From: Protonemura montana
Taxonomy: Eukaryota > Arthropoda > Insecta > Plecoptera > Nemouridae
Length of the DNA: 64,000 nt
Assembly (NCBI GenBank): GCA_947568835.1
Contig: OX387608.1
Span: 17,890,535 to 17,954,534, forward strand
Direction of reading: 5' to 3'
In this document: in pieces, positions 1 to 64,000 of the stretch
How positions within the stretch are numbered: the stretch's first letter is position 1
Layout of the letters: each line of letters opens with the position of its first letter
The notes under the pieces: generated by a model
Told to the model about the DNA's origin: nothing
Seen by the model: the letters and a program-made list of their open reading frames with translations, nothing else
The model's database searches: none
Position numbers and translations under genes: made by a program

Positions 1-469
1 AACTGAATTTCCCAACGTTTTGTAACTTGTACCTGTTACTTTATCAAGGGTTAAAGCAGTCCTGACAATTTTCCAATAACAAAATAACCACATAAAATAA
101 CAAGTGTAAAAGCAATGATAATGAATCTCTATGGGGAGAGATGTGGGAAGTTGGAAGATTGATTGGCAAGACTTCGAGAGAAGAGAATAACTGGAGGTTG
201 TATTAGAATGAAATCTGATTTAAATTGCAAACGCTTGCAATGCGCGGGTATTTTATTATTATCAACACTATAACCGTCTCAGAAATTGATGCCCAAACGC
301 GGATGTTTGGGCATCAATTTTTGAGACGGTTGTACTGGAGGTTGTAGATGACATTTTAGGTAATTGTTATAATTTGTTAGAGTTCTTTTGTTATCAGAAA
401 ATTGTCAGGACTGCTCTTACCCTTGATAAAGTAACAGGTACAAGTTACGAAACGTTGGGAAATTTAGTT
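1..469. mobile_element. Foldback/MITE-like element with 84-bp terminal inverted repeats
   Basis: Bases 1-84 are the reverse complement of bases 386-469 with only a few mismatches (outer ends AACTGAATTT and AAATTTAGTT). The interior is A+T rich and has no meaningful ORF. The left end coincides with the window edge, so the element may extend further. A related single end recurs at about 52,183-52,290. The long inverted ends and lack of coding capacity are typical of non-autonomous DNA transposons or foldback elements. I see no target-site duplication, because the left flank is outside the window. Confidence 0.75.
272..331. repeat. Nested perfect hairpin inside the foldback element
   Basis: Arms 272-298 and 305-331 are 27-bp inverted repeats with one mismatch and a 6-base loop (GCGGAT). 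The palindrome lies near the centre of the larger 84-bp-TIR element, giving a hairpin within a hairpin. It may be a second small MITE inserted in the first. No function is implied. Confidence 0.8.
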
Positions 470-795
470 GTTCTTCACTTAGCATTGAAAACCCAGTTGA
501 AATAGTTTTTGTTAAAACAAGTGCTAAGATTAGATCAAGTAGACATGAGTCTAAAAACAATCATATTTTCCAGTCACTATTTTCTATGAGTGTTAAATCT
601 CTGTTGGTTTGGATCCAAATATTACAATATTTATTACAATATTTACAATAAATGTCACACAAAGAGAAAATATTTCTGGCTTCAGAATAACATTTGGCTG
701 CGATAAAAAAAATTTCACATTTTAACGAAAAAATCTTTTTTGTTTTGCATTTGAGTCTTGTTTAAAACCTTGGAACTGAATTAGAGACGGTCACG
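470..795. other. A+T-rich intergenic stretch
   Basis: No ORF, RNA or structured repeat is recognisable. The first 60 bases after the inverted repeat also occur next to the related repeat end at 52,220-52,290, so the mobile family may extend slightly into this stretch. Confidence 0.4.
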
Positions 796-1030
796 TGGCA
801 CAGTTGGCTATCCTGGTTTGTCTAAATGCTTCCCTCATTTTGTAGGTTGGTATTCCCTCCTGGCTTGACCCAGCACTTGGACCGGCAGCATCCAGCAACA
901 TCGGCAATCAACATCAACTCAGGAAACTTCATTCTACGTCGATAGAAGATCAGGAAAACCATCCGCGTTGTACACTTTCCATCACTCGGGGAGAAAAGCA
1001 AGGTTTTTATGTCATCATTGTGATGGATTC
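795..1030 (+). pseudogene. Exon-like fragment, inverted paralogue of 45,515-45,745
   Basis: A segment starting at the motif CACAGTTGGCTATCCTG, followed by a splice-acceptor-like TTTTGTAG before GTTGG, aligns over about 220 bp with the reverse complement of 45,515-45,745. Both copies end in a shared stretch that can be read as HFPSLGEKSKVF. The copy here has lost the open frame (an early TGA in the frame that is open at 45.6 kb, and another stop before the shared motif), so it is a decayed copy if the other is coding. The gene family is not recognised. It could be a captured exon inside a repeat rather than a host gene. Confidence 0.4.
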
Positions 1031-1094
1031 TTGGCTGCAATGGAGGAAACACAATGCATTGTTAGGAATAAAACAAGTGCAGGATGTGAATCAA

Positions 1095-1395
1095 AGGGGT
1101 GCCGTCTAACTGCGGCTCTGTTTTCTGCGCCTCTGTTTTCTGCGCCTCAAACTAGCGTTTTGTGCGCCTCTGTTTTGTGCGGCCCTAGCTGCCGACTCGT
1201 AATGTGCTCCTCAGCAAACTGCGCCCCAAAGTGACCGATGTATTTAGGACGGAGAAACTATTTCTCAGCTAGTGTATTCTGCGGCCGACCTTGGGCAGTC
1301 ACGGGGTGCTAACCATTAGCCATAGACAACCCAACCAACATCAATGGCTCACTGGGAAGTGAAAACCAAGGCGTTTGCAATCAAAGCTATGCAGC
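1095..1395 (+). repeat. Dispersed repeat with GC-rich minisatellite (copy 1)
   Basis: Contains repeated CTCTGTTTTGTGCGGC / CTCTGTTTTCTGCGCC units at about 1,115-1,190, then a unique part ending with AAGGCGTTTGCAATCAAAGC. The whole block is the reverse-complement counterpart of 6,715-7,020, with the same minisatellite core, the shared CTGCGCCCCAA segment and the same end. It is a dispersed non-coding repeat of about 300 bp. The short ORFs across it are minisatellite artefacts. Confidence 0.6.
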
Positions 1396-1499
1396 CACGA
1401 CAGGTGACAAAGTGACTGGTAGGTAAATTCGTAGAATTATTGCGACACAATTTGTGGAGTTTAACAACGCTCTGATCTAACAACGGGGCCCGATGCACT

Positions 1500-1800
1500 G
1501 GCTAAAATCTTTGGTGAATGAGTGGATGATAATTAGGATAATGATTAGCCTAACCTAGCCTACAACTGAAAAGTGGAGATCCGGTGACTGCCCTTTGCCT
1601 ACTTCTGTCGTAGAGCATTAAGAAACCAACGGCTTTAAGTCACAAGTACTGGTAGAACTCGAGCAACTCCACTAATCTGACAAGGGGTTGAAAAATAAGT
1701 GGAACAAAGTTGTTAATACGTAACGTCTCTCCAACCTCGCTCCCGCACTTACATGTGTATGATGGTAACCCATCCAATACCTCAGTGATGTATTGGTCAA
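1500..1800 (-). mobile_element. 5S-derived composite SINE, single-monomer copy
   Basis: Read on the minus strand this contains one degenerate 91-bp 5S-like monomer (GGTATTGGATGGGTTACCATC at about 1,760-1,795). It is followed by the body module that also follows the large arrays at 53,455-53,750 and 62,700-62,940, and by the tail CCACTCATTCACC. It shows the element with only one head unit. Divergence from the other copies is high, so it is an old insertion. Confidence 0.6.
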
Positions 1801-2570
1801 TGCACGCGGGTGTACCCAGTCCACCCACTATTAATTTTATTTTTGGCCGTACCCCCACTTTGAATTTTTGAGGGAACGCAGGTGAACGCACGGGAAAGCA
1901 GTATTAAATTATGATTATTCGAAATATCCTGCACTTCTTTATTTTCAAGGCGAAAATATCCCAGTTACGGGTTTCATTCCTAATAATCCACTTACTTAAA
2001 AATAGACCTAGCAAGAATGTCACTGTTTGCGAACGTACTTAGAGTAGGTAGGCTGGAATTGTGTCGGCGTCGCGACTCGCAACAAAGGGGTTAGTTAGAA
2101 CCATATTACTGTTATCACTTAGGGAAGTCGGTAGCCGCTTTCGCGCCGTCGCACGGCGGTGCAAGCTCTCAGAAGCAAGCCCGCTTAAAAAATAAGAATT
2201 CGCAGGAAAGATAAAAATACAAAGAATAACCAAAATGCCACATACGAGCCACACTGGACGAGTTAGTTCAATTCAAGATACAGAAGAGGAAGCAAGTGGA
2301 TTTGCATTCCCTATCGGGTAATTAAAAATGCAGTTCTGACCATGTCATTCCAAGCCCAATTTCATCGTAAACTCGTAGATTGACTCCAAAAGAAACCTTA
2401 GAATAAAAATTCACTTGGAGCTGCGCCCGAAGCCCCCTATTTCCCACTCTTTCGGTGCATTCGCCTTGGGTCTCCTCATCCTCCCCCCCCCCCCCCCCCC
2501 CCCGCCCCGCGGCCCGCCAACACAAAAAAAATATAAAATATGTCATTTTTGCATACCCCCACTAAAAATT
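1800..2570. other. Non-coding stretch with a 21-base poly-C run
   Basis: No supportable gene. A run of 21 C at 2,483-2,503 is the only striking feature. It may be length-variable or affected by sequencing error. Confidence 0.4.
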
Positions 2571-5552
2571 TTCCAAATACATCACTGCAATACCTGGCCC
2601 AGAGCAGTGTTGCTTAACTTTCATCCCTCCAACCTCTCTCCCGAACAGAACTGGTCATGTGTATGGTAACCCATCCAATACCTGACCCAGAGCAGTGTTG
2701 CTTAACTTTCATACCTCCAATCTCTCTCCCGAACAGAACTGGTCATGTGTATGATGGTAACCCATCCAATACCTGGCCCAGAGCAGTGTTGCTTAACTTT
2801 CATCCCTCCAACCTCTCTCCCGAACAGAACTGGTCATGTGTATGATGGTCACCCTTCCAATACCTGACCCAGCGCAGTGTTGCTTAACTTCCATCCCTCC
2901 AACCTCTCTCCCGAACAGAACTGGTCACGTGTATGATGGTCACCCATCCAATAACTGACTCAGCGCAGTGTTGCTTAACTTCCATCCCTCCAACCTCTCT
3001 CCCGAACAGACCTGGTCATGTGTATGATGGACACCCATCCAATACCTGACTCAGCGCAGTGTTGCTTAACTTTCATCCCTCCAAACTCTCCCCCGAACTG
3101 AACTGGTCATGTGTATGATGGTCACCCTTCCAATACCTGACCCAGTGCAGTGTTGCTTAACTTTCATCCCTCCAACCTCTCTCCCAACATAACTGGTCAT
3201 GTGTATGATGGTCACCCATCCAATACCTGACCCAGCGCAGTGCTGCTTAACTTTCATCCCTCCAATCCCTCTCCCGAACAGAACTGGTTATGTGTATGAT
3301 GGTAACCCATCCAATACCTGGCCCAGAGCAGTGTTGCTTAACTTTCATCCCTCCAACCTCTCTCTCGAACAGAACTGGTCATGTGTATGATGGTAACCCA
3401 TCCAATACCTGGCCCAGAGCAGTGTTGCTTAACTTTCATCCCTCCAACCTCTCTCCCGAACAGAACTGGTCATGTGTATGATGGTCACCCTTCCAATACC
3501 TGACCCAGCGCAGTGTTGCTTAACTTCCATCCCTCCAACCTCTCTCCCCAACAGAACTGGTCATGTGTATGATGGTAACCAATCCAATACCTGACCCAGC
3601 GCAGTGTTGCTTAACTTCCATCCCTCCAACCTCTCTCCCCAACAGAACTGGTCATGTGTATGATGGTCACCCTTCCAATACCTGACCCAGCGCAGTGTTG
3701 CTTAACTTCCATCCCTCCAACCTCTCTCCCCAACAGAACTGGTCATGTGTATGATGGTCACCCATCCAATACCTGACCCAGCCCAGTGTTGGTTAACTTT
3801 CATCCCTCCAACCTCTCTCCCAAACAGAACTGGTCATGTGTATGATGGTAACCCATCCAATACCTGGCCCAGAGCAGTGTTGCTTAACTTTCATCCCTCC
3901 AACCTCTCTCCCGAACAGAACTGGTCATGTGTATGATGGTCACCCTTCCAATACCTGACCCAGCGCAGTGTTGCTTAACTTCCATCCCTCCAACCTCTCT
4001 CCCGAACAGAACTGGTCACGTGTATGATGGTCACCCATCCAATAACTGACTCAGCGCAGTGTTGCTTAACTTCCATCCCTCCAACCTCTCTCCCGAACAG
4101 AACTGGTCATGTGTATGCTGGACACCCATCCAATACCTGACTCAGCGCAGTGTTGCTTAACTTTCATCCCTCCAACCTCTCTCCCGAACAGAACTGGTCA
4201 TGTGTATGATGGTCACCCTTCCAATACCTGACCCAGCGCAGTGTTGCTTAACTTCCATCCCTCCAACCTCTCTCCCGAACATAACTGGTCACGTGTATGA
4301 TGGTCACCCATCCAATACCTGACCCAGCGCAGTGTTGCTTAACTTTCATCCCTCCAACCTCTCTCCCGAACAGAACTGGTCATGTGTATGATGGTCACCC
4401 ATCCAATACCTGACCCAGCGCAGTGTTGCTTAACTTTCATCCCTCCAACCTCTCTCCCAACAGAACTGGTCATGTGTATGATGGTAACCCATCCAATACC
4501 TGACCCAGCCCAGTGTTGGTTAACTTTCATCCCTCCAACCTCTCTCCCAAACAGAACTGGTCATGTGTATGATGGTCACCCATCCAATACCTGGCCCAGA
4601 GTAGTGTTGCTTAACTTTCATCCCTCCAACCTCTCTCCCGAACAGAACTGGTCATGTGTATGATGGTCACCCTTCCAATACCTGACCCAGCGCAGTGTTG
4701 CTTAACTTTCATCCCTCCAACCTCTCTCCCAACATAACTGGTCATGTGTATGATGGTCACCCATCCAATACCTGACCCAGCGCAGTGCTGCTTAACTTTC
4801 ATCCCTCCAACCTCTCTCCCGAACAGAACTGGTCTTGTGTATGATAGTCACCCATTCAATACCTGACCCAGCGCAGTGTTGCTTAACTTTCATCCCTCCA
4901 ACCTCTCTCCCAACATAACTGGTCATGTGTATGATGGTCACCCATCCAATACCTGACCCAGCGCAGTGCTGCTTAACTTTCATCCCTCCAACCTCTCTCC
5001 CGAACAGAACTGGTCTTGTGTATGATAGTCACCCATTCAATACCTGACCCAGCGCAGTGTTGCTTAACTTTCATCCCTCCAACCTCTCTCCCGAACAGAA
5101 CTGGTCTTGTGTATGATGGTCACCCATTCAATACCTGACCCAGCGCAGTGTAGTTTAACTTTCATCCCTCCAACCTCTCTCCCGAACAGAACTGGTCATG
5201 TGTATGATGGTCACCCTTCCAATACCTGACCCAGCGCAGTGTTGCTTAACTTTCATCCCTCCAACCTCTCTCCCGAACAGAACTGGTCTTGTGTATGATG
5301 GTCACCCATTCAATACCTGACCCAGCGCAGTGTAGTTTAACTTTCATCCCTCCAACCTCTCTCCCGAACAGAACTGGTCATGTGTATGATGGTCACCCTT
5401 CCAATACCTGACCCAGCGCAGTGTTGCTTAACTTTCATCCCTCCAACCTCTCTCCCGAACAGAACTGGTCATGTGTATAATGGTCACCCATCCAATACCT
5501 GACCCAGCGCAGTGTTGCTTAACTTTCATCCCACAAGGACCAGTATTTCCAA
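2570..5552 (-). repeat. Array of about 33 5S rRNA-derived 91-bp monomers
   Basis: On the minus strand a 91-bp unit repeats about 32-33 times. Each unit carries AGTTAAGCAACACTGCGC, a GTCAGGTATT block and GGATGGGTGACC, which correspond to box A, the intermediate element and box C of the 5S rRNA internal promoter. A non-5S spacer with GACCAGTTCTGTTCGGGAG follows. The 5' (high-coordinate) border at about 5,520-5,552 runs into a degenerate 5S 5' end (GGTTGGAAATACTGG). The low-coordinate end stops inside a monomer without the usual body module. Because 91 is not a multiple of 3, overlapping short ORFs arise on both strands and are not genes. Confidence 0.85.
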
Positions 5553-6480
5553 CCCTTCGGTTTGTATATAGAGTACCCAATATAATCTTTATATCGTAAG
5601 CTATATCGTAGGCTTCAAGGCTTGGGATCGACCAAAGATTGTTTGACCAATCGGCCAGATGATGCTGCCAAACGATATTAGGGAGCAGGTATTTTAGGTA
5701 GGGCCTTCCGACCTGCAGTGCGCTCTTTAAAGATTCAATGACAATGACAGTACCTTCCCCGAAAGAGCGCACTTTGTTCACCGCAGTGGATAGATAACAA
5801 TCTCAAAAATATTCACTTATTCACTCAAACACGACTGTGAGGAAAATTAACTACCATAAATTTATAATTGTATATCAATGTACCGTTTAATACGTTCTAA
5901 AATCAATGAATTATATATAGCAAAAAAAACTTAAACTTGGATCAATCTGTGCTTGGATGTAAATATAATTACTTTCTCAGAACATTGGCTAAAAACGAAC
6001 GAAGCACTTATTTAGTTGCAGCATTACATTGACATTTGCGTTGTGAAGGTTGCTTTGTGACATGCTAGAGACAGAAATTATGCAATTGTTTTGTTGTAAG
6101 AAAAAGGGTACCCCGTTCTGGCAACATTGTCACAGTATCTACACCAACCAATAAACGCTTCGATCACCTTTTCGCGTAGTAAGGATGAGCGATTTAAGAC
6201 GAGTTTTTGATTTGAGTTGTTACCAATCAACAATAGATGCGTTTTTTTGATGCAATTTTGGGGCCGCAAATGTATATTCCTTGTGTTGAAATTATTCTTT
6301 GCTCTAAACAGTCACACACACACACACACAGACAAGTGATTTTTAGAGCAGTGTAATTGAGAGGATTTTGCTCGCTTCCCTCGCTCATTCAATTAGAAAT
6401 ATATTTAGCATTATCTATTGTTTGCTACCAGAGGGCGCTCCAATATGGGAATAAAGTCTTATATATCACATTATAGGCTC
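5553..6480. other. Intergenic sequence with a short (CA)n
   Basis: No gene is supported. A CA dinucleotide run lies at about 6,313-6,330. The longer minus-strand reading frame at 5,428-5,781 starts in unique sequence and runs into the 5S-like array, so it is fortuitous. Confidence 0.4.
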
Positions 6481-6484
6481 AATA

Positions 6485-6560
6485 TCATCCATTCATTCAC
6501 CGACACCATGAGCCCAGTGCAACAATCCCAGTTATTAAAACAGTGCGTTCGTTAAACATC
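6485..6560 (+). mobile_element. Tail fragment of the 5S-derived composite SINE
   Basis: The string CATCCATTCATTCACCGACACCAT followed by AGCCCAGTGCAAC...CAGTTATTAAAACAGTGC matches the 3' tail of the complete element at 53,690-53,745 (ATCCACTCATTCACCGACG...CAGTTGTATAACAGTGC). The 5S-like head and body are absent. Confidence 0.5.
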
Positions 6561-6714
6561 ACAATTCGGATCACAATTAGACAACGAGTGTAAATTTACT
6601 TTTCGAAGCTTTTCTTTCCTTAGCGGTTACATTGATGACTTGCAAAGCGCTTTAATCCCACGCGCAGCCAACCCTTATCCCTAAGTCACGTCAATGCGTC
6701 GTCAATCTGTCACT

Positions 6715-7020
6715 TGATAGCTTTTATTGCAAACGCCTTGTTAACACTTGCCAGCAAGACGTTGAAGTTGAATGGGTTGCCCAACTAACAACACGTGACG
6801 TACTATGGTAGGGGAGGAGATTATTATGCCCGTCCCAGAAACATCGGTCGCCAGTTGGGGCGCAGTATACACGGCTGCAGTTTCCACAGCCGCACAATCC
6901 CAAAACCAGTTTGCAGGGCCGCACAAAACAGAGCCGCACAAAACAGAGCCGCACAAAACAATCGTTGAGGCGCAGAAAACAGAGGCGCACTTTACGCTCT
7001 CCCAATCAAAGTCTTGCTGT
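6715..7020 (-). repeat. Dispersed repeat with GC-rich minisatellite (copy 2, inverted)
   Basis: Three tandem copies of CCGCACAAAACAGAG lie at about 6,920-6,965, inside a block that is the reverse-complement homologue of 1,095-1,395, including the conserved GCAAACGCCTTG end at about 6,730. Several overlapping ORFs arise from the repeat and are not treated as genes. Confidence 0.6.
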
Positions 7021-7029
7021 TGATTCGTG

Positions 7030-8045
7030 GCTTTTATTTTTATTTTTATTTTTAAATGCAGTTTTATTCTTTCCAATGAACCTACATATTTATTTATACC
7101 AAGAATGAAAAGGAAATATATATAAGAACAGGAAAAGCTGCAATGGAAAATATAACATAAGTTAATTTTACCAAGATAAGCTATAAATATAAATAAATAA
7201 TAATTTCTTGTCAATGACGTCATAGAAATGTCTTACATTCTTATAAAGCCATTATTTTATTTATTTGTTTTGTTGTGTTACCTACATATTTTTGTAAGAT
7301 GTTGACGTGGGATTTCATGAAATTGTGCAGCTTTAAAGTCTACCTGGCTTTGTCCGAGGCAATTGTTTTCAAACGGTGACTCGTGTTCTTATCTCAAGAC
7401 GTAGCCTTCATCTTTTATTTTCCTATCAAATTGTGTTTTGTTGTTGAGCAGTTTATTGAGAGAAGAATTTTCAAATTAAGTTGACGGATATCAAGAACAA
7501 TTGCTTCTGGAAATACAAGTTCTGATGAATATCAACTTTTTATTCATTTCAGACCAACTTTTAGCATTGTTTTTGTGCCACTAATATTATTAAGATTATA
7601 TTTGTGCAACGTCCACCCAACCAATTATGCCATATTGAAGTTAAGATTGTGTCATTGCTTTGTACAAAGTTATAATACGTGTATTATTAACAATATTACT
7701 TAAACTATCAACATTGAACATAAGGAATGTAACTTTTCAGAGAAGTTGATCAACACGGGTTTATTGCATTTAAATTTTCCTCCATTACAACAGCAACTGG
7801 GACAAGATGTCAAGTCCCTGGTGTTGTGTATTGTGAGGGATAGGGTCAATGAAGACCAACAATTACCCCCCACCCCCTGCACACATTCCATCTTGAGCTT
7901 GGAGGGCTAAGATGTAATCTAGAACATATGACTTTGTTGCTGCTCGTGATTATGACATGTATTGCAATGACTTACAATAAAGACTATTATTCACTTACAC
8001 AATTGTTTAAATATCAGAAAACGTTTACCCCTTACTCTGTCCGCG
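7030..8045. other. A+T-rich intergenic region
   Basis: No coding potential or known repeat is recognised. Small ORFs are isolated and have poor composition. Confidence 0.4.

Positions 8046-8079
<34 letters not shown>
8046..8079. repeat. Poly(A) run of 34 bases
   Basis: An uninterrupted A run directly before the first tRNA-like SINE head. It could be a retroposon tail or a simple microsatellite. Confidence 0.8.
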
Positions 8080-8084
<5 letters not shown>

Positions 8085-8107
8085 AAACCTTGTCTAAAAG
8101 GAGTTAT

Positions 8108-8190
8108 TGTGACCGGATTCGAACCCAGGAATATAATTCCTCGTCCAGCCACGAAGCTAGCACGTTACCACTGGGCTACGCTGCCCTGAT
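8108..8190 (-). mobile_element. tRNA-derived SINE head 1
   Basis: The minus strand carries a canonical RNA polymerase III box A (TAGCCCAGTGG, plus coordinates 8,168-8,178) and box B (GGTTCGAATCC, 8,115-8,125) at tRNA spacing. The 5' GGGCAGC cannot pair with the sequence after the T arm, so no acceptor stem forms. This points to a SINE head rather than a working tRNA. Confidence 0.65.
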
Positions 8191-8334
8191 AATAATGATG
8201 TGGTTTAGGTCGTATCTGTACCATCGATTTTGGACTTAGTAAAAAAATTTCAAAAAATACTTTGAAATATTTTTTCGCCATCCCTTCAACAGGAATATAA
8301 TTCGGGTGGAGAATTTCGACTCTCAAAAACTTGC

Positions 8335-8402
8335 GGCGCCGGGGATCGAACTGCAGACCTCACGCACCGGAGATCCCAACCATCACACTGAGCCACTTGG
8401 AC
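8335..8402 (-). mobile_element. tRNA-derived SINE head 2 (first half of dimer copy 1)
   Basis: Minus-strand box A-like TGGCTCAGTG (8,386-8,395) and box B-like AGTTCGATCCCC (near 8,342). It is homologous to head 4, about 405 bp away in the same orientation. The linker between heads 2 and 3 is also similar to that between heads 4 and 5 (both contain GTGATGTCATT), so heads 2+3 and 4+5 are two tandem copies of a dimeric element. Confidence 0.55.
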
Positions 8403-8489
8403 TCATTGATGTACAGTGATTAATTATCAAACAGGTGATGTCATTTGTTTCTTATAATGCATTGCAGTCGCCGCTCTCTGAAGAATAAA

Positions 8490-8570
8490 AATCATTTCAT
8501 CGGGATTCGAACCCGATCTCGGAGGTTACTGATCAACGAACTTTCCAACCAGCCGTGAAGACGAGGTAAC
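8490..8570 (-). mobile_element. tRNA-derived SINE head 3 (second half of dimer copy 1)
   Basis: Minus-strand box B GGGTTCGAATCCC (8,502-8,514) is perfect. Box A is weak (GGCTGGTTGG). It is the partner of head 2 and homologous to head 5. Confidence 0.5.
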
Positions 8571-8734
8571 AGTTGATTGAATTATTAGACAAGTGCATAG
8601 CAACGAGGCGGTCAGGGTCTGTTGCTAGGCGAGATCTGATGACATGAAACGAACATTAGACAGTCAAGTTATTCAAACTCAAGATAGGGTAGTATCGTAC
8701 TCACCTCATTGCCGTGCGACTGTAGTTCCAATCC

Positions 8735-8815
8735 TTGCATGCGACGGGGATCGAACCGAAGACCCCTCGCATTGAAGCACTTGTTCGTTCAACTGAGCCA
8801 CATGGATCCATGCAT
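8735..8815 (-). mobile_element. tRNA-derived SINE head 4 (first half of dimer copy 2)
   Basis: Minus-strand box A TGGCTCAGTTG (8,790-8,800) and box B GGTTCGATCCCC (8,747-8,758). Homologous to head 2. Confidence 0.6.
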
Positions 8816-8892
8816 TGAGGACGGATTCCCAGACAAACATGTGATGTCATTCTCACAATACAATCCAGTTGCAACTCTGATAAACAAAAAGC

Positions 8893-8965
8893 TATCAGGG
8901 CGGGAATCGAACCCAAGCCGTCTGCTTGTCAGGGTAGCGTCTTCTCCAACCAGCTATAGGGACTG
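8893..8965 (-). mobile_element. tRNA-derived SINE head 5 (second half of dimer copy 2)
   Basis: Minus-strand box A TAGCTGGTTGG (8,946-8,956) and box B GGGTTCGATTCCC (8,902-8,914), both close to the pol III consensus. Homologous to head 3. No acceptor stem can be formed. Confidence 0.6.
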
Positions 8966-9018
8966 ATTACATTATGGTGGAAAGAACACATACTTGACAG
9001 CAGAGAACCTCTCCTGAG

Positions 9019-9150
9019 GCCGTGCCAGCCCGTGAGATTGTTTCACTCCTTTAGGGATGGTTTTCACGCAACAAGGGGTGCTAATGGGGGTTAAACTTTA
9101 CGGAGAAATGAGTAAACTCACATTCTTCATTCTACTATCAAAACTAAGAA
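9019..9150 (+). repeat. Dispersed 130-bp repeat also present in every 4.2-kb unit
   Basis: The block starting CCGTGCCAGCCCGTGA and containing AAGGGGTGCTAATGGGGG and CTCACATTCTTCATTCT is repeated with small differences at 12,668-12,800 and at the equivalent place in each later unit (16,870, 21,072, 25,274 and 29,476). It therefore predates or is independent of the array. Confidence 0.7.
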
Positions 9151-9334
9151 AGTTAATAAACTTTAAATCAGCTTAGTACTGGAAAAATGTATACAAATTC
9201 AATGTCAACAATGTATTGTATTGTATTCATCTTTATTGTTTTAGGCATTATTGACCCGGTTACAATTTCTTTAAGTCAGTGGCGTGTGGTGGGGCTAGAA
9301 CTTAGGTATGCTCTTAAAAAAAAGATATATACAT

Positions 9335-9373
9335 ATATTTATTTATTTATTTATTTATATATATTTATATATG
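9335..9373. repeat. (TATT)n / (TA)n microsatellite
   Basis: Simple A+T repeat of TTTA and TATA units. Confidence 0.8.
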
Positions 9374-9804
9374 GACGATGCAGGGCAATGTTATTGTCAC
9401 CCACGCGATTCTACCCAAAACAACGCCGGCCAATGACTGATTGACTGCGGCAAGCTACCTCGTGGCGCCAGAGGAAATCTAAGCAAGAGCGGGAAGTTAT
9501 TTGAATCATCTCACAGAATACTGCTGCCGTGCCGATAGAGCTAAAAGCTACTGGGGCCGTAGCTTACGATGACGCGTTGCTAGAGCTAGAGGAGCGAGAG
9601 CAATTGAGAGAGAGCAAGTGAGAGGGAAGTACCCTCCTCCTCTCCGCTCACCCAGCGTCACCATGTATAGCGCCATAAGAGGAAGCGCGCTTTCAACGTT
9701 GTAAAAACTGAAAACATCAGTCCGATTCTTTTTTCCCCGCCAAATCTGTAAATAATTATCGTATATGATAGAACAACCTAAAAATAACCCACTTGGTGAT
9801 TTGC

Positions 9805-9838
9805 TCAGGGCATGCGGCGCATGCCCCGCATGCCCTGA
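9805..9838. repeat. Perfect 13-bp GC-rich hairpin
   Basis: TCAGGGCATGCGG (9,805-9,817) and CCGCATGCCCTGA (9,826-9,838) form a perfect stem with an 8-base loop. The surrounding 9,376-10,121 holds no supportable gene. Function unknown. Confidence 0.6.
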
Positions 9839-10264
9839 CCACACGCGCCTGCTTTAAGTACATTTAAAATAGACAATAGTAAATAATTACTATAATGATT
9901 GGTAACTATAGGTACCTACACAGTTAATCATGATACATAGTTGACATATTTACTTGTTAATACATCCTATTTATTACTAATAGATACATAGTTATGATTT
10001 CTGAATTTATGAATGATTACAATATAATTTCCCTGTGGGATCTCAGCCTTTGTTTGAAGTCTTCTATTTTATCAGGCCAGGAACTTAGAACCACACCAAG
10101 GTTATTCCATTCAGGATTCATTAGAACTTCAGAATTGCATAAGACAACGTATTAATATTTGTATTTCTACACATGACACCAGTTCCTTGGAATGCTTGTG
10201 TACCCTGTTGACCTCTGGGAGCAAACAACAGCACTTGGCCATCGAATGGAGACCGATGCAAACT

Positions 10265-10452
10265 TCAATCAAAGAACAAAGCTTTGTATGCATCCGAGTC
10301 GGCTTCCTCTGAGAGCGACCGAAGACTGGAATCCAAGTCAGACATGGAGGTGAGGTCATCGTTCCCGGCGCCGTCATCATCGTCCTTGTGTTCATCAGCG
10401 CTGACCAGGTTGTCAATGGCAACAAGGAAGCAATCTTGGTCAGCAACGTTGT
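10265..10452 (-). CDS. Acidic terminal exon of unrecognised gene, unit 1
   Basis: A splice-acceptor-like TTTGCTTGCAG precedes an open segment of about 61 codons ending in a stop. It is rich in Asp/Ser/Glu (a run of DDDDGAGNDD, then SLRSLSEEADSDAYKALFFD). Compared with unit 2 it has a 6-bp (two-codon, HK) insertion and a few conservative replacements. Immediately upstream of the AG a 1-bp length difference breaks the frame. This pattern suggests that coding constraint starts at the acceptor. The protein family is not recognised. The segment would be the 3'-terminal coding exon of a minus-strand gene, low in charge-pattern complexity and probably disordered. Confidence 0.45.
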
Positions 10453-10589
10453 CTGCAAGCAAAGATAAGACTGAGCATCGTAACGTCCCGGCACTGCATG
10501 TCACGGGTCTACAGGTGTCAGACCTGCATGAACTTTTATTCCAACTTGCAACAAATCCAGCCTACAATTGTATTTCAAGTGTTACTTAC

Positions 10590-10636
10590 GTACTATCATT
10601 GAGTGGTACCAATGCAAGGACCGTGATGTCACTGAA
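10590..10636 (-). CDS. 47-base micro-exon candidate, unit 1
   Basis: Bounded by GGCTCCTAG on the acceptor side and AC|GTAAGT, a perfect donor, on the other side. Its open frame reads FSDITVLALVPLNDST. The exit phase does not match the acidic exon directly, so either another exon intervenes or one border is wrong. Repeated in all later units. Confidence 0.3.
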
Positions 10637-10656
10637 CTAGGAGCCAGCAGGTGACT

Positions 10657-10719
10657 TCACGCTATGTGTTGATGTTGCAGGGAGATCACGTCGATGCTCT
10701 TGTTGAAAGTTCCATCAAC
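10657..10719 (-). CDS. Short exon candidate, unit 1
   Basis: An acceptor-like GCTACTGCAG precedes a 20-codon frame, VDGTFNKSIDVIS followed by LQHQHIA and a stop. It is supported only by composition, the acceptor and its conservation in every unit. Unrecognised. Confidence 0.2.
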   Translation of the reverse strand, partial: VDGTFNKSIDVISLQHQHIA

Positions 10720-11654
10720 CTGCAGTAGCGACATAAAAACAAATCAAACCTCCGTAACATTCCGTGACAAATACTGGTGCATCTGACTAATTAACAAAAC
10801 AAAAAGTTGGAGCTAAATCTTTAATTACTTAATTCAACAAACAAATCTGAAATCTGAAAAGTGAATCACTGAATTTTCCTGAGAAAGTGTTGACCAATGA
10901 TTGCTTTATAAAGAGTTTTAATAAAATAACTTTCAAGTTTCAATGCACAGGCCTAAAGCAACTTTTGATGTATTGAAAAGAGAATAATTAGCAGTAAAAT
11001 TCATGGCTGACATTTACTTCTTTTACAATCTCTTAATAAATAAATTAATTACCACCTGCAATTAGTTACCAACGCAATTGTGGTGGAGAGAGCGATGCAA
11101 TACTTTTAAAAATATGCATTACACTTCAGTACCTTCATTCCTTCCACAAGAACTGTTGATGCCAATGAAATTTAAAGTTGGGCAAACTGGATTTGATTGC
11201 AAAAGAGAAGCTGAAAGTTTTAAAAATGGGGCCAGCTGATATCAGGTAGCACTTTTTGTATGGGGCATATTCTTGAGCTGCCCATCACGTTGTCTGCATT
11301 GCAAAATTGTTATAAATACAAGATATGCAACAGATTGCTTCTGCCCTTCGACTACGTACATCAGAGTCAATCATAATCTCTTCACCGTAGACCAACATTT
11401 CTATCAGAAATCATGAAACATGTTTCAATCCAAACAAACCTCAACAAATCCCAACAAATAACAAAATTACATACTGTAGAGCTTTGTCAATTTTCTGTGT
11501 GTTTCTTGCGGTGTCTGTGAGCTAATTTTTCTCTTGGGCAGCAAGCTTCGAAGATGGATATAATGAAATCAAGCTAAACAAGCCGCTCCAGGTTGGATTG
11601 AATCGTCTTCCTAATGCCGACATCAAACATTCAGCTCAGTGAGTTGACACTTGC

Positions 11655-11742
11655 CTCGGATGAGATCTTAGACCGTGTCACTACAAGGTTGGTCTCATCT
11701 AATGCTGCTTCCTCGTTGAACGCTAAGACATGAGCAGGTGCC
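11655..11742 (-). CDS. Exon candidate in 4.2-kb unit 1
   Basis: The pyrimidine-rich acceptor TTCTCTTCACCAG is followed by a 29-codon open frame (APAHVLAFNEEAALDETNL at its start) ending at a GC-type donor GAG|GCAAGT. A diverged copy lies at about 42,880-42,962, where a deletion removes part of the frame. The function is not recognised. Confidence 0.3.
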
Positions 11743-12146
11743 CTGGTGAAGAGAACACACGAGTTTAGAAACATTTTTTATAAATTGAATTACAAATGAC
11801 GCTCGATGACTTTATTGACAGGTACCCATGGCAGACTAAAAAGAAATATATCATGATCTCAAAGCTACAGATAATACTTGTGGTCAAAAGTCAAGTGTGC
11901 ATTTCTTAGCATGCTATGGATTTGATGTTACCATTGTGATCATAATCTTGGAGTCAACCAACATCTCATGTATCTCATAGCAATCACTAGCCGCCGACTT
12001 TCATACAAAGGCTGAAGAGACCGTCTCTCAACAAGTCAACCAAATCACCAAGACAAGATCGTTAACTATCAGGTGTAAGTGAAATCATGAACCTTGGTAG
12101 GTGGAACCACATTGAATCCTTGTAGCCAGGTTTTCTGATGATGTAA

Positions 12147-12437
12147 TTAAACAATACAATAAAATGCCCCAAATTGGAATCGGCCCAACACAACCTCAAC
12201 AATTTCGTCTACTTTGCTTTCAAAACCAACCTGCACAAAGATAACTGAACCAAGCTTTAACTGAATCCAATTTTTCGGAACATGGCAATATATTTTCTTC
12301 TCCAAGCTGTCGCGGATATCGGCGAATGTTCCATTTTTCAAGACCACCTGTCGCCACCCTCGATCGGAATTTGCACAGCTGACAGCGATCTGAATGGCGG
12401 CCAATGATGTTCTATCTCTCTCTAGCTTACGATTCAT
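12147..12437 (-). CDS. 96-codon ORF in 4.2-kb unit 1, possible exon
   Basis: This ORF is unchanged in units 1-5 (16,349-16,639, 20,551-20,841, 24,753-25,043, 28,955-29,245). An acceptor-like GCCGCCATTCAG lies inside it, and CAG|GTTGGT could be a donor about 160 bases further on. Between these marks a second frame is also open, so the reading frame is unresolved. Motifs in the ORF frame include KNGTFADIRDSLEKKIY. The family is not recognised. Confidence 0.3.
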   Translation of the reverse strand: MNRKLERDRTSLAAIQIAVSCANSDRGWRQVVLKNGTFADIRDSLEKKIYCHVPKNWIQLKLGSVIFVQVGFESKVDEIVEVVLGRFQFGAFYCIV

Positions 12438-13126
12438 AGCATACCTTCTCTCTCTCTGCTCCTGGATAATCTTTCTCTCTCTTGCATCTTTTCTCTCGCT
12501 CTGCCCCCCAAAAATGTGTCTCTCTCTTGCCTTCTATTCGTAGCATAGTTTCTCTCTCTCTGCTCTCGAGCTACTAAATGCTACACCAACTTCTGCTCGC
12601 CTGGTACAAGACGGGGATTTCGAAGCTAGTTTTAGCCGTGTTTTCAGCTGGATGTCAGCTGCCAGCTGGCCGTGCCAGCCCGTGAACATTGTTTCACTCG
12701 TATAGGGATGGATGGTTTTCACACCACAAGGGGTGCTAATGGGGGTTAAACTTTACGTAGAGTTGAGTGAACTCACATTCTTCATTCTCTAATTACAAAT
12801 GAGGAAGTTAATTAAGTATCCGGTTTGTACTGTAAAAAAGTATATGTAAGATATTTGAAAGATCAGCTTTAAAATTTATTTCATCATTTATGCCAACCAG
12901 ATTAATACAAATACTTGCAAGAATGTGAAAGCTGAGTCGATGGCTGCTCGTGTATCATAAGAAGACCAACTTCAGAGCTGGCCACATCGAGGATGATCAA
13001 CGCCACGCAAAACATCCCGCAGGAGCAACGTCGTCGAAGTCGCAGGTTTGAATCAGAACAACGATGCTACACTTCATCCCTTGGACCAACGTGGCCAGCT
13101 TCCAGCCTTCCTATTGGCCGGTCTAC

Positions 13127-13204
13127 TTTGTTCATCGACAGATATCACCGAGCAGAGCTCAAGCACGGCCACGTGGAGTAAACACTGACCTTCCTCTTCG
13201 TCTG
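13127..13204 (-). CDS. Exon candidate E2 in 4.2-kb unit 1
   Basis: An acceptor-like GGTTTGTTCAG is followed by the frame DEEEGQCLLHVAVLELCSVI and a possible donor AAA|GTAGAC. The two leading bases complete the codon left open by exon E1, so E1 and E2 join in phase. The donor is weak and the frame stays open for 16 more codons past it. Copies with the same sequence occur at plus 4,202-bp intervals. Confidence 0.35.
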
Positions 13205-13493
13205 CTGAACAAACCGATCAAATCCACCACAGTCCCAACTCTTAACACACAAAACCTGCACATAAATCACTCAAATCATATACACTCTTTTAATTATCTG
13301 ATAAATACTTACTTTCAGTTCTCCACAATTATTATTTGTAATTCACATTTTATATTTAATATCAAGATAAATGAAGTCCAATGTGTAAATGTGTTAAATA
13401 GTATTCACGCCATTGTATGATAACGTCTGCTTATTCTGTTCATCACAGCACAAGAAATCACAGACTTAAATAATAATAAAATACAAATAAAAC

Positions 13494-13612
13494 CTACAGC
13501 GGTAATATCAGAACAAGTGCGATGAAGGTTTTGGAAATGGTCTAAGAAATGAAGTTCAAGCTGTGCATCTAGAAACCAACAAACACCATCCAGTGCCAGT
13601 GAGAGATCTTGT
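13494..13612 (-). CDS. Exon candidate E1 in 4.2-kb unit 1
   Basis: Acceptor CTTCATGTTCAG and donor GTAG|GTTTTA bound 119 bases. One frame is open throughout, with 39 codons including LALDGVCWFLDAQLELHFLD and then FQNLHRTCSDITAV. The composition is protein-like (hydrophobic heptads, Cys/Trp). It joins E2 in phase. In unit 3 the same exon has a nonsense change, so at least that copy would be broken. I do not recognise the family. Confidence 0.4.
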
Positions 13613-14330
13613 CTGAACATGAAGAGCTAAAAGACAATTGTTTAGATCTTCACTCAATGTCATTGTATTTCCACCTCGTAATACACGGGTTGCAAATCCA
13701 ATCTTTTATACACACAAACAACAGAAATAAAACAGCCAAGATTCAAGATAATGCAAATTGTGCCAATCACGTTCACTCAAGGAATGGTTTCAAAAATAAA
13801 ACTCTGTGCATTTCAGGACAAACTTCAAGACAGGTGACAGAACTATGTTGAACTTGCAAAATAACTTCATATAACTAGACCCAACCAAGAATCAAAGAAC
13901 CAACGAACTTCCTGCCCCGGTCACGTCCCACTTCCCTAAGAATGCAAAGTAATTTAGACGCCGGTTAAAAGAAATCCAAAGACGGAACAATCCAAAAGAC
14001 AAGACCTGTAATAACGTAGCTAACTTCAAAAAACTTGGCTAATTTCATTGTATAACTTCACTGTATTACTACATTTAATTTAATGTAACACTAACGTGGA
14101 CACCATACAACCGGCGATCATGATTCAACAGAAATGTACTTTCCTATTACTCTAAGAACTTGCATGAGAACATGTACCATGTCTAAGTATGAGAATAAAT
14201 AAATAATAATAATAACCATATCCTCGTTGTTAATCTCACCAAGAGTTTGCTGCAAATATGATTGGTAAATTATAATAATTAATAACTTGGTAGATTTCAG
14301 GCAAACTTGAAGACAGGTAACAAAACTTTG

Positions 14331-17300
14331 TAGAACTTCAGAATTGCATAAGACAATGTATTAATATTTGTATTTCTACACATGACACCAGTTCCTTGGA
14401 ATGCTTGTGTACCCTGTTGACCTCTGGGAGCAAACAACAGCACGTGGCCATCGAATGGAGACCGATGCAAACTTCAATCAAAGAACAAAGCTTTGTATGC
14501 ATCTGAGTCCGCTTCCTCTGAGAGCGACCGAAGACTGGAATCCAAGTCAGACTTCGAGGTGAGGTCATCGTTCCCGGCGCCGTCATCATCGTCCTCATCA
14601 GCGCTGGCCAGGTTGTCAACGGCAACAAGGAAGCAATCTTGGTCAGCAACGTTGTCTGCAAGCAACGTAAGACTGAGCATCGTAACGTCCCAGCACTGCA
14701 TGTCACGGGTCTACAGGTGTCAGACCTGCATGAACTTTTATTCCAACATGCAACAAATCCAGCCAACAATTGTATTTCAAGTGTTACTTACGTACTATCA
14801 TTGAGTGGTACCAATGCAAGGACCGTGATGTCACTGAACTAGGAGCCAGCAGGTGACTTCACGCTATGTGTTGATGTTGCAGGGAGATCACGTCGATGCT
14901 CTTGTTGAAAGTTCCATCAACCTGCAGTAGCGACATAAAAACAAATCAAACCTCCGTAACATTCCGTGACAAATACTGGTGCATCTGACTAATTAACAAA
15001 ACAAAAAGTTGAAGCTAAATCTTTAATTGCTTAATTCAACAAACAAATCTGAAATCTGAAAAGTGAATCACTGAATTTTCCTGAGAAAGTGTTGACCAAT
15101 GATTGCTTTATAAAGAGTTTTAATAAAATAACTTTCAAGTTTCAATGCACAGGCCTAAAGCAACTTTTGATGTATTGAAAAGAGAATAATTAGCAGTAAA
15201 ATTAATGGCTGACATTTACTTCTTTTACAATCTCTTAATAAATAAATAAATTACCACCTGCAATTAGTTACCAACGCAATTGTGGTGGAGAGAGCGATGC
15301 ACTACTTTTAAAAATATGCATTACACATCAGTACCTTCATTCCTTCCACAAGAACTGTTGATGCCAATGAAATTGAAAGTTGGGCAAACTGGATTTGATT
15401 GCAAAAGAGAAGCTGAAAGGTTTAAAAATGGGGCCAGCTGATATCAGGTAGCACTTTTTGTATGGGGCATATTCTTGAGCTGCCCATCACGTTGTCTGCA
15501 TTGCAAAATTGTTATAAATACAAGATATGCAACAGATTGCTTCTGCCCTTCGACTACGTACATCAGAGTCAATCATAATCTCTTCACCGTAGACCAACAT
15601 TTCTATCAGAAATCATGAAACATGTTTCAATCCAAACAAACCTCAACAAATCCCAACAAATAACAAAATTACATACTGTAGAGCTTTGTCAATTTTCTGT
15701 GTGTTTCTTGCGGTGTCTGTGAGCTAATTTTTCTCTTGGGCAGCAAGCTTCGAAGATGGATATAATGAAATCAAGCTAAACAAGCCGCTCCAGGTTGGAT
15801 TGAATCGTCTTCCTAATGCCGACATCAAACATTCAGCTCAGTGAGTTGACACTTGCCTCGGATGAGATCTTAGACCGTGTCACTACAAGGTTGGTCTCAT
15901 CTAATGCTGCTTCCTCGTTGAACGCTAAGACATGAGCAGGTGCCCTGGTGAAGAGAACACACGAGTTTAGAAACATTTTTTATAAATTGAATTACAAATG
16001 ACGCTCGATGACTTTATTGACAGGTACCCATGGCAGACTAAAAAGAAATATATCATGATCTCAAAGCTACAGATAATACTTGTGGTCAAAAGTCAAGTGT
16101 GCATTTCTTAGCATGCTATGGATTTGATGTTACCATTGTGATCATAATCTTGGAGTCAACCAACATCTCATGTATCTCATAGCAATCACTAGCCGCCGAC
16201 TTTCATACAAAGGCTGAAGAGACCGTCTCTCAACAAGTCAACCAAATCACCAAGACAAGATCGTTAACTATCAGGTGTAAGTGAAATCATGAACCTTGGT
16301 AGGTGGAACCACATTGAATCCTTGTAGCCAGGTTTTCTGATGATGTAATTAAACAATACAATAAAATGCCCCAAATTGGAATCGGCCCAACACAACCTCA
16401 ACAATTTCGTCTACTTTGCTTTCAAAACCAACCTGCACAAAGATAACTGAACCAAGCTTTAACTGAATCCAATTTTTCGGAACATGGCAATATATTTTCT
16501 TCTCCAAGCTGTCGCGGATATCGGCGAATGTTCCATTTTTCAAGACCACCTGTCGCCACCCTCGATCGGAATTTGCACAGCTGACAGCGATCTGAATGGC
16601 GGCCAATGATGTTCTATCTCTCTCTAGCTTACGATTCATAGCATACCTTCTCTCTCTCTGCTCCTGGATAATCTTTCTCTCTCTTGCATCTTTTCTCTCG
16701 CTCTGCCCCCCAAAAATGTGTCTCTCTCTTGCCTTCTATTCGTAGCATAGTTTCTCTCTCTCTGCTCTCGAGCTACTAAATGCTACACCAACTTCTGCTC
16801 GCCTGGTACAAGACGGGGATTTCGAAGCTAGTTTTAGCCGTGTTTTCAGCTGGATGTCAGCTGCCAGCTGGCCGTGCCAGCCCGTGAACATTGTTTCACT
16901 CGTATAGGGATGGATGGTTTTCACACCACAAGGGGTGCTAATGGGGGTTAAACTTTACGTAGAGTTGAGTGAACTCACATTCTTCATTCTCTAATTACAA
17001 ATGAGGAAGTTAATTAAGTATCCGGTTTGTACTGTAAAAAAGTATATGTAAGATATTTGAAAGATCAGCTTTAAAATTTATTTCATCATTTATGCCAACC
17101 AGATTAATACAAATACTTGCAAGAATGTGAAAGCTGAGTCGATGGCTGCTCGTGTATCATAAGAAGACCAACTTCAGAGCTGGCCACATCGAGGATGATC
17201 AACGCCACGCAAAACATCCCGCAGGAGCAACGTCGTCGAAGTCGCAGGTTTGAATCAGAACAACGATGCTACACTTCATCCCTTGGACCAACGTGGCCAG

Positions 17301-18532
17301 CTTCCAGCCTTCCTATTGGCCGGTCTACTTTGTTCATCGACAGATATCACCGAGCAGAGCTCAAGCACGGCCACGTGGAGTAAACACTGACCTTCCTCTT
17401 CGTCTGCTGAACAAACCGATCAAATCCACCACAGTCCCAACTCTTAACACACAAAACCTGCACATAAATCACTCAAATCATATACACTCTTTTAATTATC
17501 TGATAAATACTTACTTTCAGTTCTCCACAATTATTATTTGTAATTCACATTTTATATTTAATATCAAGATAAATGAAGTCCAATGTGTAAATGTGTTAAA
17601 TAGTATTCACGCCATTGTATGATAACGTCTGCTTATTCTGTTCATCACAGCACAAGAAATCACAGACTTAAATAATAATAAAATACAAATAAAACCTACA
17701 GCGGTAATATCAGAACAAGTGCGATGAAGGTTTTGGAAATGGTCTAAGAAATGAAGTTCAAGCTGTGCATCTAGAAACCAACAAACACCATCCAGTGCCA
17801 GTGAGAGATCTTGTCTGAACATGAAGAGCTAAAAGACAATTGTTTAGATCTTCACTCAATGTCATTGTATTTCCACCTCGTAATACACGGGTTGCAAATC
17901 CAATCTTTTATACACACAAACAACAGAAATAAAACAGCCAAGATTCAAGATAATGCAAATTGTGCCAATCACGTTCACTCAAGGAATGGTTTCAAAAATA
18001 AAACTCTGTGCATTTCAGGACAAACTTCAAGACAGGTGACAGAACTATGTTGAACTTGCAAAATAACTTCATATAACTAGACCCAACCAAGAATCAAAGA
18101 ACCAACGAACTTCCTGCCCCGGTCACGTCCCACTTCCCTAAGAATGCAAAGTAATTTAGACGCCGGTTAAAAGAAATCCAAAGACGGAACAATCCAAAAG
18201 ACAAGACCTGTAATAACGTAGCTAACTTCAAAAAACTTGGCTAATTTCATTGTATAACTTCACTGTATTACTACATTTAATTTAATGTAACACTAACGTG
18301 GACACCATACAACCGGCGATCATGATTCAACAGAAATGTACTTTCCTATTACTCTAAGAACTTGCATGAGAACATGTACCATGTCTAAGTATGAGAATAA
18401 ATAAATAATAATAATAACCATATCCTCGTTGTTAATCTCACCAAGAGTTTGCTGCAAATATGATTGGTAAATTATAATAATTAATAACTTGGTAGATTTC
18501 AGGCAAACTTGAAGACAGGTAACAAAACTTTG
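14331..18532 (+). repeat. 4.2-kb tandem unit 2 (4,202 bp)
   Basis: Nearly identical to units 3-5. Carries the same minus-strand exon-like segments: acidic exon 14,474-14,655, E1 at 17,696-17,814, E2 at 17,329-17,406, and the 96-codon ORF at 16,349-16,639. Carries the A variant at about 15,248 of the A/T site that differs between units. Confidence 0.92.
14474..14655 (-). CDS. Acidic terminal exon of unrecognised gene, unit 2
   Basis: Same exon as in unit 1 but 6 bp shorter: two start bases, 59 codons and a stop. It is identical at 18,676-18,857, 22,878-23,059, 27,080-27,261 and 31,282-31,463. The longer plus-strand and minus-strand frames over the same bases run through the acceptor and are not preferred. 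Confidence 0.45.
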
Positions 18533-21500
18533 TAGAACTTCAGAATTGCATAAGACAATGTATTAATATTTGTATTTCTACACATGACACCAGTTCCTTG
18601 GAATGCTTGTGTACCCTGTTGACCTCTGGGAGCAAACAACAGCACGTGGCCATCGAATGGAGACCGATGCAAACTTCAATCAAAGAACAAAGCTTTGTAT
18701 GCATCTGAGTCCGCTTCCTCTGAGAGCGACCGAAGACTGGAATCCAAGTCAGACTTCGAGGTGAGGTCATCGTTCCCGGCGCCGTCATCATCGTCCTCAT
18801 CAGCGCTGGCCAGGTTGTCAACGGCAACAAGGAAGCAATCTTGGTCAGCAACGTTGTCTGCAAGCAACGTAAGACTGAGCATCGTAACGTCCCAGCACTG
18901 CATGTCACGGGTCTACAGGTGTCAGACCTGCATGAACTTTTATTCCAACATGCAACAAATCCAGCCAACAATTGTATTTCAAGTGTTACTTACGTACTAT
19001 CATTGAGTGGTACCAATGCAAGGACCGTGATGTCACTGAACTAGGAGCCAGCAGGTGACTTCACGCTATGTGTTGATGTTGCAGGGAGATCACGTCGATG
19101 CTCTTGTTGAAAGTTCCATCAACCTGCAGTAGCGACATAAAAACAAATCAAACCTCCGTAACATTCCGTGACAAATACTGGTGCATCTGACTAATTAACA
19201 AAACAAAAAGTTGAAGCTAAATCTTTAATTGCTTAATTCAACAAACAAATCTGAAATCTGAAAAGTGAATCACTGAATTTTCCTGAGAAAGTGTTGACCA
19301 ATGATTGCTTTATAAAGAGTTTTAATAAAATAACTTTCAAGTTTCAATGCACAGGCCTAAAGCAACTTTTGATGTATTGAAAAGAGAATAATTAGCAGTA
19401 AAATTAATGGCTGACATTTACTTCTTTTACAATCTCTTAATAAATAAATTAATTACCACCTGCAATTAGTTACCAACGCAATTGTGGTGGAGAGAGCGAT
19501 GCACTACTTTTAAAAATATGCATTACACATCAGTACCTTCATTCCTTCCACAAGAACTGTTGATGCCAATGAAATTGAAAGTTGGGCAAACTGGATTTGA
19601 TTGCAAAAGAGAAGCTGAAAGGTTTAAAAATGGGGCCAGCTGATATCAGGTAGCACTTTTTGTATGGGGCATATTCTTGAGCTGCCCATCACGTTGTCTG
19701 CATTGCAAAATTGTTATAAATACAAGATATGCAACAGATTGCTTCTGCCCTTCGACTACGTACATCAGAGTCAATCATAATCTCTTCACCGTAGACCAAC
19801 ATTTCTATCAGAAATCATGAAACATGTTTCAATCCAAACAAACCTCAACAAATCCCAACAAATAACAAAATTACATACTGTAGAGCTTTGTCAATTTTCT
19901 GTGTGTTTCTTGCGGTGTCTGTGAGCTAATTTTTCTCTTGGGCAGCAAGCTTCGAAGATGGATATAATGAAATCAAGCTAAACAAGCCGCTCCAGGTTGG
20001 ATTGAATCGTCTTCCTAATGCCGACATCAAACATTCAGCTCAGTGAGTTGACACTTGCCTCGGATGAGATCTTAGACCGTGTCACTACAAGGTTGGTCTC
20101 ATCTAATGCTGCTTCCTCGTTGAACGCTAAGACATGAGCAGGTGCCCTGGTGAAGAGAACACACGAGTTTAGAAACATTTTTTATAAATTGAATTACAAA
20201 TGACGCTCGATGACTTTATTGACAGGTACCCATGGCAGACTAAAAAGAAATATATCATGATCTCAAAGCTACAGATAATACTTGTGGTCAAAAGTCAAGT
20301 GTGCATTTCTTAGCATGCTATGGATTTGATGTTACCATTGTGATCATAATCTTGGAGTCAACCAACATCTCATGTATCTCATAGCAATCACTAGCCGCCG
20401 ACTTTCATACAAAGGCTGAAGAGACCGTCTCTCAACAAGTCAACCAAATCACCAAGACAAGATCGTTAACTATCAGGTGTAAGTGAAATCATGAACCTTG
20501 GTAGGTGGAACCACATTGAATCCTTGTAGCCAGGTTTTCTGATGATGTAATTAAACAATACAATAAAATGCCCCAAATTGGAATCGGCCCAACACAACCT
20601 CAACAATTTCGTCTACTTTGCTTTCAAAACCAACCTGCACAAAGATAACTGAACCAAGCTTTAACTGAATCCAATTTTTCGGAACATGGCAATATATTTT
20701 CTTCTCCAAGCTGTCGCGGATATCGGCGAATGTTCCATTTTTCAAGACCACCTGTCGCCACCCTCGATCGGAATTTGCACAGCTGACAGCGATCTGAATG
20801 GCGGCCAATGATGTTCTATCTCTCTCTAGCTTACGATTCATAGCATACCTTCTCTCTCTCTGCTCCTGGATAATCTTTCTCTCTCTTGCATCTTTTCTCT
20901 CGCTCTGCCCCCCAAAAATGTGTCTCTCTCTTGCCTTCTATTCGTAGCATAGTTTCTCTCTCTCTGCTCTCGAGCTACTAAATGCTACACCAACTTCTGC
21001 TCGCCTGGTACAAGACGGGGATTTCGAAGCTAGTTTTAGCCGTGTTTTCAGCTGGATGTCAGCTGCCAGCTGGCCGTGCCAGCCCGTGAACATTGTTTCA
21101 CTCGTATAGGGATGGATGGTTTTCACACCACAAGGGGTGCTAATGGGGGTTAAACTTTACGTAGAGTTGAGTGAACTCACATTCTTCATTCTCTAATTAC
21201 AAATGAGGAAGTTAATTAAGTATCCGGTTTGTACTGTAAAAAAGTATATGTAAGATATTTGAAAGATCAGCTTTAAAATTTATTTCATCATTTATGCCAA
21301 CCAGATTAATACAAATACTTGCAAGAATGTGAAAGCTGAGTCGATGGCTGCTCGTGTATCATAAGAAGACCAACTTCAGAGCTGGCCACATCGAGGATGA
21401 TCAACGCCACGCAAAACATCCCGCAGGAGCAACGTCGTCGAAGTCGCAGGTTTGAATCAGAACAACGATGCTACACTTCATCCCTTGGACCAACGTGGCC

Positions 21501-22734
21501 AGCTTCCAGCCTTCCTATTGGCCGGTCTACTTTGTTCATCGACAGATATCACCGAGCAGAGCTCAAGCACGGCCACGTGGAGTAAACACTGACCTTCCTC
21601 TTCGTCTGCTGAACAAACCGATCAAATCCACCACAGTCCCAACTCTTAACACACAAAACCTGCACATAAATCACTCAAATCATATACACTCTTTTAATTA
21701 TCTGATAAATACTTACTTTCAGTTCTCCACAATTATTATTTGTAATTCACATTTTATATTTAATATCAAGATAAATGAAGTCCAATGTGTAAATGTGTTA
21801 AATAGTATTCACGCCATTGTATGATAACGTCTGCTTATTCTGTTCATCACAGCACAAGAAATCACAGACTTAAATAATAATAAAATACAAATAAAACCTA
21901 CAGCGGTAATATCAGAACAAGTGCGATGAAGGTTTTGGAAATGGTCTTAGAAATGAAGTTCAAGCTGTGCATCTAGAAACCAACAAACACCATCCAGTGC
22001 CAGTGAGAGATCTTGTCTGAACATGAAGAGCTAAAAGACAATTGTTTAGATCTTCACTCAATGTCATTGTATTTCCACCTCGTAATACACGGGTTGCAAA
22101 TCCAATCTTTTATACACACAAACAACAGAAATAAAACAGCCAAGATTCAAGATAATGCAAATTGTGCCAATCACGTTCACTCAAGGAATGGTTTCAAAAA
22201 TAAAACTCTGTGCATTTCAGGACAAACTTCAAGACAGGTGACAGAACTATGTTGAACTTGCAAAATAACTTCATATAACTAGACCCAACCAAGAATCAAA
22301 GAACCAACGAACTTCCTGCCCCGGTCACGTCCCACTTCCCTAAGAATGCAAAGTAATTTAGACGCCGGTTAAAAGAAATCCAAAGACGGAACAATCCAAA
22401 AGACAAGACCTGTAATAACGTAGCTAACTTCAAAAAACTTGGCTAATTTCATTGTATAACTTCACTGTATTACTACATTTAATTTAATGTAACACTAACG
22501 TGGACACCATACAACCGGCGATCATGATTCAACAGAAATGTACTTTCCTATTACTCTAAGAACTTGCATGAGAACATGTACCATGTCTAAGTATGAGAAT
22601 AAATAAATAATAATAATAACCATATCCTCGTTGTTAATCTCACCAAGAGTTTGCTGCAAATATGATTGGTAAATTATAATAATTAATAACTTGGTAGATT
22701 TCAGGCAAACTTGAAGACAGGTAACAAAACTTTG
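18533..22734 (+). repeat. 4.2-kb tandem unit 3 (4,202 bp)
   Basis: Nearly identical to its neighbours, except that base 21,948 is T instead of A. This turns a TTA codon of exon-like segment E1 (21,898-22,016, minus) into TAA. Carries the T variant at about 19,450. Acidic exon at 18,676-18,857. Confidence 0.92.
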
Positions 22735-25700
22735 TAGAACTTCAGAATTGCATAAGACAATGTATTAATATTTGTATTTCTACACATGACACCAGTTCCT
22801 TGGAATGCTTGTGTACCCTGTTGACCTCTGGGAGCAAACAACAGCACGTGGCCATCGAATGGAGACCGATGCAAACTTCAATCAAAGAACAAAGCTTTGT
22901 ATGCATCTGAGTCCGCTTCCTCTGAGAGCGACCGAAGACTGGAATCCAAGTCAGACTTCGAGGTGAGGTCATCGTTCCCGGCGCCGTCATCATCGTCCTC
23001 ATCAGCGCTGGCCAGGTTGTCAACGGCAACAAGGAAGCAATCTTGGTCAGCAACGTTGTCTGCAAGCAACGTAAGACTGAGCATCGTAACGTCCCAGCAC
23101 TGCATGTCACGGGTCTACAGGTGTCAGACCTGCATGAACTTTTATTCCAACATGCAACAAATCCAGCCAACAATTGTATTTCAAGTGTTACTTACGTACT
23201 ATCATTGAGTGGTACCAATGCAAGGACCGTGATGTCACTGAACTAGGAGCCAGCAGGTGACTTCACGCTATGTGTTGATGTTGCAGGGAGATCACGTCGA
23301 TGCTCTTGTTGAAAGTTCCATCAACCTGCAGTAGCGACATAAAAACAAATCAAACCTCCGTAACATTCCGTGACAAATACTGGTGCATCTGACTAATTAA
23401 CAAAACAAAAAGTTGAAGCTAAATCTTTAATTGCTTAATTCAACAAACAAATCTGAAATCTGAAAAGTGAATCACTGAATTTTCCTGAGAAAGTGTTGAC
23501 CAATGATTGCTTTATAAAGAGTTTTAATAAAATAACTTTCAAGTTTCAATGCACAGGCCTAAAGCAACTTTTGATGTATTGAAAAGAGAATAATTAGCAG
23601 TAAAATTAATGGCTGACATTTACTTCTTTTACAATCTCTTAATAAATAAATAAATTACCACCTGCAATTAGTTACCAACGCAATTGTGGTGGAGAGAGCG
23701 ATGCACTACTTTTAAAAATATGCATTACACATCAGTACCTTCATTCCTTCCACAAGAACTGTTGATGCCAATGAAATTGAAAGTTGGGCAAACTGGATTT
23801 GATTGCAAAAGAGAAGCTGAAAGGTTTAAAAATGGGGCCAGCTGATATCAGGTAGCACTTTTTGTATGGGGCATATTCTTGAGCTGCCCATCACGTTGTC
23901 TGCATTGCAAAATTGTTATAAATACAAGATATGCAACAGATTGCTTCTGCCCTTCGACTACGTACATCAGAGTCAATCATAATCTCTTCACCGTAGACCA
24001 ACATTTCTATCAGAAATCATGAAACATGTTTCAATCCAAACAAACCTCAACAAATCCCAACAAATAACAAAATTACATACTGTAGAGCTTTGTCAATTTT
24101 CTGTGTGTTTCTTGCGGTGTCTGTGAGCTAATTTTTCTCTTGGGCAGCAAGCTTCGAAGATGGATATAATGAAATCAAGCTAAACAAGCCGCTCCAGGTT
24201 GGATTGAATCGTCTTCCTAATGCCGACATCAAACATTCAGCTCAGTGAGTTGACACTTGCCTCGGATGAGATCTTAGACCGTGTCACTACAAGGTTGGTC
24301 TCATCTAATGCTGCTTCCTCGTTGAACGCTAAGACATGAGCAGGTGCCCTGGTGAAGAGAACACACGAGTTTAGAAACATTTTTTATAAATTGAATTACA
24401 AATGACGCTCGATGACTTTATTGACAGGTACCCATGGCAGACTAAAAAGAAATATATCATGATCTCAAAGCTACAGATAATACTTGTGGTCAAAAGTCAA
24501 GTGTGCATTTCTTAGCATGCTATGGATTTGATGTTACCATTGTGATCATAATCTTGGAGTCAACCAACATCTCATGTATCTCATAGCAATCACTAGCCGC
24601 CGACTTTCATACAAAGGCTGAAGAGACCGTCTCTCAACAAGTCAACCAAATCACCAAGACAAGATCGTTAACTATCAGGTGTAAGTGAAATCATGAACCT
24701 TGGTAGGTGGAACCACATTGAATCCTTGTAGCCAGGTTTTCTGATGATGTAATTAAACAATACAATAAAATGCCCCAAATTGGAATCGGCCCAACACAAC
24801 CTCAACAATTTCGTCTACTTTGCTTTCAAAACCAACCTGCACAAAGATAACTGAACCAAGCTTTAACTGAATCCAATTTTTCGGAACATGGCAATATATT
24901 TTCTTCTCCAAGCTGTCGCGGATATCGGCGAATGTTCCATTTTTCAAGACCACCTGTCGCCACCCTCGATCGGAATTTGCACAGCTGACAGCGATCTGAA
25001 TGGCGGCCAATGATGTTCTATCTCTCTCTAGCTTACGATTCATAGCATACCTTCTCTCTCTCTGCTCCTGGATAATCTTTCTCTCTCTTGCATCTTTTCT
25101 CTCGCTCTGCCCCCCAAAAATGTGTCTCTCTCTTGCCTTCTATTCGTAGCATAGTTTCTCTCTCTCTGCTCTCGAGCTACTAAATGCTACACCAACTTCT
25201 GCTCGCCTGGTACAAGACGGGGATTTCGAAGCTAGTTTTAGCCGTGTTTTCAGCTGGATGTCAGCTGCCAGCTGGCCGTGCCAGCCCGTGAACATTGTTT
25301 CACTCGTATAGGGATGGATGGTTTTCACACCACAAGGGGTGCTAATGGGGGTTAAACTTTACGTAGAGTTGAGTGAACTCACATTCTTCATTCTCTAATT
25401 ACAAATGAGGAAGTTAATTAAGTATCCGGTTTGTACTGTAAAAAAGTATATGTAAGATATTTGAAAGATCAGCTTTAAAATTTATTTCATCATTTATGCC
25501 AACCAGATTAATACAAATACTTGCAAGAATGTGAAAGCTGAGTCGATGGCTGCTCGTGTATCATAAGAAGACCAACTTCAGAGCTGGCCACATCGAGGAT
25601 GATCAACGCCACGCAAAACATCCCGCAGGAGCAACGTCGTCGAAGTCGCAGGTTTGAATCAGAACAACGATGCTACACTTCATCCCTTGGACCAACGTGG

Positions 25701-26936
25701 CCAGCTTCCAGCCTTCCTATTGGCCGGTCTACTTTGTTCATCGACAGATATCACCGAGCAGAGCTCAAGCACGGCCACGTGGAGTAAACACTGACCTTCC
25801 TCTTCGTCTGCTGAACAAACCGATCAAATCCACCACAGTCCCAACTCTTAACACACAAAACCTGCACATAAATCACTCAAATCATATACACTCTTTTAAT
25901 TATCTGATAAATACTTACTTTCAGTTCTCCACAATTATTATTTGTAATTCACATTTTATATTTAATATCAAGATAAATGAAGTCCAATGTGTAAATGTGT
26001 TAAATAGTATTCACGCCATTGTATGATAACGTCTGCTTATTCTGTTCATCACAGCACAAGAAATCACAGACTTAAATAATAATAAAATACAAATAAAACC
26101 TACAGCGGTAATATCAGAACAAGTGCGATGAAGGTTTTGGAAATGGTCTAAGAAATGAAGTTCAAGCTGTGCATCTAGAAACCAACAAACACCATCCAGT
26201 GCCAGTGAGAGATCTTGTCTGAACATGAAGAGCTAAAAGACAATTGTTTAGATCTTCACTCAATGTCATTGTATTTCCACCTCGTAATACACGGGTTGCA
26301 AATCCAATCTTTTATACACACAAACAACAGAAATAAAACAGCCAAGATTCAAGATAATGCAAATTGTGCCAATCACGTTCACTCAAGGAATGGTTTCAAA
26401 AATAAAACTCTGTGCATTTCAGGACAAACTTCAAGACAGGTGACAGAACTATGTTGAACTTGCAAAATAACTTCATATAACTAGACCCAACCAAGAATCA
26501 AAGAACCAACGAACTTCCTGCCCCGGTCACGTCCCACTTCCCTAAGAATGCAAAGTAATTTAGACGCCGGTTAAAAGAAATCCAAAGACGGAACAATCCA
26601 AAAGACAAGACCTGTAATAACGTAGCTAACTTCAAAAAACTTGGCTAATTTCATTGTATAACTTCACTGTATTACTACATTTAATTTAATGTAACACTAA
26701 CGTGGACACCATACAACCGGCGATCATGATTCAACAGAAATGTACTTTCCTATTACTCTAAGAACTTGCATGAGAACATGTACCATGTCTAAGTATGAGA
26801 ATAAATAAATAATAATAATAACCATATCCTCGTTGTTAATCTCACCAAGAGTTTGCTGCAAATATGATTGGTAAATTATAATAATTAATAACTTGGTAGA
26901 TTTCAGGCAAACTTGAAGACAGGTAACAAAACTTTG
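22735..26936 (+). repeat. 4.2-kb tandem unit 4 (4,202 bp)
   Basis: Nearly identical copy. Carries the A variant at about 23,652. Acidic exon at 22,878-23,059, E1 at 26,100-26,218 (open). Confidence 0.92.
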
Positions 26937-29900
26937 TAGAACTTCAGAATTGCATAAGACAATGTATTAATATTTGTATTTCTACACATGACACCAGTTC
27001 CTTGGAATGCTTGTGTACCCTGTTGACCTCTGGGAGCAAACAACAGCACGTGGCCATCGAATGGAGACCGATGCAAACTTCAATCAAAGAACAAAGCTTT
27101 GTATGCATCTGAGTCCGCTTCCTCTGAGAGCGACCGAAGACTGGAATCCAAGTCAGACTTCGAGGTGAGGTCATCGTTCCCGGCGCCGTCATCATCGTCC
27201 TCATCAGCGCTGGCCAGGTTGTCAACGGCAACAAGGAAGCAATCTTGGTCAGCAACGTTGTCTGCAAGCAACGTAAGACTGAGCATCGTAACGTCCCAGC
27301 ACTGCATGTCACGGGTCTACAGGTGTCAGACCTGCATGAACTTTTATTCCAACATGCAACAAATCCAGCCAACAATTGTATTTCAAGTGTTACTTACGTA
27401 CTATCATTGAGTGGTACCAATGCAAGGACCGTGATGTCACTGAACTAGGAGCCAGCAGGTGACTTCACGCTATGTGTTGATGTTGCAGGGAGATCACGTC
27501 GATGCTCTTGTTGAAAGTTCCATCAACCTGCAGTAGCGACATAAAAACAAATCAAACCTCCGTAACATTCCGTGACAAATACTGGTGCATCTGACTAATT
27601 AACAAAACAAAAAGTTGAAGCTAAATCTTTAATTGCTTAATTCAACAAACAAATCTGAAATCTGAAAAGTGAATCACTGAATTTTCCTGAGAAAGTGTTG
27701 ACCAATGATTGCTTTATAAAGAGTTTTAATAAAATAACTTTCAAGTTTCAATGCACAGGCCTAAAGCAACTTTTGATGTATTGAAAAGAGAATAATTAGC
27801 AGTAAAATTAATGGCTGACATTTACTTCTTTTACAATCTCTTAATAAATAAATAAATTACCACCTGCAATTAGTTACCAACGCAATTGTGGTGGAGAGAG
27901 CGATGCACTACTTTTAAAAATATGCATTACACATCAGTACCTTCATTCCTTCCACAAGAACTGTTGATGCCAATGAAATTGAAAGTTGGGCAAACTGGAT
28001 TTGATTGCAAAAGAGAAGCTGAAAGGTTTAAAAATGGGGCCAGCTGATATCAGGTAGCACTTTTTGTATGGGGCATATTCTTGAGCTGCCCATCACGTTG
28101 TCTGCATTGCAAAATTGTTATAAATACAAGATATGCAACAGATTGCTTCTGCCCTTCGACTACGTACATCAGAGTCAATCATAATCTCTTCACCGTAGAC
28201 CAACATTTCTATCAGAAATCATGAAACATGTTTCAATCCAAACAAACCTCAACAAATCCCAACAAATAACAAAATTACATACTGTAGAGCTTTGTCAATT
28301 TTCTGTGTGTTTCTTGCGGTGTCTGTGAGCTAATTTTTCTCTTGGGCAGCAAGCTTCGAAGATGGATATAATGAAATCAAGCTAAACAAGCCGCTCCAGG
28401 TTGGATTGAATCGTCTTCCTAATGCCGACATCAAACATTCAGCTCAGTGAGTTGACACTTGCCTCGGATGAGATCTTAGACCGTGTCACTACAAGGTTGG
28501 TCTCATCTAATGCTGCTTCCTCGTTGAACGCTAAGACATGAGCAGGTGCCCTGGTGAAGAGAACACACGAGTTTAGAAACATTTTTTATAAATTGAATTA
28601 CAAATGACGCTCGATGACTTTATTGACAGGTACCCATGGCAGACTAAAAAGAAATATATCATGATCTCAAAGCTACAGATAATACTTGTGGTCAAAAGTC
28701 AAGTGTGCATTTCTTAGCATGCTATGGATTTGATGTTACCATTGTGATCATAATCTTGGAGTCAACCAACATCTCATGTATCTCATAGCAATCACTAGCC
28801 GCCGACTTTCATACAAAGGCTGAAGAGACCGTCTCTCAACAAGTCAACCAAATCACCAAGACAAGATCGTTAACTATCAGGTGTAAGTGAAATCATGAAC
28901 CTTGGTAGGTGGAACCACATTGAATCCTTGTAGCCAGGTTTTCTGATGATGTAATTAAACAATACAATAAAATGCCCCAAATTGGAATCGGCCCAACACA
29001 ACCTCAACAATTTCGTCTACTTTGCTTTCAAAACCAACCTGCACAAAGATAACTGAACCAAGCTTTAACTGAATCCAATTTTTCGGAACATGGCAATATA
29101 TTTTCTTCTCCAAGCTGTCGCGGATATCGGCGAATGTTCCATTTTTCAAGACCACCTGTCGCCACCCTCGATCGGAATTTGCACAGCTGACAGCGATCTG
29201 AATGGCGGCCAATGATGTTCTATCTCTCTCTAGCTTACGATTCATAGCATACCTTCTCTCTCTCTGCTCCTGGATAATCTTTCTCTCTCTTGCATCTTTT
29301 CTCTCGCTCTGCCCCCCAAAAATGTGTCTCTCTCTTGCCTTCTATTCGTAGCATAGTTTCTCTCTCTCTGCTCTCGAGCTACTAAATGCTACACCAACTT
29401 CTGCTCGCCTGGTACAAGACGGGGATTTCGAAGCTAGTTTTAGCCGTGTTTTCAGCTGGATGTCAGCTGCCAGCTGGCCGTGCCAGCCCGTGAACATTGT
29501 TTCACTCGTATAGGGATGGATGGTTTTCACACCACAAGGGGTGCTAATGGGGGTTAAACTTTACGTAGAGTTGAGTGAACTCACATTCTTCATTCTCTAA
29601 TTACAAATGAGGAAGTTAATTAAGTATCCGGTTTGTACTGTAAAAAAGTATATGTAAGATATTTGAAAGATCAGCTTTAAAATTTATTTCATCATTTATG
29701 CCAACCAGATTAATACAAATACTTGCAAGAATGTGAAAGCTGAGTCGATGGCTGCTCGTGTATCATAAGAAGACCAACTTCAGAGCTGGCCACATCGAGG
29801 ATGATCAACGCCACGCAAAACATCCCGCAGGAGCAACGTCGTCGAAGTCGCAGGTTTGAATCAGAACAACGATGCTACACTTCATCCCTTGGACCAACGT

Positions 29901-31138
29901 GGCCAGCTTCCAGCCTTCCTATTGGCCGGTCTACTTTGTTCATCGACAGATATCACCGAGCAGAGCTCAAGCACGGCCACGTGGAGTAAACACTGACCTT
30001 CCTCTTCGTCTGCTGAACAAACCGATCAAATCCACCACAGTCCCAACTCTTAACACACAAAACCTGCACATAAATCACTCAAATCATATACACTCTTTTA
30101 ATTATCTGATAAATACTTACTTTCAGTTCTCCACAATTATTATTTGTAATTCACATTTTATATTTAATATCAAGATAAATGAAGTCCAATGTGTAAATGT
30201 GTTAAATAGTATTCACGCCATTGTATGATAACGTCTGCTTATTCTGTTCATCACAGCACAAGAAATCACAGACTTAAATAATAATAAAATACAAATAAAA
30301 CCTACAGCGGTAATATCAGAACAAGTGCGATGAAGGTTTTGGAAATGGTCTAAGAAATGAAGTTCAAGCTGTGCATCTAGAAACCAACAAACACCATCCA
30401 GTGCCAGTGAGAGATCTTGTCTGAACATGAAGAGCTAAAAGACAATTGTTTAGATCTTCACTCAATGTCATTGTATTTCCACCTCGTAATACACGGGTTG
30501 CAAATCCAATCTTTTATACACACAAACAACAGAAATAAAACAGCCAAGATTCAAGATAATGCAAATTGTGCCAATCACGTTCACTCAAGGAATGGTTTCA
30601 AAAATAAAACTCTGTGCATTTCAGGACAAACTTCAAGACAGGTGACAGAACTATGTTGAACTTGCAAAATAACTTCATATAACTAGACCCAACCAAGAAT
30701 CAAAGAACCAACGAACTTCCTGCCCCGGTCACGTCCCACTTCCCTAAGAATGCAAAGTAATTTAGACGCCGGTTAAAAGAAATCCAAAGACGGAACAATC
30801 CAAAAGACAAGACCTGTAATAACGTAGCTAACTTCAAAAAACTTGGCTAATTTCATTGTATAACTTCACTGTATTACTACATTTAATTTAATGTAACACT
30901 AACGTGGACACCATACAACCGGCGATCATGATTCAACAGAAATGTACTTTCCTATTACTCTAAGAACTTGCATGAGAACATGTACCATGTCTAAGTATGA
31001 GAATAAATAAATAATAATAATAACCATATCCTCGTTGTTAATCTCACCAAGAGTTTGCTGCAAATATGATTGGTAAATTATAATAATTAATAACTTGGTA
31101 GATTTCAGGCAAACTTGAAGACAGGTAACAAAACTTTG
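26937..31138 (+). repeat. 4.2-kb tandem unit 5 (4,202 bp)
   Basis: Nearly identical copy. Carries the A variant at about 27,854. Acidic exon at 27,080-27,261, E1 at 30,302-30,420 (open). Confidence 0.92.
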
Positions 31139-32770
31139 TAGAACTTCAGAATTGCATAAGACAATGTATTAATATTTGTATTTCTACACATGACACCAGT
31201 TCCTTGGAATGCTTGTGTACCCTGTTGACCTCTGGGAGCAAACAACAGCACGTGGCCATCGAATGGAGACCGATGCAAACTTCAATCAAAGAACAAAGCT
31301 TTGTATGCATCTGAGTCCGCTTCCTCTGAGAGCGACCGAAGACTGGAATCCAAGTCAGACTTCGAGGTGAGGTCATCGTTCCCGGCGCCGTCATCATCGT
31401 CCTCATCAGCGCTGGCCAGGTTGTCAACGGCAACAAGGAAGCAATCTTGGTCAGCAACGTTGTCTGCAAGCAACGTAAGACTGAGCATCGTAACGTCCCA
31501 GCACTGCATGTCACGGGTCTACAGGTGTCAGACCTGCATGAACTTTTATTCCAACATGCAACAAATCCAGCCAACAATTGTATTTCAAGTGTTACTTACG
31601 TACTATCATTGAGTGGTACCAATGCAAGGACCGTGATGTCACTGAACTAGGAGCCAGCAGGTGACTTCACGCTATGTGTTGATGTTGCAGGGAGATCACG
31701 TCGATGCTCTTGTTGAAAGTTCCATCAACCTGCAGTAGCGACATAAAAACAAATCAAACCTCCGTAACATTCCGTGACAAATACTGGTGCATCTGACTAA
31801 TTAACAAAACAAAAAGTTGAAGCTAAATCTTTAATTGCTTAATTCAACAAACAAATCTGAAATCTGAAAAGTGAATCACTGAATTTTCCTGAGAAAGTGT
31901 TGACCAATGATTGCTTTATAAAGAGTTTTAATAAAATAACTTTCAAGTTTCAATGCACAGGCCTAAAGCAACTTTTGATGTATTGAAAAGAGAATAATTA
32001 GCAGTAAAATTAATGGCTGACATTTACTTCTTTTACAATCTCTTAATAAATAAATTAATTACCACCTGCAATTAGTTACCAACGCAATTGTGGTGGAGAG
32101 AGCGATGCACTACTTTTAAAAATATGCATTACACATCAGTACCTTCATTCCTTCCACAAGAACTGTTGATGCCAATGAAATTGAAAGTTGGGCAAACTGG
32201 ATTTGATTGCAAAAGAGAAGCTGAAAGGTTTAAAAATGGGGCCAGCTGATATCAGGTAGCACTTTTTGTATGGGGCATATTCTTGAGCTGCCCATCACGT
32301 TGTCTGCATTGCAAAATTGTTATAAATACAAGATATGCAACAGATTGCTTCTGCCCTTCGACTACGTACATCAGAGTCAATCATAATCTCTTCACCGTAG
32401 ACCAACATTTCTATCAGAAATCATGAAACATGTTTCAATCCAAACAAACCTCAACAAATCCCAACAAATAACAAAATTACATACTGTAGAGCTTTGTCAA
32501 TTTCCTGTGTGTTTCTTGCGGTGTCTGTGAGCTTCTAATTTTTCTCTGGGCAGCAAGCTTCGAAGATGGATATAATGAAATCAAGCTAAACAAGCCGCTC
32601 CAGGTTGGATTGAATCGTCTTCCTAATGCCGACATCAAACATTCAGCTCAGTGAGTTGACACTTGCCTCGGATGAGATCTTAGACCGTGTCACTACAAGG
32701 TTGGTCTCATCTAATGCTGCTTCCTCGTTGAACGCTAAGACATGAGCAGGTGTCCTGGTGAAGAGAACAA
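31139..32770 (+). repeat. 4.2-kb tandem unit 6 (partial, about 1.63 kb)
   Basis: Follows the other units to about 32,490, then collects differences (TTTCCTGTG instead of TTTTCTGTG, GAGCTTCTAATT instead of GAGCTAATT) and fades out after GGTGAAGAGAACA. The edge variants are shared with the isolated fragment at 42,705-42,965. Acidic exon at 31,282-31,463. Confidence 0.88.
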
Positions 32771-33159
32771 ACCAATTTATAAACATTTCATAATCAAGAG
32801 AGAAAAACTATGACTATAGAATAAATAATTCTATGCTAGGATCATACAATGATATCTTCTGTTAGATCTCTCGTACCGACCATCAGGAACAAAATCATTT
32901 ACTTGATACGCGTCCTGCATTGTTTATTCACTGTCAACAGCGAAATTCTAGTTATCCAAGACGTAATTTACATGTGAGACAAAAATACGATCCTACTTCG
33001 CCAAGCTCAGCTGTGACAGCCGGCCATTTTGCGGAGTATGACGTCACAGCCATGTGCTAGTGCATCATGAACTCCGTCGTTTGCGCCTCTGGTAGCTACG
33101 AGCTCAACTATCAGACGAGTTTCAAGCGAAATTTCAGCGCGAAAGTTGGAGAAGAAATA
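32771..33159. other. Non-repeated spacer right of the 4.2-kb array
   Basis: No gene or repeat is recognised between the end of the array and the LINE remnant. Confidence 0.4.
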
Positions 33160-33629
33160 AATGAATGAATATATTTATATTTAGCTGTCAAGTTATTGCA
33201 TCACGTATAGCAGCTAACACAATATTATAACAATACATTAACATAACATATTGATACATAATAATAATAATAATACAAACATAATAGCAATGCTAACATT
33301 TTTTTAAACATTATGTAATTTAAAAATGTTCTTGTATAAAGTTAATGTTTATTATAATTTAAAAGTTGTACTTATTTCTACTGTGATATTTGGACTCTAA
33401 GCAGTAAATTCACGGGGTGCTCTAAAAGTTGTTTTTTCCAGTATTTATTAGTTTTCACTTTCTTTGGTTGCTATTTATTAGCAGGCATTCTTGTCTGAGC
33501 AATTGCAAAATTAGTTGCATTCCTGACTTCATGCAGTAGTTTATTGAAAAGTAGTCTGCCTTTTGAAAATATAGTTTTATTATTAAATAAAGTTAAAGTT
33601 CTATGTACAAAGCAGTATTTAAAATACTA
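33160..33629 (-). mobile_element. 3' end of older LINE (LINE-A), part 2
   Basis: Minus-strand translation of 33,530-33,628 gives the last about 35 codons of a CR1/L2-like LINE polyprotein (NNKTIFSKGRLLFNKLLHEV, then a stop at about 33,480). A 3' UTR ending in an AAT-rich simple repeat near 33,260 follows. The frame continues from 35,090-35,345 once the inserted LINE-B is removed. Confidence 0.6.
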
Positions 33630-35089
33630 TTTTCAAGAAGGGGGACAGAAGACTTGCCGAAAACTATCGACCCATTGCAATACAGTCTGTATTTTCCACA
33701 CTACTGCAAAACGCGTTTGCGATGAAGATAACAGCATTCTTAAAAGAGCACGGCACTCACAATTACTGCCAGCATGGATTCACGAAGGGAAGATCTGTAA
33801 ATACAGCGGTGGGAAGTTACGTCACCGAGGTGCTGAAAGCTTTGGATGCCAATGAAGAGGTGATGGGAGTCTTCTACGACTACACAAAGGCGTTCGACAC
33901 TGTTAATATCGAGCTCCTCCTCACGAAGCTAGCAAGGATCGGAATTGCCGGTAAAGCAAACGAGTGGTTAAGATCTTTTCTCATCAACAGAAAACAGTCG
34001 GTGTTTGTCTCACGGCAAGGTGAATACTCCCAATCAGAAGAGACGACCTCGACAATAGGGCTGCCACAAGGAGCCACCCTCTCCCCCCTGCTCTTCATCC
34101 TATCTACCAACGATTTACCTAATCATGTGACGACAGGAAAATTGACGCTCTTCGCTGATGACACTTCACATCTTTTCCGCTCCCACACAGCGGACGTTTG
34201 CGCTGAAGCAAGAAAAGGGGTACTTGAACTGGAATCCTGGAGTAATAAGAATGGCCTATACTTAAACAGGGAAAAAACTACTGCAATGAAATTCAGCACA
34301 AAACGAATGACTATGGAAAGTTCACCTCTTATCAGACTGGACGGCAAATCAATCCATAGTCTCGAAGTAACTAAATTCCTAGGTATTAAAATTGATAGTG
34401 CAATGAACTGGGATAGCCACGTGAAATCGGTATGTGCCAAGGTAGCCTCTGCATGCTATCTTATAGGCAAAATGATGAAATTAGTGAATATTGATACTGT
34501 GAAGCTCATATATTTTGGACTACTACAATCACATTTGCAATATGGTGTCATCGTCTGGGGGAACAGTTCCCAGGCCAAGAGACTGTTTGTCCTTCAGCAG
34601 CGTGCACTGAGATACATGGCACGGGCCAGCTTGAACCCGTGCGCTGAGGTTTTTTATAAAGATTCCTGCAGAAATTTATTTATTAAATTCAGAATGTTAA
34701 CATTACCTAGTTTATATATGTATCATACCATAATGTACTGCATAGAGAACAACTATTTGAGTCGTACTAATGAGACCATTCATGACCATAACACTAGGTT
34801 CAAAACAGACGTTCGAACCGAATCACACCGATTGAGCATCTATACGAAAGACCCCATCTATAATGGGAGCAAATTATTTAACGCTCTACCTGGGTCGATC
34901 AAATGTTTACCGCTTCCTAAGCTCAAAGGTCAATTGAAGGAGTATTTTATCACAAATTGTTTTTATTCTATTAATGAGTTTTACAGCAGCTAGTATAGCA
35001 TGCTTGATTTGTATATAACTGACTGTCCCATAACATGTACAATGTTTCAAAGACAATAAATTAAATAAAAAAAAAAAAAAAAAAAAAAA
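33630..35089 (+). mobile_element. 5'-truncated LINE-B with poly(A) tail, inserted into LINE-A
   Basis: Starts within the reverse transcriptase domain (FKKGDRRLAENYRPI at 33,632) and ends with AATAAATTAAAT and about 23 A at 35,067-35,089. The coding frame is intact from the truncation point to the stop at 34,993. Truncation at the 5' end with an intact 3' end and poly(A) is the normal outcome of target-primed reverse transcription. No clear target-site duplication is visible. Confidence 0.85.
33632..34993 (+). CDS. LINE reverse transcriptase, C-terminal part
   Basis: Non-LTR retrotransposon polyprotein lacking its N-terminal endonuclease. In order it shows the NYRPI motif, QHGF, FYDYTKAFDTVN (first catalytic Asp), GLPQGATLSPLLF, the catalytic FADD box at about 34,150, LGIKIDSAMNW, and a long C-terminal domain of the CR1/L2/Daphne type (YGVIVWG, RALRYMARA, LFNALPGSIK). 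The first in-frame ATG is at 33,722, but the frame is open upstream to 33,623, so that Met is internal. No frameshift or stop is seen, so it is a young but dead-on-arrival copy. Confidence 0.85.
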   Translation, partial: FKKGDRRLAENYRPIAIQSVFSTLLQNAFAMKITAFLKEHGTHNYCQHGFTKGRSVNTAVGSYVTEVLKALDANEEVMGVFYDYTKAFDTVNIELLLTKLARIGIAGKANEWLRSFLINRKQSVFVSRQGEYSQSEETTSTIGLPQGATLSPLLFILSTNDLPNHVTTGKLTLFADDTSHLFRSHTADVCAEARKGVLELESWSNKNGLYLNREKTTAMKFSTKRMTMESSPLIRLDGKSIHSLEVTKFLGIKIDSAMNWDSHVKSVCAKVASACYLIGKMMKLVNIDTVKLIYFGLLQSHLQYGVIVWGNSSQAKRLFVLQQRALRYMARASLNPCAEVFYKDSCRNLFIKFRMLTLPSLYMYHTIMYCIENNYLSRTNETIHDHNTRFKTDVRTESHRLSIYTKDPIYNGSKLFNALPGSIKCLPLPKLKGQLKEYFITNCFYSINEFYSS

Positions 35090-35345
35090 GATATTGTTAC
35101 AATCTCTAGTATTAGGAACAGACAGCATCAAGTAATTTATTATTTTCTCAAACAGGTTTCGTGGTAGGAGTCCCGTAGTTGATTTAAAAATTAATGAAGG
35201 AGTTTTAATCAAAATCCTTTGCTTTACAAACATCTAACATTTCTCCAGATTAGGAGTACGTTTCTGCACCCGTGGGATAGATCTCATTACTTTGTTTTTG
35301 AGGATTTGCATTTTGTATAACTTTGATTGGTTATGAAAAGAATGT
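35090..35345 (-). mobile_element. LINE-A remnant, part 1 (C-terminal domain)
   Basis: The minus strand encodes a decayed LINE C-terminal segment (LYKMQILKNKVMRSI, a TAG stop, then TTGLLPRNLFEKI). After removal of LINE-B it continues in frame into 33,629-33,480. Confidence 0.55.
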
Positions 35346-36096
35346 AAGAACAGCAGTGAAAGTGTGGATTGCCTGGCTTATTTCAACCTGAGACCATCAT
35401 ATGATAAATTGAGATGGAATGGAACAATATACTTTGTTGAATGATGACGGAAAAACTTTGTTCTTATCTTTTCGATGTGTTTTTGTTATCCTCAAGCTGC
35501 TTACGAGGATGCACGTTTAAATATTTCAGTGATAATTAGAGTATTAGTATCGGCAAAGACTGGGAAGACTTAATCTGAGTTTTCCAGGATATTTCTCACC
35601 GGTTGATATCACCTGCAACAAAGTGAATCAGACGGCAGCCAAATCATTGAATCCATGACTTCCATTGGCTCAGCGTCATCTTGCCCTCTTCATAGAAAGT
35701 CCCCTCCACATCTGTGAAAAAATGTATAACCACCTCCCGACCGATATCAAAGAATCCTCTCTATGCAGCATCTTTGATTGAAACCTAAAAAAACCCAGTT
35801 CTGCTATCTTCGGGGTCTTGTGGTCAAGTAAGTCTCCTATTTGCTAACAAGAAGACCCAACAAAGTGTGGGCTCTAAAGTGTAATGAATTGTGATATACC
35901 ATTCAATGTTTGTCTCTCCAGTACAATAATTACTTGGATCATGTTAATGAGGTATGTACCAACACTGCCAACATTCATCTGAATACTTCTTTGAGAAAGT
36001 TGGACAGCTAATTTGGAAGACTTTGTTTCTCTGTCAAGAATCCCAGACTTTGCCGACAGAAATATCTGTGAAGACTGCGAACTAAAAATCTCTCCA
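35346..36096. other. Unassigned region downstream of gag-pro
   Basis: This is where the pol gene and 3' LTR of the Ty3/gypsy-like element would be expected. I see neither reverse transcriptase motifs nor a copy of the LTR at 39,728-40,046. Confidence 0.5.
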
Positions 36097-37047
36097 TCAA
36101 AACCTTGTGCAATTCAAAGGCTGGAAAACCTGCATCTTGTAAGCTTTCTTGTCTACCAGTGCGGGTGATCTCTTCTCGACTTCGCAAGGGGTTTCTACGA
36201 GTTCTGTTTCCTTAAGAGGCGCACTCCTATCGCTTATCTCTGGAGTTATCGGAATAATGCTGCGTGTTCGAGACGGACCATAAATGTTGCAAGACCCCCC
36301 AGAACTCACCCCGGCGGTACTCAAAAACCGTAATGGAATAACATTAGTTCCTAAAAGTAGTGTATTGCTAGGTAAATCTATACGAGCTGCATATTTATCT
36401 AGGAAATCTATACCTAAAATACCATCCGCGATGAGTGGCAACTCTGCCGCACACACATAACACCGAGACGTGAACTCAGCGCGACCCTTCATGGTCAATC
36501 CAAACTCGACCATTGCCATCCCTAAAATTGGCACTGGCGATCCATCTAATCCATATATATTCCCTGGATTTATTTCCTCGCTTGTTATAATAGACTCGTC
36601 ATGCACTACTCCGGCCCTAAGTAGCGATACTGCCGCACCCAAATCAACAAGGAACGAACGCCTGTGACGGTTCACTACTAGTTCCACCGATCGCAACTGC
36701 CCCATGGGCGCGCGCAATGCCGCCTGTTCCGCAGCCCTTGGACACGGCTGGCTATCGGCATGCCACACCCTGCTAACTAGGGAAGTCTGAGTAGGCGTAT
36801 CATTACCTAATTCATACGACACCACTCTCTGTGAACTATCTTTACGACCGGTACGATCTGGTAGGTGCTTCGAGTAATGTGAATGAGCTATATACTCTGA
36901 TGAACAAGGTTCCTGGATGCTAGGGTCCTTTCTAACTTTTATCCCGCCCCATGTACGGGCCCGATGACATGAGGCTGGCGTTAGTTTCCCTGCCGCGACC
37001 TTCGACAGTCTTTTGCGACATGCCCTCGCAAACCACAAAGCTGGCAA
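36097..37047 (-). CDS. pro: Retropepsin-like protease (pro), reached by -1 frameshift
   Basis: The frame overlaps the end of gag and is offset by -1. An aspartic protease signature is visible as VDLGAAVSLLR, where the usual catalytic D-T/S-G triplet is D-L-G. The second conserved element, ADGILGIDFLDKY, lies about 85 residues later. The T-to-L change next to the catalytic Asp probably inactivates the enzyme. The frame then runs into sequence ending FQPLNCTRF and stops without reverse transcriptase. The initiator at 37,047 is unlikely to be used. Entry from gag at 36,984-36,990 is expected. Confidence 0.75.
   Translation of the reverse strand: MPALWFARACRKRLSKVAAGKLTPASCHRARTWGGIKVRKDPSIQEPCSSEYIAHSHYSKHLPDRTGRKDSSQRVVSYELGNDTPTQTSLVSRVWHADSQPCPRAAEQAALRAPMGQLRSVELVVNRHRRSFLVDLGAAVSLLRAGVVHDESIITSEEINPGNIYGLDGSPVPILGMAMVEFGLTMKGRAEFTSRCYVCAAELPLIADGILGIDFLDKYAARIDLPSNTLLLGTNVIPLRFLSTAGVSSGGSCNIYGPSRTRSIIPITPEISDRSAPLKETELVETPCEVEKRSPALVDKKAYKMQVFQPLNCTRF
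36946..36990 (-). promoter_or_regulatory. Programmed -1 ribosomal frameshift signal (gag-pro)
   Basis: The last gag codons before the stop form the heptamer G GGA AAC (plus coordinates 36,984-36,990) in the zero frame, directly followed by TAA. After an 8-base spacer a 9-bp stem forms between 36,967-36,975 (GCCTCATGT on the minus strand) and 36,946-36,954 (ACATGGGGC), with one G-U pair and a 12-base loop. G GGA AAC is a known X XXY YYZ slippery type. Slipping by -1 enters exactly the protease frame. Confidence 0.8.
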
Positions 37048-38168
37048 ATTGGTCTATAAGGCCGACCACAGTCTCTCGCCTCATGGCCTCTTGCCCCGCA
37101 ATTGTCACAAGTTACCTCATCCCTACGCCCATAGAACTTTTGCGGTCTAAATGACCCAGTTGGTCTCACGGGTGACCGACCCACATCCAAATTTTGCCCT
37201 GGTTCGTGGTTCGGGTGCTGAAATCTTGGCTGGAATGGAGGCCTAAAACCCCAGGCTCGTGGCTCCGACTTTGTAATGTTGGGTCGTGGACCCCAGTGGG
37301 ACTGGTCCCTACCCTGGTTCTTCCCGAACTGCGTCGGTCCCCATTGCCGTGGCCCGCTAGCCCGAAAGGGGTCTCTATGTATATTGTGGCTAGGCCATTC
37401 GCCCCATGAGCCCTGTTTACCACCCTTATTAGTGAGGGACACTTCCGTCCCTGTCTTGACCTGTGGGAACTGGTCCCCATTTCCGTGAGGGAAATCGCGT
37501 TGATGATTTCCACCATACTCTACCTCTTCTCCCCACGTGACATGTACGGCATTAGATGGGCGCCCCACCCCCGCAATTACTTCATTTTTCTCTTCCAATT
37601 CGGCTATTTCCCTTGCCTGTTCAAAGGTGGTAGGTGTCTTCGAAAGGATATAACGTTTTAAGGAAGGCTTAATTCCATGTAAAAACTGTTTCCGCAGTGC
37701 CTCTTTATGCAACTCTTTGCGAATGGCGTCTCCTGCGTCGCCCTTTACCTCTAGCAGCCCTTTCGCACTGACTCTCAAGCGTGCTGCAAATTGTGAAACC
37801 GACTCATTGCCCCTCTGCGTGCAATTCCTAAACGCTTGTTCCGTGAACTCCGCGTAGACTTTCGGTCTAAATCCTTCTCGCAGTGTCGCTATCAATTCTT
37901 CCCAGGATGACACCCCATCGCTCAAACTAGCGTCCACGTATGCCCGAGCTCTCCCTCGTAATTTGAGCTGTGCTATACCTAATTTTCTACCAGCGGACCA
38001 TCCGCCCACATCTGAAGCTGTATCTACAGCCGATATGAAGGTTTGAACTGTTTGGGTACCGGACTCCCCGGAAAAGGGTTCTATCAAACTCATGACGCCC
38101 ATGACGTCGGTCATCGTCACCGTGACCTCCCTCGGTGACTCGGGAAGACCCCCACCCTCGGAAGCCAT
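36981..38168 (-). CDS. gag: Retrotransposon Gag with two zinc knuckles
   Basis: A 395-residue protein starting MASEGGG. Residues of about 30-200 resemble the retrotransposon gag (capsid-like) domain, with WEELIATLREGF and the QFLHGIKPSLKRY segment. A Gly/Pro/Arg/Gln-rich linker follows. The C-terminus has two CX2CX4HX4C zinc knuckles (CDNCGARGHEARDC and CQLCGLRGHVAKDC) for nucleic-acid binding. The start is the only upstream Met in frame and follows a stop-rich leader. No internal stop or frameshift is seen. Confidence 0.85.
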   Translation of the reverse strand: MASEGGGLPESPREVTVTMTDVMGVMSLIEPFSGESGTQTVQTFISAVDTASDVGGWSAGRKLGIAQLKLRGRARAYVDASLSDGVSSWEELIATLREGFRPKVYAEFTEQAFRNCTQRGNESVSQFAARLRVSAKGLLEVKGDAGDAIRKELHKEALRKQFLHGIKPSLKRYILSKTPTTFEQAREIAELEEKNEVIAGVGRPSNAVHVTWGEEVEYGGNHQRDFPHGNGDQFPQVKTGTEVSLTNKGGKQGSWGEWPSHNIHRDPFRASGPRQWGPTQFGKNQGRDQSHWGPRPNITKSEPRAWGFRPPFQPRFQHPNHEPGQNLDVGRSPVRPTGSFRPQKFYGRRDEVTCDNCGARGHEARDCGRPYRPICQLCGLRGHVAKDCRRSRQGN

Positions 38169-39708
38169 TACGATAAGAAGAAAACAAACGGAAACGAGAG
38201 GGAGAAAATAAGGAAAAGTTTAATGGTATTTAGGTGGTACCTTGTTTTGTACCATAGCTGGGAGGCTATGGGATGGCTATATGTCTTCGACCAACGCCCG
38301 CGAAGAAAGGATATAACGTTTTAAGGAAGGCTTAATTTAAGTGAAGTTGACCCGGACCTTGTACCTTGAAGCCTGTGGTCAGTGGCGTGCCGTCTAGACG
38401 AAAAGGACCACCAATATGCCTCCCTTGATTAGGCACAAGGAATATACACCAGAATCCCATTGAGAGGAGAGACCGCGCGTGAGGGAGGATGAGTAGGCCT
38501 CCTTTGATCGGGTATAGGGAGTATGTACGGGAGTCCTAGTAAGGGGAAGGAACTTGGGTGCAGTTAGCTCGATGCACACCGCTAGCCTGTTAGATTGTAC
38601 TGTGGGTCAAGGATTGGCTGTACCGTGGACTGGCTGCTGGCCAGGGAAGCTACCCGCATTGAAACCGTATCATGCATAATACTACTACGCTGGAAATTAG
38701 CACTCCTCCTGGAAGGATAACTCGAAGGACATAACGCTACGGCTGCGCGCAAGGAGATATTCCACACCTCCTAGGGTGTATTCTGATATCATATACGAGC
38801 GCGTTCGACTTCTTACTGGACCTATCAAATTATGTTAATTCTTTCTGGCTGGAAATTCGGGACGAGCAACAAACGTGCCCAATTCACTAAGCGAGTCTGC
38901 ACTGGACAATACTATGCGCTGACCAACTGGAAGCTTGTCTGAGCATCTCTACCGCCCGGAATCGCCTTCGATTCATACTTGGAGTACTTGTCTACCCGAG
39001 GAGTTAGCTATTGAATACCGAGAGTGTATTCTGATCCTTACGTGATCCTGTGACGCAACCCACACGTTAAGTTGCGCGGAATAGCGGACTCCCGAATGCA
39101 GTAAAATGTGGCGTAAGTAAATGTGACTCGTGGTCAGTGGAGGGGTCGGGACCACGTCACCTAGGCAATCGACCTGGTCGCGATTTCAACGGCGAAGAAA
39201 ACCGGTAGTGAAGAAAGACGCTTTATTTAACATAAAGGTGCGAAGGAAAACCTAGCTTTTGTTCCTAAGATGGAAACCGATTATCGTGGGAGTCGAGGAC
39301 GACGACGAAACAACGAGGAAGAAGCTTCTCGATCGATTATCGGTAAAGCCCTTGTAGGACAGTACCCTTACTGGAATGGGAGACGATACATTCTATACTG
39401 TACTCGTGATATGGACGTTCACCCTTCGTGAACTGGACTTACGACCCTGGATGAAGAATATTAATTTCTACTCACTCGACGGACCGCGTCTGCTAGCGCT
39501 AAGAAAACTCACTTTCTTTATTCGAACGAGGAATAGACGGGAAGAAGAGAGAAGAAACGTATCGGTCTCATTACCCCCCATGAAGTCATTAACTGCAAGG
39601 TGCGCTACGAACCCCTTTAAGTACCACTCCAAAAGGTAATCATGTGCTAGTACTCACCCGTGATCTCTTGAAGTTCTCGATGTTCCTCCGCCAACATCGT
39701 AGGCCGGG
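38169..39708 (-). other. Long leader between primer site and gag
   Basis: About 1.5 kb without a long ORF. It contains a 33-base copy (38,306-38,338) of gag sequence from 37,648-37,680 and a diverged tandem pair of about 75 bp at 38,405-38,560 (GCCTCCCTTGATTAGG / GCCTCCTTTGATCGGG). Leaders this long are unusual, so part may be a secondary insertion or rearrangement. Confidence 0.5.
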
Positions 39709-39726
39709 ATCCCACTTCTGACACCA
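39709..39726 (-). other. Primer-binding site for tRNA-Leu
   Basis: The minus-strand sequence TGGTGTCAGAAGTGGGAT is complementary to the 3' end of animal tRNA-Leu (…ATCCCACTTCTGACACCA). It sits one base after the CA terminus of the putative LTR, as expected for tRNA-primed minus-strand synthesis. Confidence 0.85.
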
Positions 39727-39727
39727 A

Positions 39728-40046
39728 TGTGGCCGTGATCGGAGGTTTGGCGGAGACAGGAAGGTGTTCGGGTTGCAGTCAAGACACGACGTGTAGAGAT
39801 TTATCGTTTACTAGTCACGAGATACATCGCTGGTGGCTGGAAGGATGGTTGACGGGCGTCCGGCCTGTCCGGACCCCGAGAGTGAAGAGCAGCTAAGAGA
39901 GCGAGCCTGGCTCGCGCACTCCAGATATATCCCTCAGAACGCTAGGGTTGCACTTTACTAGCTAGGCGCTCTCTGGCATTACTAGCGCTCTCTATAGTGG
40001 TACTATGATACTCGGTGATGGTACTGTATCAACTGTAGTTGGTACA
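39728..40046 (-). mobile_element. Putative 5' LTR of the Ty3/gypsy-like element
   Basis: On the minus strand it would start TGTACCAACTACAG and end CGGCCACA just before the primer site, giving about 319 bp with the standard TG...CA ends. A TATA-like GGGATATATC lies inside. No second LTR copy is in the window, so the borders rest on the primer site and terminal dinucleotides only. Confidence 0.6.
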
Positions 40047-40079
40047 AAATCAAGGGCGGCCTGGACAATTATAGATAAC

Positions 40080-40235
40080 AATAAAGGAAAAAAGACCGAA
40101 ATGAGACAATAACAGTAAAACACGGAAATAAGGACATCTCAACCCCTAATCAAGTGGCTAATATATTCAACGAATACTTCGTAAATGCGATACCTTACAA
40201 TTACACTACTAAATCAATCGAGATAGCCAAAAATC
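40080..40235 (+). mobile_element. LINE fragment (pre-RT region)
   Basis: Translation gives NKDISTPNQVANIFNEYFVN, the typical segment between endonuclease and reverse transcriptase of non-LTR retrotransposons. It stops at about 40,215 and abuts a LINE C-terminal piece, implying an internal deletion or two adjoining fragments. Confidence 0.5.
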
Positions 40236-40685
40236 TTGGCGATGCTCCAATGGCCATCACTGGTTGACAGAAGACGCTCAGTCCGACTACGGTACCTCTT
40301 CAAAGCCCTCTCTGGAGAACCGGCATGGAAAGAACTCGCAGAGCGTGTCAAGACAAGAACATTCGCTGGGAGAGGAGACCACGACAGAAAACTGTTTCTG
40401 CCCAGGTACAAGACGGACCTGGGTCGTTTCTCATTGATTGGCAGAACAATAAGAGATTGGAACAATATCCCCAGAAAGAAAATGAGTAAAATCAAATCTG
40501 CAAAAGACTTTTAGTTACCTACCACGAGTATTACAAAACTACTTAATCTAGTTTTCTAGTTAATCTAGTTTTTAAATCTAAAATTTATTGCAACCAACAG
40601 GAAGAAAAATGTGTACATTCCATTTAATGTTTTCCAAAGTTGTAAATAAACTCCTATTCTATTCTATTCTAACTAATTCCAAACA
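40236..40685 (+). mobile_element. LINE 3' end fragment (C-terminus plus 3' UTR)
   Basis: A 92-codon frame (to 40,514) with WPSLVDRRRSVRLRYLFKAL, RTFAGRGDHDRKLFLPRY and IGRTIRDWNNIP has the pattern of the extreme C-terminal domain of Jockey/CR1-like LINE reverse transcriptases. The 3' region ends in an ATTCT pentamer repeat at about 40,655-40,675. Confidence 0.6.
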
Positions 40686-40846
40686 AAACATGTTTTTATA
40701 CCCTCTACTTGGAAAGGAATACTATAATATTATGGAAAAAATCACCATTGTATTTCCAGAAGAACTAAAGACGTCCATCATATGCCCATTTCACAAGAAA
40801 GATGACAAAACTTCGGTGACTAACTATAGACCAATAACCCTATTAT

Positions 40847-42035
40847 TAGAGCCAAGATTTTATGGTGTTATGATTTCTTTAATTTCGTGGTAAGCTTTTT
40901 GGATTTCGGTGTTATGGTGGTGTTATGGAAAAAGTACAGAATTTCATGTCTATAGCAGATTTCGGACATAGGTGACGAAAAAAAGAAGAATAGTTAAACA
41001 TAGTGTTTCTGTTCAATAAATTCCTTTAAAATATAGCTAATACCTTTATGTTTCATAAAATACATTGTTGCGCCACAAGAAAACTACAAAACAAATAAGA
41101 CACAAGAAAAATGTATCCATATAAGCTCCATGTTTTTATTATTATTGATGCAAAATTAAATTAATTTCAATTAGCTCCTATTTGTAACACTAATTTTCCA
41201 AAAAGAGTTTAAAACTAAAAAGTTTGTCAGTGAGGGGTTTGAGATTTTTATGTCCATTAGAATTTGAATTAGACCCACTGCTTGGTACCAACAACATACT
41301 TTGCAAGATTGTCTTTTTTCTCCCAGACAAGTCTGTGTTCCAGATTCCACACATCAAAATAAATCCATCACTCACAAAGAGTTGCTTTGTTTGATCCTCA
41401 AAAGTCAAAAATGTAATACACGCCATTGAAATTTGAAATCCCTGCTAATCTCTATATAGACTGAATGCATGTGATGCTGGTGCTCACATGGCAAGGAGGG
41501 GAAGATTCAGCCAACCAATGGCAATAGTTTCCTACAGCAAACATTTTGCCCCACTACTTCTACCCCCTAAGCTTAGGAATGTTGACAGCATTTGATGAGA
41601 AACAGACCTGACAACAAGACTGGGGGAAATAATCTGACAAATTCATGGAAATGTGTGTTTAGAGAGATAAAATAAACATTTAAAATTTTTTGAATGGAAA
41701 TTAGTGGCTATTTCGCAAAATACACACAATTTAGTGAAATGGGTTATTTTGTTTGTTTATTTATTTTCCGTGATATGTGGCTTGATAAAAATGAAAAAAG
41801 AACAGATTATCTGAAATTTAAGATACTTGGATGGGAAAAGGCTCATTTCGCGATGATTTCGCGGGAAATGGTTGATTTCGGTGTTATGGATGATTTTTCG
41901 TGAATTTCGCGTTATGTCGCGATGAGCTTCTTACATATTTGAGTTGGGAATTCAATGAATCGCACTCATTTGTAAGAAAAACAAGAGATAAGAACAATTC
42001 GCGATTTCGCGCATCACCATATAATCGTGGCTCTA
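40847..42035. mobile_element. hAT-like non-autonomous DNA transposon (1,189 bp)
   Basis: Terminal inverted repeats of about 21 bp start TAGAGCCAAGATTTTATGG on the left and TAGAGCCACGATTATATGG on the right (two mismatches). It is flanked by 8-bp direct repeats CCTATTAT (40,839-40,846 and 42,036-42,043), the size made by hAT transposases. Subterminal copies of GATTTCGGTGTTATGG occur at about 40,903 and 41,874. No transposase is seen. A 78-codon minus frame (41,190-41,426) is unrecognised and could be a captured fragment. Confidence 0.8.
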
Positions 42036-42043
42036 CCTATTAT

Positions 42044-42687
42044 CAGTCTTCTCAAAGCTTATCGAAAATGCATATTGCACACGATTGGTTGCATTTCTAG
42101 AAAACAATTCCCTACTAGATGACCATCAACATGGATTCAGAAAAAAACGCTCCACCACAACAGCAATTACAAACTTTATAAACGAGCTAACTTCTCATTC
42201 GCAAACCAACAAGAACTCCTATGGTATATTTTATGATTATACCAAAGCTTTCGATACAGTAAATCATGATGTGTTATTAGCAAAACTAAATTATATGGGA
42301 GTCCGTGGGGTGGCAAATAAATGGATAGGATCCTTCCTTCACAACAGGAAACAGAAAGTAAAAATCTGACATCAGATGGGATGCATCTACTCCAATGCAT
42401 GCACAGGAAATGCAGGTGTCCCCCAGGGAGCATCAATATCTCCGATATTATTCATTATTTACACAAACAACCTAAACCTGACAGTGAAAACATGGCCCCT
42501 TATCACCTTTGCAGACGACACGACCCAATTAGTATGCGATCATCTCAATTCAATTTTAAACACTAGCAAAACTGCCATTAAACAAATGGAAGAGTGGAGT
42601 CTCAAAATTAACCTGGCCCTAAATACCTCGAAGACCATACTCATTAAATTCAAAACAAGCCAACAACGCAATCCTCTCAAGCCTTAA
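42044..42687 (+). pseudogene. LINE-C reverse transcriptase, right half (one nonsense codon)
   Basis: In order it shows FSKLIENAYC, DDHQHGFRKKRST, FYDYTKAFDTVNHD, NRKQKVKI followed by TGA (42,367-42,369), then in the same frame GVPQGASISPILF, the catalytic FADD box at about 42,510, and WSLKINLALNTSKT. The normal C-terminal domain is lost. Of the CR1/Jockey broad group, distinct in sequence from LINE-B. Confidence 0.8.
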
Positions 42688-42704
42688 ATGCATTCAATTA
42701 TTAT

Positions 42705-42965
42705 AATTACATATTGCAGAGTTTTGTCAATTTCCTGTGTTTTACTTGTGGTGTCTGCGAGCTTCATATTTTTCTCTTGCATAGCAACCTTTCGAAGGAT
42801 GATATCATGGAATCAAGCTAAACAAGCCACTCGAGGTTGGATTGAATCGTCTTCCTAATGTTGACATCGAACATTCAGCCCAGAGTCGTCTTTGCTACAA
42901 GGTTGGTCAGACCCAATGCTGCTTCCTCGTTGAACGCTTAGACAGAAGCAGGTGTCCTGGTGAAG
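42705..42965 (+). repeat. Isolated diverged fragment of the 4.2-kb unit
   Basis: Aligns in the same direction to 32,475-32,760 (ACATATTGCAGAGTTTTGTC..., TTGGATTGAATCGTCTTCCTAATG, GCTGCTTCCTCGTTGAACGC). It has several short deletions and shares the variants TTTCCTGTG and GAGCTTC with the right edge of the array rather than with the inner units. Confidence 0.75.
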
Positions 42966-43389
42966 TAAATTTATTTTATTAAATAAAACAACTTCATGTG
43001 ATTACGGGGAAAGTCTCGTATTGAAACTATTTTTTCTGGATTTTTATTGAAGTTGGAATTCGACAAATCGAGCATGTTATCGACAAAGAATTTACTTATG
43101 GCTAACTTTTTTTTTAAATCTCCACTTGTATTGTGTTGTTTGTTTTAATGATTGATAACGTTTCAGAAGTAAGGTCAGATTGTTGAGGTGGCTTTCGATT
43201 TCTACGTAATAACAAATCTGATATTTTTATAAGCTGTCACTGTCAGAAATAATAAAGACTTCAGGGATTTACTTGAATGTGCATTAACTCTGTATAATTG
43301 TCTAAAGAAGACAGTGGAATTTTTTACCTTCAAACCTGTACCTGTGCAAACAAAAGAAAAATTGGTATTTGAAACATGGATATATACTT
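42966..43389. other. A+T-rich spacer
   Basis: No gene or repeat is recognised. Confidence 0.4.
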
Positions 43390-43477
43390 ATGTAGAGATG
43401 TGCTTCACGGTGTTTGCTCTGTTTAATGAGATTGTTGGCCCTAAAAAGGGCCTTGGCTCGAAGAGGCGAAGTCCTAC

Positions 43478-44908
43478 GTGAGGAACTCGGCCCACCTCGT
43501 CAGCCTGCTCCAAGATCTCAAGCTGGAACCCGGGGACATGCTGGTCAGCTTCGATGTGGTATCCCTGTTCACAAAGATACCCATCGGCGAAGCCATGGAC
43601 AAGATCACCGCCAACTACCTACTGCCGGACTACGTCGTCGACCTAACAAGACACTGCATGGAGTCGACGTATTTCCTGTTCGACGGCCAGTTCTACAGAC
43701 AAGTGGAAGGCGCACCGATGGGATCACCTCTGTCCCCCGTGATCGCCAACCTGTTCATGACCGAGTTCGAGACCGAAGCCATCAACTCAGCGCCTCTGAA
43801 ACCTAGCTGTTGGCTCCGATACGTCGACGACACCTTCGTTGTGTGGCCACACGGCGCGGCGAAGTTGGACGAGTTCCTGACCCACCTGAACAGCAGGCAC
43901 GCCAACATCAAGTTCACCATGGAAATAGAAGCGAACAACAAACTCCCCTTCCTGGACTGCCTCGTGATGAAGAGACCAGATGGGACGCTCGGCCACTCGG
44001 TATACCGGAAGCCCACACACACGAACCGCTACCTGAACGCGACATCGCATCACCACCCCGCCCAGCTTCGATCGGTAGCTAGTTCACTGGCATACCGATC
44101 TAAAGCCATCTCCGACGCGGACCACCTAAAAACCGAAGCCCGTACACTCAAGTCCGCTCTCCTGCAAAACGGATACACCAACCGCGACTTCCAAAAAGCC
44201 TGGAACTTGAGAAGAAAAGAAAAGCCAGACGAAGATGAGACATCGGTGGCCACCGCCTTCCTCCCGTACGTGCGAGGGGTTACCGACCGCATCGGCAAGC
44301 GACTAGCTGCCGCCAAAATCAAGACCGTCTTCCGAGCCGACCGCAAGATCCAAGACCTGCTACGCAGCGCCAAAGACAAGATAGCGCTCGAAGAACACGG
44401 GGTGTACGAAGTGCCCTGCGCCGACTGCAACAACACATACGTCGGGCAGACGAGTAGGCACATGTCGAAGCGGCTTCAAGAACACCGGCGAGCGGTCGCG
44501 ACCGGCCAAAGCACCTCCTCTCTGTTTCAGCACACGGAGCAGACCGGGCACGAGATACACTTCGATGGCATGAAGTCCCTGGCCGCGGTGACGCACTACC
44601 GAACACGAACCATCCGCGAAGCAGTGGAGATCGAAAGGCGCCCGTTCAACATGAACAAACGGGATGACAGCATCCGCCTTCCTCACGCGTGGAAGCCCGT
44701 CACGGACAAGATCTCCGTGACACCGGCAGAGCCCACCGTGAGACCGACCCCACGAGCCGCCACTCCGGCGAACATACGAGCCCGCCAAGATGCCCCTGCG
44801 CGCAACACGCGATTGGCTACCGCAAGAGCCAATGGGAGAGCGGCGCTCTGCGCTACACGCTCCGCTACAAAACCGAGCGGCCGAACGACAGCACTATCAG
44901 TCTCCTGA
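43478..44908 (+). CDS. Penelope-like reverse transcriptase with GIY-YIG endonuclease
   Basis: A frame of 476 codons, with in-frame coding upstream to about 43,461 (EEAKSYVRNSAHL), so the shown Met is internal and the N-terminus is missing. RT motifs in order: SFDVVSLFTKIP, GAPMGSPLSPVIANLF, the catalytic RYVDD at about 43,818, and NKLPFLDCLV. The C-terminal GIY-YIG endonuclease follows: GVYEVPCADCNNTYVGQTSR with a CX2C linker, then LQEHRRAV, and a late NMNKRDDSIRLPHAW. The frame is intact. Codon use is markedly GC-rich compared with its surroundings, which fits a recent arrival. Confidence 0.9.
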   Translation: MRNSAHLVSLLQDLKLEPGDMLVSFDVVSLFTKIPIGEAMDKITANYLLPDYVVDLTRHCMESTYFLFDGQFYRQVEGAPMGSPLSPVIANLFMTEFETEAINSAPLKPSCWLRYVDDTFVVWPHGAAKLDEFLTHLNSRHANIKFTMEIEANNKLPFLDCLVMKRPDGTLGHSVYRKPTHTNRYLNATSHHHPAQLRSVASSLAYRSKAISDADHLKTEARTLKSALLQNGYTNRDFQKAWNLRRKEKPDEDETSVATAFLPYVRGVTDRIGKRLAAAKIKTVFRADRKIQDLLRSAKDKIALEEHGVYEVPCADCNNTYVGQTSRHMSKRLQEHRRAVATGQSTSSLFQHTEQTGHEIHFDGMKSLAAVTHYRTRTIREAVEIERRPFNMNKRDDSIRLPHAWKPVTDKISVTPAEPTVRPTPRAATPANIRARQDAPARNTRLATARANGRAALCATRSATKPSGRTTALSVS

Positions 44909-44941
44909 AGATGACAAGCCGTGACTTGTCGAAACGTCGAG
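44904..44941 (+). ncRNA. Hammerhead-like motif at the 3' end of the Penelope element
   Basis: CTGAAGA (fits CUGANGA) is followed by one extra T, a 6-bp stem GACAAG/CTTGTC (44,913-44,918 with 44,925-44,930), then GAAAC GTC. Hammerhead ribozymes are known in Penelope-like long terminal repeats. The extra T and unclear stem III mean activity is not assured. It overlaps the end of the ORF. Confidence 0.35.
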
Positions 44942-45010
44942 AGCCAAGGCCCTTTTTAGGGCCAACAATCTCATTAAACAGAGCAAACACCGTGAAGCAC
45001 ATCTCTACAT

Positions 45011-45514
45011 CCACCAACGGCTCTGGAAACCTTCACCATACCATATATACTTATATTTTTATAGTGATTGCAAAGTAGCAATCAGGTAACTGCCTGTAAT
45101 GGATGCAAAGCCAGAACTAATTAAACGTAAGCCATTACCTAGATCATGCAAGAACAACAATCGCTGCCAAAATTTTTGTGCAGTAAAATTCAGTGGTGTT
45201 TTCGCTTGGCTTCATTATTGCCGTTGCTCTAGGGTCACTCTGGGTTATCAAGAGTCTGATGACGCAAGGAGCTAAAAAACAGCAGAATTATCGTCTGTCT
45301 TAACTAAAGACTGTCTAGACTTTAGGTCTGGAAGGCCATGCAGATTTCGCGCCATTGACGCAGGGAGTTCGCGGTTGACCAAAAATTCAATGAAAGTTGT
45401 CAGATGACAGTTTCCAGAGATCTCTATCCCAGTGACCTTTTGCTTCTTATCCTGCGATTGTTTAATTCCTAACAACGCTTATAATGTCGTATATAACTAC
45501 GCCTTTTTCTTCCC
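45011..45514. other. Unassigned region
   Basis: No supportable gene or known repeat. The 67-codon minus frame at 45,272-45,475 has no recognisable features. Confidence 0.35.
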
Positions 45515-45745
45515 ATGCCGAGAATCGGACATTGTTGTCAAATAAAAACCTTGCTTTTCTCCCCGAGGGACGGAAAGTGGACAAAGTTGCTGGTCTTGAG
45601 TAAATGTAGATCCATGTTTCCCCAGTCAAGTTCTCCTTCCGCTGGGTGCAGCGAGTCGACTTTCACGACCAAGAGGGGAGGGAACGCCAACCTGCAAATA
45701 AGGAAAACATTAAGACAAGTCAGGATAGCCAACTGTGCCAGACTG
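45515..45745 (-). CDS. Exon-like fragment, paralogue of 795-1,030
   Basis: On the minus strand, TTATTTGCAG is followed by an open frame of about 50 codons including LAFPPLLVVKVDSLHPAEGE and then FVHFPSLGEKSKVF. It aligns to the inverted and broken copy at 795-1,030, including the preceding intron-like CACAGTTGGCTATCCTG. A conserved exon in a dispersed repeat or an exon of an unrecognised gene are both possible. Confidence 0.35.
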
Positions 45746-45756
45746 GCAACTCTGAA

Positions 45757-45812
45757 GGAGAATGAGTGAATGCGTCGGTGAATGAGTGGATGATAATGAA
45801 TCTAACCTAGCC
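45757..45812 (-). mobile_element. Tail fragment of the 5S-derived composite SINE
   Basis: GTCGGTGAATGAGTGGATGAT followed by CTAACCTAGCCTAGAAG matches the tail module at 62,722-62,765 and (inverted) 53,630-53,690. Head and body are missing. Confidence 0.5.
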
Positions 45813-46159
45813 TAGAAGAGAAAATTTAACAAAATTAGCGATAAAAAAATGTGTCGCTGGGCTTATATCTGGTTCATTTTTCAAAAATCCCTTTGAAAAT
45901 GTCATGACATGCTCATCGTCTGGTTAAAACTGGCTAAAGGCTGGTTCAAACATGCCTGGCATGCACTCTCTTAGGCAGTATCTAGAAAAGGCACTCTTAT
46001 AGGTAAATACAGAAAGATTTGTTTACTAAATTAAGGTCAAACTGTCTTTGTCTAGAATTAGTTGTAAAATGAGTGCTCTTGAAATTCTTATTCAATTGAG
46101 GTAAACAATAGTGACAATTGTTAAAATATTGATATCTAGCATTGCTCTGAATTGCTCAC

Positions 46160-46258
46160 CTTCAGTAGACATGACATGCTTTTTTGAAGGAACCTTGGGG
46201 ACAGTCGCTGTTGTTGGTCTTTCACAAGAGCAGGTCTCCAGCAGCCGTTGACAGCAAT
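46160..46258 (-). CDS. Exon candidate with strong splice borders
   Basis: The pyrimidine-rich acceptor ATTCTTTCTTCTAG and donor GAAG|GTGAGC bound 99 bases with two open frames. It does not join in frame with the upstream candidate at 46,341-46,446, so both may be non-coding RNA exons. Unrecognised. Confidence 0.25.
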
Positions 46259-46340
46259 CTAGAAGAAAGAATTCATGACTCAGACATCGACAGCTTCTCA
46301 TTGGTTTCTCATCAGAGCAATTGTATGAACTTGAACTAAC

Positions 46341-46446
46341 CTTGTGTTAAGTTGTATTGATAGCAGTAGCAAGTGAGTTGGTGGTTCTTGAATCTCTAAT
46401 GCATGCAGTGTTGCTGGTGCTAGTAGCCATCCTTGAGCTGGGCTTG
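46341..46446 (-). CDS. Exon candidate with strong splice borders
   Basis: Acceptor TTTCTGTTCCAG and donor CAAG|GTTAGT bound 106 bases with one open frame (LAPATLHALEIQEPPTHLL). The phase conflicts with the next candidate exon. Unrecognised. Confidence 0.2.
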
Positions 46447-47106
46447 CTGGAACAGAAACAAAGAACCAATTAATACCTAAACATAAACTGCATCGAGTAC
46501 ATTCCAGGCCTAACAATCAAACATAAAAAAATTGTTTATTTGGCAGACATATAGTAAAATGGACATGAATAAAAGCTAATGGGGAGACTAATGGTAAGAC
46601 TAATTGGGAAAGTGATTGGAATTTTAGATAGAAGTTATGAGTGGAATGGGTTTAAGTGATTGGAAACAGGTGATAAAGAATGTTTATAGTTTTAGGAAGT
46701 TAAAAGATATATTCTAAGATCTAAAATGCTACCATGTTAAGAAACTATTAAAAAAACAGTTTAAAATAAACAAATATATGGATTGGTGAAGTGGTTCACA
46801 GTCGTGGGTAGATGGGGTTGTGTGAAAAGGTATTTTAATTGACTTGCAGTCTTGAAAAGGAACCTAAAATGTAGACAAACATCTACTTTTTAGGTTCTTT
46901 TTAGGTTCCATCAGTGTTGCCGAGATAATACAGAGATTGAAAATAGTTCAGAGTTATTAAAAATGAATATAAATACAGAGTTGAAATAGAGTTAATTATA
47001 GAGGACTCACCACAGATGTTTAGAGAGAAATTGGGTCTGAGTATATAGACAGTGACTACTAGATGAAGTCTTCTCGAGGTGATGTTTGCGTGGGTGTTTG
47101 CTTATT

Positions 47107-47201
47107 TTAAACATTTTTGAGTTTTTTTATGAACTCATTCTCAGTCTGGAGTAGGTTTTCCAAGCCAGGTTTCATGCCAGCTGTTTGACTGGGTTCTGGT
47201 G
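47107..47201 (-). CDS. Terminal exon candidate of an unrecognised gene
   Basis: Acceptor CATTTTTGCAG is followed by a 30-codon frame (PEPSQTAGMKPGLENLLQTE then NEFIKKLKNV) and a stop, with AAATAAG just after. The amphipathic C-terminus is protein-like. No upstream exon is recognised. Confidence 0.3.
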
Positions 47202-47753
47202 CTGCAAAAATGATTGAAACAATATTAGTATTGGGCTCAGTGCCCATAAAACAATAGGATAACCACCAACCACAGTAGGGAAACAAAGCTGGAAAAAAAA
47301 ATATTGTATACAATATATATCAATATTGCTTCAATTGGGCAAAATATGAACAGTTCACCCAGATGAAGCTGCAATCTGAAGCTTGTCAGCAACACAATTC
47401 AACATTAAGTCTTATAGGAAGGCAGTTGAAAACTTCAACAGACAGAAATTACAGACAGAATAGTCAGGAATAGCATTAAGAGTCACCTATAGAGGATTGC
47501 AGTTCCATAGTCTATTGCCTGAATTGCAATCGCAAGTATTGCCAGTCATAACGATGACTTGCTCCATTACGGAGTTCAGGTCTCTTGGCAGCAATATTGT
47601 GAACAACCTTGTGATCTCGTTAGCTCGCACTTCAATCGACATCAGCGGTATCCTAGAAGCAAAACAAACCCACCCTTAAAACATGGAAAGCATCGCAACG
47701 GTTGGTGAAGAGAAATTAAGCGTTCAATTAGATGATCCGGTACCCATCCTCAG

Positions 47754-48262
47754 ATTGTTCAACGGCATCGCAGCAAAGGTCCCGATTCTTACAGAAAGCT
47801 ATAGGACACCATCGCCTGGCAAGGAATTTATTTCTACACGTAAAAAGGGGATGCAGGCCATAAGCTATCCTTTATCTCTGACATAACCTAGGCGTAACCC
47901 TACTAGATTGAATAACAACAATGTCAGGAGACTTACCCAAACAAGTTTAAAATAATCAATCTCATAGGCTGAGAAACCTTGCAGAATCAGTACGGGAATA
48001 CTCTCAATGACAAAGTACCGTAACTTAGAAGAATATTGGAGTTAAATAAAACTAGCCAGCATGCTCGCAATGCCGGCTAGGTGGCTCTTTCCTGCTATTC
48101 TGCAGGGCTTCCAACTGATAAAAAATAAATTTCGAGTCCAATTCACGCCGTAAATTTGCGGTAAATTTCGAAATATAATGATAATGATCTATATTACTAG
48201 CAGAACCCGATGCCTAACGGCACCTTAAGATTTTGAGGGATTGTGCATTTTGGTTTTAATGT
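47754..48262 (+). repeat. Direct duplication, copy 1 (about 0.5 kb)
   Basis: Starts ATTGTTCAACGGCATCGC and is repeated about 1,238 bp downstream with roughly 95% identity by eye. The 67-codon frame across its start (47,683-47,886) is broken in copy 2 by a TAG stop. Unrecognised. Confidence 0.75.
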
Positions 48263-48990
48263 AAAGCCTCTAATGGGACCACAACCAAAAGTACCCCCAT
48301 TTATTTTATTTGAAATTTGCCGCTTATTTCACTTGGGGTCACTGCATTGTGGAAACTCTGTGAATTCCAAAGTGACCCCGATGACAATTTCGAAAACAAA
48401 CGACGTTGGCTGTCAAAAGATTTCCGTGAAATATTTCTTAGAGAGTGAAACTTGTGAAATTCCTTTTACATCTCCACCAGATCTTACTAAAAACGTGTTT
48501 AAAGAACGGATATGCATTTAAAATTGACAAAATGTAAGTTTTTTCGGTAATATAGTTGTTTGACATTGTTTGAGAACTGTCAAAACCTTCCCTTGCCAGC
48601 CAGTTTTAAATAAAATTCATAACGAAAATCCCATCAAATCACCGTATAAATGTCGCGTTGGGTCGTGCTCTGAAGTCATGTAAGATTTAAAATTATTCCC
48701 AGCAATGTTTGACTGGTTTCTAAAAAGTATTTGACGTTCTAATCCTTTTTGACGTTTAAATATCCTGAATGCACTGCCGCAAAGATAAGTTTAAGAATTC
48801 GTTCACCCTGCAGTGGTCAAAAAACCAAACAAATGAATGCATCTGTCAAACTTTTTGCAAAATTATTTCTATTTCACTTAAAACGAACGTAAATAACAGC
48901 GTTTGTGCTCAATTTCTTCAATAACTTTCATAGGCATGCATAAACAGTATTACCAAACTCATGCTAACTATACTCATAATAACCCATGCT
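48263..48990. other. Spacer between the duplicated segments
   Basis: Not duplicated. It contains an inverted pair TGGGGTCACT / AGTGACCCC (about 48,337-48,386). The plus-strand 92-codon frame at 48,243-48,521 crosses the duplication edge and is unsupported. Confidence 0.4.
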
Positions 48991-49552
48991 CCGATTGTTC
49001 AACGGCATCGCGGCAAAGGTCCCGATTCTTACAGAAAGCTATAGGACACCATCGCCTGGCAAGGAATTTATTTCTACACGTAAAAAGGCGATGTAGGCCA
49101 TAAGCTATCCTTTATCTCTGACTCTTTGTCTCTGACATAACCTAGGCGTAACCCAACCAGATTGAATAACAACAATGTCAGGAGACTTACCCAAACAAGT
49201 TTAAAATAGTCAATCTCATAGGCTGAGAAACTTTGCAGAATCAGTCCAGGAATACTCTCAATGACAAAGTACCGTAATTTAGAAGAATATTGGAGTTAAA
49301 TAAAACTAGCCAGCATGCTCGCAATGCCGGCTAGGTGGCTCTTTCCTGCTATTCTGCAGGGCTTCCAACTGATAAAAAATAAATTTCGAATTCAATTCAC
49401 GCCGTAAATTTGCGGTAAATTTCGAAATATAATGATAACTAGCAGTACCCGATGCCTAACGGCACCTTACGATTTTGAGGGAGTGGGCATTTTGGTTTAA
49501 ACGTGTCTCGAGTTTTCTTTGATGCCCTATCCAAAGCCTCTTAAAAGGACCA
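48991..49552 (+). repeat. Direct duplication, copy 2
   Basis: Same order and direction as 47,754-48,262, with small indels (an extra CTCTTTGTCTCTGA at about 49,120, a deletion at about 49,436, and an extra about 30 bp at 49,498). It runs straight into the 10-bp minisatellite. Confidence 0.75.
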
Positions 49553-49555
49553 CAG

Positions 49556-50890
49556 CCATGCAATACCATACAATACCATAGAATATCATAAAATACCATA
49601 GAAAACCATTCAATACCAAAGAAACCCTAAGAAAACTATAAAATTCCATATAATACAATACAATACCATAAAATGCCATAGAAAACCAAACGAACCCATA
49701 TAATACCAAACAAACCCATAAAATACCAAACAATATCATACAATACCAAAGAGTATCTAGAATACCATACAATACCATACAATACCATACAATACCATAG
49801 AATACCTAAAAATGCCAAACTATATCATCGAATACCATTCAATTCCTAACAACACCATAAAGTACCTTATAATACCATAGAAATCCATTGAAACTCATAA
49901 ATATACCAGAGGATACCAAACAATACCATAAAATAATAAAGAAACCCATAGGAACATCATAGAATATCAAATAATACTATCGAATACCTCCAAATACCAT
50001 AGAGAACCATCTTATATCAAAGAAATCCATACAATTTTATAGAATACCATCCAAAAACATTTAATACCAAACAATACCATACAATACCATACAATATCAT
50101 AGAATACCATAGGAATCAAAAGAATACCATAGAATACCATATAATATCATACAATACCATAGAACACCATAGAACACCATAGAATACCAAACAATACCAT
50201 AGAATACCATATAACTCCATAGAATACCATAGAATAACATACCACTCCATAGAATACCATACAATACCATAGAATATCATAGAATACCATAGCACTCCAT
50301 ATAATACCATAGCATACCATAGAATACCATACAATACCATATAATATCATACAATACCATAGAACACCATAGAACACCATAGAATACCAAACAATACCAT
50401 AGAATACCATATAACTCCATATAATACCATAGAATAACATACCACTCCATAGAATACCATACAATACCATAGAATATCATAGAATACCATAGCACTCCAT
50501 ATAATACCATAGCATACCATAGAATACCATACAATACCATAGAATATCATAGAATACCATAGCACTCCATATAATACCATAGCATACCATAGAATACCAT
50601 AGAATATCATAGAATACCTTGGAATACCACAGAATACCATATAACTCAATAGAATACCATAGAATACCATAGTATACCATATTATACCATACAATATCAT
50701 AGAATACCATAGATCTACATAGAATACCATAGAATATTATAAAACTTCATAGAATACCATAGAACACCATAGAATATCATAAAATACCATAGAACTCCAT
50801 AGAATACCATAGAATACCATAGGATAACATAGACTACCAGATAACACCATAAAGTACTATACAATATTATACAATTCCATAGAAAACCAT
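49556..50890. repeat. 10-bp minisatellite (AGAATACCAT)n with higher-order repeats
   Basis: About 130 units of 10 bp. A 20-unit (200-bp) block beginning ATAATATCAT at 50,141 recurs at 50,341, and a 70-bp block recurs at 50,271, 50,471 and 50,541. The right part is more regular than the left. All three minus-strand frames are open and read as Tyr/Trp/Met/Leu repeats. These are by-products of the repeat, not genes. Confidence 0.9.
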
Positions 50891-51173
50891 ATTAAACTTA
50901 GATTGCGTATTTGGATTAGATTTGATCAAACTGCACTCTGTCATTAATGACGTTTTGAATTTAAATACCTGTTGAATGATCACGACATCCTCGAAAATAA
51001 AATAAATATCCACGGCGTCCTGATTCGATGAAAGATATCTGTCAAATGTTTATCTTTGATCTGTCAATGTCACTCTAAATCTAGTTTTGGCAAAATCATC
51101 AATAAAAAACTAATCAAGTGTGTTTTGTTTGTTTAAAAACCCTATTTAATGTCTTAAGTCCTTTGATTCCCAG

Positions 51174-51268
51174 CTGACCGCGAGGCTACAGAATCGGCGC
51201 CCGTAACTCTTCGTCTCCCGAGACCCTGGTTAAGAATGAAGATGGATACGCTGCTCGACTGACCAATG
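51174..51268 (+). CDS. Exon candidate upstream of the duplicated exon
   Basis: Acceptor TTTGATTCCCAG and donor AATG|GTAAGC bound 95 bases, but no frame is open across its full length (the best begins 4 bases in and reads SSPETLVKNEDGYAARLTN). It may be a UTR or decayed exon. Confidence 0.25.
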
Positions 51269-51452
51269 GTAAGCCAGGATTCGATCAGCATTTTCCACAA
51301 TAAATCCCCTGCAAAGAATCGTTTCTTCCAACTTTCCTTGCACTAAACGAGTCCGTCCATCGTTTGCTTGTTTAAATGTCGCATCTCCCCGTCCCAGTGG
51401 CGTTGCCAACTGCTGGTACTCGTGACTAACGTATTTTTTGTTTTGTCTGCAG

Positions 51453-51564
51453 TTTTTGGTCACGATCAAGGAAAGTGATCGTGAAGACATCGAGGAACCA
51501 GAGCGATACGACTTCCCTCAGACAAGAGACTTACGATGGAATGTGCCGGACCACAAAACTAGAG
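51453..51564 (+). CDS. Exon candidate, acidic 37-codon segment
   Basis: Acceptor TTTTGTCTGCAG and donor AGAG|GTACGC. The open frame starts FLVTIKESDREDIEEPERYD and ends RWNVPDHKTR. It is protein-like. The phase does not join directly to the next candidate (51,863), so an exon may be missing. Family not recognised. Confidence 0.4.
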
Positions 51565-51862
51565 GTACGCTTTGAACCATCTTACTTCAGTAGTACTGCA
51601 TGGATGTCAAGCTCCCTGCTCCAAACTAAAGCTTTCATTGCAAGATGACATTTCATTTCAAAATGCTAACAATTAGAAATAAACTGATAGCGTGCACAAC
51701 TACCCTCTCAAAGAATCTGTTCCAATTCGTGAAATCGACCCCCAGCCTCTTTAACTCACGTGGTACATACTTGAACTTCACCTGAAAAAGTTGTTGCTAG
51801 CGACCGTCTAGCGGAAACTAATTGAATGTGTCGACTAATCCGCGGCCTTCCTTTTCACGCAG

Positions 51863-51984
51863 GTTTCCACTCAAGCCTTGGTTTACATGGAACGTTGTCC
51901 GCGATCTGATTGCTGGTCGCGGTGGGACTGAATCCGATCTCCTACCTGCGTCATCGAGACGTCGCTACTGCAGCGTCGATAGAT
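51863..51984 (+). CDS. Duplicated exon, copy 1
   Basis: Acceptor CTTTTCACGCAG and donor AGAT|GTAAGT bound 122 bases that encode FPLKPWFTWNVVRDLIAGRG, then 20 further residues to CSVDR. Copy 2 at 53,854-53,975 differs by only two synonymous changes (CGC/CGT, ACT/ACA). A 122-base exon spliced twice in a row would shift frame, so only one copy could be used per transcript. Family not recognised. Confidence 0.45.
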
Positions 51985-52182
51985 GTAAGTTGGCACGAGC
52001 CTTCACATACAAGAATGTACCAAGAATGGAGCATATGCGCAAGCTTTATCCAAGTTATTTATCCAAGTTCTCGAGTCCAAGAGAAAATAGTTCTGTTTGC
52101 CAGCTCTGCACTTTATCACCGCATTTTACAATGTCAATGAAGCAGTGCAATGCTAGCAATAACTACTTCATGATCCCCTAAC

Positions 52183-52290
52183 CATTGAAGAAGTAACTAG
52201 TACAAGTTACGAAAAGTCGGGAAATTTAATTGTCCTTTACTTAGCATTCAAAACCCATTTCAAATAGTTTTTGTTAAAAAAAAGCTAATG
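52183..52290 (+). repeat. Fragment related to the foldback element at 1-520
   Basis: AGTACAAGTTACGAAA, GGGAAATTTA and AAATAGTTTTTGTTAAA match 435-520 in order and direction. It is a single end only. Confidence 0.55.
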
Positions 52291-52362
52291 TTGCGTTTCG
52301 TTCAAAAATTGGATTTGCACTTTGTCCCAAGTAAACGTAGTTGGCCGAAGCACGTCCCCAGA

Positions 52363-53751
52363 GTTAAGCAACACTGCGCTGAGTCAGGTATTGGATGGGT
52401 GACCATCATACACATGACCAGTTCTGTTCGGGAGAGAGGTTGGAGGGATGGAAGTTAAGCAACACTGCGCTGAGTCAGGTATTGGATGGGTGACCATCAT
52501 ACACATGACCAGTTCTGTTCGGGAGAGAGGTTGGAGGGATGGAAGTTAAGCAACACTGCGCTGGGTCAGGTATGGGATGGGTGACCATCATACACATGAC
52601 CAGTTCTGTTCGGGAGAGAGGTTGGAGGGATGAAAGTTAAGCAACACTGCGCTGGGTCAGGTATTGGATGGGTGACCATCATACACATGACCAGTTCTGT
52701 TCGGGAGAGAGGTTGGAGTGATGAAAGTTAAGCAACACTGCGCTGGGTCAGGTATTGGATGGGTGACCATCATACACATGACCAGTTCTGTTCGGGAGAA
52801 AGGTGGGAGGGATGAAAGTTAAGCAACACTGCGCTGGGTCAGGTATTGGATGGGTGACCATCATACACATGACCAGTTCTGTTCGGGATAGAGGTTGGAG
52901 GGATGAAAGTTAAGCAACACTGCGCTGGGTCAGGTATTGGATGGGTGACCATCATACACGTGACCAGTTCTGTTCGGGAGAGAGGTTGGAGGGATGAAAG
53001 TTAAGCAACACTGCGCTGGGTCAGGTATTGGATGGGTGACCATCATACACATGACCAGTTCTGTTCTGGAGAGAGGTTGGAGGGATGAAAGTTAAGCAAC
53101 ACTGCGCTGGGTCAGGTATTGGATGGGTGACCATCATACACATGACCAGTTCTGTTCGGGAGAGAGGTTGGAGGGATGAAAGTTAAGCAACACTGCGCTG
53201 GGTCAGGTATTTGATGGTTGCCCATCATACACATGACCAGTTCTGTTCGGGTGAGAGGTTGGAGGGATGAAAGTTAAGCAACACTGTGCTGAGTCAGGTA
53301 TTGAATGGGTGACCATCATACACATGACCAGTTCTGTTCGGGTGAGAGGTTGGAGGGATGAAAGTTAAGCAACACTGTGCTGAGTCAGGTATTGAATGGG
53401 TGACCATCATACACATGACCAGTTCTGTTCGGGAGAGAGGTTGGAGGGATAAAAGTCAGTACAGCAACTTCACTCGCCTTGCTTATCAGCCTCTCGACAG
53501 CATGGATTTGTGGAGGAATCCTGTTGTTCGCGTTGTACCGTCCTTTGGAAGGGACGTGATGCCGGTGGTCCCCTTGGTCTTCGACAGAAGTAGGCTACGT
53601 GCCGGCACCGGGTTTCCCCTCCTCCCTTCTAGACTAGGTTAGGTTCATCATCATCCTCATCATCATCCACTCATTCACCGACGCCATTAGACCAGTACCG
53701 CATGGCCAGTTGTATAACAGTGCTAAGTTAAACACCACAAATAATAATAAG
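52363..53751 (+). mobile_element. Composite 5S-derived SINE, about 12 head monomers plus body and tail
   Basis: Twelve 91-bp 5S-like monomers (AGTTAAGCAACACTGCGC ... GGATGGGTGACC) in the 5S sense direction run to about 53,455. A body of about 240 bp follows (ACAGCAACTTCACTCGCC, GCCGGCACCGGGTTTCCCC, CTAGGTTAGGTTCATC), then a tail ending in AATAATAATAA. It lies exactly between the two copies of a segmental duplication. Pol III promoter elements of type 1 (box A, IE, box C) are present in every monomer. Confidence 0.8.
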
Positions 53752-54430
53752 TGGCACATACTTGGAATTGACCTCGAAAAGTTGTTGCTAGCGACCGTCT
53801 AGCGGAAACTAATTGAATGTGTCGACTAATCCGTGGCCTTCCTTTTCACGCAGGTTTCCACTCAAGCCTTGGTTTACATGGAACGTTGTCCGTGATCTGA
53901 TTGCTGGTCGCGGTGGGACAGAATCCGATCTCCTACCTGCGTCATCGAGACGTCGCTACTGCAGCGTCGATAGATGTAAGTTGGCACGAGCCTTCACATA
54001 CATCTGATAATATATGACTGATACACTTACCGCAATGGTAAACGCACTCTATTGACAGATCCCAACAATGCTGGCACAAATATATTATGTTAATCCTTCG
54101 TCCCCAACAATGAAATATCAGCGCAAGCTTTATCCAAGTTCTCAAGTCCACAAGAAAATAGTTCTTTGTTTGCCAGTTCTTCACTTTTTCCACACATTTT
54201 CCACATTCAATGAAGCAGTGCAATGTTAGCAAAAACTAGTTCTTGATCTCCACAACAGTTCGTTTGCATTTTGCACTGACTTTCGACCCGTCGTGAACAC
54301 TAGAAAACAGCTGACAAAACTAAACCCAATCAAAGGTTCATGACAAGTAAAATAAAGCCCATGTTTCATTTCGTTCAAAAGCTGGATTTGCACTTTTCCC
54401 CGAGTAAACGTAGCTGTCCGGAGCATGTTT
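53752..54430 (+). repeat. Segmental duplication copy 2
   Basis: Begins directly after the SINE tail at GTGGCACATACTTGG and ends CGGAGCATG, the position where copy 1 meets the SINE head. Contains exon copy 2. Confidence 0.75.
53854..53975 (+). CDS. Duplicated exon, copy 2
   Basis: Same borders, length and protein as 51,863-51,984, with two synonymous differences. The downstream candidate sequence (from about 54,498, after GTCTTCAG) has no clear open exon. Confidence 0.45.
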
Positions 54431-54886
54431 TACTGAGTGCAAGAGTCGTCATGTACCTGGCAATGAATCTAATGTCACTTTATTCTGTTGTCTTCAGATG
54501 AACTCCACTAGTCGCTGCTGGAAGCCGATGCATCTTGGCTTCCTCCGACGAGACCTTGCTTCAAGCCCTGGAAATTGTAGCAAGTACGCTCTGTGAGAGT
54601 TTTATCAGGCGTCTGAGGAAACATGGGGCAACTTTTGTTAGATAGATAACATATTTAATTGCTTGCTTTGTGGGGCTTAACGTCACGTCAGTTCAGAGGC
54701 TGTTCAAGTCTCGAGTTCGGGAAATATTCATAATTCTTGATTCATTTGTGTGACATGAGAGAAGTCGAGAAAAATTTGGGGACAAGGCCATTGTTGTTAG
54801 ACTTCCTGTCCAAGTTTTGGATTGTTGTAGGTTCTTGCTAGAGGCTGTTTCGTTTTTCACAGTTAGATTGGTTCGGTACCGAACCG
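54431..54886. other. Unassigned region
   Basis: No gene, RNA or repeat that I can support. Confidence 0.4.
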
Positions 54887-54958
54887 TAGTAGGTTTGTTA
54901 GGTTTGTTAGGTTTGTTAGGTTTGTTAGGTTTGTTAGATTTGTTAGATTTGTTCGGTT
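54887..54958. repeat. 9-bp minisatellite (TTAGGTTTG)n
   Basis: About seven units, the last two as TTAGATTTG. Related in periodicity to the CTCTAACAC-type repeat at 58,797-58,878 on the other strand. Confidence 0.85.
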
Positions 54959-54959
54959 T

Positions 54960-55650
54960 TGGTGTAGAATGGTCGTTTCTTTGTCACTTTGTCCATCGTT
55001 GAGGGTCGCTGGAATTAGGTTAATTTGATCTTCTAGTTTTCATGTCCAATTTTTTTTGTCTTCTCTCATGTTGTGTTTTTTTATCTTAGTTTGCCTTACG
55101 CCTAGAATATGTAATATTGTGATCAATTAAGTTAACGTAAAATCATAGCAGATAGAGTCATAAGGGAGAGTAGAGTTTCCTCAGATGCTTTGAGATTCAT
55201 GTGACCAAATTTACAAGCCATAGGACTTTATCGCTCGCCTGCATAATGTTCCTGTTTGCACCCGTGAGGCCCGCCTCGGACGTTCGTTTTTCATGGTTTT
55301 CGCGCGTCTTAAGTTAAGCTAATGCTGGGCGATTGATTATAATCTTCACAAATCACAGATTATAATCGGCCATGACCACTGACCTCACGGAACAAACGCT
55401 TGGAAATATCAAATAAATCACTCTCACAGTTAGCAAGATTTACGTGAACACAAACACGTGAATAGTAATTCAGATATTGTTAAAACATTTGAATTGTATT
55501 TGATGGCGATATTATTGTCATTATATATATATTGTGTTGTGATATAAAAATTTACAACCCTACAGCCTTTTAATTGGGATCCCTGGATGAAAAGGAATGT
55601 CACGAGTTTGCGGTGCTTGTAAAACTGGAATTCCTGTAACTTTCACTTCC
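54960..55650. other. Unassigned region
   Basis: A+T rich. No gene, RNA or clear repeat is recognised. Confidence 0.4.
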
Positions 55651-56290
55651 AAATTTTCCTTCCGCCTTAAGGTACCTCAGTATGATATTATTATTGTACA
55701 AGATTTTTGAGTTCAGCCGGGTTTTCGTTTGATAGTAACGGCCGGTTTAGTTACTCAAGGTAGCAAGAAATCGTATGCATGTTGGGATGTGGACGCCGTT
55801 TAACCCCTGCAGAAAATCAGGCCTAAATTTTCCTTCCGCCTTAAGGTACCTCAGTATGATATTATTATTGTACAAGATTTTTGAGTTCAGCCGGGTTTTC
55901 GTTTGATAGTAACGGCCGGTTTAGTTACTCAAGGTAGCAAGAAATCGTATGCATGTTGGGATGTGGACGCCGTTTAACCCCTGCAGAAAATCAGGCCTAA
56001 ATTTTCCTTCTGCCTTAAGGTACCTCAGTATGATATTATTATTGTACAAGATTTTTGAGTTCAGCCGGGTTTTCGTTTGATAGTAACGGCCGGTTTAGTT
56101 ACTCAAGGTAGCAAGGAATCGTATGTGTGTTGGGATGTGGACGCCGTTTAACCCCTGCAGAAAATCAGGCCTAAATTTTCCTTCTGACAGAAGGTACCTT
56201 TGTACATGTTATCATTTTACAGGACTTACGTTGGACCGGGTTTTCGTCTGGTAATTACAGCAAGTTTAGACATTCACGCTTCTCTGGTAA
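55651..56290 (+). repeat. 174-bp tandem repeat, three full copies plus one diverged
   Basis: Units start AAATTTTCCTTC at 55,651, 55,825, 55,999 and 56,173. The first three are almost identical and the fourth is diverged. An inverted diverged copy lies at 56,600-56,790, so the whole may be the tandem-repeat-bearing terminal inverted repeat of a foldback element of about 1.1 kb. Confidence 0.85.
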
Positions 56291-56599
56291 GTTTCTTATT
56301 TTAGTCGTAATTGTGTCCTTTTAGTGCATTCTCAGTACATAAGTCATTTTTATGTCATTTTATGTGATTTATTTAATTTTGTGCATAGATTGAAGTCGTT
56401 TTTGTATATCTTTGAATTATTCGCAATATTTTTAATTTCTTTATGTTCGAATTTGCGCGTATGGTCTTTTTTCCCATGGTCCATTGCTGAGTTCCTGATT
56501 GGCTTAGCGGGCATGATTGTAGCCTCCTAAGGGGTATTTAAATGTCAGCCATGTTTTATCAGGATGTGCCGCTGGTTGAGCCTGACCCCAATAAGCAGC

Positions 56600-56790
56600 C
56601 CATTGAGATTGTCGAATTGAAACATCTTGTAAAATGATGACAGCATAATGAGGTTTCTTGAGGTAGAAGAAATTTTGAGCCCGAATGTTCTAAATGGGTT
56701 TAAAATTATCCACGACACGATTTCTTGTTATCTTGAGTAACTAAACCCGGCTTCAACTACCGAACGAAAATCTATTGATTGAATAATTGA
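56600..56790 (-). repeat. Inverted diverged copy of the 174-bp unit
   Basis: The reverse complement contains GGGTTTAGTTACTCAAGATA, AAGAAATCG, AAATTTCTTCTACC and TCATCATTTTACAAGA in the same order as the direct units. Confidence 0.6.
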
Positions 56791-56799
56791 TTATTGGGG

Positions 56800-57930
56800 T
56801 TTTGACATCTGGTCATGCAGCACTGGTCTTATGGTGACGGTGAATGAGCATGCACTGTCCGGCTGTGACACTGTTTTGTTCGGTTTTCGGAATCGGTAAA
56901 TAAAGGATCTGGCGTCAACTGAATTAAATGTGACGAGTTGTCACATTTGGCCAAATTGGCAGACCAAGACATTTTGGAAATGGTGCGCACCGATCGAAGT
57001 TTGGTGGTTAAATTGTACGATACAAACAAGGAATTCCGAAAGTTTCATTACTCGCTAAATGCGCTGCGTTTTAAGATAGCAGTGTCGCGACCTATCTCAA
57101 TTGCCAAAATACCCCCGAGAGAATGGGCAGTTCATCAGCACGTGACACGAGCTGCATGACAATGTAGCACTTGGGTAAACTCGCACGTGCAATTTCCAAA
57201 AATATGGCGTAAGTTTGCCAAAGTAATATTCAAAGCAATTCAAGACTTTTTTGAACTTGAATTTAAATGCCGTCTCCATTTTTTTCTTCTTCTTATTTTT
57301 ATTATTTGTGGTGATAGGTCCCAAAGAAAGTGGCTGGTGTCAGAGCCTGGGCAGAAATTTCGTCTCGCTTGTGTACTTCGAGGGTCTAACAGCCATGGAA
57401 ATGTTGAAAAATTTCAATCAAATCAAAGTAATCCTGCAGCGTAAACTCCACTTGCACGTGCAGTAGGAATGGAATTGGGTGCACCGACCTATGCAATAAT
57501 GCAGGTGTGATGGGGAATGCTACTATGCCTACAATGATATGATATGATATGAGAGTGCATGTTTGATGTGGATGTTTTGATTAATCAAGTCGCATCGATA
57601 GCCTCGACGGTATCTTTTTAAAAAATGCGGCTAAACATACTCTGTCTGGATTCATTGCATGGACTTATTGGGAGTATTTCGCTATAACCACACTCGCTGG
57701 CACTAAGCCTCGGATAAGCAAACACATTCTCTGCCTCGTGTGGTTTCCCGAACATAAACAATGAAATCGCATAGGTACCCAGAAATGACGATATGTATGT
57801 TGCATTAGCCTCGGCGACGCGTCCAAAGATGCCTTTGACACTCGATGCATGCCGCCCGATACTGGCTATCGCTACCCAGAGTAAGATTTCGATCCTCGGT
57901 AAGGATGAAAACTAAACAGATCTAAACATT
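56800..57930. other. Unassigned region
   Basis: Several 60-85-codon frames exist (for example 56,938-57,159, plus) but none has a recognisable domain or splice context. A short GATAT repeat lies at about 57,536-57,551. Confidence 0.35.
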
Positions 57931-57933
57931 GAT

Positions 57934-58398
57934 ATGATGCAAGTGAATAATTTATTGTTGTTACTACCGGACTCGAAGGCCGGACGGTGCCTTCACCTGT
58001 CTTCCTGCCTCGCTCTGGACGACGGCAACCCTTGCTATGAACACACCGACCTAGGAACCATCCCCTGTCAACGCGGGAGTGAACCAGTTTTTGATGTTCG
58101 TCGTCACGCGTGTAATTTATGCCGGTTGTGCCTTCGGCCAGCGAGTCTTTTGTATTTACTGCCGCCGCTCGGTACTGTTGCCCGATCCGAAAATATCAAT
58201 AAATGTACCAGTCCAATAACCGACGGCTGCCGGGTTTCTGAAGCCTGGCGCCCTTGTTTGCTGTATTTTCTTATTTGTCTCGGTAAGTCCGTTAGTCGTC
58301 GTAGTTGGCGTGCCGACGTCGAAACCCTTCGCGGGTACCGACGGCGGCTTCATGCGGCCAACACTTCTACGCTCACCATCGTGACGCATGGTGGCTGA
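57934..58398 (+). other. GC-rich 154-codon ORF, possible solo LTR
   Basis: An isolated GC-rich block. It contains AATAAA at about 58,199 followed by a GT/T-rich stretch, as in the R region of an LTR. The translation is Cys/Arg/Leu-rich and matches nothing I recognise. TG/CA ends and a partner LTR are not evident. An unknown protein or an LTR fragment are both possible. Confidence 0.25.
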
Positions 58399-58796
58399 CA
58401 ATATGTTGAAAAACTGTTTGAATATTTCGGTTCTTCAATTTAAAAATTATAAAATTATAAAAATGTAATCTACAACAAAGCCTGACGTAACAATACGTTT
58501 GAGAATAGGTTGAGGCCGTTGCGTCCTCAATGCCTCTAGTCATGATCGCGATGACACGCTAGTGGCAACTTCATACTGGATATCAGTCGGGCACCAGTTA
58601 TCTGAGGGAAACTAAGTTGGTGGTAACCAGCTTCTATAGACGCCGATTAGTCTTTATTTGTTCGTCATATTCGCTACGGTCCTATATTAGGGTTCCCTAA
58701 TTTTCTATTAAATATCTTAGAAGTCACCATAGTCACGACTTTTGTCCACTGCTTGCCTAGTTTCCGGTTGGCGCTGTTTCAGCGGCAGGTCAGGGA

Positions 58797-58878
58797 CTCA
58801 ACACCTTCAGCACCTCTTACACCTATAACTCTTCTTACAACTCTAACACCTCTAACTTCTCTAACACCTCTAGCATCT
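58797..58878. repeat. Degenerate CTCTAACAC-type minisatellite
   Basis: Repeated CACCTCTAACACCTCTAAC-like 9-bp steps. It produces a Leu/Thr/Pro repeat in the plus frame with no coding support. Confidence 0.6.
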
Positions 58879-58984
58879 GAATTAAGAGGGAAGAGTAACC
58901 ATATGCCGGCAAAGAAACAAAACCTCCTGACTGCTCGATGATGCCTTCTCCATCAACGACTTCGACCCAAGATTTCCAACACGC

Positions 58985-59152
58985 CGAACCGTTCGGTGGT
59001 CACCCATCCAACACCTGACCCAACGCAGTGTTGCTTAACTTTCATCCCGCCAACCTCTCTCCCGAACAGAACTGGTCATGTGTATGATGGTCACCCATCC
59101 AACACCTGACGCAGCGCAGTGTTGCTTAACTTCGGTGATCCCAGCGAAGGGC
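58985..59152 (-). mobile_element. Short 5S-derived element, two heads and no body
   Basis: On the minus strand the sequence starts GGGATCACCGAAGTTAAGCA, a good match to 5S rRNA. It carries two 91-bp-type monomers and ends GGATGGGTGACCACCGAAC. The body and tail are missing, so it may be an intermediate between a 5S pseudogene and the composite element. Confidence 0.6.
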
Positions 59153-59246
59153 CCACTAACATGTAATTATTACTGATACTTATTGAGAATGCACCGAGTT
59201 CAATATTCTACGGTTGACAATTAAGACCCTGCCGCCCCCCCCCCCC

Positions 59247-59600
59247 CTTCAATAATTGTGTAATGTTATTAGTTAGAACAGCTGTTCAGCCACTGGACCA
59301 ACTTGTCTCTGAAAGAACTGTTGCCTCCATGGGGCAGTTCTCAATTCATCATAGCCTTCACCCCCTTCAATAATTGTGTAATGTTATTAGTTAGAACAGC
59401 TGTTCAGCCACTGGACCAACTTGTCTCTGAAAGAACTGTTGCCTCCATGGGGCAGTTCTCAATTCATCATAGCCTTCACCCCCTTCAATAATTGTGTAAT
59501 GTTATTAGTTAGAACAGCTGTTCAGCCACTGGACCAACTTGTCTCTGAAAGAACTGTTGCCTCCATGGGGCAGTTCTCAATTCATCATAGCGATCTTCAG
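59247..59600 (+). repeat. 118-bp tandem repeat, three copies
   Basis: Units start CTTCAATAATTGTG at 59,247, 59,365 and 59,483 and are essentially identical. A run of C precedes the first unit. The frame reading ERTVASMGQFSIHHS is generated by the repeat. Confidence 0.9.
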
Positions 59601-59738
59601 GAAAAAAACCATGCATTGTTTTATTGCTGCGTTTTGTCGCAGATAATAAATCGTCAGATTCTTCGTTGAACTTCAGATCCCACGGATTAGTTTAGGAAAG
59701 CAATTAGCTACTGATGCAATTAATTGATTGAGTATTGG

Positions 59739-60020
59739 TGTTTGACGACGCAAGTTATTACAACTGGGCGTGAAAGAGGGGTCTGGGCCTCGGTGAATGA
59801 AAGATTGACAGCTCCGATACTAGCATGATCTTCGAATTATAGCTTGGACTGATATTATGGGAAGAAACCTGAGAAACAATCATAGGAGCTGTCAGGATTC
59901 GCTGGAGACTTACGGGTCTTTAGAGCAACATATCATAATAAATTGTGGCACGCAAAAAAAACTCTGGTCTAGTTCGCTAGTTCGGTCCGAGCATTGGCTT
60001 CATGGAATGTCTATCTGTCC
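59739..60020 (+). repeat. Dispersed repeat copy 1 (GTGTTTGACGACGCAAG)
   Basis: The start (GTGTTTGACGACGCAAGTTA, GAGGGGTCTGGG, CTCGGTGAATGAAAG) and end (GAGCATTGGCTTCATGGAAT) match 61,880-62,055, with about 100 extra bases in the middle. Unknown mobile family. Confidence 0.6.
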
Positions 60021-60282
60021 TAAACTGAAATATTTTTTTAAATATTGATGTTAAAAAAATGAAGTGCCACGCTTCACCATTTAGTCAGTAGAATGTTAGT
60101 AGAGCCTAGCTGCTGATAATATTTTCTAAAAAAAAATTAGCTGTTTTCACGCTGCTGAAGACCCATTATTAACGCTACATTAGTGTAGAAAGCAAATGTT
60201 GAAACACTAAAGCGCAAAATGTTTGCAACATAAAAACCTGTAGGTCAATTCGCAATGCATCACCCAGTATGACCATGCCTAC

Positions 60283-61499
60283 CTCGGCCACTGCTTGACA
60301 GCGATGGATGCTTCGCGCGTCGTAGCATGGAAGGACCATAATCTTTTGTCCATTGTAAATTTTCTTCCTCCAGAACGGTTGGTTCTGGATCTTCGACCCC
60401 TGCTTCTGGCACTTTTAAGTGAAGATCACCCATCATCAACTGAAATAATAACCATTTGGATGTCAATAAATTGAAAATTTGCATGATACTACACAAACTT
60501 TCAGGACATTGTATTTTTAAATAAATAGTAAGACCTGAAAATTAAGCCTGTAGTAAGCCCTGAACTGGAAAGTACAGTTTCCGTGACAAATAAAACAGTG
60601 AATAAAGCAATGGAGATATTCAAGTTCGAAATACATTTTAGGGAATAATTAGATGCAGAAAATAAGGTGAATAGTGTATGTACGCTAAAATCTTACTTCA
60701 TCTTCGTTTAAAAGAGCTCCCTCGTCTTCCTCCTCGGAATGCATATCCCTGTCCACCAGGGCTTGCCTACTGCTTGACGCTGCAAAAAATGCCAAGTCCT
60801 TGATTAGTATTTACGTGGCTCGATAAATCCTGCATAATAATAAATAATATGTTATAATATTCTTCGAGTGCTTCCTGGCACAGTCGGTGAGACCAAGTCC
60901 AAGTGCCTGGATGCATAGGATGGTGCCTGCCATATAAGTTTGCTACAACAAGCAATTATTTACCTAGATCGCTGTCGAAGCATGCAGGCAAGCCTTTGGC
61001 TGACAGAGATATCATTCCGAGGACTCCCTCCAAAACTTCCTCGTCCTTCTCTTTTGGAGGAGTGAATGGCCCGCCCCCAGTCTGCAGCTGGTACTGCCTT
61101 CGCTCGCTGTGCATTTTTCTGGCACGGCGCTTCAGAGTATCGAACTTCAGCCTTAGCGATACTGCAGTCCGTTTATTCAGCGTCCCGCTGTTGACCTTTT
61201 CGGCAATTTTGTCCCATGCTCGCAACTGTAGGTAAAACAAATATGAGCATATCATTGGCAAGAATGTCTAGTGAGTCGGCCGAACAACTAGCCATGCAGC
61301 CTAACCTAGTGCTCAAAGGCAAATATTGTTCAATAACTAAAAAATACAAAAATAAGTAACTTACCTTTTCACGCCAAGTCGTGGCGTCTGTTTTTTTGCA
61401 TTCTATTATGCTTGCGTAATCTTTTGCCACGGCTAATAACTTCTCGCATTCTTCGCTATTGAAGTTAAAATTCCGAACTCGCTTGCCTGCGTTCGCCAT
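60283..61499 (-). CDS. Myb/SANT-like DNA-binding protein, four exons
   Basis: Exons 61,365-61,499, 60,964-61,225, 60,697-60,779 and 60,283-60,439 have AG/GT borders and join in phase (0, 1, 0) to give 212 residues. It starts MANAGKRVRNFNFNSEE with a Kozak-like CAAAGATGG. The N-terminal about 90 residues have the helix pattern of the Myb/SANT-like (MSANTD) DNA-binding domain: EECEKLLAVAKDY, TTWREK then LRAWDKIAEKVN, and RTAVSLRLKFDTLKRRARK. It continues with the family-typical TGGGP and the GL...FDSD motif at the end of exon 2. Exons 3-4 are acidic (SEEEDEG) and probably disordered. The 3' end is unresolved. A poly-T acceptor at about 60,130 could add a short last exon. It is probably a nuclear DNA-binding protein; targets are unknown. 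Such genes are often expanded in invertebrates and may derive from transposons. Confidence 0.8.
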
Positions 61500-61619
61500 C
61501 TTTGTTGACAGTCGAATGCTATAAATGTGAAGTAGGCGCCTTCGAATCGTCACGAGATATGCGATTAGGGGTACCAATTTCAAAAACAAAAATAGCTCCG
61601 GCGCGATTTGCCGCTATTC

Positions 61620-61735
61620 GACGATTAGTTTAATAGGAGGTCTAACTGGCGTGGTAATACACCCACCGTTTTACAACCTCCTTTTAGCTTAATGGGTGAA
61701 TAGCTAATAGGAGGTTAATAGGAGGTTTAAAAGGA
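61620..61735. repeat. Short direct repeats of TAATAGGAGGT
   Basis: TAATAGGAGGT occurs at about 61,631, 61,708 and 61,719, with an inverted relation to AACCTCCTTTTAGC at about 61,675. Just upstream of the Myb/SANT gene start. No function can be assigned. Confidence 0.4.
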
Positions 61736-61879
61736 CATTGTCACACTGAACATTCTGTATTTTTTAATTAAATAATGACTGTCTGTGTTGATCAAATGTA
61801 TTGATCAAAATCGACAATAATCTTACTATTATTATTATTATTGTTATCAGCTACGTATACAATTTATTTATTGATTTTT

Positions 61880-62055
61880 AGTGTTTGACGACGCAAGTTA
61901 TTACAACAGGGTGGGATGTGTAAGAGGGGTCTGGGTCTCGGTGAATGAAAGCATGACCTCCGGGTCATAGCGTGGGCTGATGATTGGTAATATCTGGAGA
62001 CATTTCATGCAACATTTCATACTAGTTCTGTCCGAGCATTGGCTTCATGGAATGT
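61880..62055 (+). repeat. Dispersed repeat copy 2 (GTGTTTGACGACGCAAG)
   Basis: Second copy of the family at 59,739-60,020, same direction, shorter in the middle. Confidence 0.6.
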
Positions 62056-62695
62056 GTACGAGGCTGGTTCATGAGAGGAGCATAACATGACAGTATCTTC
62101 TCTCTCACTTGCACAACACAGACGGGGCTAGAGTCTGTCTCTGTCTGACCCGCATAGATCAGCAAGAGTAGGTAACATCTCCAGTCAACTACCCTCACTT
62201 TTAAACCTAGACAAACACACATTAATTCCAGTCATTCGTTCTTGACTTTCATCCCAGGAAACTGTAATGTAACTTGAATCAGAGAGCCGTGCATTGCTAG
62301 ATCTCCTACCGAGCTGATCTGTTGGTCATACCGATGATAGTTCACCGAGTTCAATCACTGCACTAATAGTTAGACATAATAATTAATAATAATTGCTCAA
62401 TAAAATTAATGTGCTCCCAGAGAGTAAAAGTGAGCAGCGAAGCTTTACACAACTGAAATCACAAAACGCATGTTAGTTTCAAGAGAGAAACGAATGCTGT
62501 AAGATCAACGCCAGGCAATGTAAGACCAGAGATTGATATTCTGAATGGTTGTTCGAGTGCACGGGCTTTTAAATGTAATATTATACTAACACCAAGAAAT
62601 GCAGGCTTCTTTGCTAATCAGAGGTTAACAAATGTATTCCAGGAAATTGAATTCAAGCTGTTCATGTTGATTGACTTGCACTGTTTTGACATCTG
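62056..62695. other. Unassigned region
   Basis: No gene or repeat that I can support. Confidence 0.4.
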
Positions 62696-63615
62696 TCTAT
62701 GTGGCACTGGTCTAATGGCGTCGGTGAATGAGTGGATGATGATGAACCTAACCTAGCCTAGAAGGGAGGAGGTGAAACCCGGTGCCGGCACGTAGCCTAC
62801 TCCTGTCGAAGAGCACCAAGGGGACCACCGGCTTAACGTCCCTTCCGAAGGACGGTATAACGCGAACAACAGGATTCCTCCACAAATCCATGCTGTCGAG
62901 AGGTTGATAAGCAAGGCGAGTGAAGTTGCTGTACTAACTTTCATCCCTCTAGCCTCTTTCACGAACAGAACTGGTCATGTGCATGATGGTCACCCATTCA
63001 ATACCTGACCCAGTGCAGTGTTGCTTAACTTTCAGCCCTCTAACCTCTCTCCCGAACAGAACTGGTCATGTGTATGATGGTCACCCATCCAATACCTGAC
63101 CCAGCGCAGTGTTGCTTAACTTCCATCCCTCCAACCTCTCTCCCGAACAGAACTGGTCATGTGTATGATGGTCACCCATCCAATACCTGACCCAGCGCAG
63201 TGTTGCTTAACTTCCATCCCTCCAACCTCTCTCCCGAACAGAACTGGTCATGTGTATGATGGTCACCCATCCAATACCTTACCCAGCGCAGTGTTGCTTA
63301 ACTTTCAGCCCTCTAACCTCTCTCCCGAACAGAACTGGTCATGTGTATGATGGTCACCCATGCAATACCTGACCCAGCGCAGTGTTGCTTAACTTTCATC
63401 CCTCCAACCTCTCTCCCGAACAGAACTGGTCATGTGTATGATGGTCACCCATCCAATACCTGACCCAGCGCAGTGTTGCTTAACTTTCAGCCCTCTAACC
63501 TCTCTCCTGAACAGAACTGGTCATGTGTATGATGGTCACCCATCCAATACCTGACTCAGCGCAGTGTTGCTTAACTTAGGTGATTTTATGAGAACCGGTG
63601 TTTCCAACACGCCAA
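62696..63615 (-). mobile_element. Composite 5S-derived SINE, about 7 head monomers, body and tail
   Basis: From high to low coordinate: a 5S-like 5' end GGAAACACCGGTTCTC (about 63,590-63,612) joined to AGTTAAGCAAC, about seven 91-bp monomers to 62,940, the body module (GCGAGTGAAGTTGC in plus orientation, the GCCGGCACG region), and the tail ending ACTCATTCACCGACGCCATT. This is the best view of the complete architecture, because the 5S 5' domain is preserved once at the start. Confidence 0.8.
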
Positions 63616-64000
63616 ACCGTGGGGTGAGTGGATAATAAAGGAATGTTGGTTAGTATTCAACAATTTGATTGGGTAAGAATAAATCAGGAAAGATTTAAAA
63701 GTACTACGCGTGAGACGTGGGAGCTGTGGTCAGAGTAGGGGCGGTATGATCCACCCCTCCTCGGGGGACCATGTGCAGAAGTCACAGAGCGCATGTTAGT
63801 AGGTCAGTCTGCCAAACATTGGCGAGTGTTGTGGAAGCAAATACGAGTGCTTTTCAAAACAGCGCGGATTTGGCTCTCGCTGATCGGCAGTGCATTTACA
63901 GAGAAATAACTCCAAGGGATTACTAATTGTTAATTAAACCGTGAGTAATTGAGACATACAATCTCAAGGAAGGAAGGAAGCAGATCTTGGAGACATGTCG
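63616..64000. other. Unassigned region at the window end
   Basis: No gene or repeat is recognised. Confidence 0.4.

What the first reader, a model, noticed from the sequence alone, without database searches (positions are those of the whole stretch)
62696..63615. A 5S rRNA-headed SINE whose head is expanded like a satellite
The same architecture recurs through the window: a 5S rRNA 5' domain once, then a 91-bp unit with 5S box A/IE/box C repeated 1 (1.5-1.8 kb), 2 (59.0 kb), about 7 (63 kb), 12 (52.4-53.5 kb) or about 33 times (2.6-5.5 kb), then a conserved body of about 240 bp and an AAT-rich tail. Seen directly: the periodicity, 5S motifs, shared body and tail. Known: SINE3-type elements carry 5S-derived pol III promoters, and 5S-related satellites exist. 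Inferred: the head is amplified within a mobile element, giving tens of tandem pol III type 1 promoters per insertion.
Basis: partly seen in the sequence, partly recalled or inferred. Interest (0 to 1): 0.8.

Follow-up and report, generated by a model that had tools for sequence, protein, structure and literature searches.

The report
SINE with satellite-like 5S promoter head
A very abundant small jumping element with a promoter borrowed from 5S ribosomal RNA carries, mostly towards chromosome ends, two to dozens of tandem copies of that promoter unit, showing a mobile repeat turning into satellite DNA.

Summary
The locus is a 5S rRNA-headed SINE (SINE3 type) on the minus strand, with grammar H-(I-l)n-B: 5S 5' domain, n units of 91 bp (44-nt 5S control region plus 47-nt linker), a body of about 290 nt and an AAT/CAAT tail. 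The focal copy has n=7. Genome-wide, with up to 3 mismatches, there are 9,105 linker-body junctions, 26,310 unit-unit junctions and 32,988 unit cores. Exact-flank elements with n=1 to 5 number 759, 189, 147, 98 and 53. On C1 arrays lie near the ends while single-headed copies also cover the interior. Array-bearing copies have target-site duplications as often as single-headed ones. Unit number differs between duplicated loci, and most sampled arrays mix the same two unit types. I conclude that short expanded heads are retrotransposed and then expand further in place. The kind is known (SINE-derived satellites of squamates, also subtelomeric). A 5S-headed form keeping both SINE ends and TSDs is a new variant. 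Promoter activity is untested.

The parts
63577..63625 (-). Head H: 5S rRNA 5' domain (SINE 5' end)
   Evidence: Rfam 5S match 63620-63510; chain parse; alignment of the consensus head to host 5S
62940..63576 (-). Array of 7 units of 91 bp: 5S control region (44 nt) plus linker (47 nt)
   Evidence: 7 BLAST hits in register; TRF; parse
62678..62939 (-). SINE body; its 3' end and AAT tail are missing in this copy
52362..53453 (+). Array of 12 units of 91 bp, no head
53454..53753 (+). SINE body and AATAATAATAA tail of the 12-unit element
2588..5525 (-). 32 full units and the start of a 33rd, main part of one element of about 33 units
5526..5561 (-). Diverged head remnant of the 33-unit element
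   Evidence: read from sequence
1783..2587 (-). hAT-like insertion of 805 bp that splits the 33-unit element; inverted ends CAGTGATGTATT, 8-bp duplication AGGTATTG
   Evidence: the name hAT is recalled from the 8-bp duplication and CAGTG ends
1450..1782 (-). Rest of the last unit and old body of the 33-unit element (69% to the focal body)
58973..59132 (-). Bodyless fragment I-l-I-H with a 92-bp-register junction

Best explanation
It is a high-copy 5S rRNA-headed SINE whose 5' promoter region is prone to tandem duplication. The basic element is H-I-l-B. The 91-bp unit I-l lies between two AAGTTA sequences, one at the start of the 5S control region and one at the start of the body. Mispairing of these two, then of whole units, makes (Il)n. 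Two other registers also occur: a 92-bp H-I unit starting at the element's own 5' end, and (seen at one locus) a 15-bp unit between two GACCA sequences in the linker. Short expanded heads (n=2 to 7 among the TSD-bearing sample) were retrotransposed as parts of whole elements; towards chromosome ends arrays then expanded, contracted and were slightly homogenised in place, like a young satellite. Shown: element grammar, copy counts, terminal bias, TSDs, unit-number difference between duplicated loci. Inferred: the slippage mechanism, transposition of the array as such, and pol III reading from the head through the whole array.
For: Grammar H(Il)nB or (HI)mH(Il)nB in sampled loci. Counts with up to 3 mismatches: body core 8,183, unit core 32,988, unit-unit junction 26,310, linker-body junction 9,105, 92-bp-register junction 2,239; reversed-pattern controls 0. 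Exact-flank elements n=1..5: 759, 189, 147, 98, 53, a single-headed class plus a decaying tail (ratios 0.25, 0.78, 0.67, 0.54). TSDs of 7 nt or more at the element ends: 6 of 17 with n>=2 and 7 of 21 with n<=1, against 0.36% of 1,406 mismatched pairs. Position (n counted as linkers): n>=2 in 17 of 22 body copies within C1 0.27-3.6 Mb and 2 of 27 in 7.3-27.4 Mb, Fisher p 6e-7, with similar body identity, medians 92.1 and 92.9%. C1 exact-flank copies in 3-25 Mb: 20 of 55 with n=1, 1 of 35 with n=2-5, p 2e-4. In-place change: duplicated loci L061 and L062 (flanking and middle parts 91-99.6% alike) hold 10 and 13 versus 9 and 6 units. Pre-insertion expansion: 19 of 22 arrays hold both A and G at unit position 22, A in 14 of 27 first units and 32 of 149 later ones, p 0.0018. 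The 15-bp register: 92 copies in L021.
Against: Units are only slightly more alike within arrays than between (95.4% adjacent, 94.9% non-adjacent, 94.6% between arrays), so the data do not cleanly separate expansion before and after insertion. The A/G sharing could come from exchange between subtelomeric arrays, and 4 of the 22 arrays are two duplicated loci counted twice. First units are not closer overall to other first units (94.4%) than to later units of their own array (94.9%). Array-bearing bodies are slightly closer to consensus than the rest (medians 92.7 and 91.4%, p 0.05), so age may play some part. If arrays move as such, interior insertions should carry them more often, unless they contract there. 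On C14 four-unit copies are spread along the contig rather than confined to its ends. The focal copy lies in a 3.3-3.9 kb block duplicated on several contigs, so its 7-unit state was not gained independently in L002-L007.
Confidence: 0.72

Rival explanations
1. Expansion happens only in place: every insertion arrives single-headed, and arrays form later in terminal heterochromatin by slippage or unequal exchange, as in ordinary satellites. Mobility plays no part in array spread.
For: Strong terminal bias on C1 at similar body identity; unit number differs between duplicated loci; the 33-unit element has an old body (69%) but units about 94% alike; L035 holds four near-identical private units.
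Against: 19 of 22 arrays mix the same A and G unit types, with A enriched in first units; a 3-unit element with 97.6% body identity and a 9-bp TSD lies in the interior of C1 (L039).
Confidence: 0.3
2. The 91-bp unit is an independent satellite, and SINE bodies sit beside it by chance or by insertion into it.
For: Some arrays have no body in the parsed stretch (L027 3561-3966, L033 3691-4310).
Against: The linker-to-body junction pattern occurs 9,105 times; 39 of 49 sampled bodies have a control region beside them; TSDs enclose head, array and body together in 6 of 17 testable array-bearing elements.
Confidence: 0.03
3. An LTR element with a 5S-derived LTR (Cassandra or Ajax type) rather than a SINE.
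For: 5S-like control regions in tandem superficially resemble repeated LTRs.
Against: Independent copies have unrelated flanks right up to the head, end in AAT/CAAT repeats, and their duplications vary between 7 and 15 nt among those found, unlike the 5-bp TSD reported for Ajax.
Confidence: 0.02

Closest known systems
SINE-derived satellites (sSats) of squamate reptiles, Vassetzky et al. 2023, PMC10702118 (abstract and sections 5, 18, 19 read)
   Same: Tandem units made from part of a SINE, in snakes including a promoter box; longer terminal unit reaching a SINE end; many loci and registers; homogeneous units within and between loci; preference for subtelomeric regions; long arrays scarce in chromosome interiors.
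   Different: The main snake unit there holds promoter box B (tRNA type); here the head is 5S-derived with box A, IE and part of box C. There both SINE ends are a minor variant; here head and body are usually both kept and TSDs can flank the whole element. The paper leaves open whether such satellites exist outside squamates.
SINE3 / 5S rRNA-derived SINEs, e.g. HaSE3 (PMC3272025, passages seen) and PxSE4/PxSE5 (PMC8010984, passages seen)
   Same: 5S-derived head with A, IE and C boxes, unrelated body, simple-repeat tail, TSDs.
   Different: No tandem head is described in the passages seen; 'tandem' occurs 0 times in either main text. Here the head is expanded in register.
Cassandra and Ajax TRIMs (PMC10886601, abstract and passages seen)
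   Same: Mobile elements with a 5S-derived promoter; a paper on long tandem arrays of Cassandra is in its reference list.
   Different: Those are LTR elements; here no LTRs and a SINE-like tail.

Membership tests
SINE3 (5S rRNA-derived SINE) | Head derived from 5S rRNA with internal control region | tested here: met
   Rfam 42.7 bits at 63620-63510; alignment to a host 5S gene: AAGTTAAGCAACA identical, box C only in its first part (box limits recalled)
SINE3 (5S rRNA-derived SINE) | Body unrelated to 5S and simple-repeat 3' tail | tested here: met
   Many sampled copies end ..GTCGTTAAACACCACAAAT then AAT or CAAT repeats
SINE3 (5S rRNA-derived SINE) | Target-site duplications | tested here: met
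   13 of 38 testable elements with 7 nt or more, control 0.36% of 1,406 pairs; 25 of 38 show none of that length
SINE3 (5S rRNA-derived SINE) | 3' end shared with a partner LINE | tested here: inconclusive
   A second repeat shares the GCGTCGTYAAACACC tail (59719-59767, 61862-61895), but no LINE ORF was tied to it
SINE3 (5S rRNA-derived SINE) | Transcription by pol III | not testable with these tools
   No RNA data; the 91-bp unit has no T4 run
SINE-derived satellite | Tandem unit equals part of a SINE, with terminal unit running to the SINE end | tested here: met
SINE-derived satellite | Subtelomeric preference of arrays | tested here: met
   C1 sample and C1 exact-flank positions; on seven contigs of known length 48 of 66 n=4 copies lie in the outer 2x20%, 26.4 expected (66 of 98 n=4 copies used). 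C14 is an exception
SINE-derived satellite | Homogeneity within and between loci | tested here: met
   94.6-95.4% among array units, 85.8% among single units
Cassandra/Ajax TRIM | Long terminal repeats and a fixed short TSD | tested here: not met
   Unrelated flanks up to the head in independent copies; shared end sequences only 5-15 nt and of variable length; no dedicated LTR search was run

The most novel reading that the evidence does not exclude
A SINE family in which a tandemly repeated type 1 pol III promoter is part of the transposing unit: RNA started at the head reads through n control regions, is reverse transcribed with n changing by template slippage, and seeds new satellite loci at chromosome ends. 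The linker (47 nt) has almost the length of the 5S leader before box A (48 nt), so every unit in the array also keeps the native start-to-box-A spacing and could act as its own promoter.
Probability: 0.45. Interest if true: 0.68.

Novelty: new variant of a known kind. Interest (0 to 1): 0.52.

Why it matters
How satellites are born from dispersed repeats is mostly inferred from old arrays. Here one genome holds a series from n=1 to dozens, with insertion signatures, in up to three duplication registers, in about 9,000 copies. That makes birth, spread and contraction of a satellite countable by locus and testable with a sister genome. [quoted passage not shown] its 258-Mb genome and 5S sequence make that unlikely (inference, from recall).

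Tried and rejected
Inverted SINE arrays about 4 kb apart on C1 first looked like termini of a composite transposon; L061 and L062 proved to be copies of a larger duplicated unit, partly present in the window at 51.3-56.8 kb, so this was dropped. A depletion of T4 runs on the sense strand (18 against 55 A4 runs) was rejected as evidence: the body consensus itself holds AAAA. A 5S origin of linker plus body start (possible ancestral dimer) was tested by shuffling: 62 of 500 shuffles reached the score, so it is not supported. Age alone as the cause of the terminal bias was rejected because body identity is alike in both zones, though array-bearing bodies are marginally younger (p 0.05). First-unit clustering over the whole unit was not found; only positions 22 and 69 were seen to differ. 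Three headless elements (L042, L048, L056) start within a few bases of the linker start, two with TSDs of 10 and 14 nt read by eye; internal initiation or a reverse-transcriptase stop could explain it, and three cases are too few. A first, looser TSD scan of 43 elements gave 8 with 9 nt or more against 0.55% of controls, in line. The partner LINE was not found. The host species was not identified. Print searches; no listed title or abstract start names a 5S-headed SINE with a tandem head, but the library is open-licence only and some listings were capped (15 of 52, 12 of 33, 12 of 13).

Full report
What is there. The focal stretch is one SINE on the minus strand, 62678-63625. Its 5' part matches Rfam 5S_rRNA (63620-63510, 42.7 bits). 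It reads H(Il)7B: a 5S 5' domain H, seven 91-bp units made of a 44-nt 5S control region I and a 47-nt linker l, and a body B. Genuine 5S genes lie elsewhere in the genome (47 scored matches at 108.7-117.5 bits). Against one of them, the consensus H and I follow 5S from its 5' end to GGATGGGTGACC and then leave it, so box A is intact and box C is cut short (box limits recalled). The focal copy lacks the last part of the body and the AAT tail.

The 1.5-1.8 kb and 2.6-5.5 kb parts are one element of about 33 units: an 805-bp hAT-like insertion with 12-bp inverted ends and an 8-bp duplication lies between them at 1783-2587, inside the last unit. The 59.0-kb copy is a bodyless I-l-I-H fragment, and the 12-unit copy at 52.4 kb has body and tail but no head. 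So the five copies named are three elements and a fragment.

Genome-wide counts. The window is C11:17890535-17954534 of a 258-Mb genome. With up to 3 mismatches: body core 8,183, unit core 32,988, unit-to-unit junction 26,310, linker-to-body junction 9,105 and 92-bp-register junction 2,239; each reversed-pattern control gave 0. Elements with exact flanking 16- and 18-mers and n=1, 2, 3, 4, 5 units number 759, 189, 147, 98, 53; a few loci are counted in two classes, e.g. C4:922254/922345 and C5:1628889. The step from 1 to 2 is steep (0.25) and later steps are shallower (0.78, 0.67, 0.54), as for two populations.

Sampled loci. The first 40 of 69 exact-match bodies on C1 were fetched. Parsing gave 49 bodies of at least 180 nt (none from L054); 39 have a 5S control region beside them and 10 do not. 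With n counted as linkers, 17 of 22 bodies within 0.27-3.6 Mb have n>=2, and 2 of 27 within 7.3-27.4 Mb (p 6e-7), while body identity to consensus is alike in the two zones (medians 92.1 and 92.9%); array-bearing bodies are marginally closer to consensus than the rest (92.7 and 91.4%, p 0.05). The exact-flank lists agree: on C1, 20 of 55 n=1 copies but 1 of 35 n=2-5 copies lie in 3-25 Mb (p 2e-4); on seven contigs of known length 48 of 66 n=4 and 31 of 39 n=5 copies lie in the outer fifths, against 26.4 and 15.6 expected, 66 of 98 and 39 of 53 copies being used. C14 is an exception, with n=4 copies along its length.

Insertion signatures. For 38 elements with a head and a body reaching its 3' end (L002-L007 and L062 dropped as duplicates; headless copies and incomplete bodies dropped, the focal one among them), exact TSDs of 7 nt or more at the expected place occur in 6 of 17 with n>=2 and 7 of 21 with n<=1; mismatched pairs give 0.36% of 1,406. 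Examples with arrays: L029 n=6, L035 n=5, L039 n=3, L008 n=7. The usual 5' end is ACCGAACGG, close to the 5S start.

Before or after insertion. Units of arrays are 94.6% alike between arrays and 94.9-95.4% within, while single-headed units are 85.8% alike. Unit position 22 is mostly A or G; 19 of 22 arrays hold both, A is commoner in first units (14 of 27) than later ones (32 of 149, p 0.0018) and is 15 of 23 in single units; four of the 22 arrays belong to two duplicated loci. This suggests that the source already had two unit types, or that arrays exchange units. Over the whole unit, first units do not group together (94.4% with each other, 94.9% with later units of their own array). In the other direction, L061 and L062 are duplicated loci with 10 and 13 versus 9 and 6 units, L035 has four near-identical private units, and the 33-unit element has an old body but young units. 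Six further near-identical copies of the focal locus, L002-L007, belong to a duplicated block, each with n=7; L008 shares only the element and is independent.

Mechanism. The 91-bp unit starts at AAGTTA in the control region and ends where the body begins with the same AAGTTA. The 92-bp register starts at the element's own 5' end; L031 holds both registers, (HI)6H(Il)5B. A 15-bp register between two GACCA sequences of the linker reaches 92 copies in L021. Slippage between short direct repeats, followed by unequal exchange, is the simplest origin (inference). The linker is 47 nt and the 5S leader before AAGTTA 48 nt, so arrays keep nearly the native promoter spacing (sequence; functional meaning inferred).

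Place among known things. By its features it is a 5S-derived SINE. The array behaves as SINE-derived satellites do in squamates (PMC10702118: abstract and sections 5, 18, 19 read), including subtelomeric preference; that paper leaves occurrence outside squamates open. New here, as far as the searches show, are the 5S head, both ends usually kept with TSDs, and several registers in one family.

Noticed in passing
window 10466-31775: Tandem array of at least six copies spaced 4,202 bp, 99% alike over the compared 300 nt.
   Followed up: no
window 51326-56788, L061, L062: A duplicated unit of about 6 kb carries two SINE arrays in inverted orientation in L061 and L062; pattern coordinates on C1 suggest more copies at 23.32 and 26.09 Mb.
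   Followed up: partly
L021 3092-4469: A 15-bp satellite of 92 copies (ATACACATGACCATC), matching the start of the SINE linker, next to a SINE.
   Followed up: partly
window 59719-59767 and 61862-61895: A second repeat family shares the SINE's 3' tail (GCGTCGTCAAACACC then AATC-like repeats); possibly the partner LINE's 3' end.
   Followed up: partly
window 43445-44908 and 33623-34993: Two reverse-transcriptase ORFs (RVT_1, E 8e-13 and 4.8e-29); the first recalls Penelope-like elements (recalled).
   Followed up: no
G000 C11:70-105743: 5S genes in a repeated unit of about 9.5 kb with two plus- and one minus-strand copies per unit, at the start of C11.
   Followed up: no
L042, L048, L056: Headless SINE copies that start within a few bases of the linker start, two of them with TSDs read by eye; internal start or reverse-transcriptase stop.
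   Followed up: partly
window 49562-50891: 10-bp satellite AATACCATAG, 133 copies.
   Followed up: no
window 6474-6546, 45772-45821, 56799-56848: Short fragments of the SINE body without 5S units.
   Followed up: no
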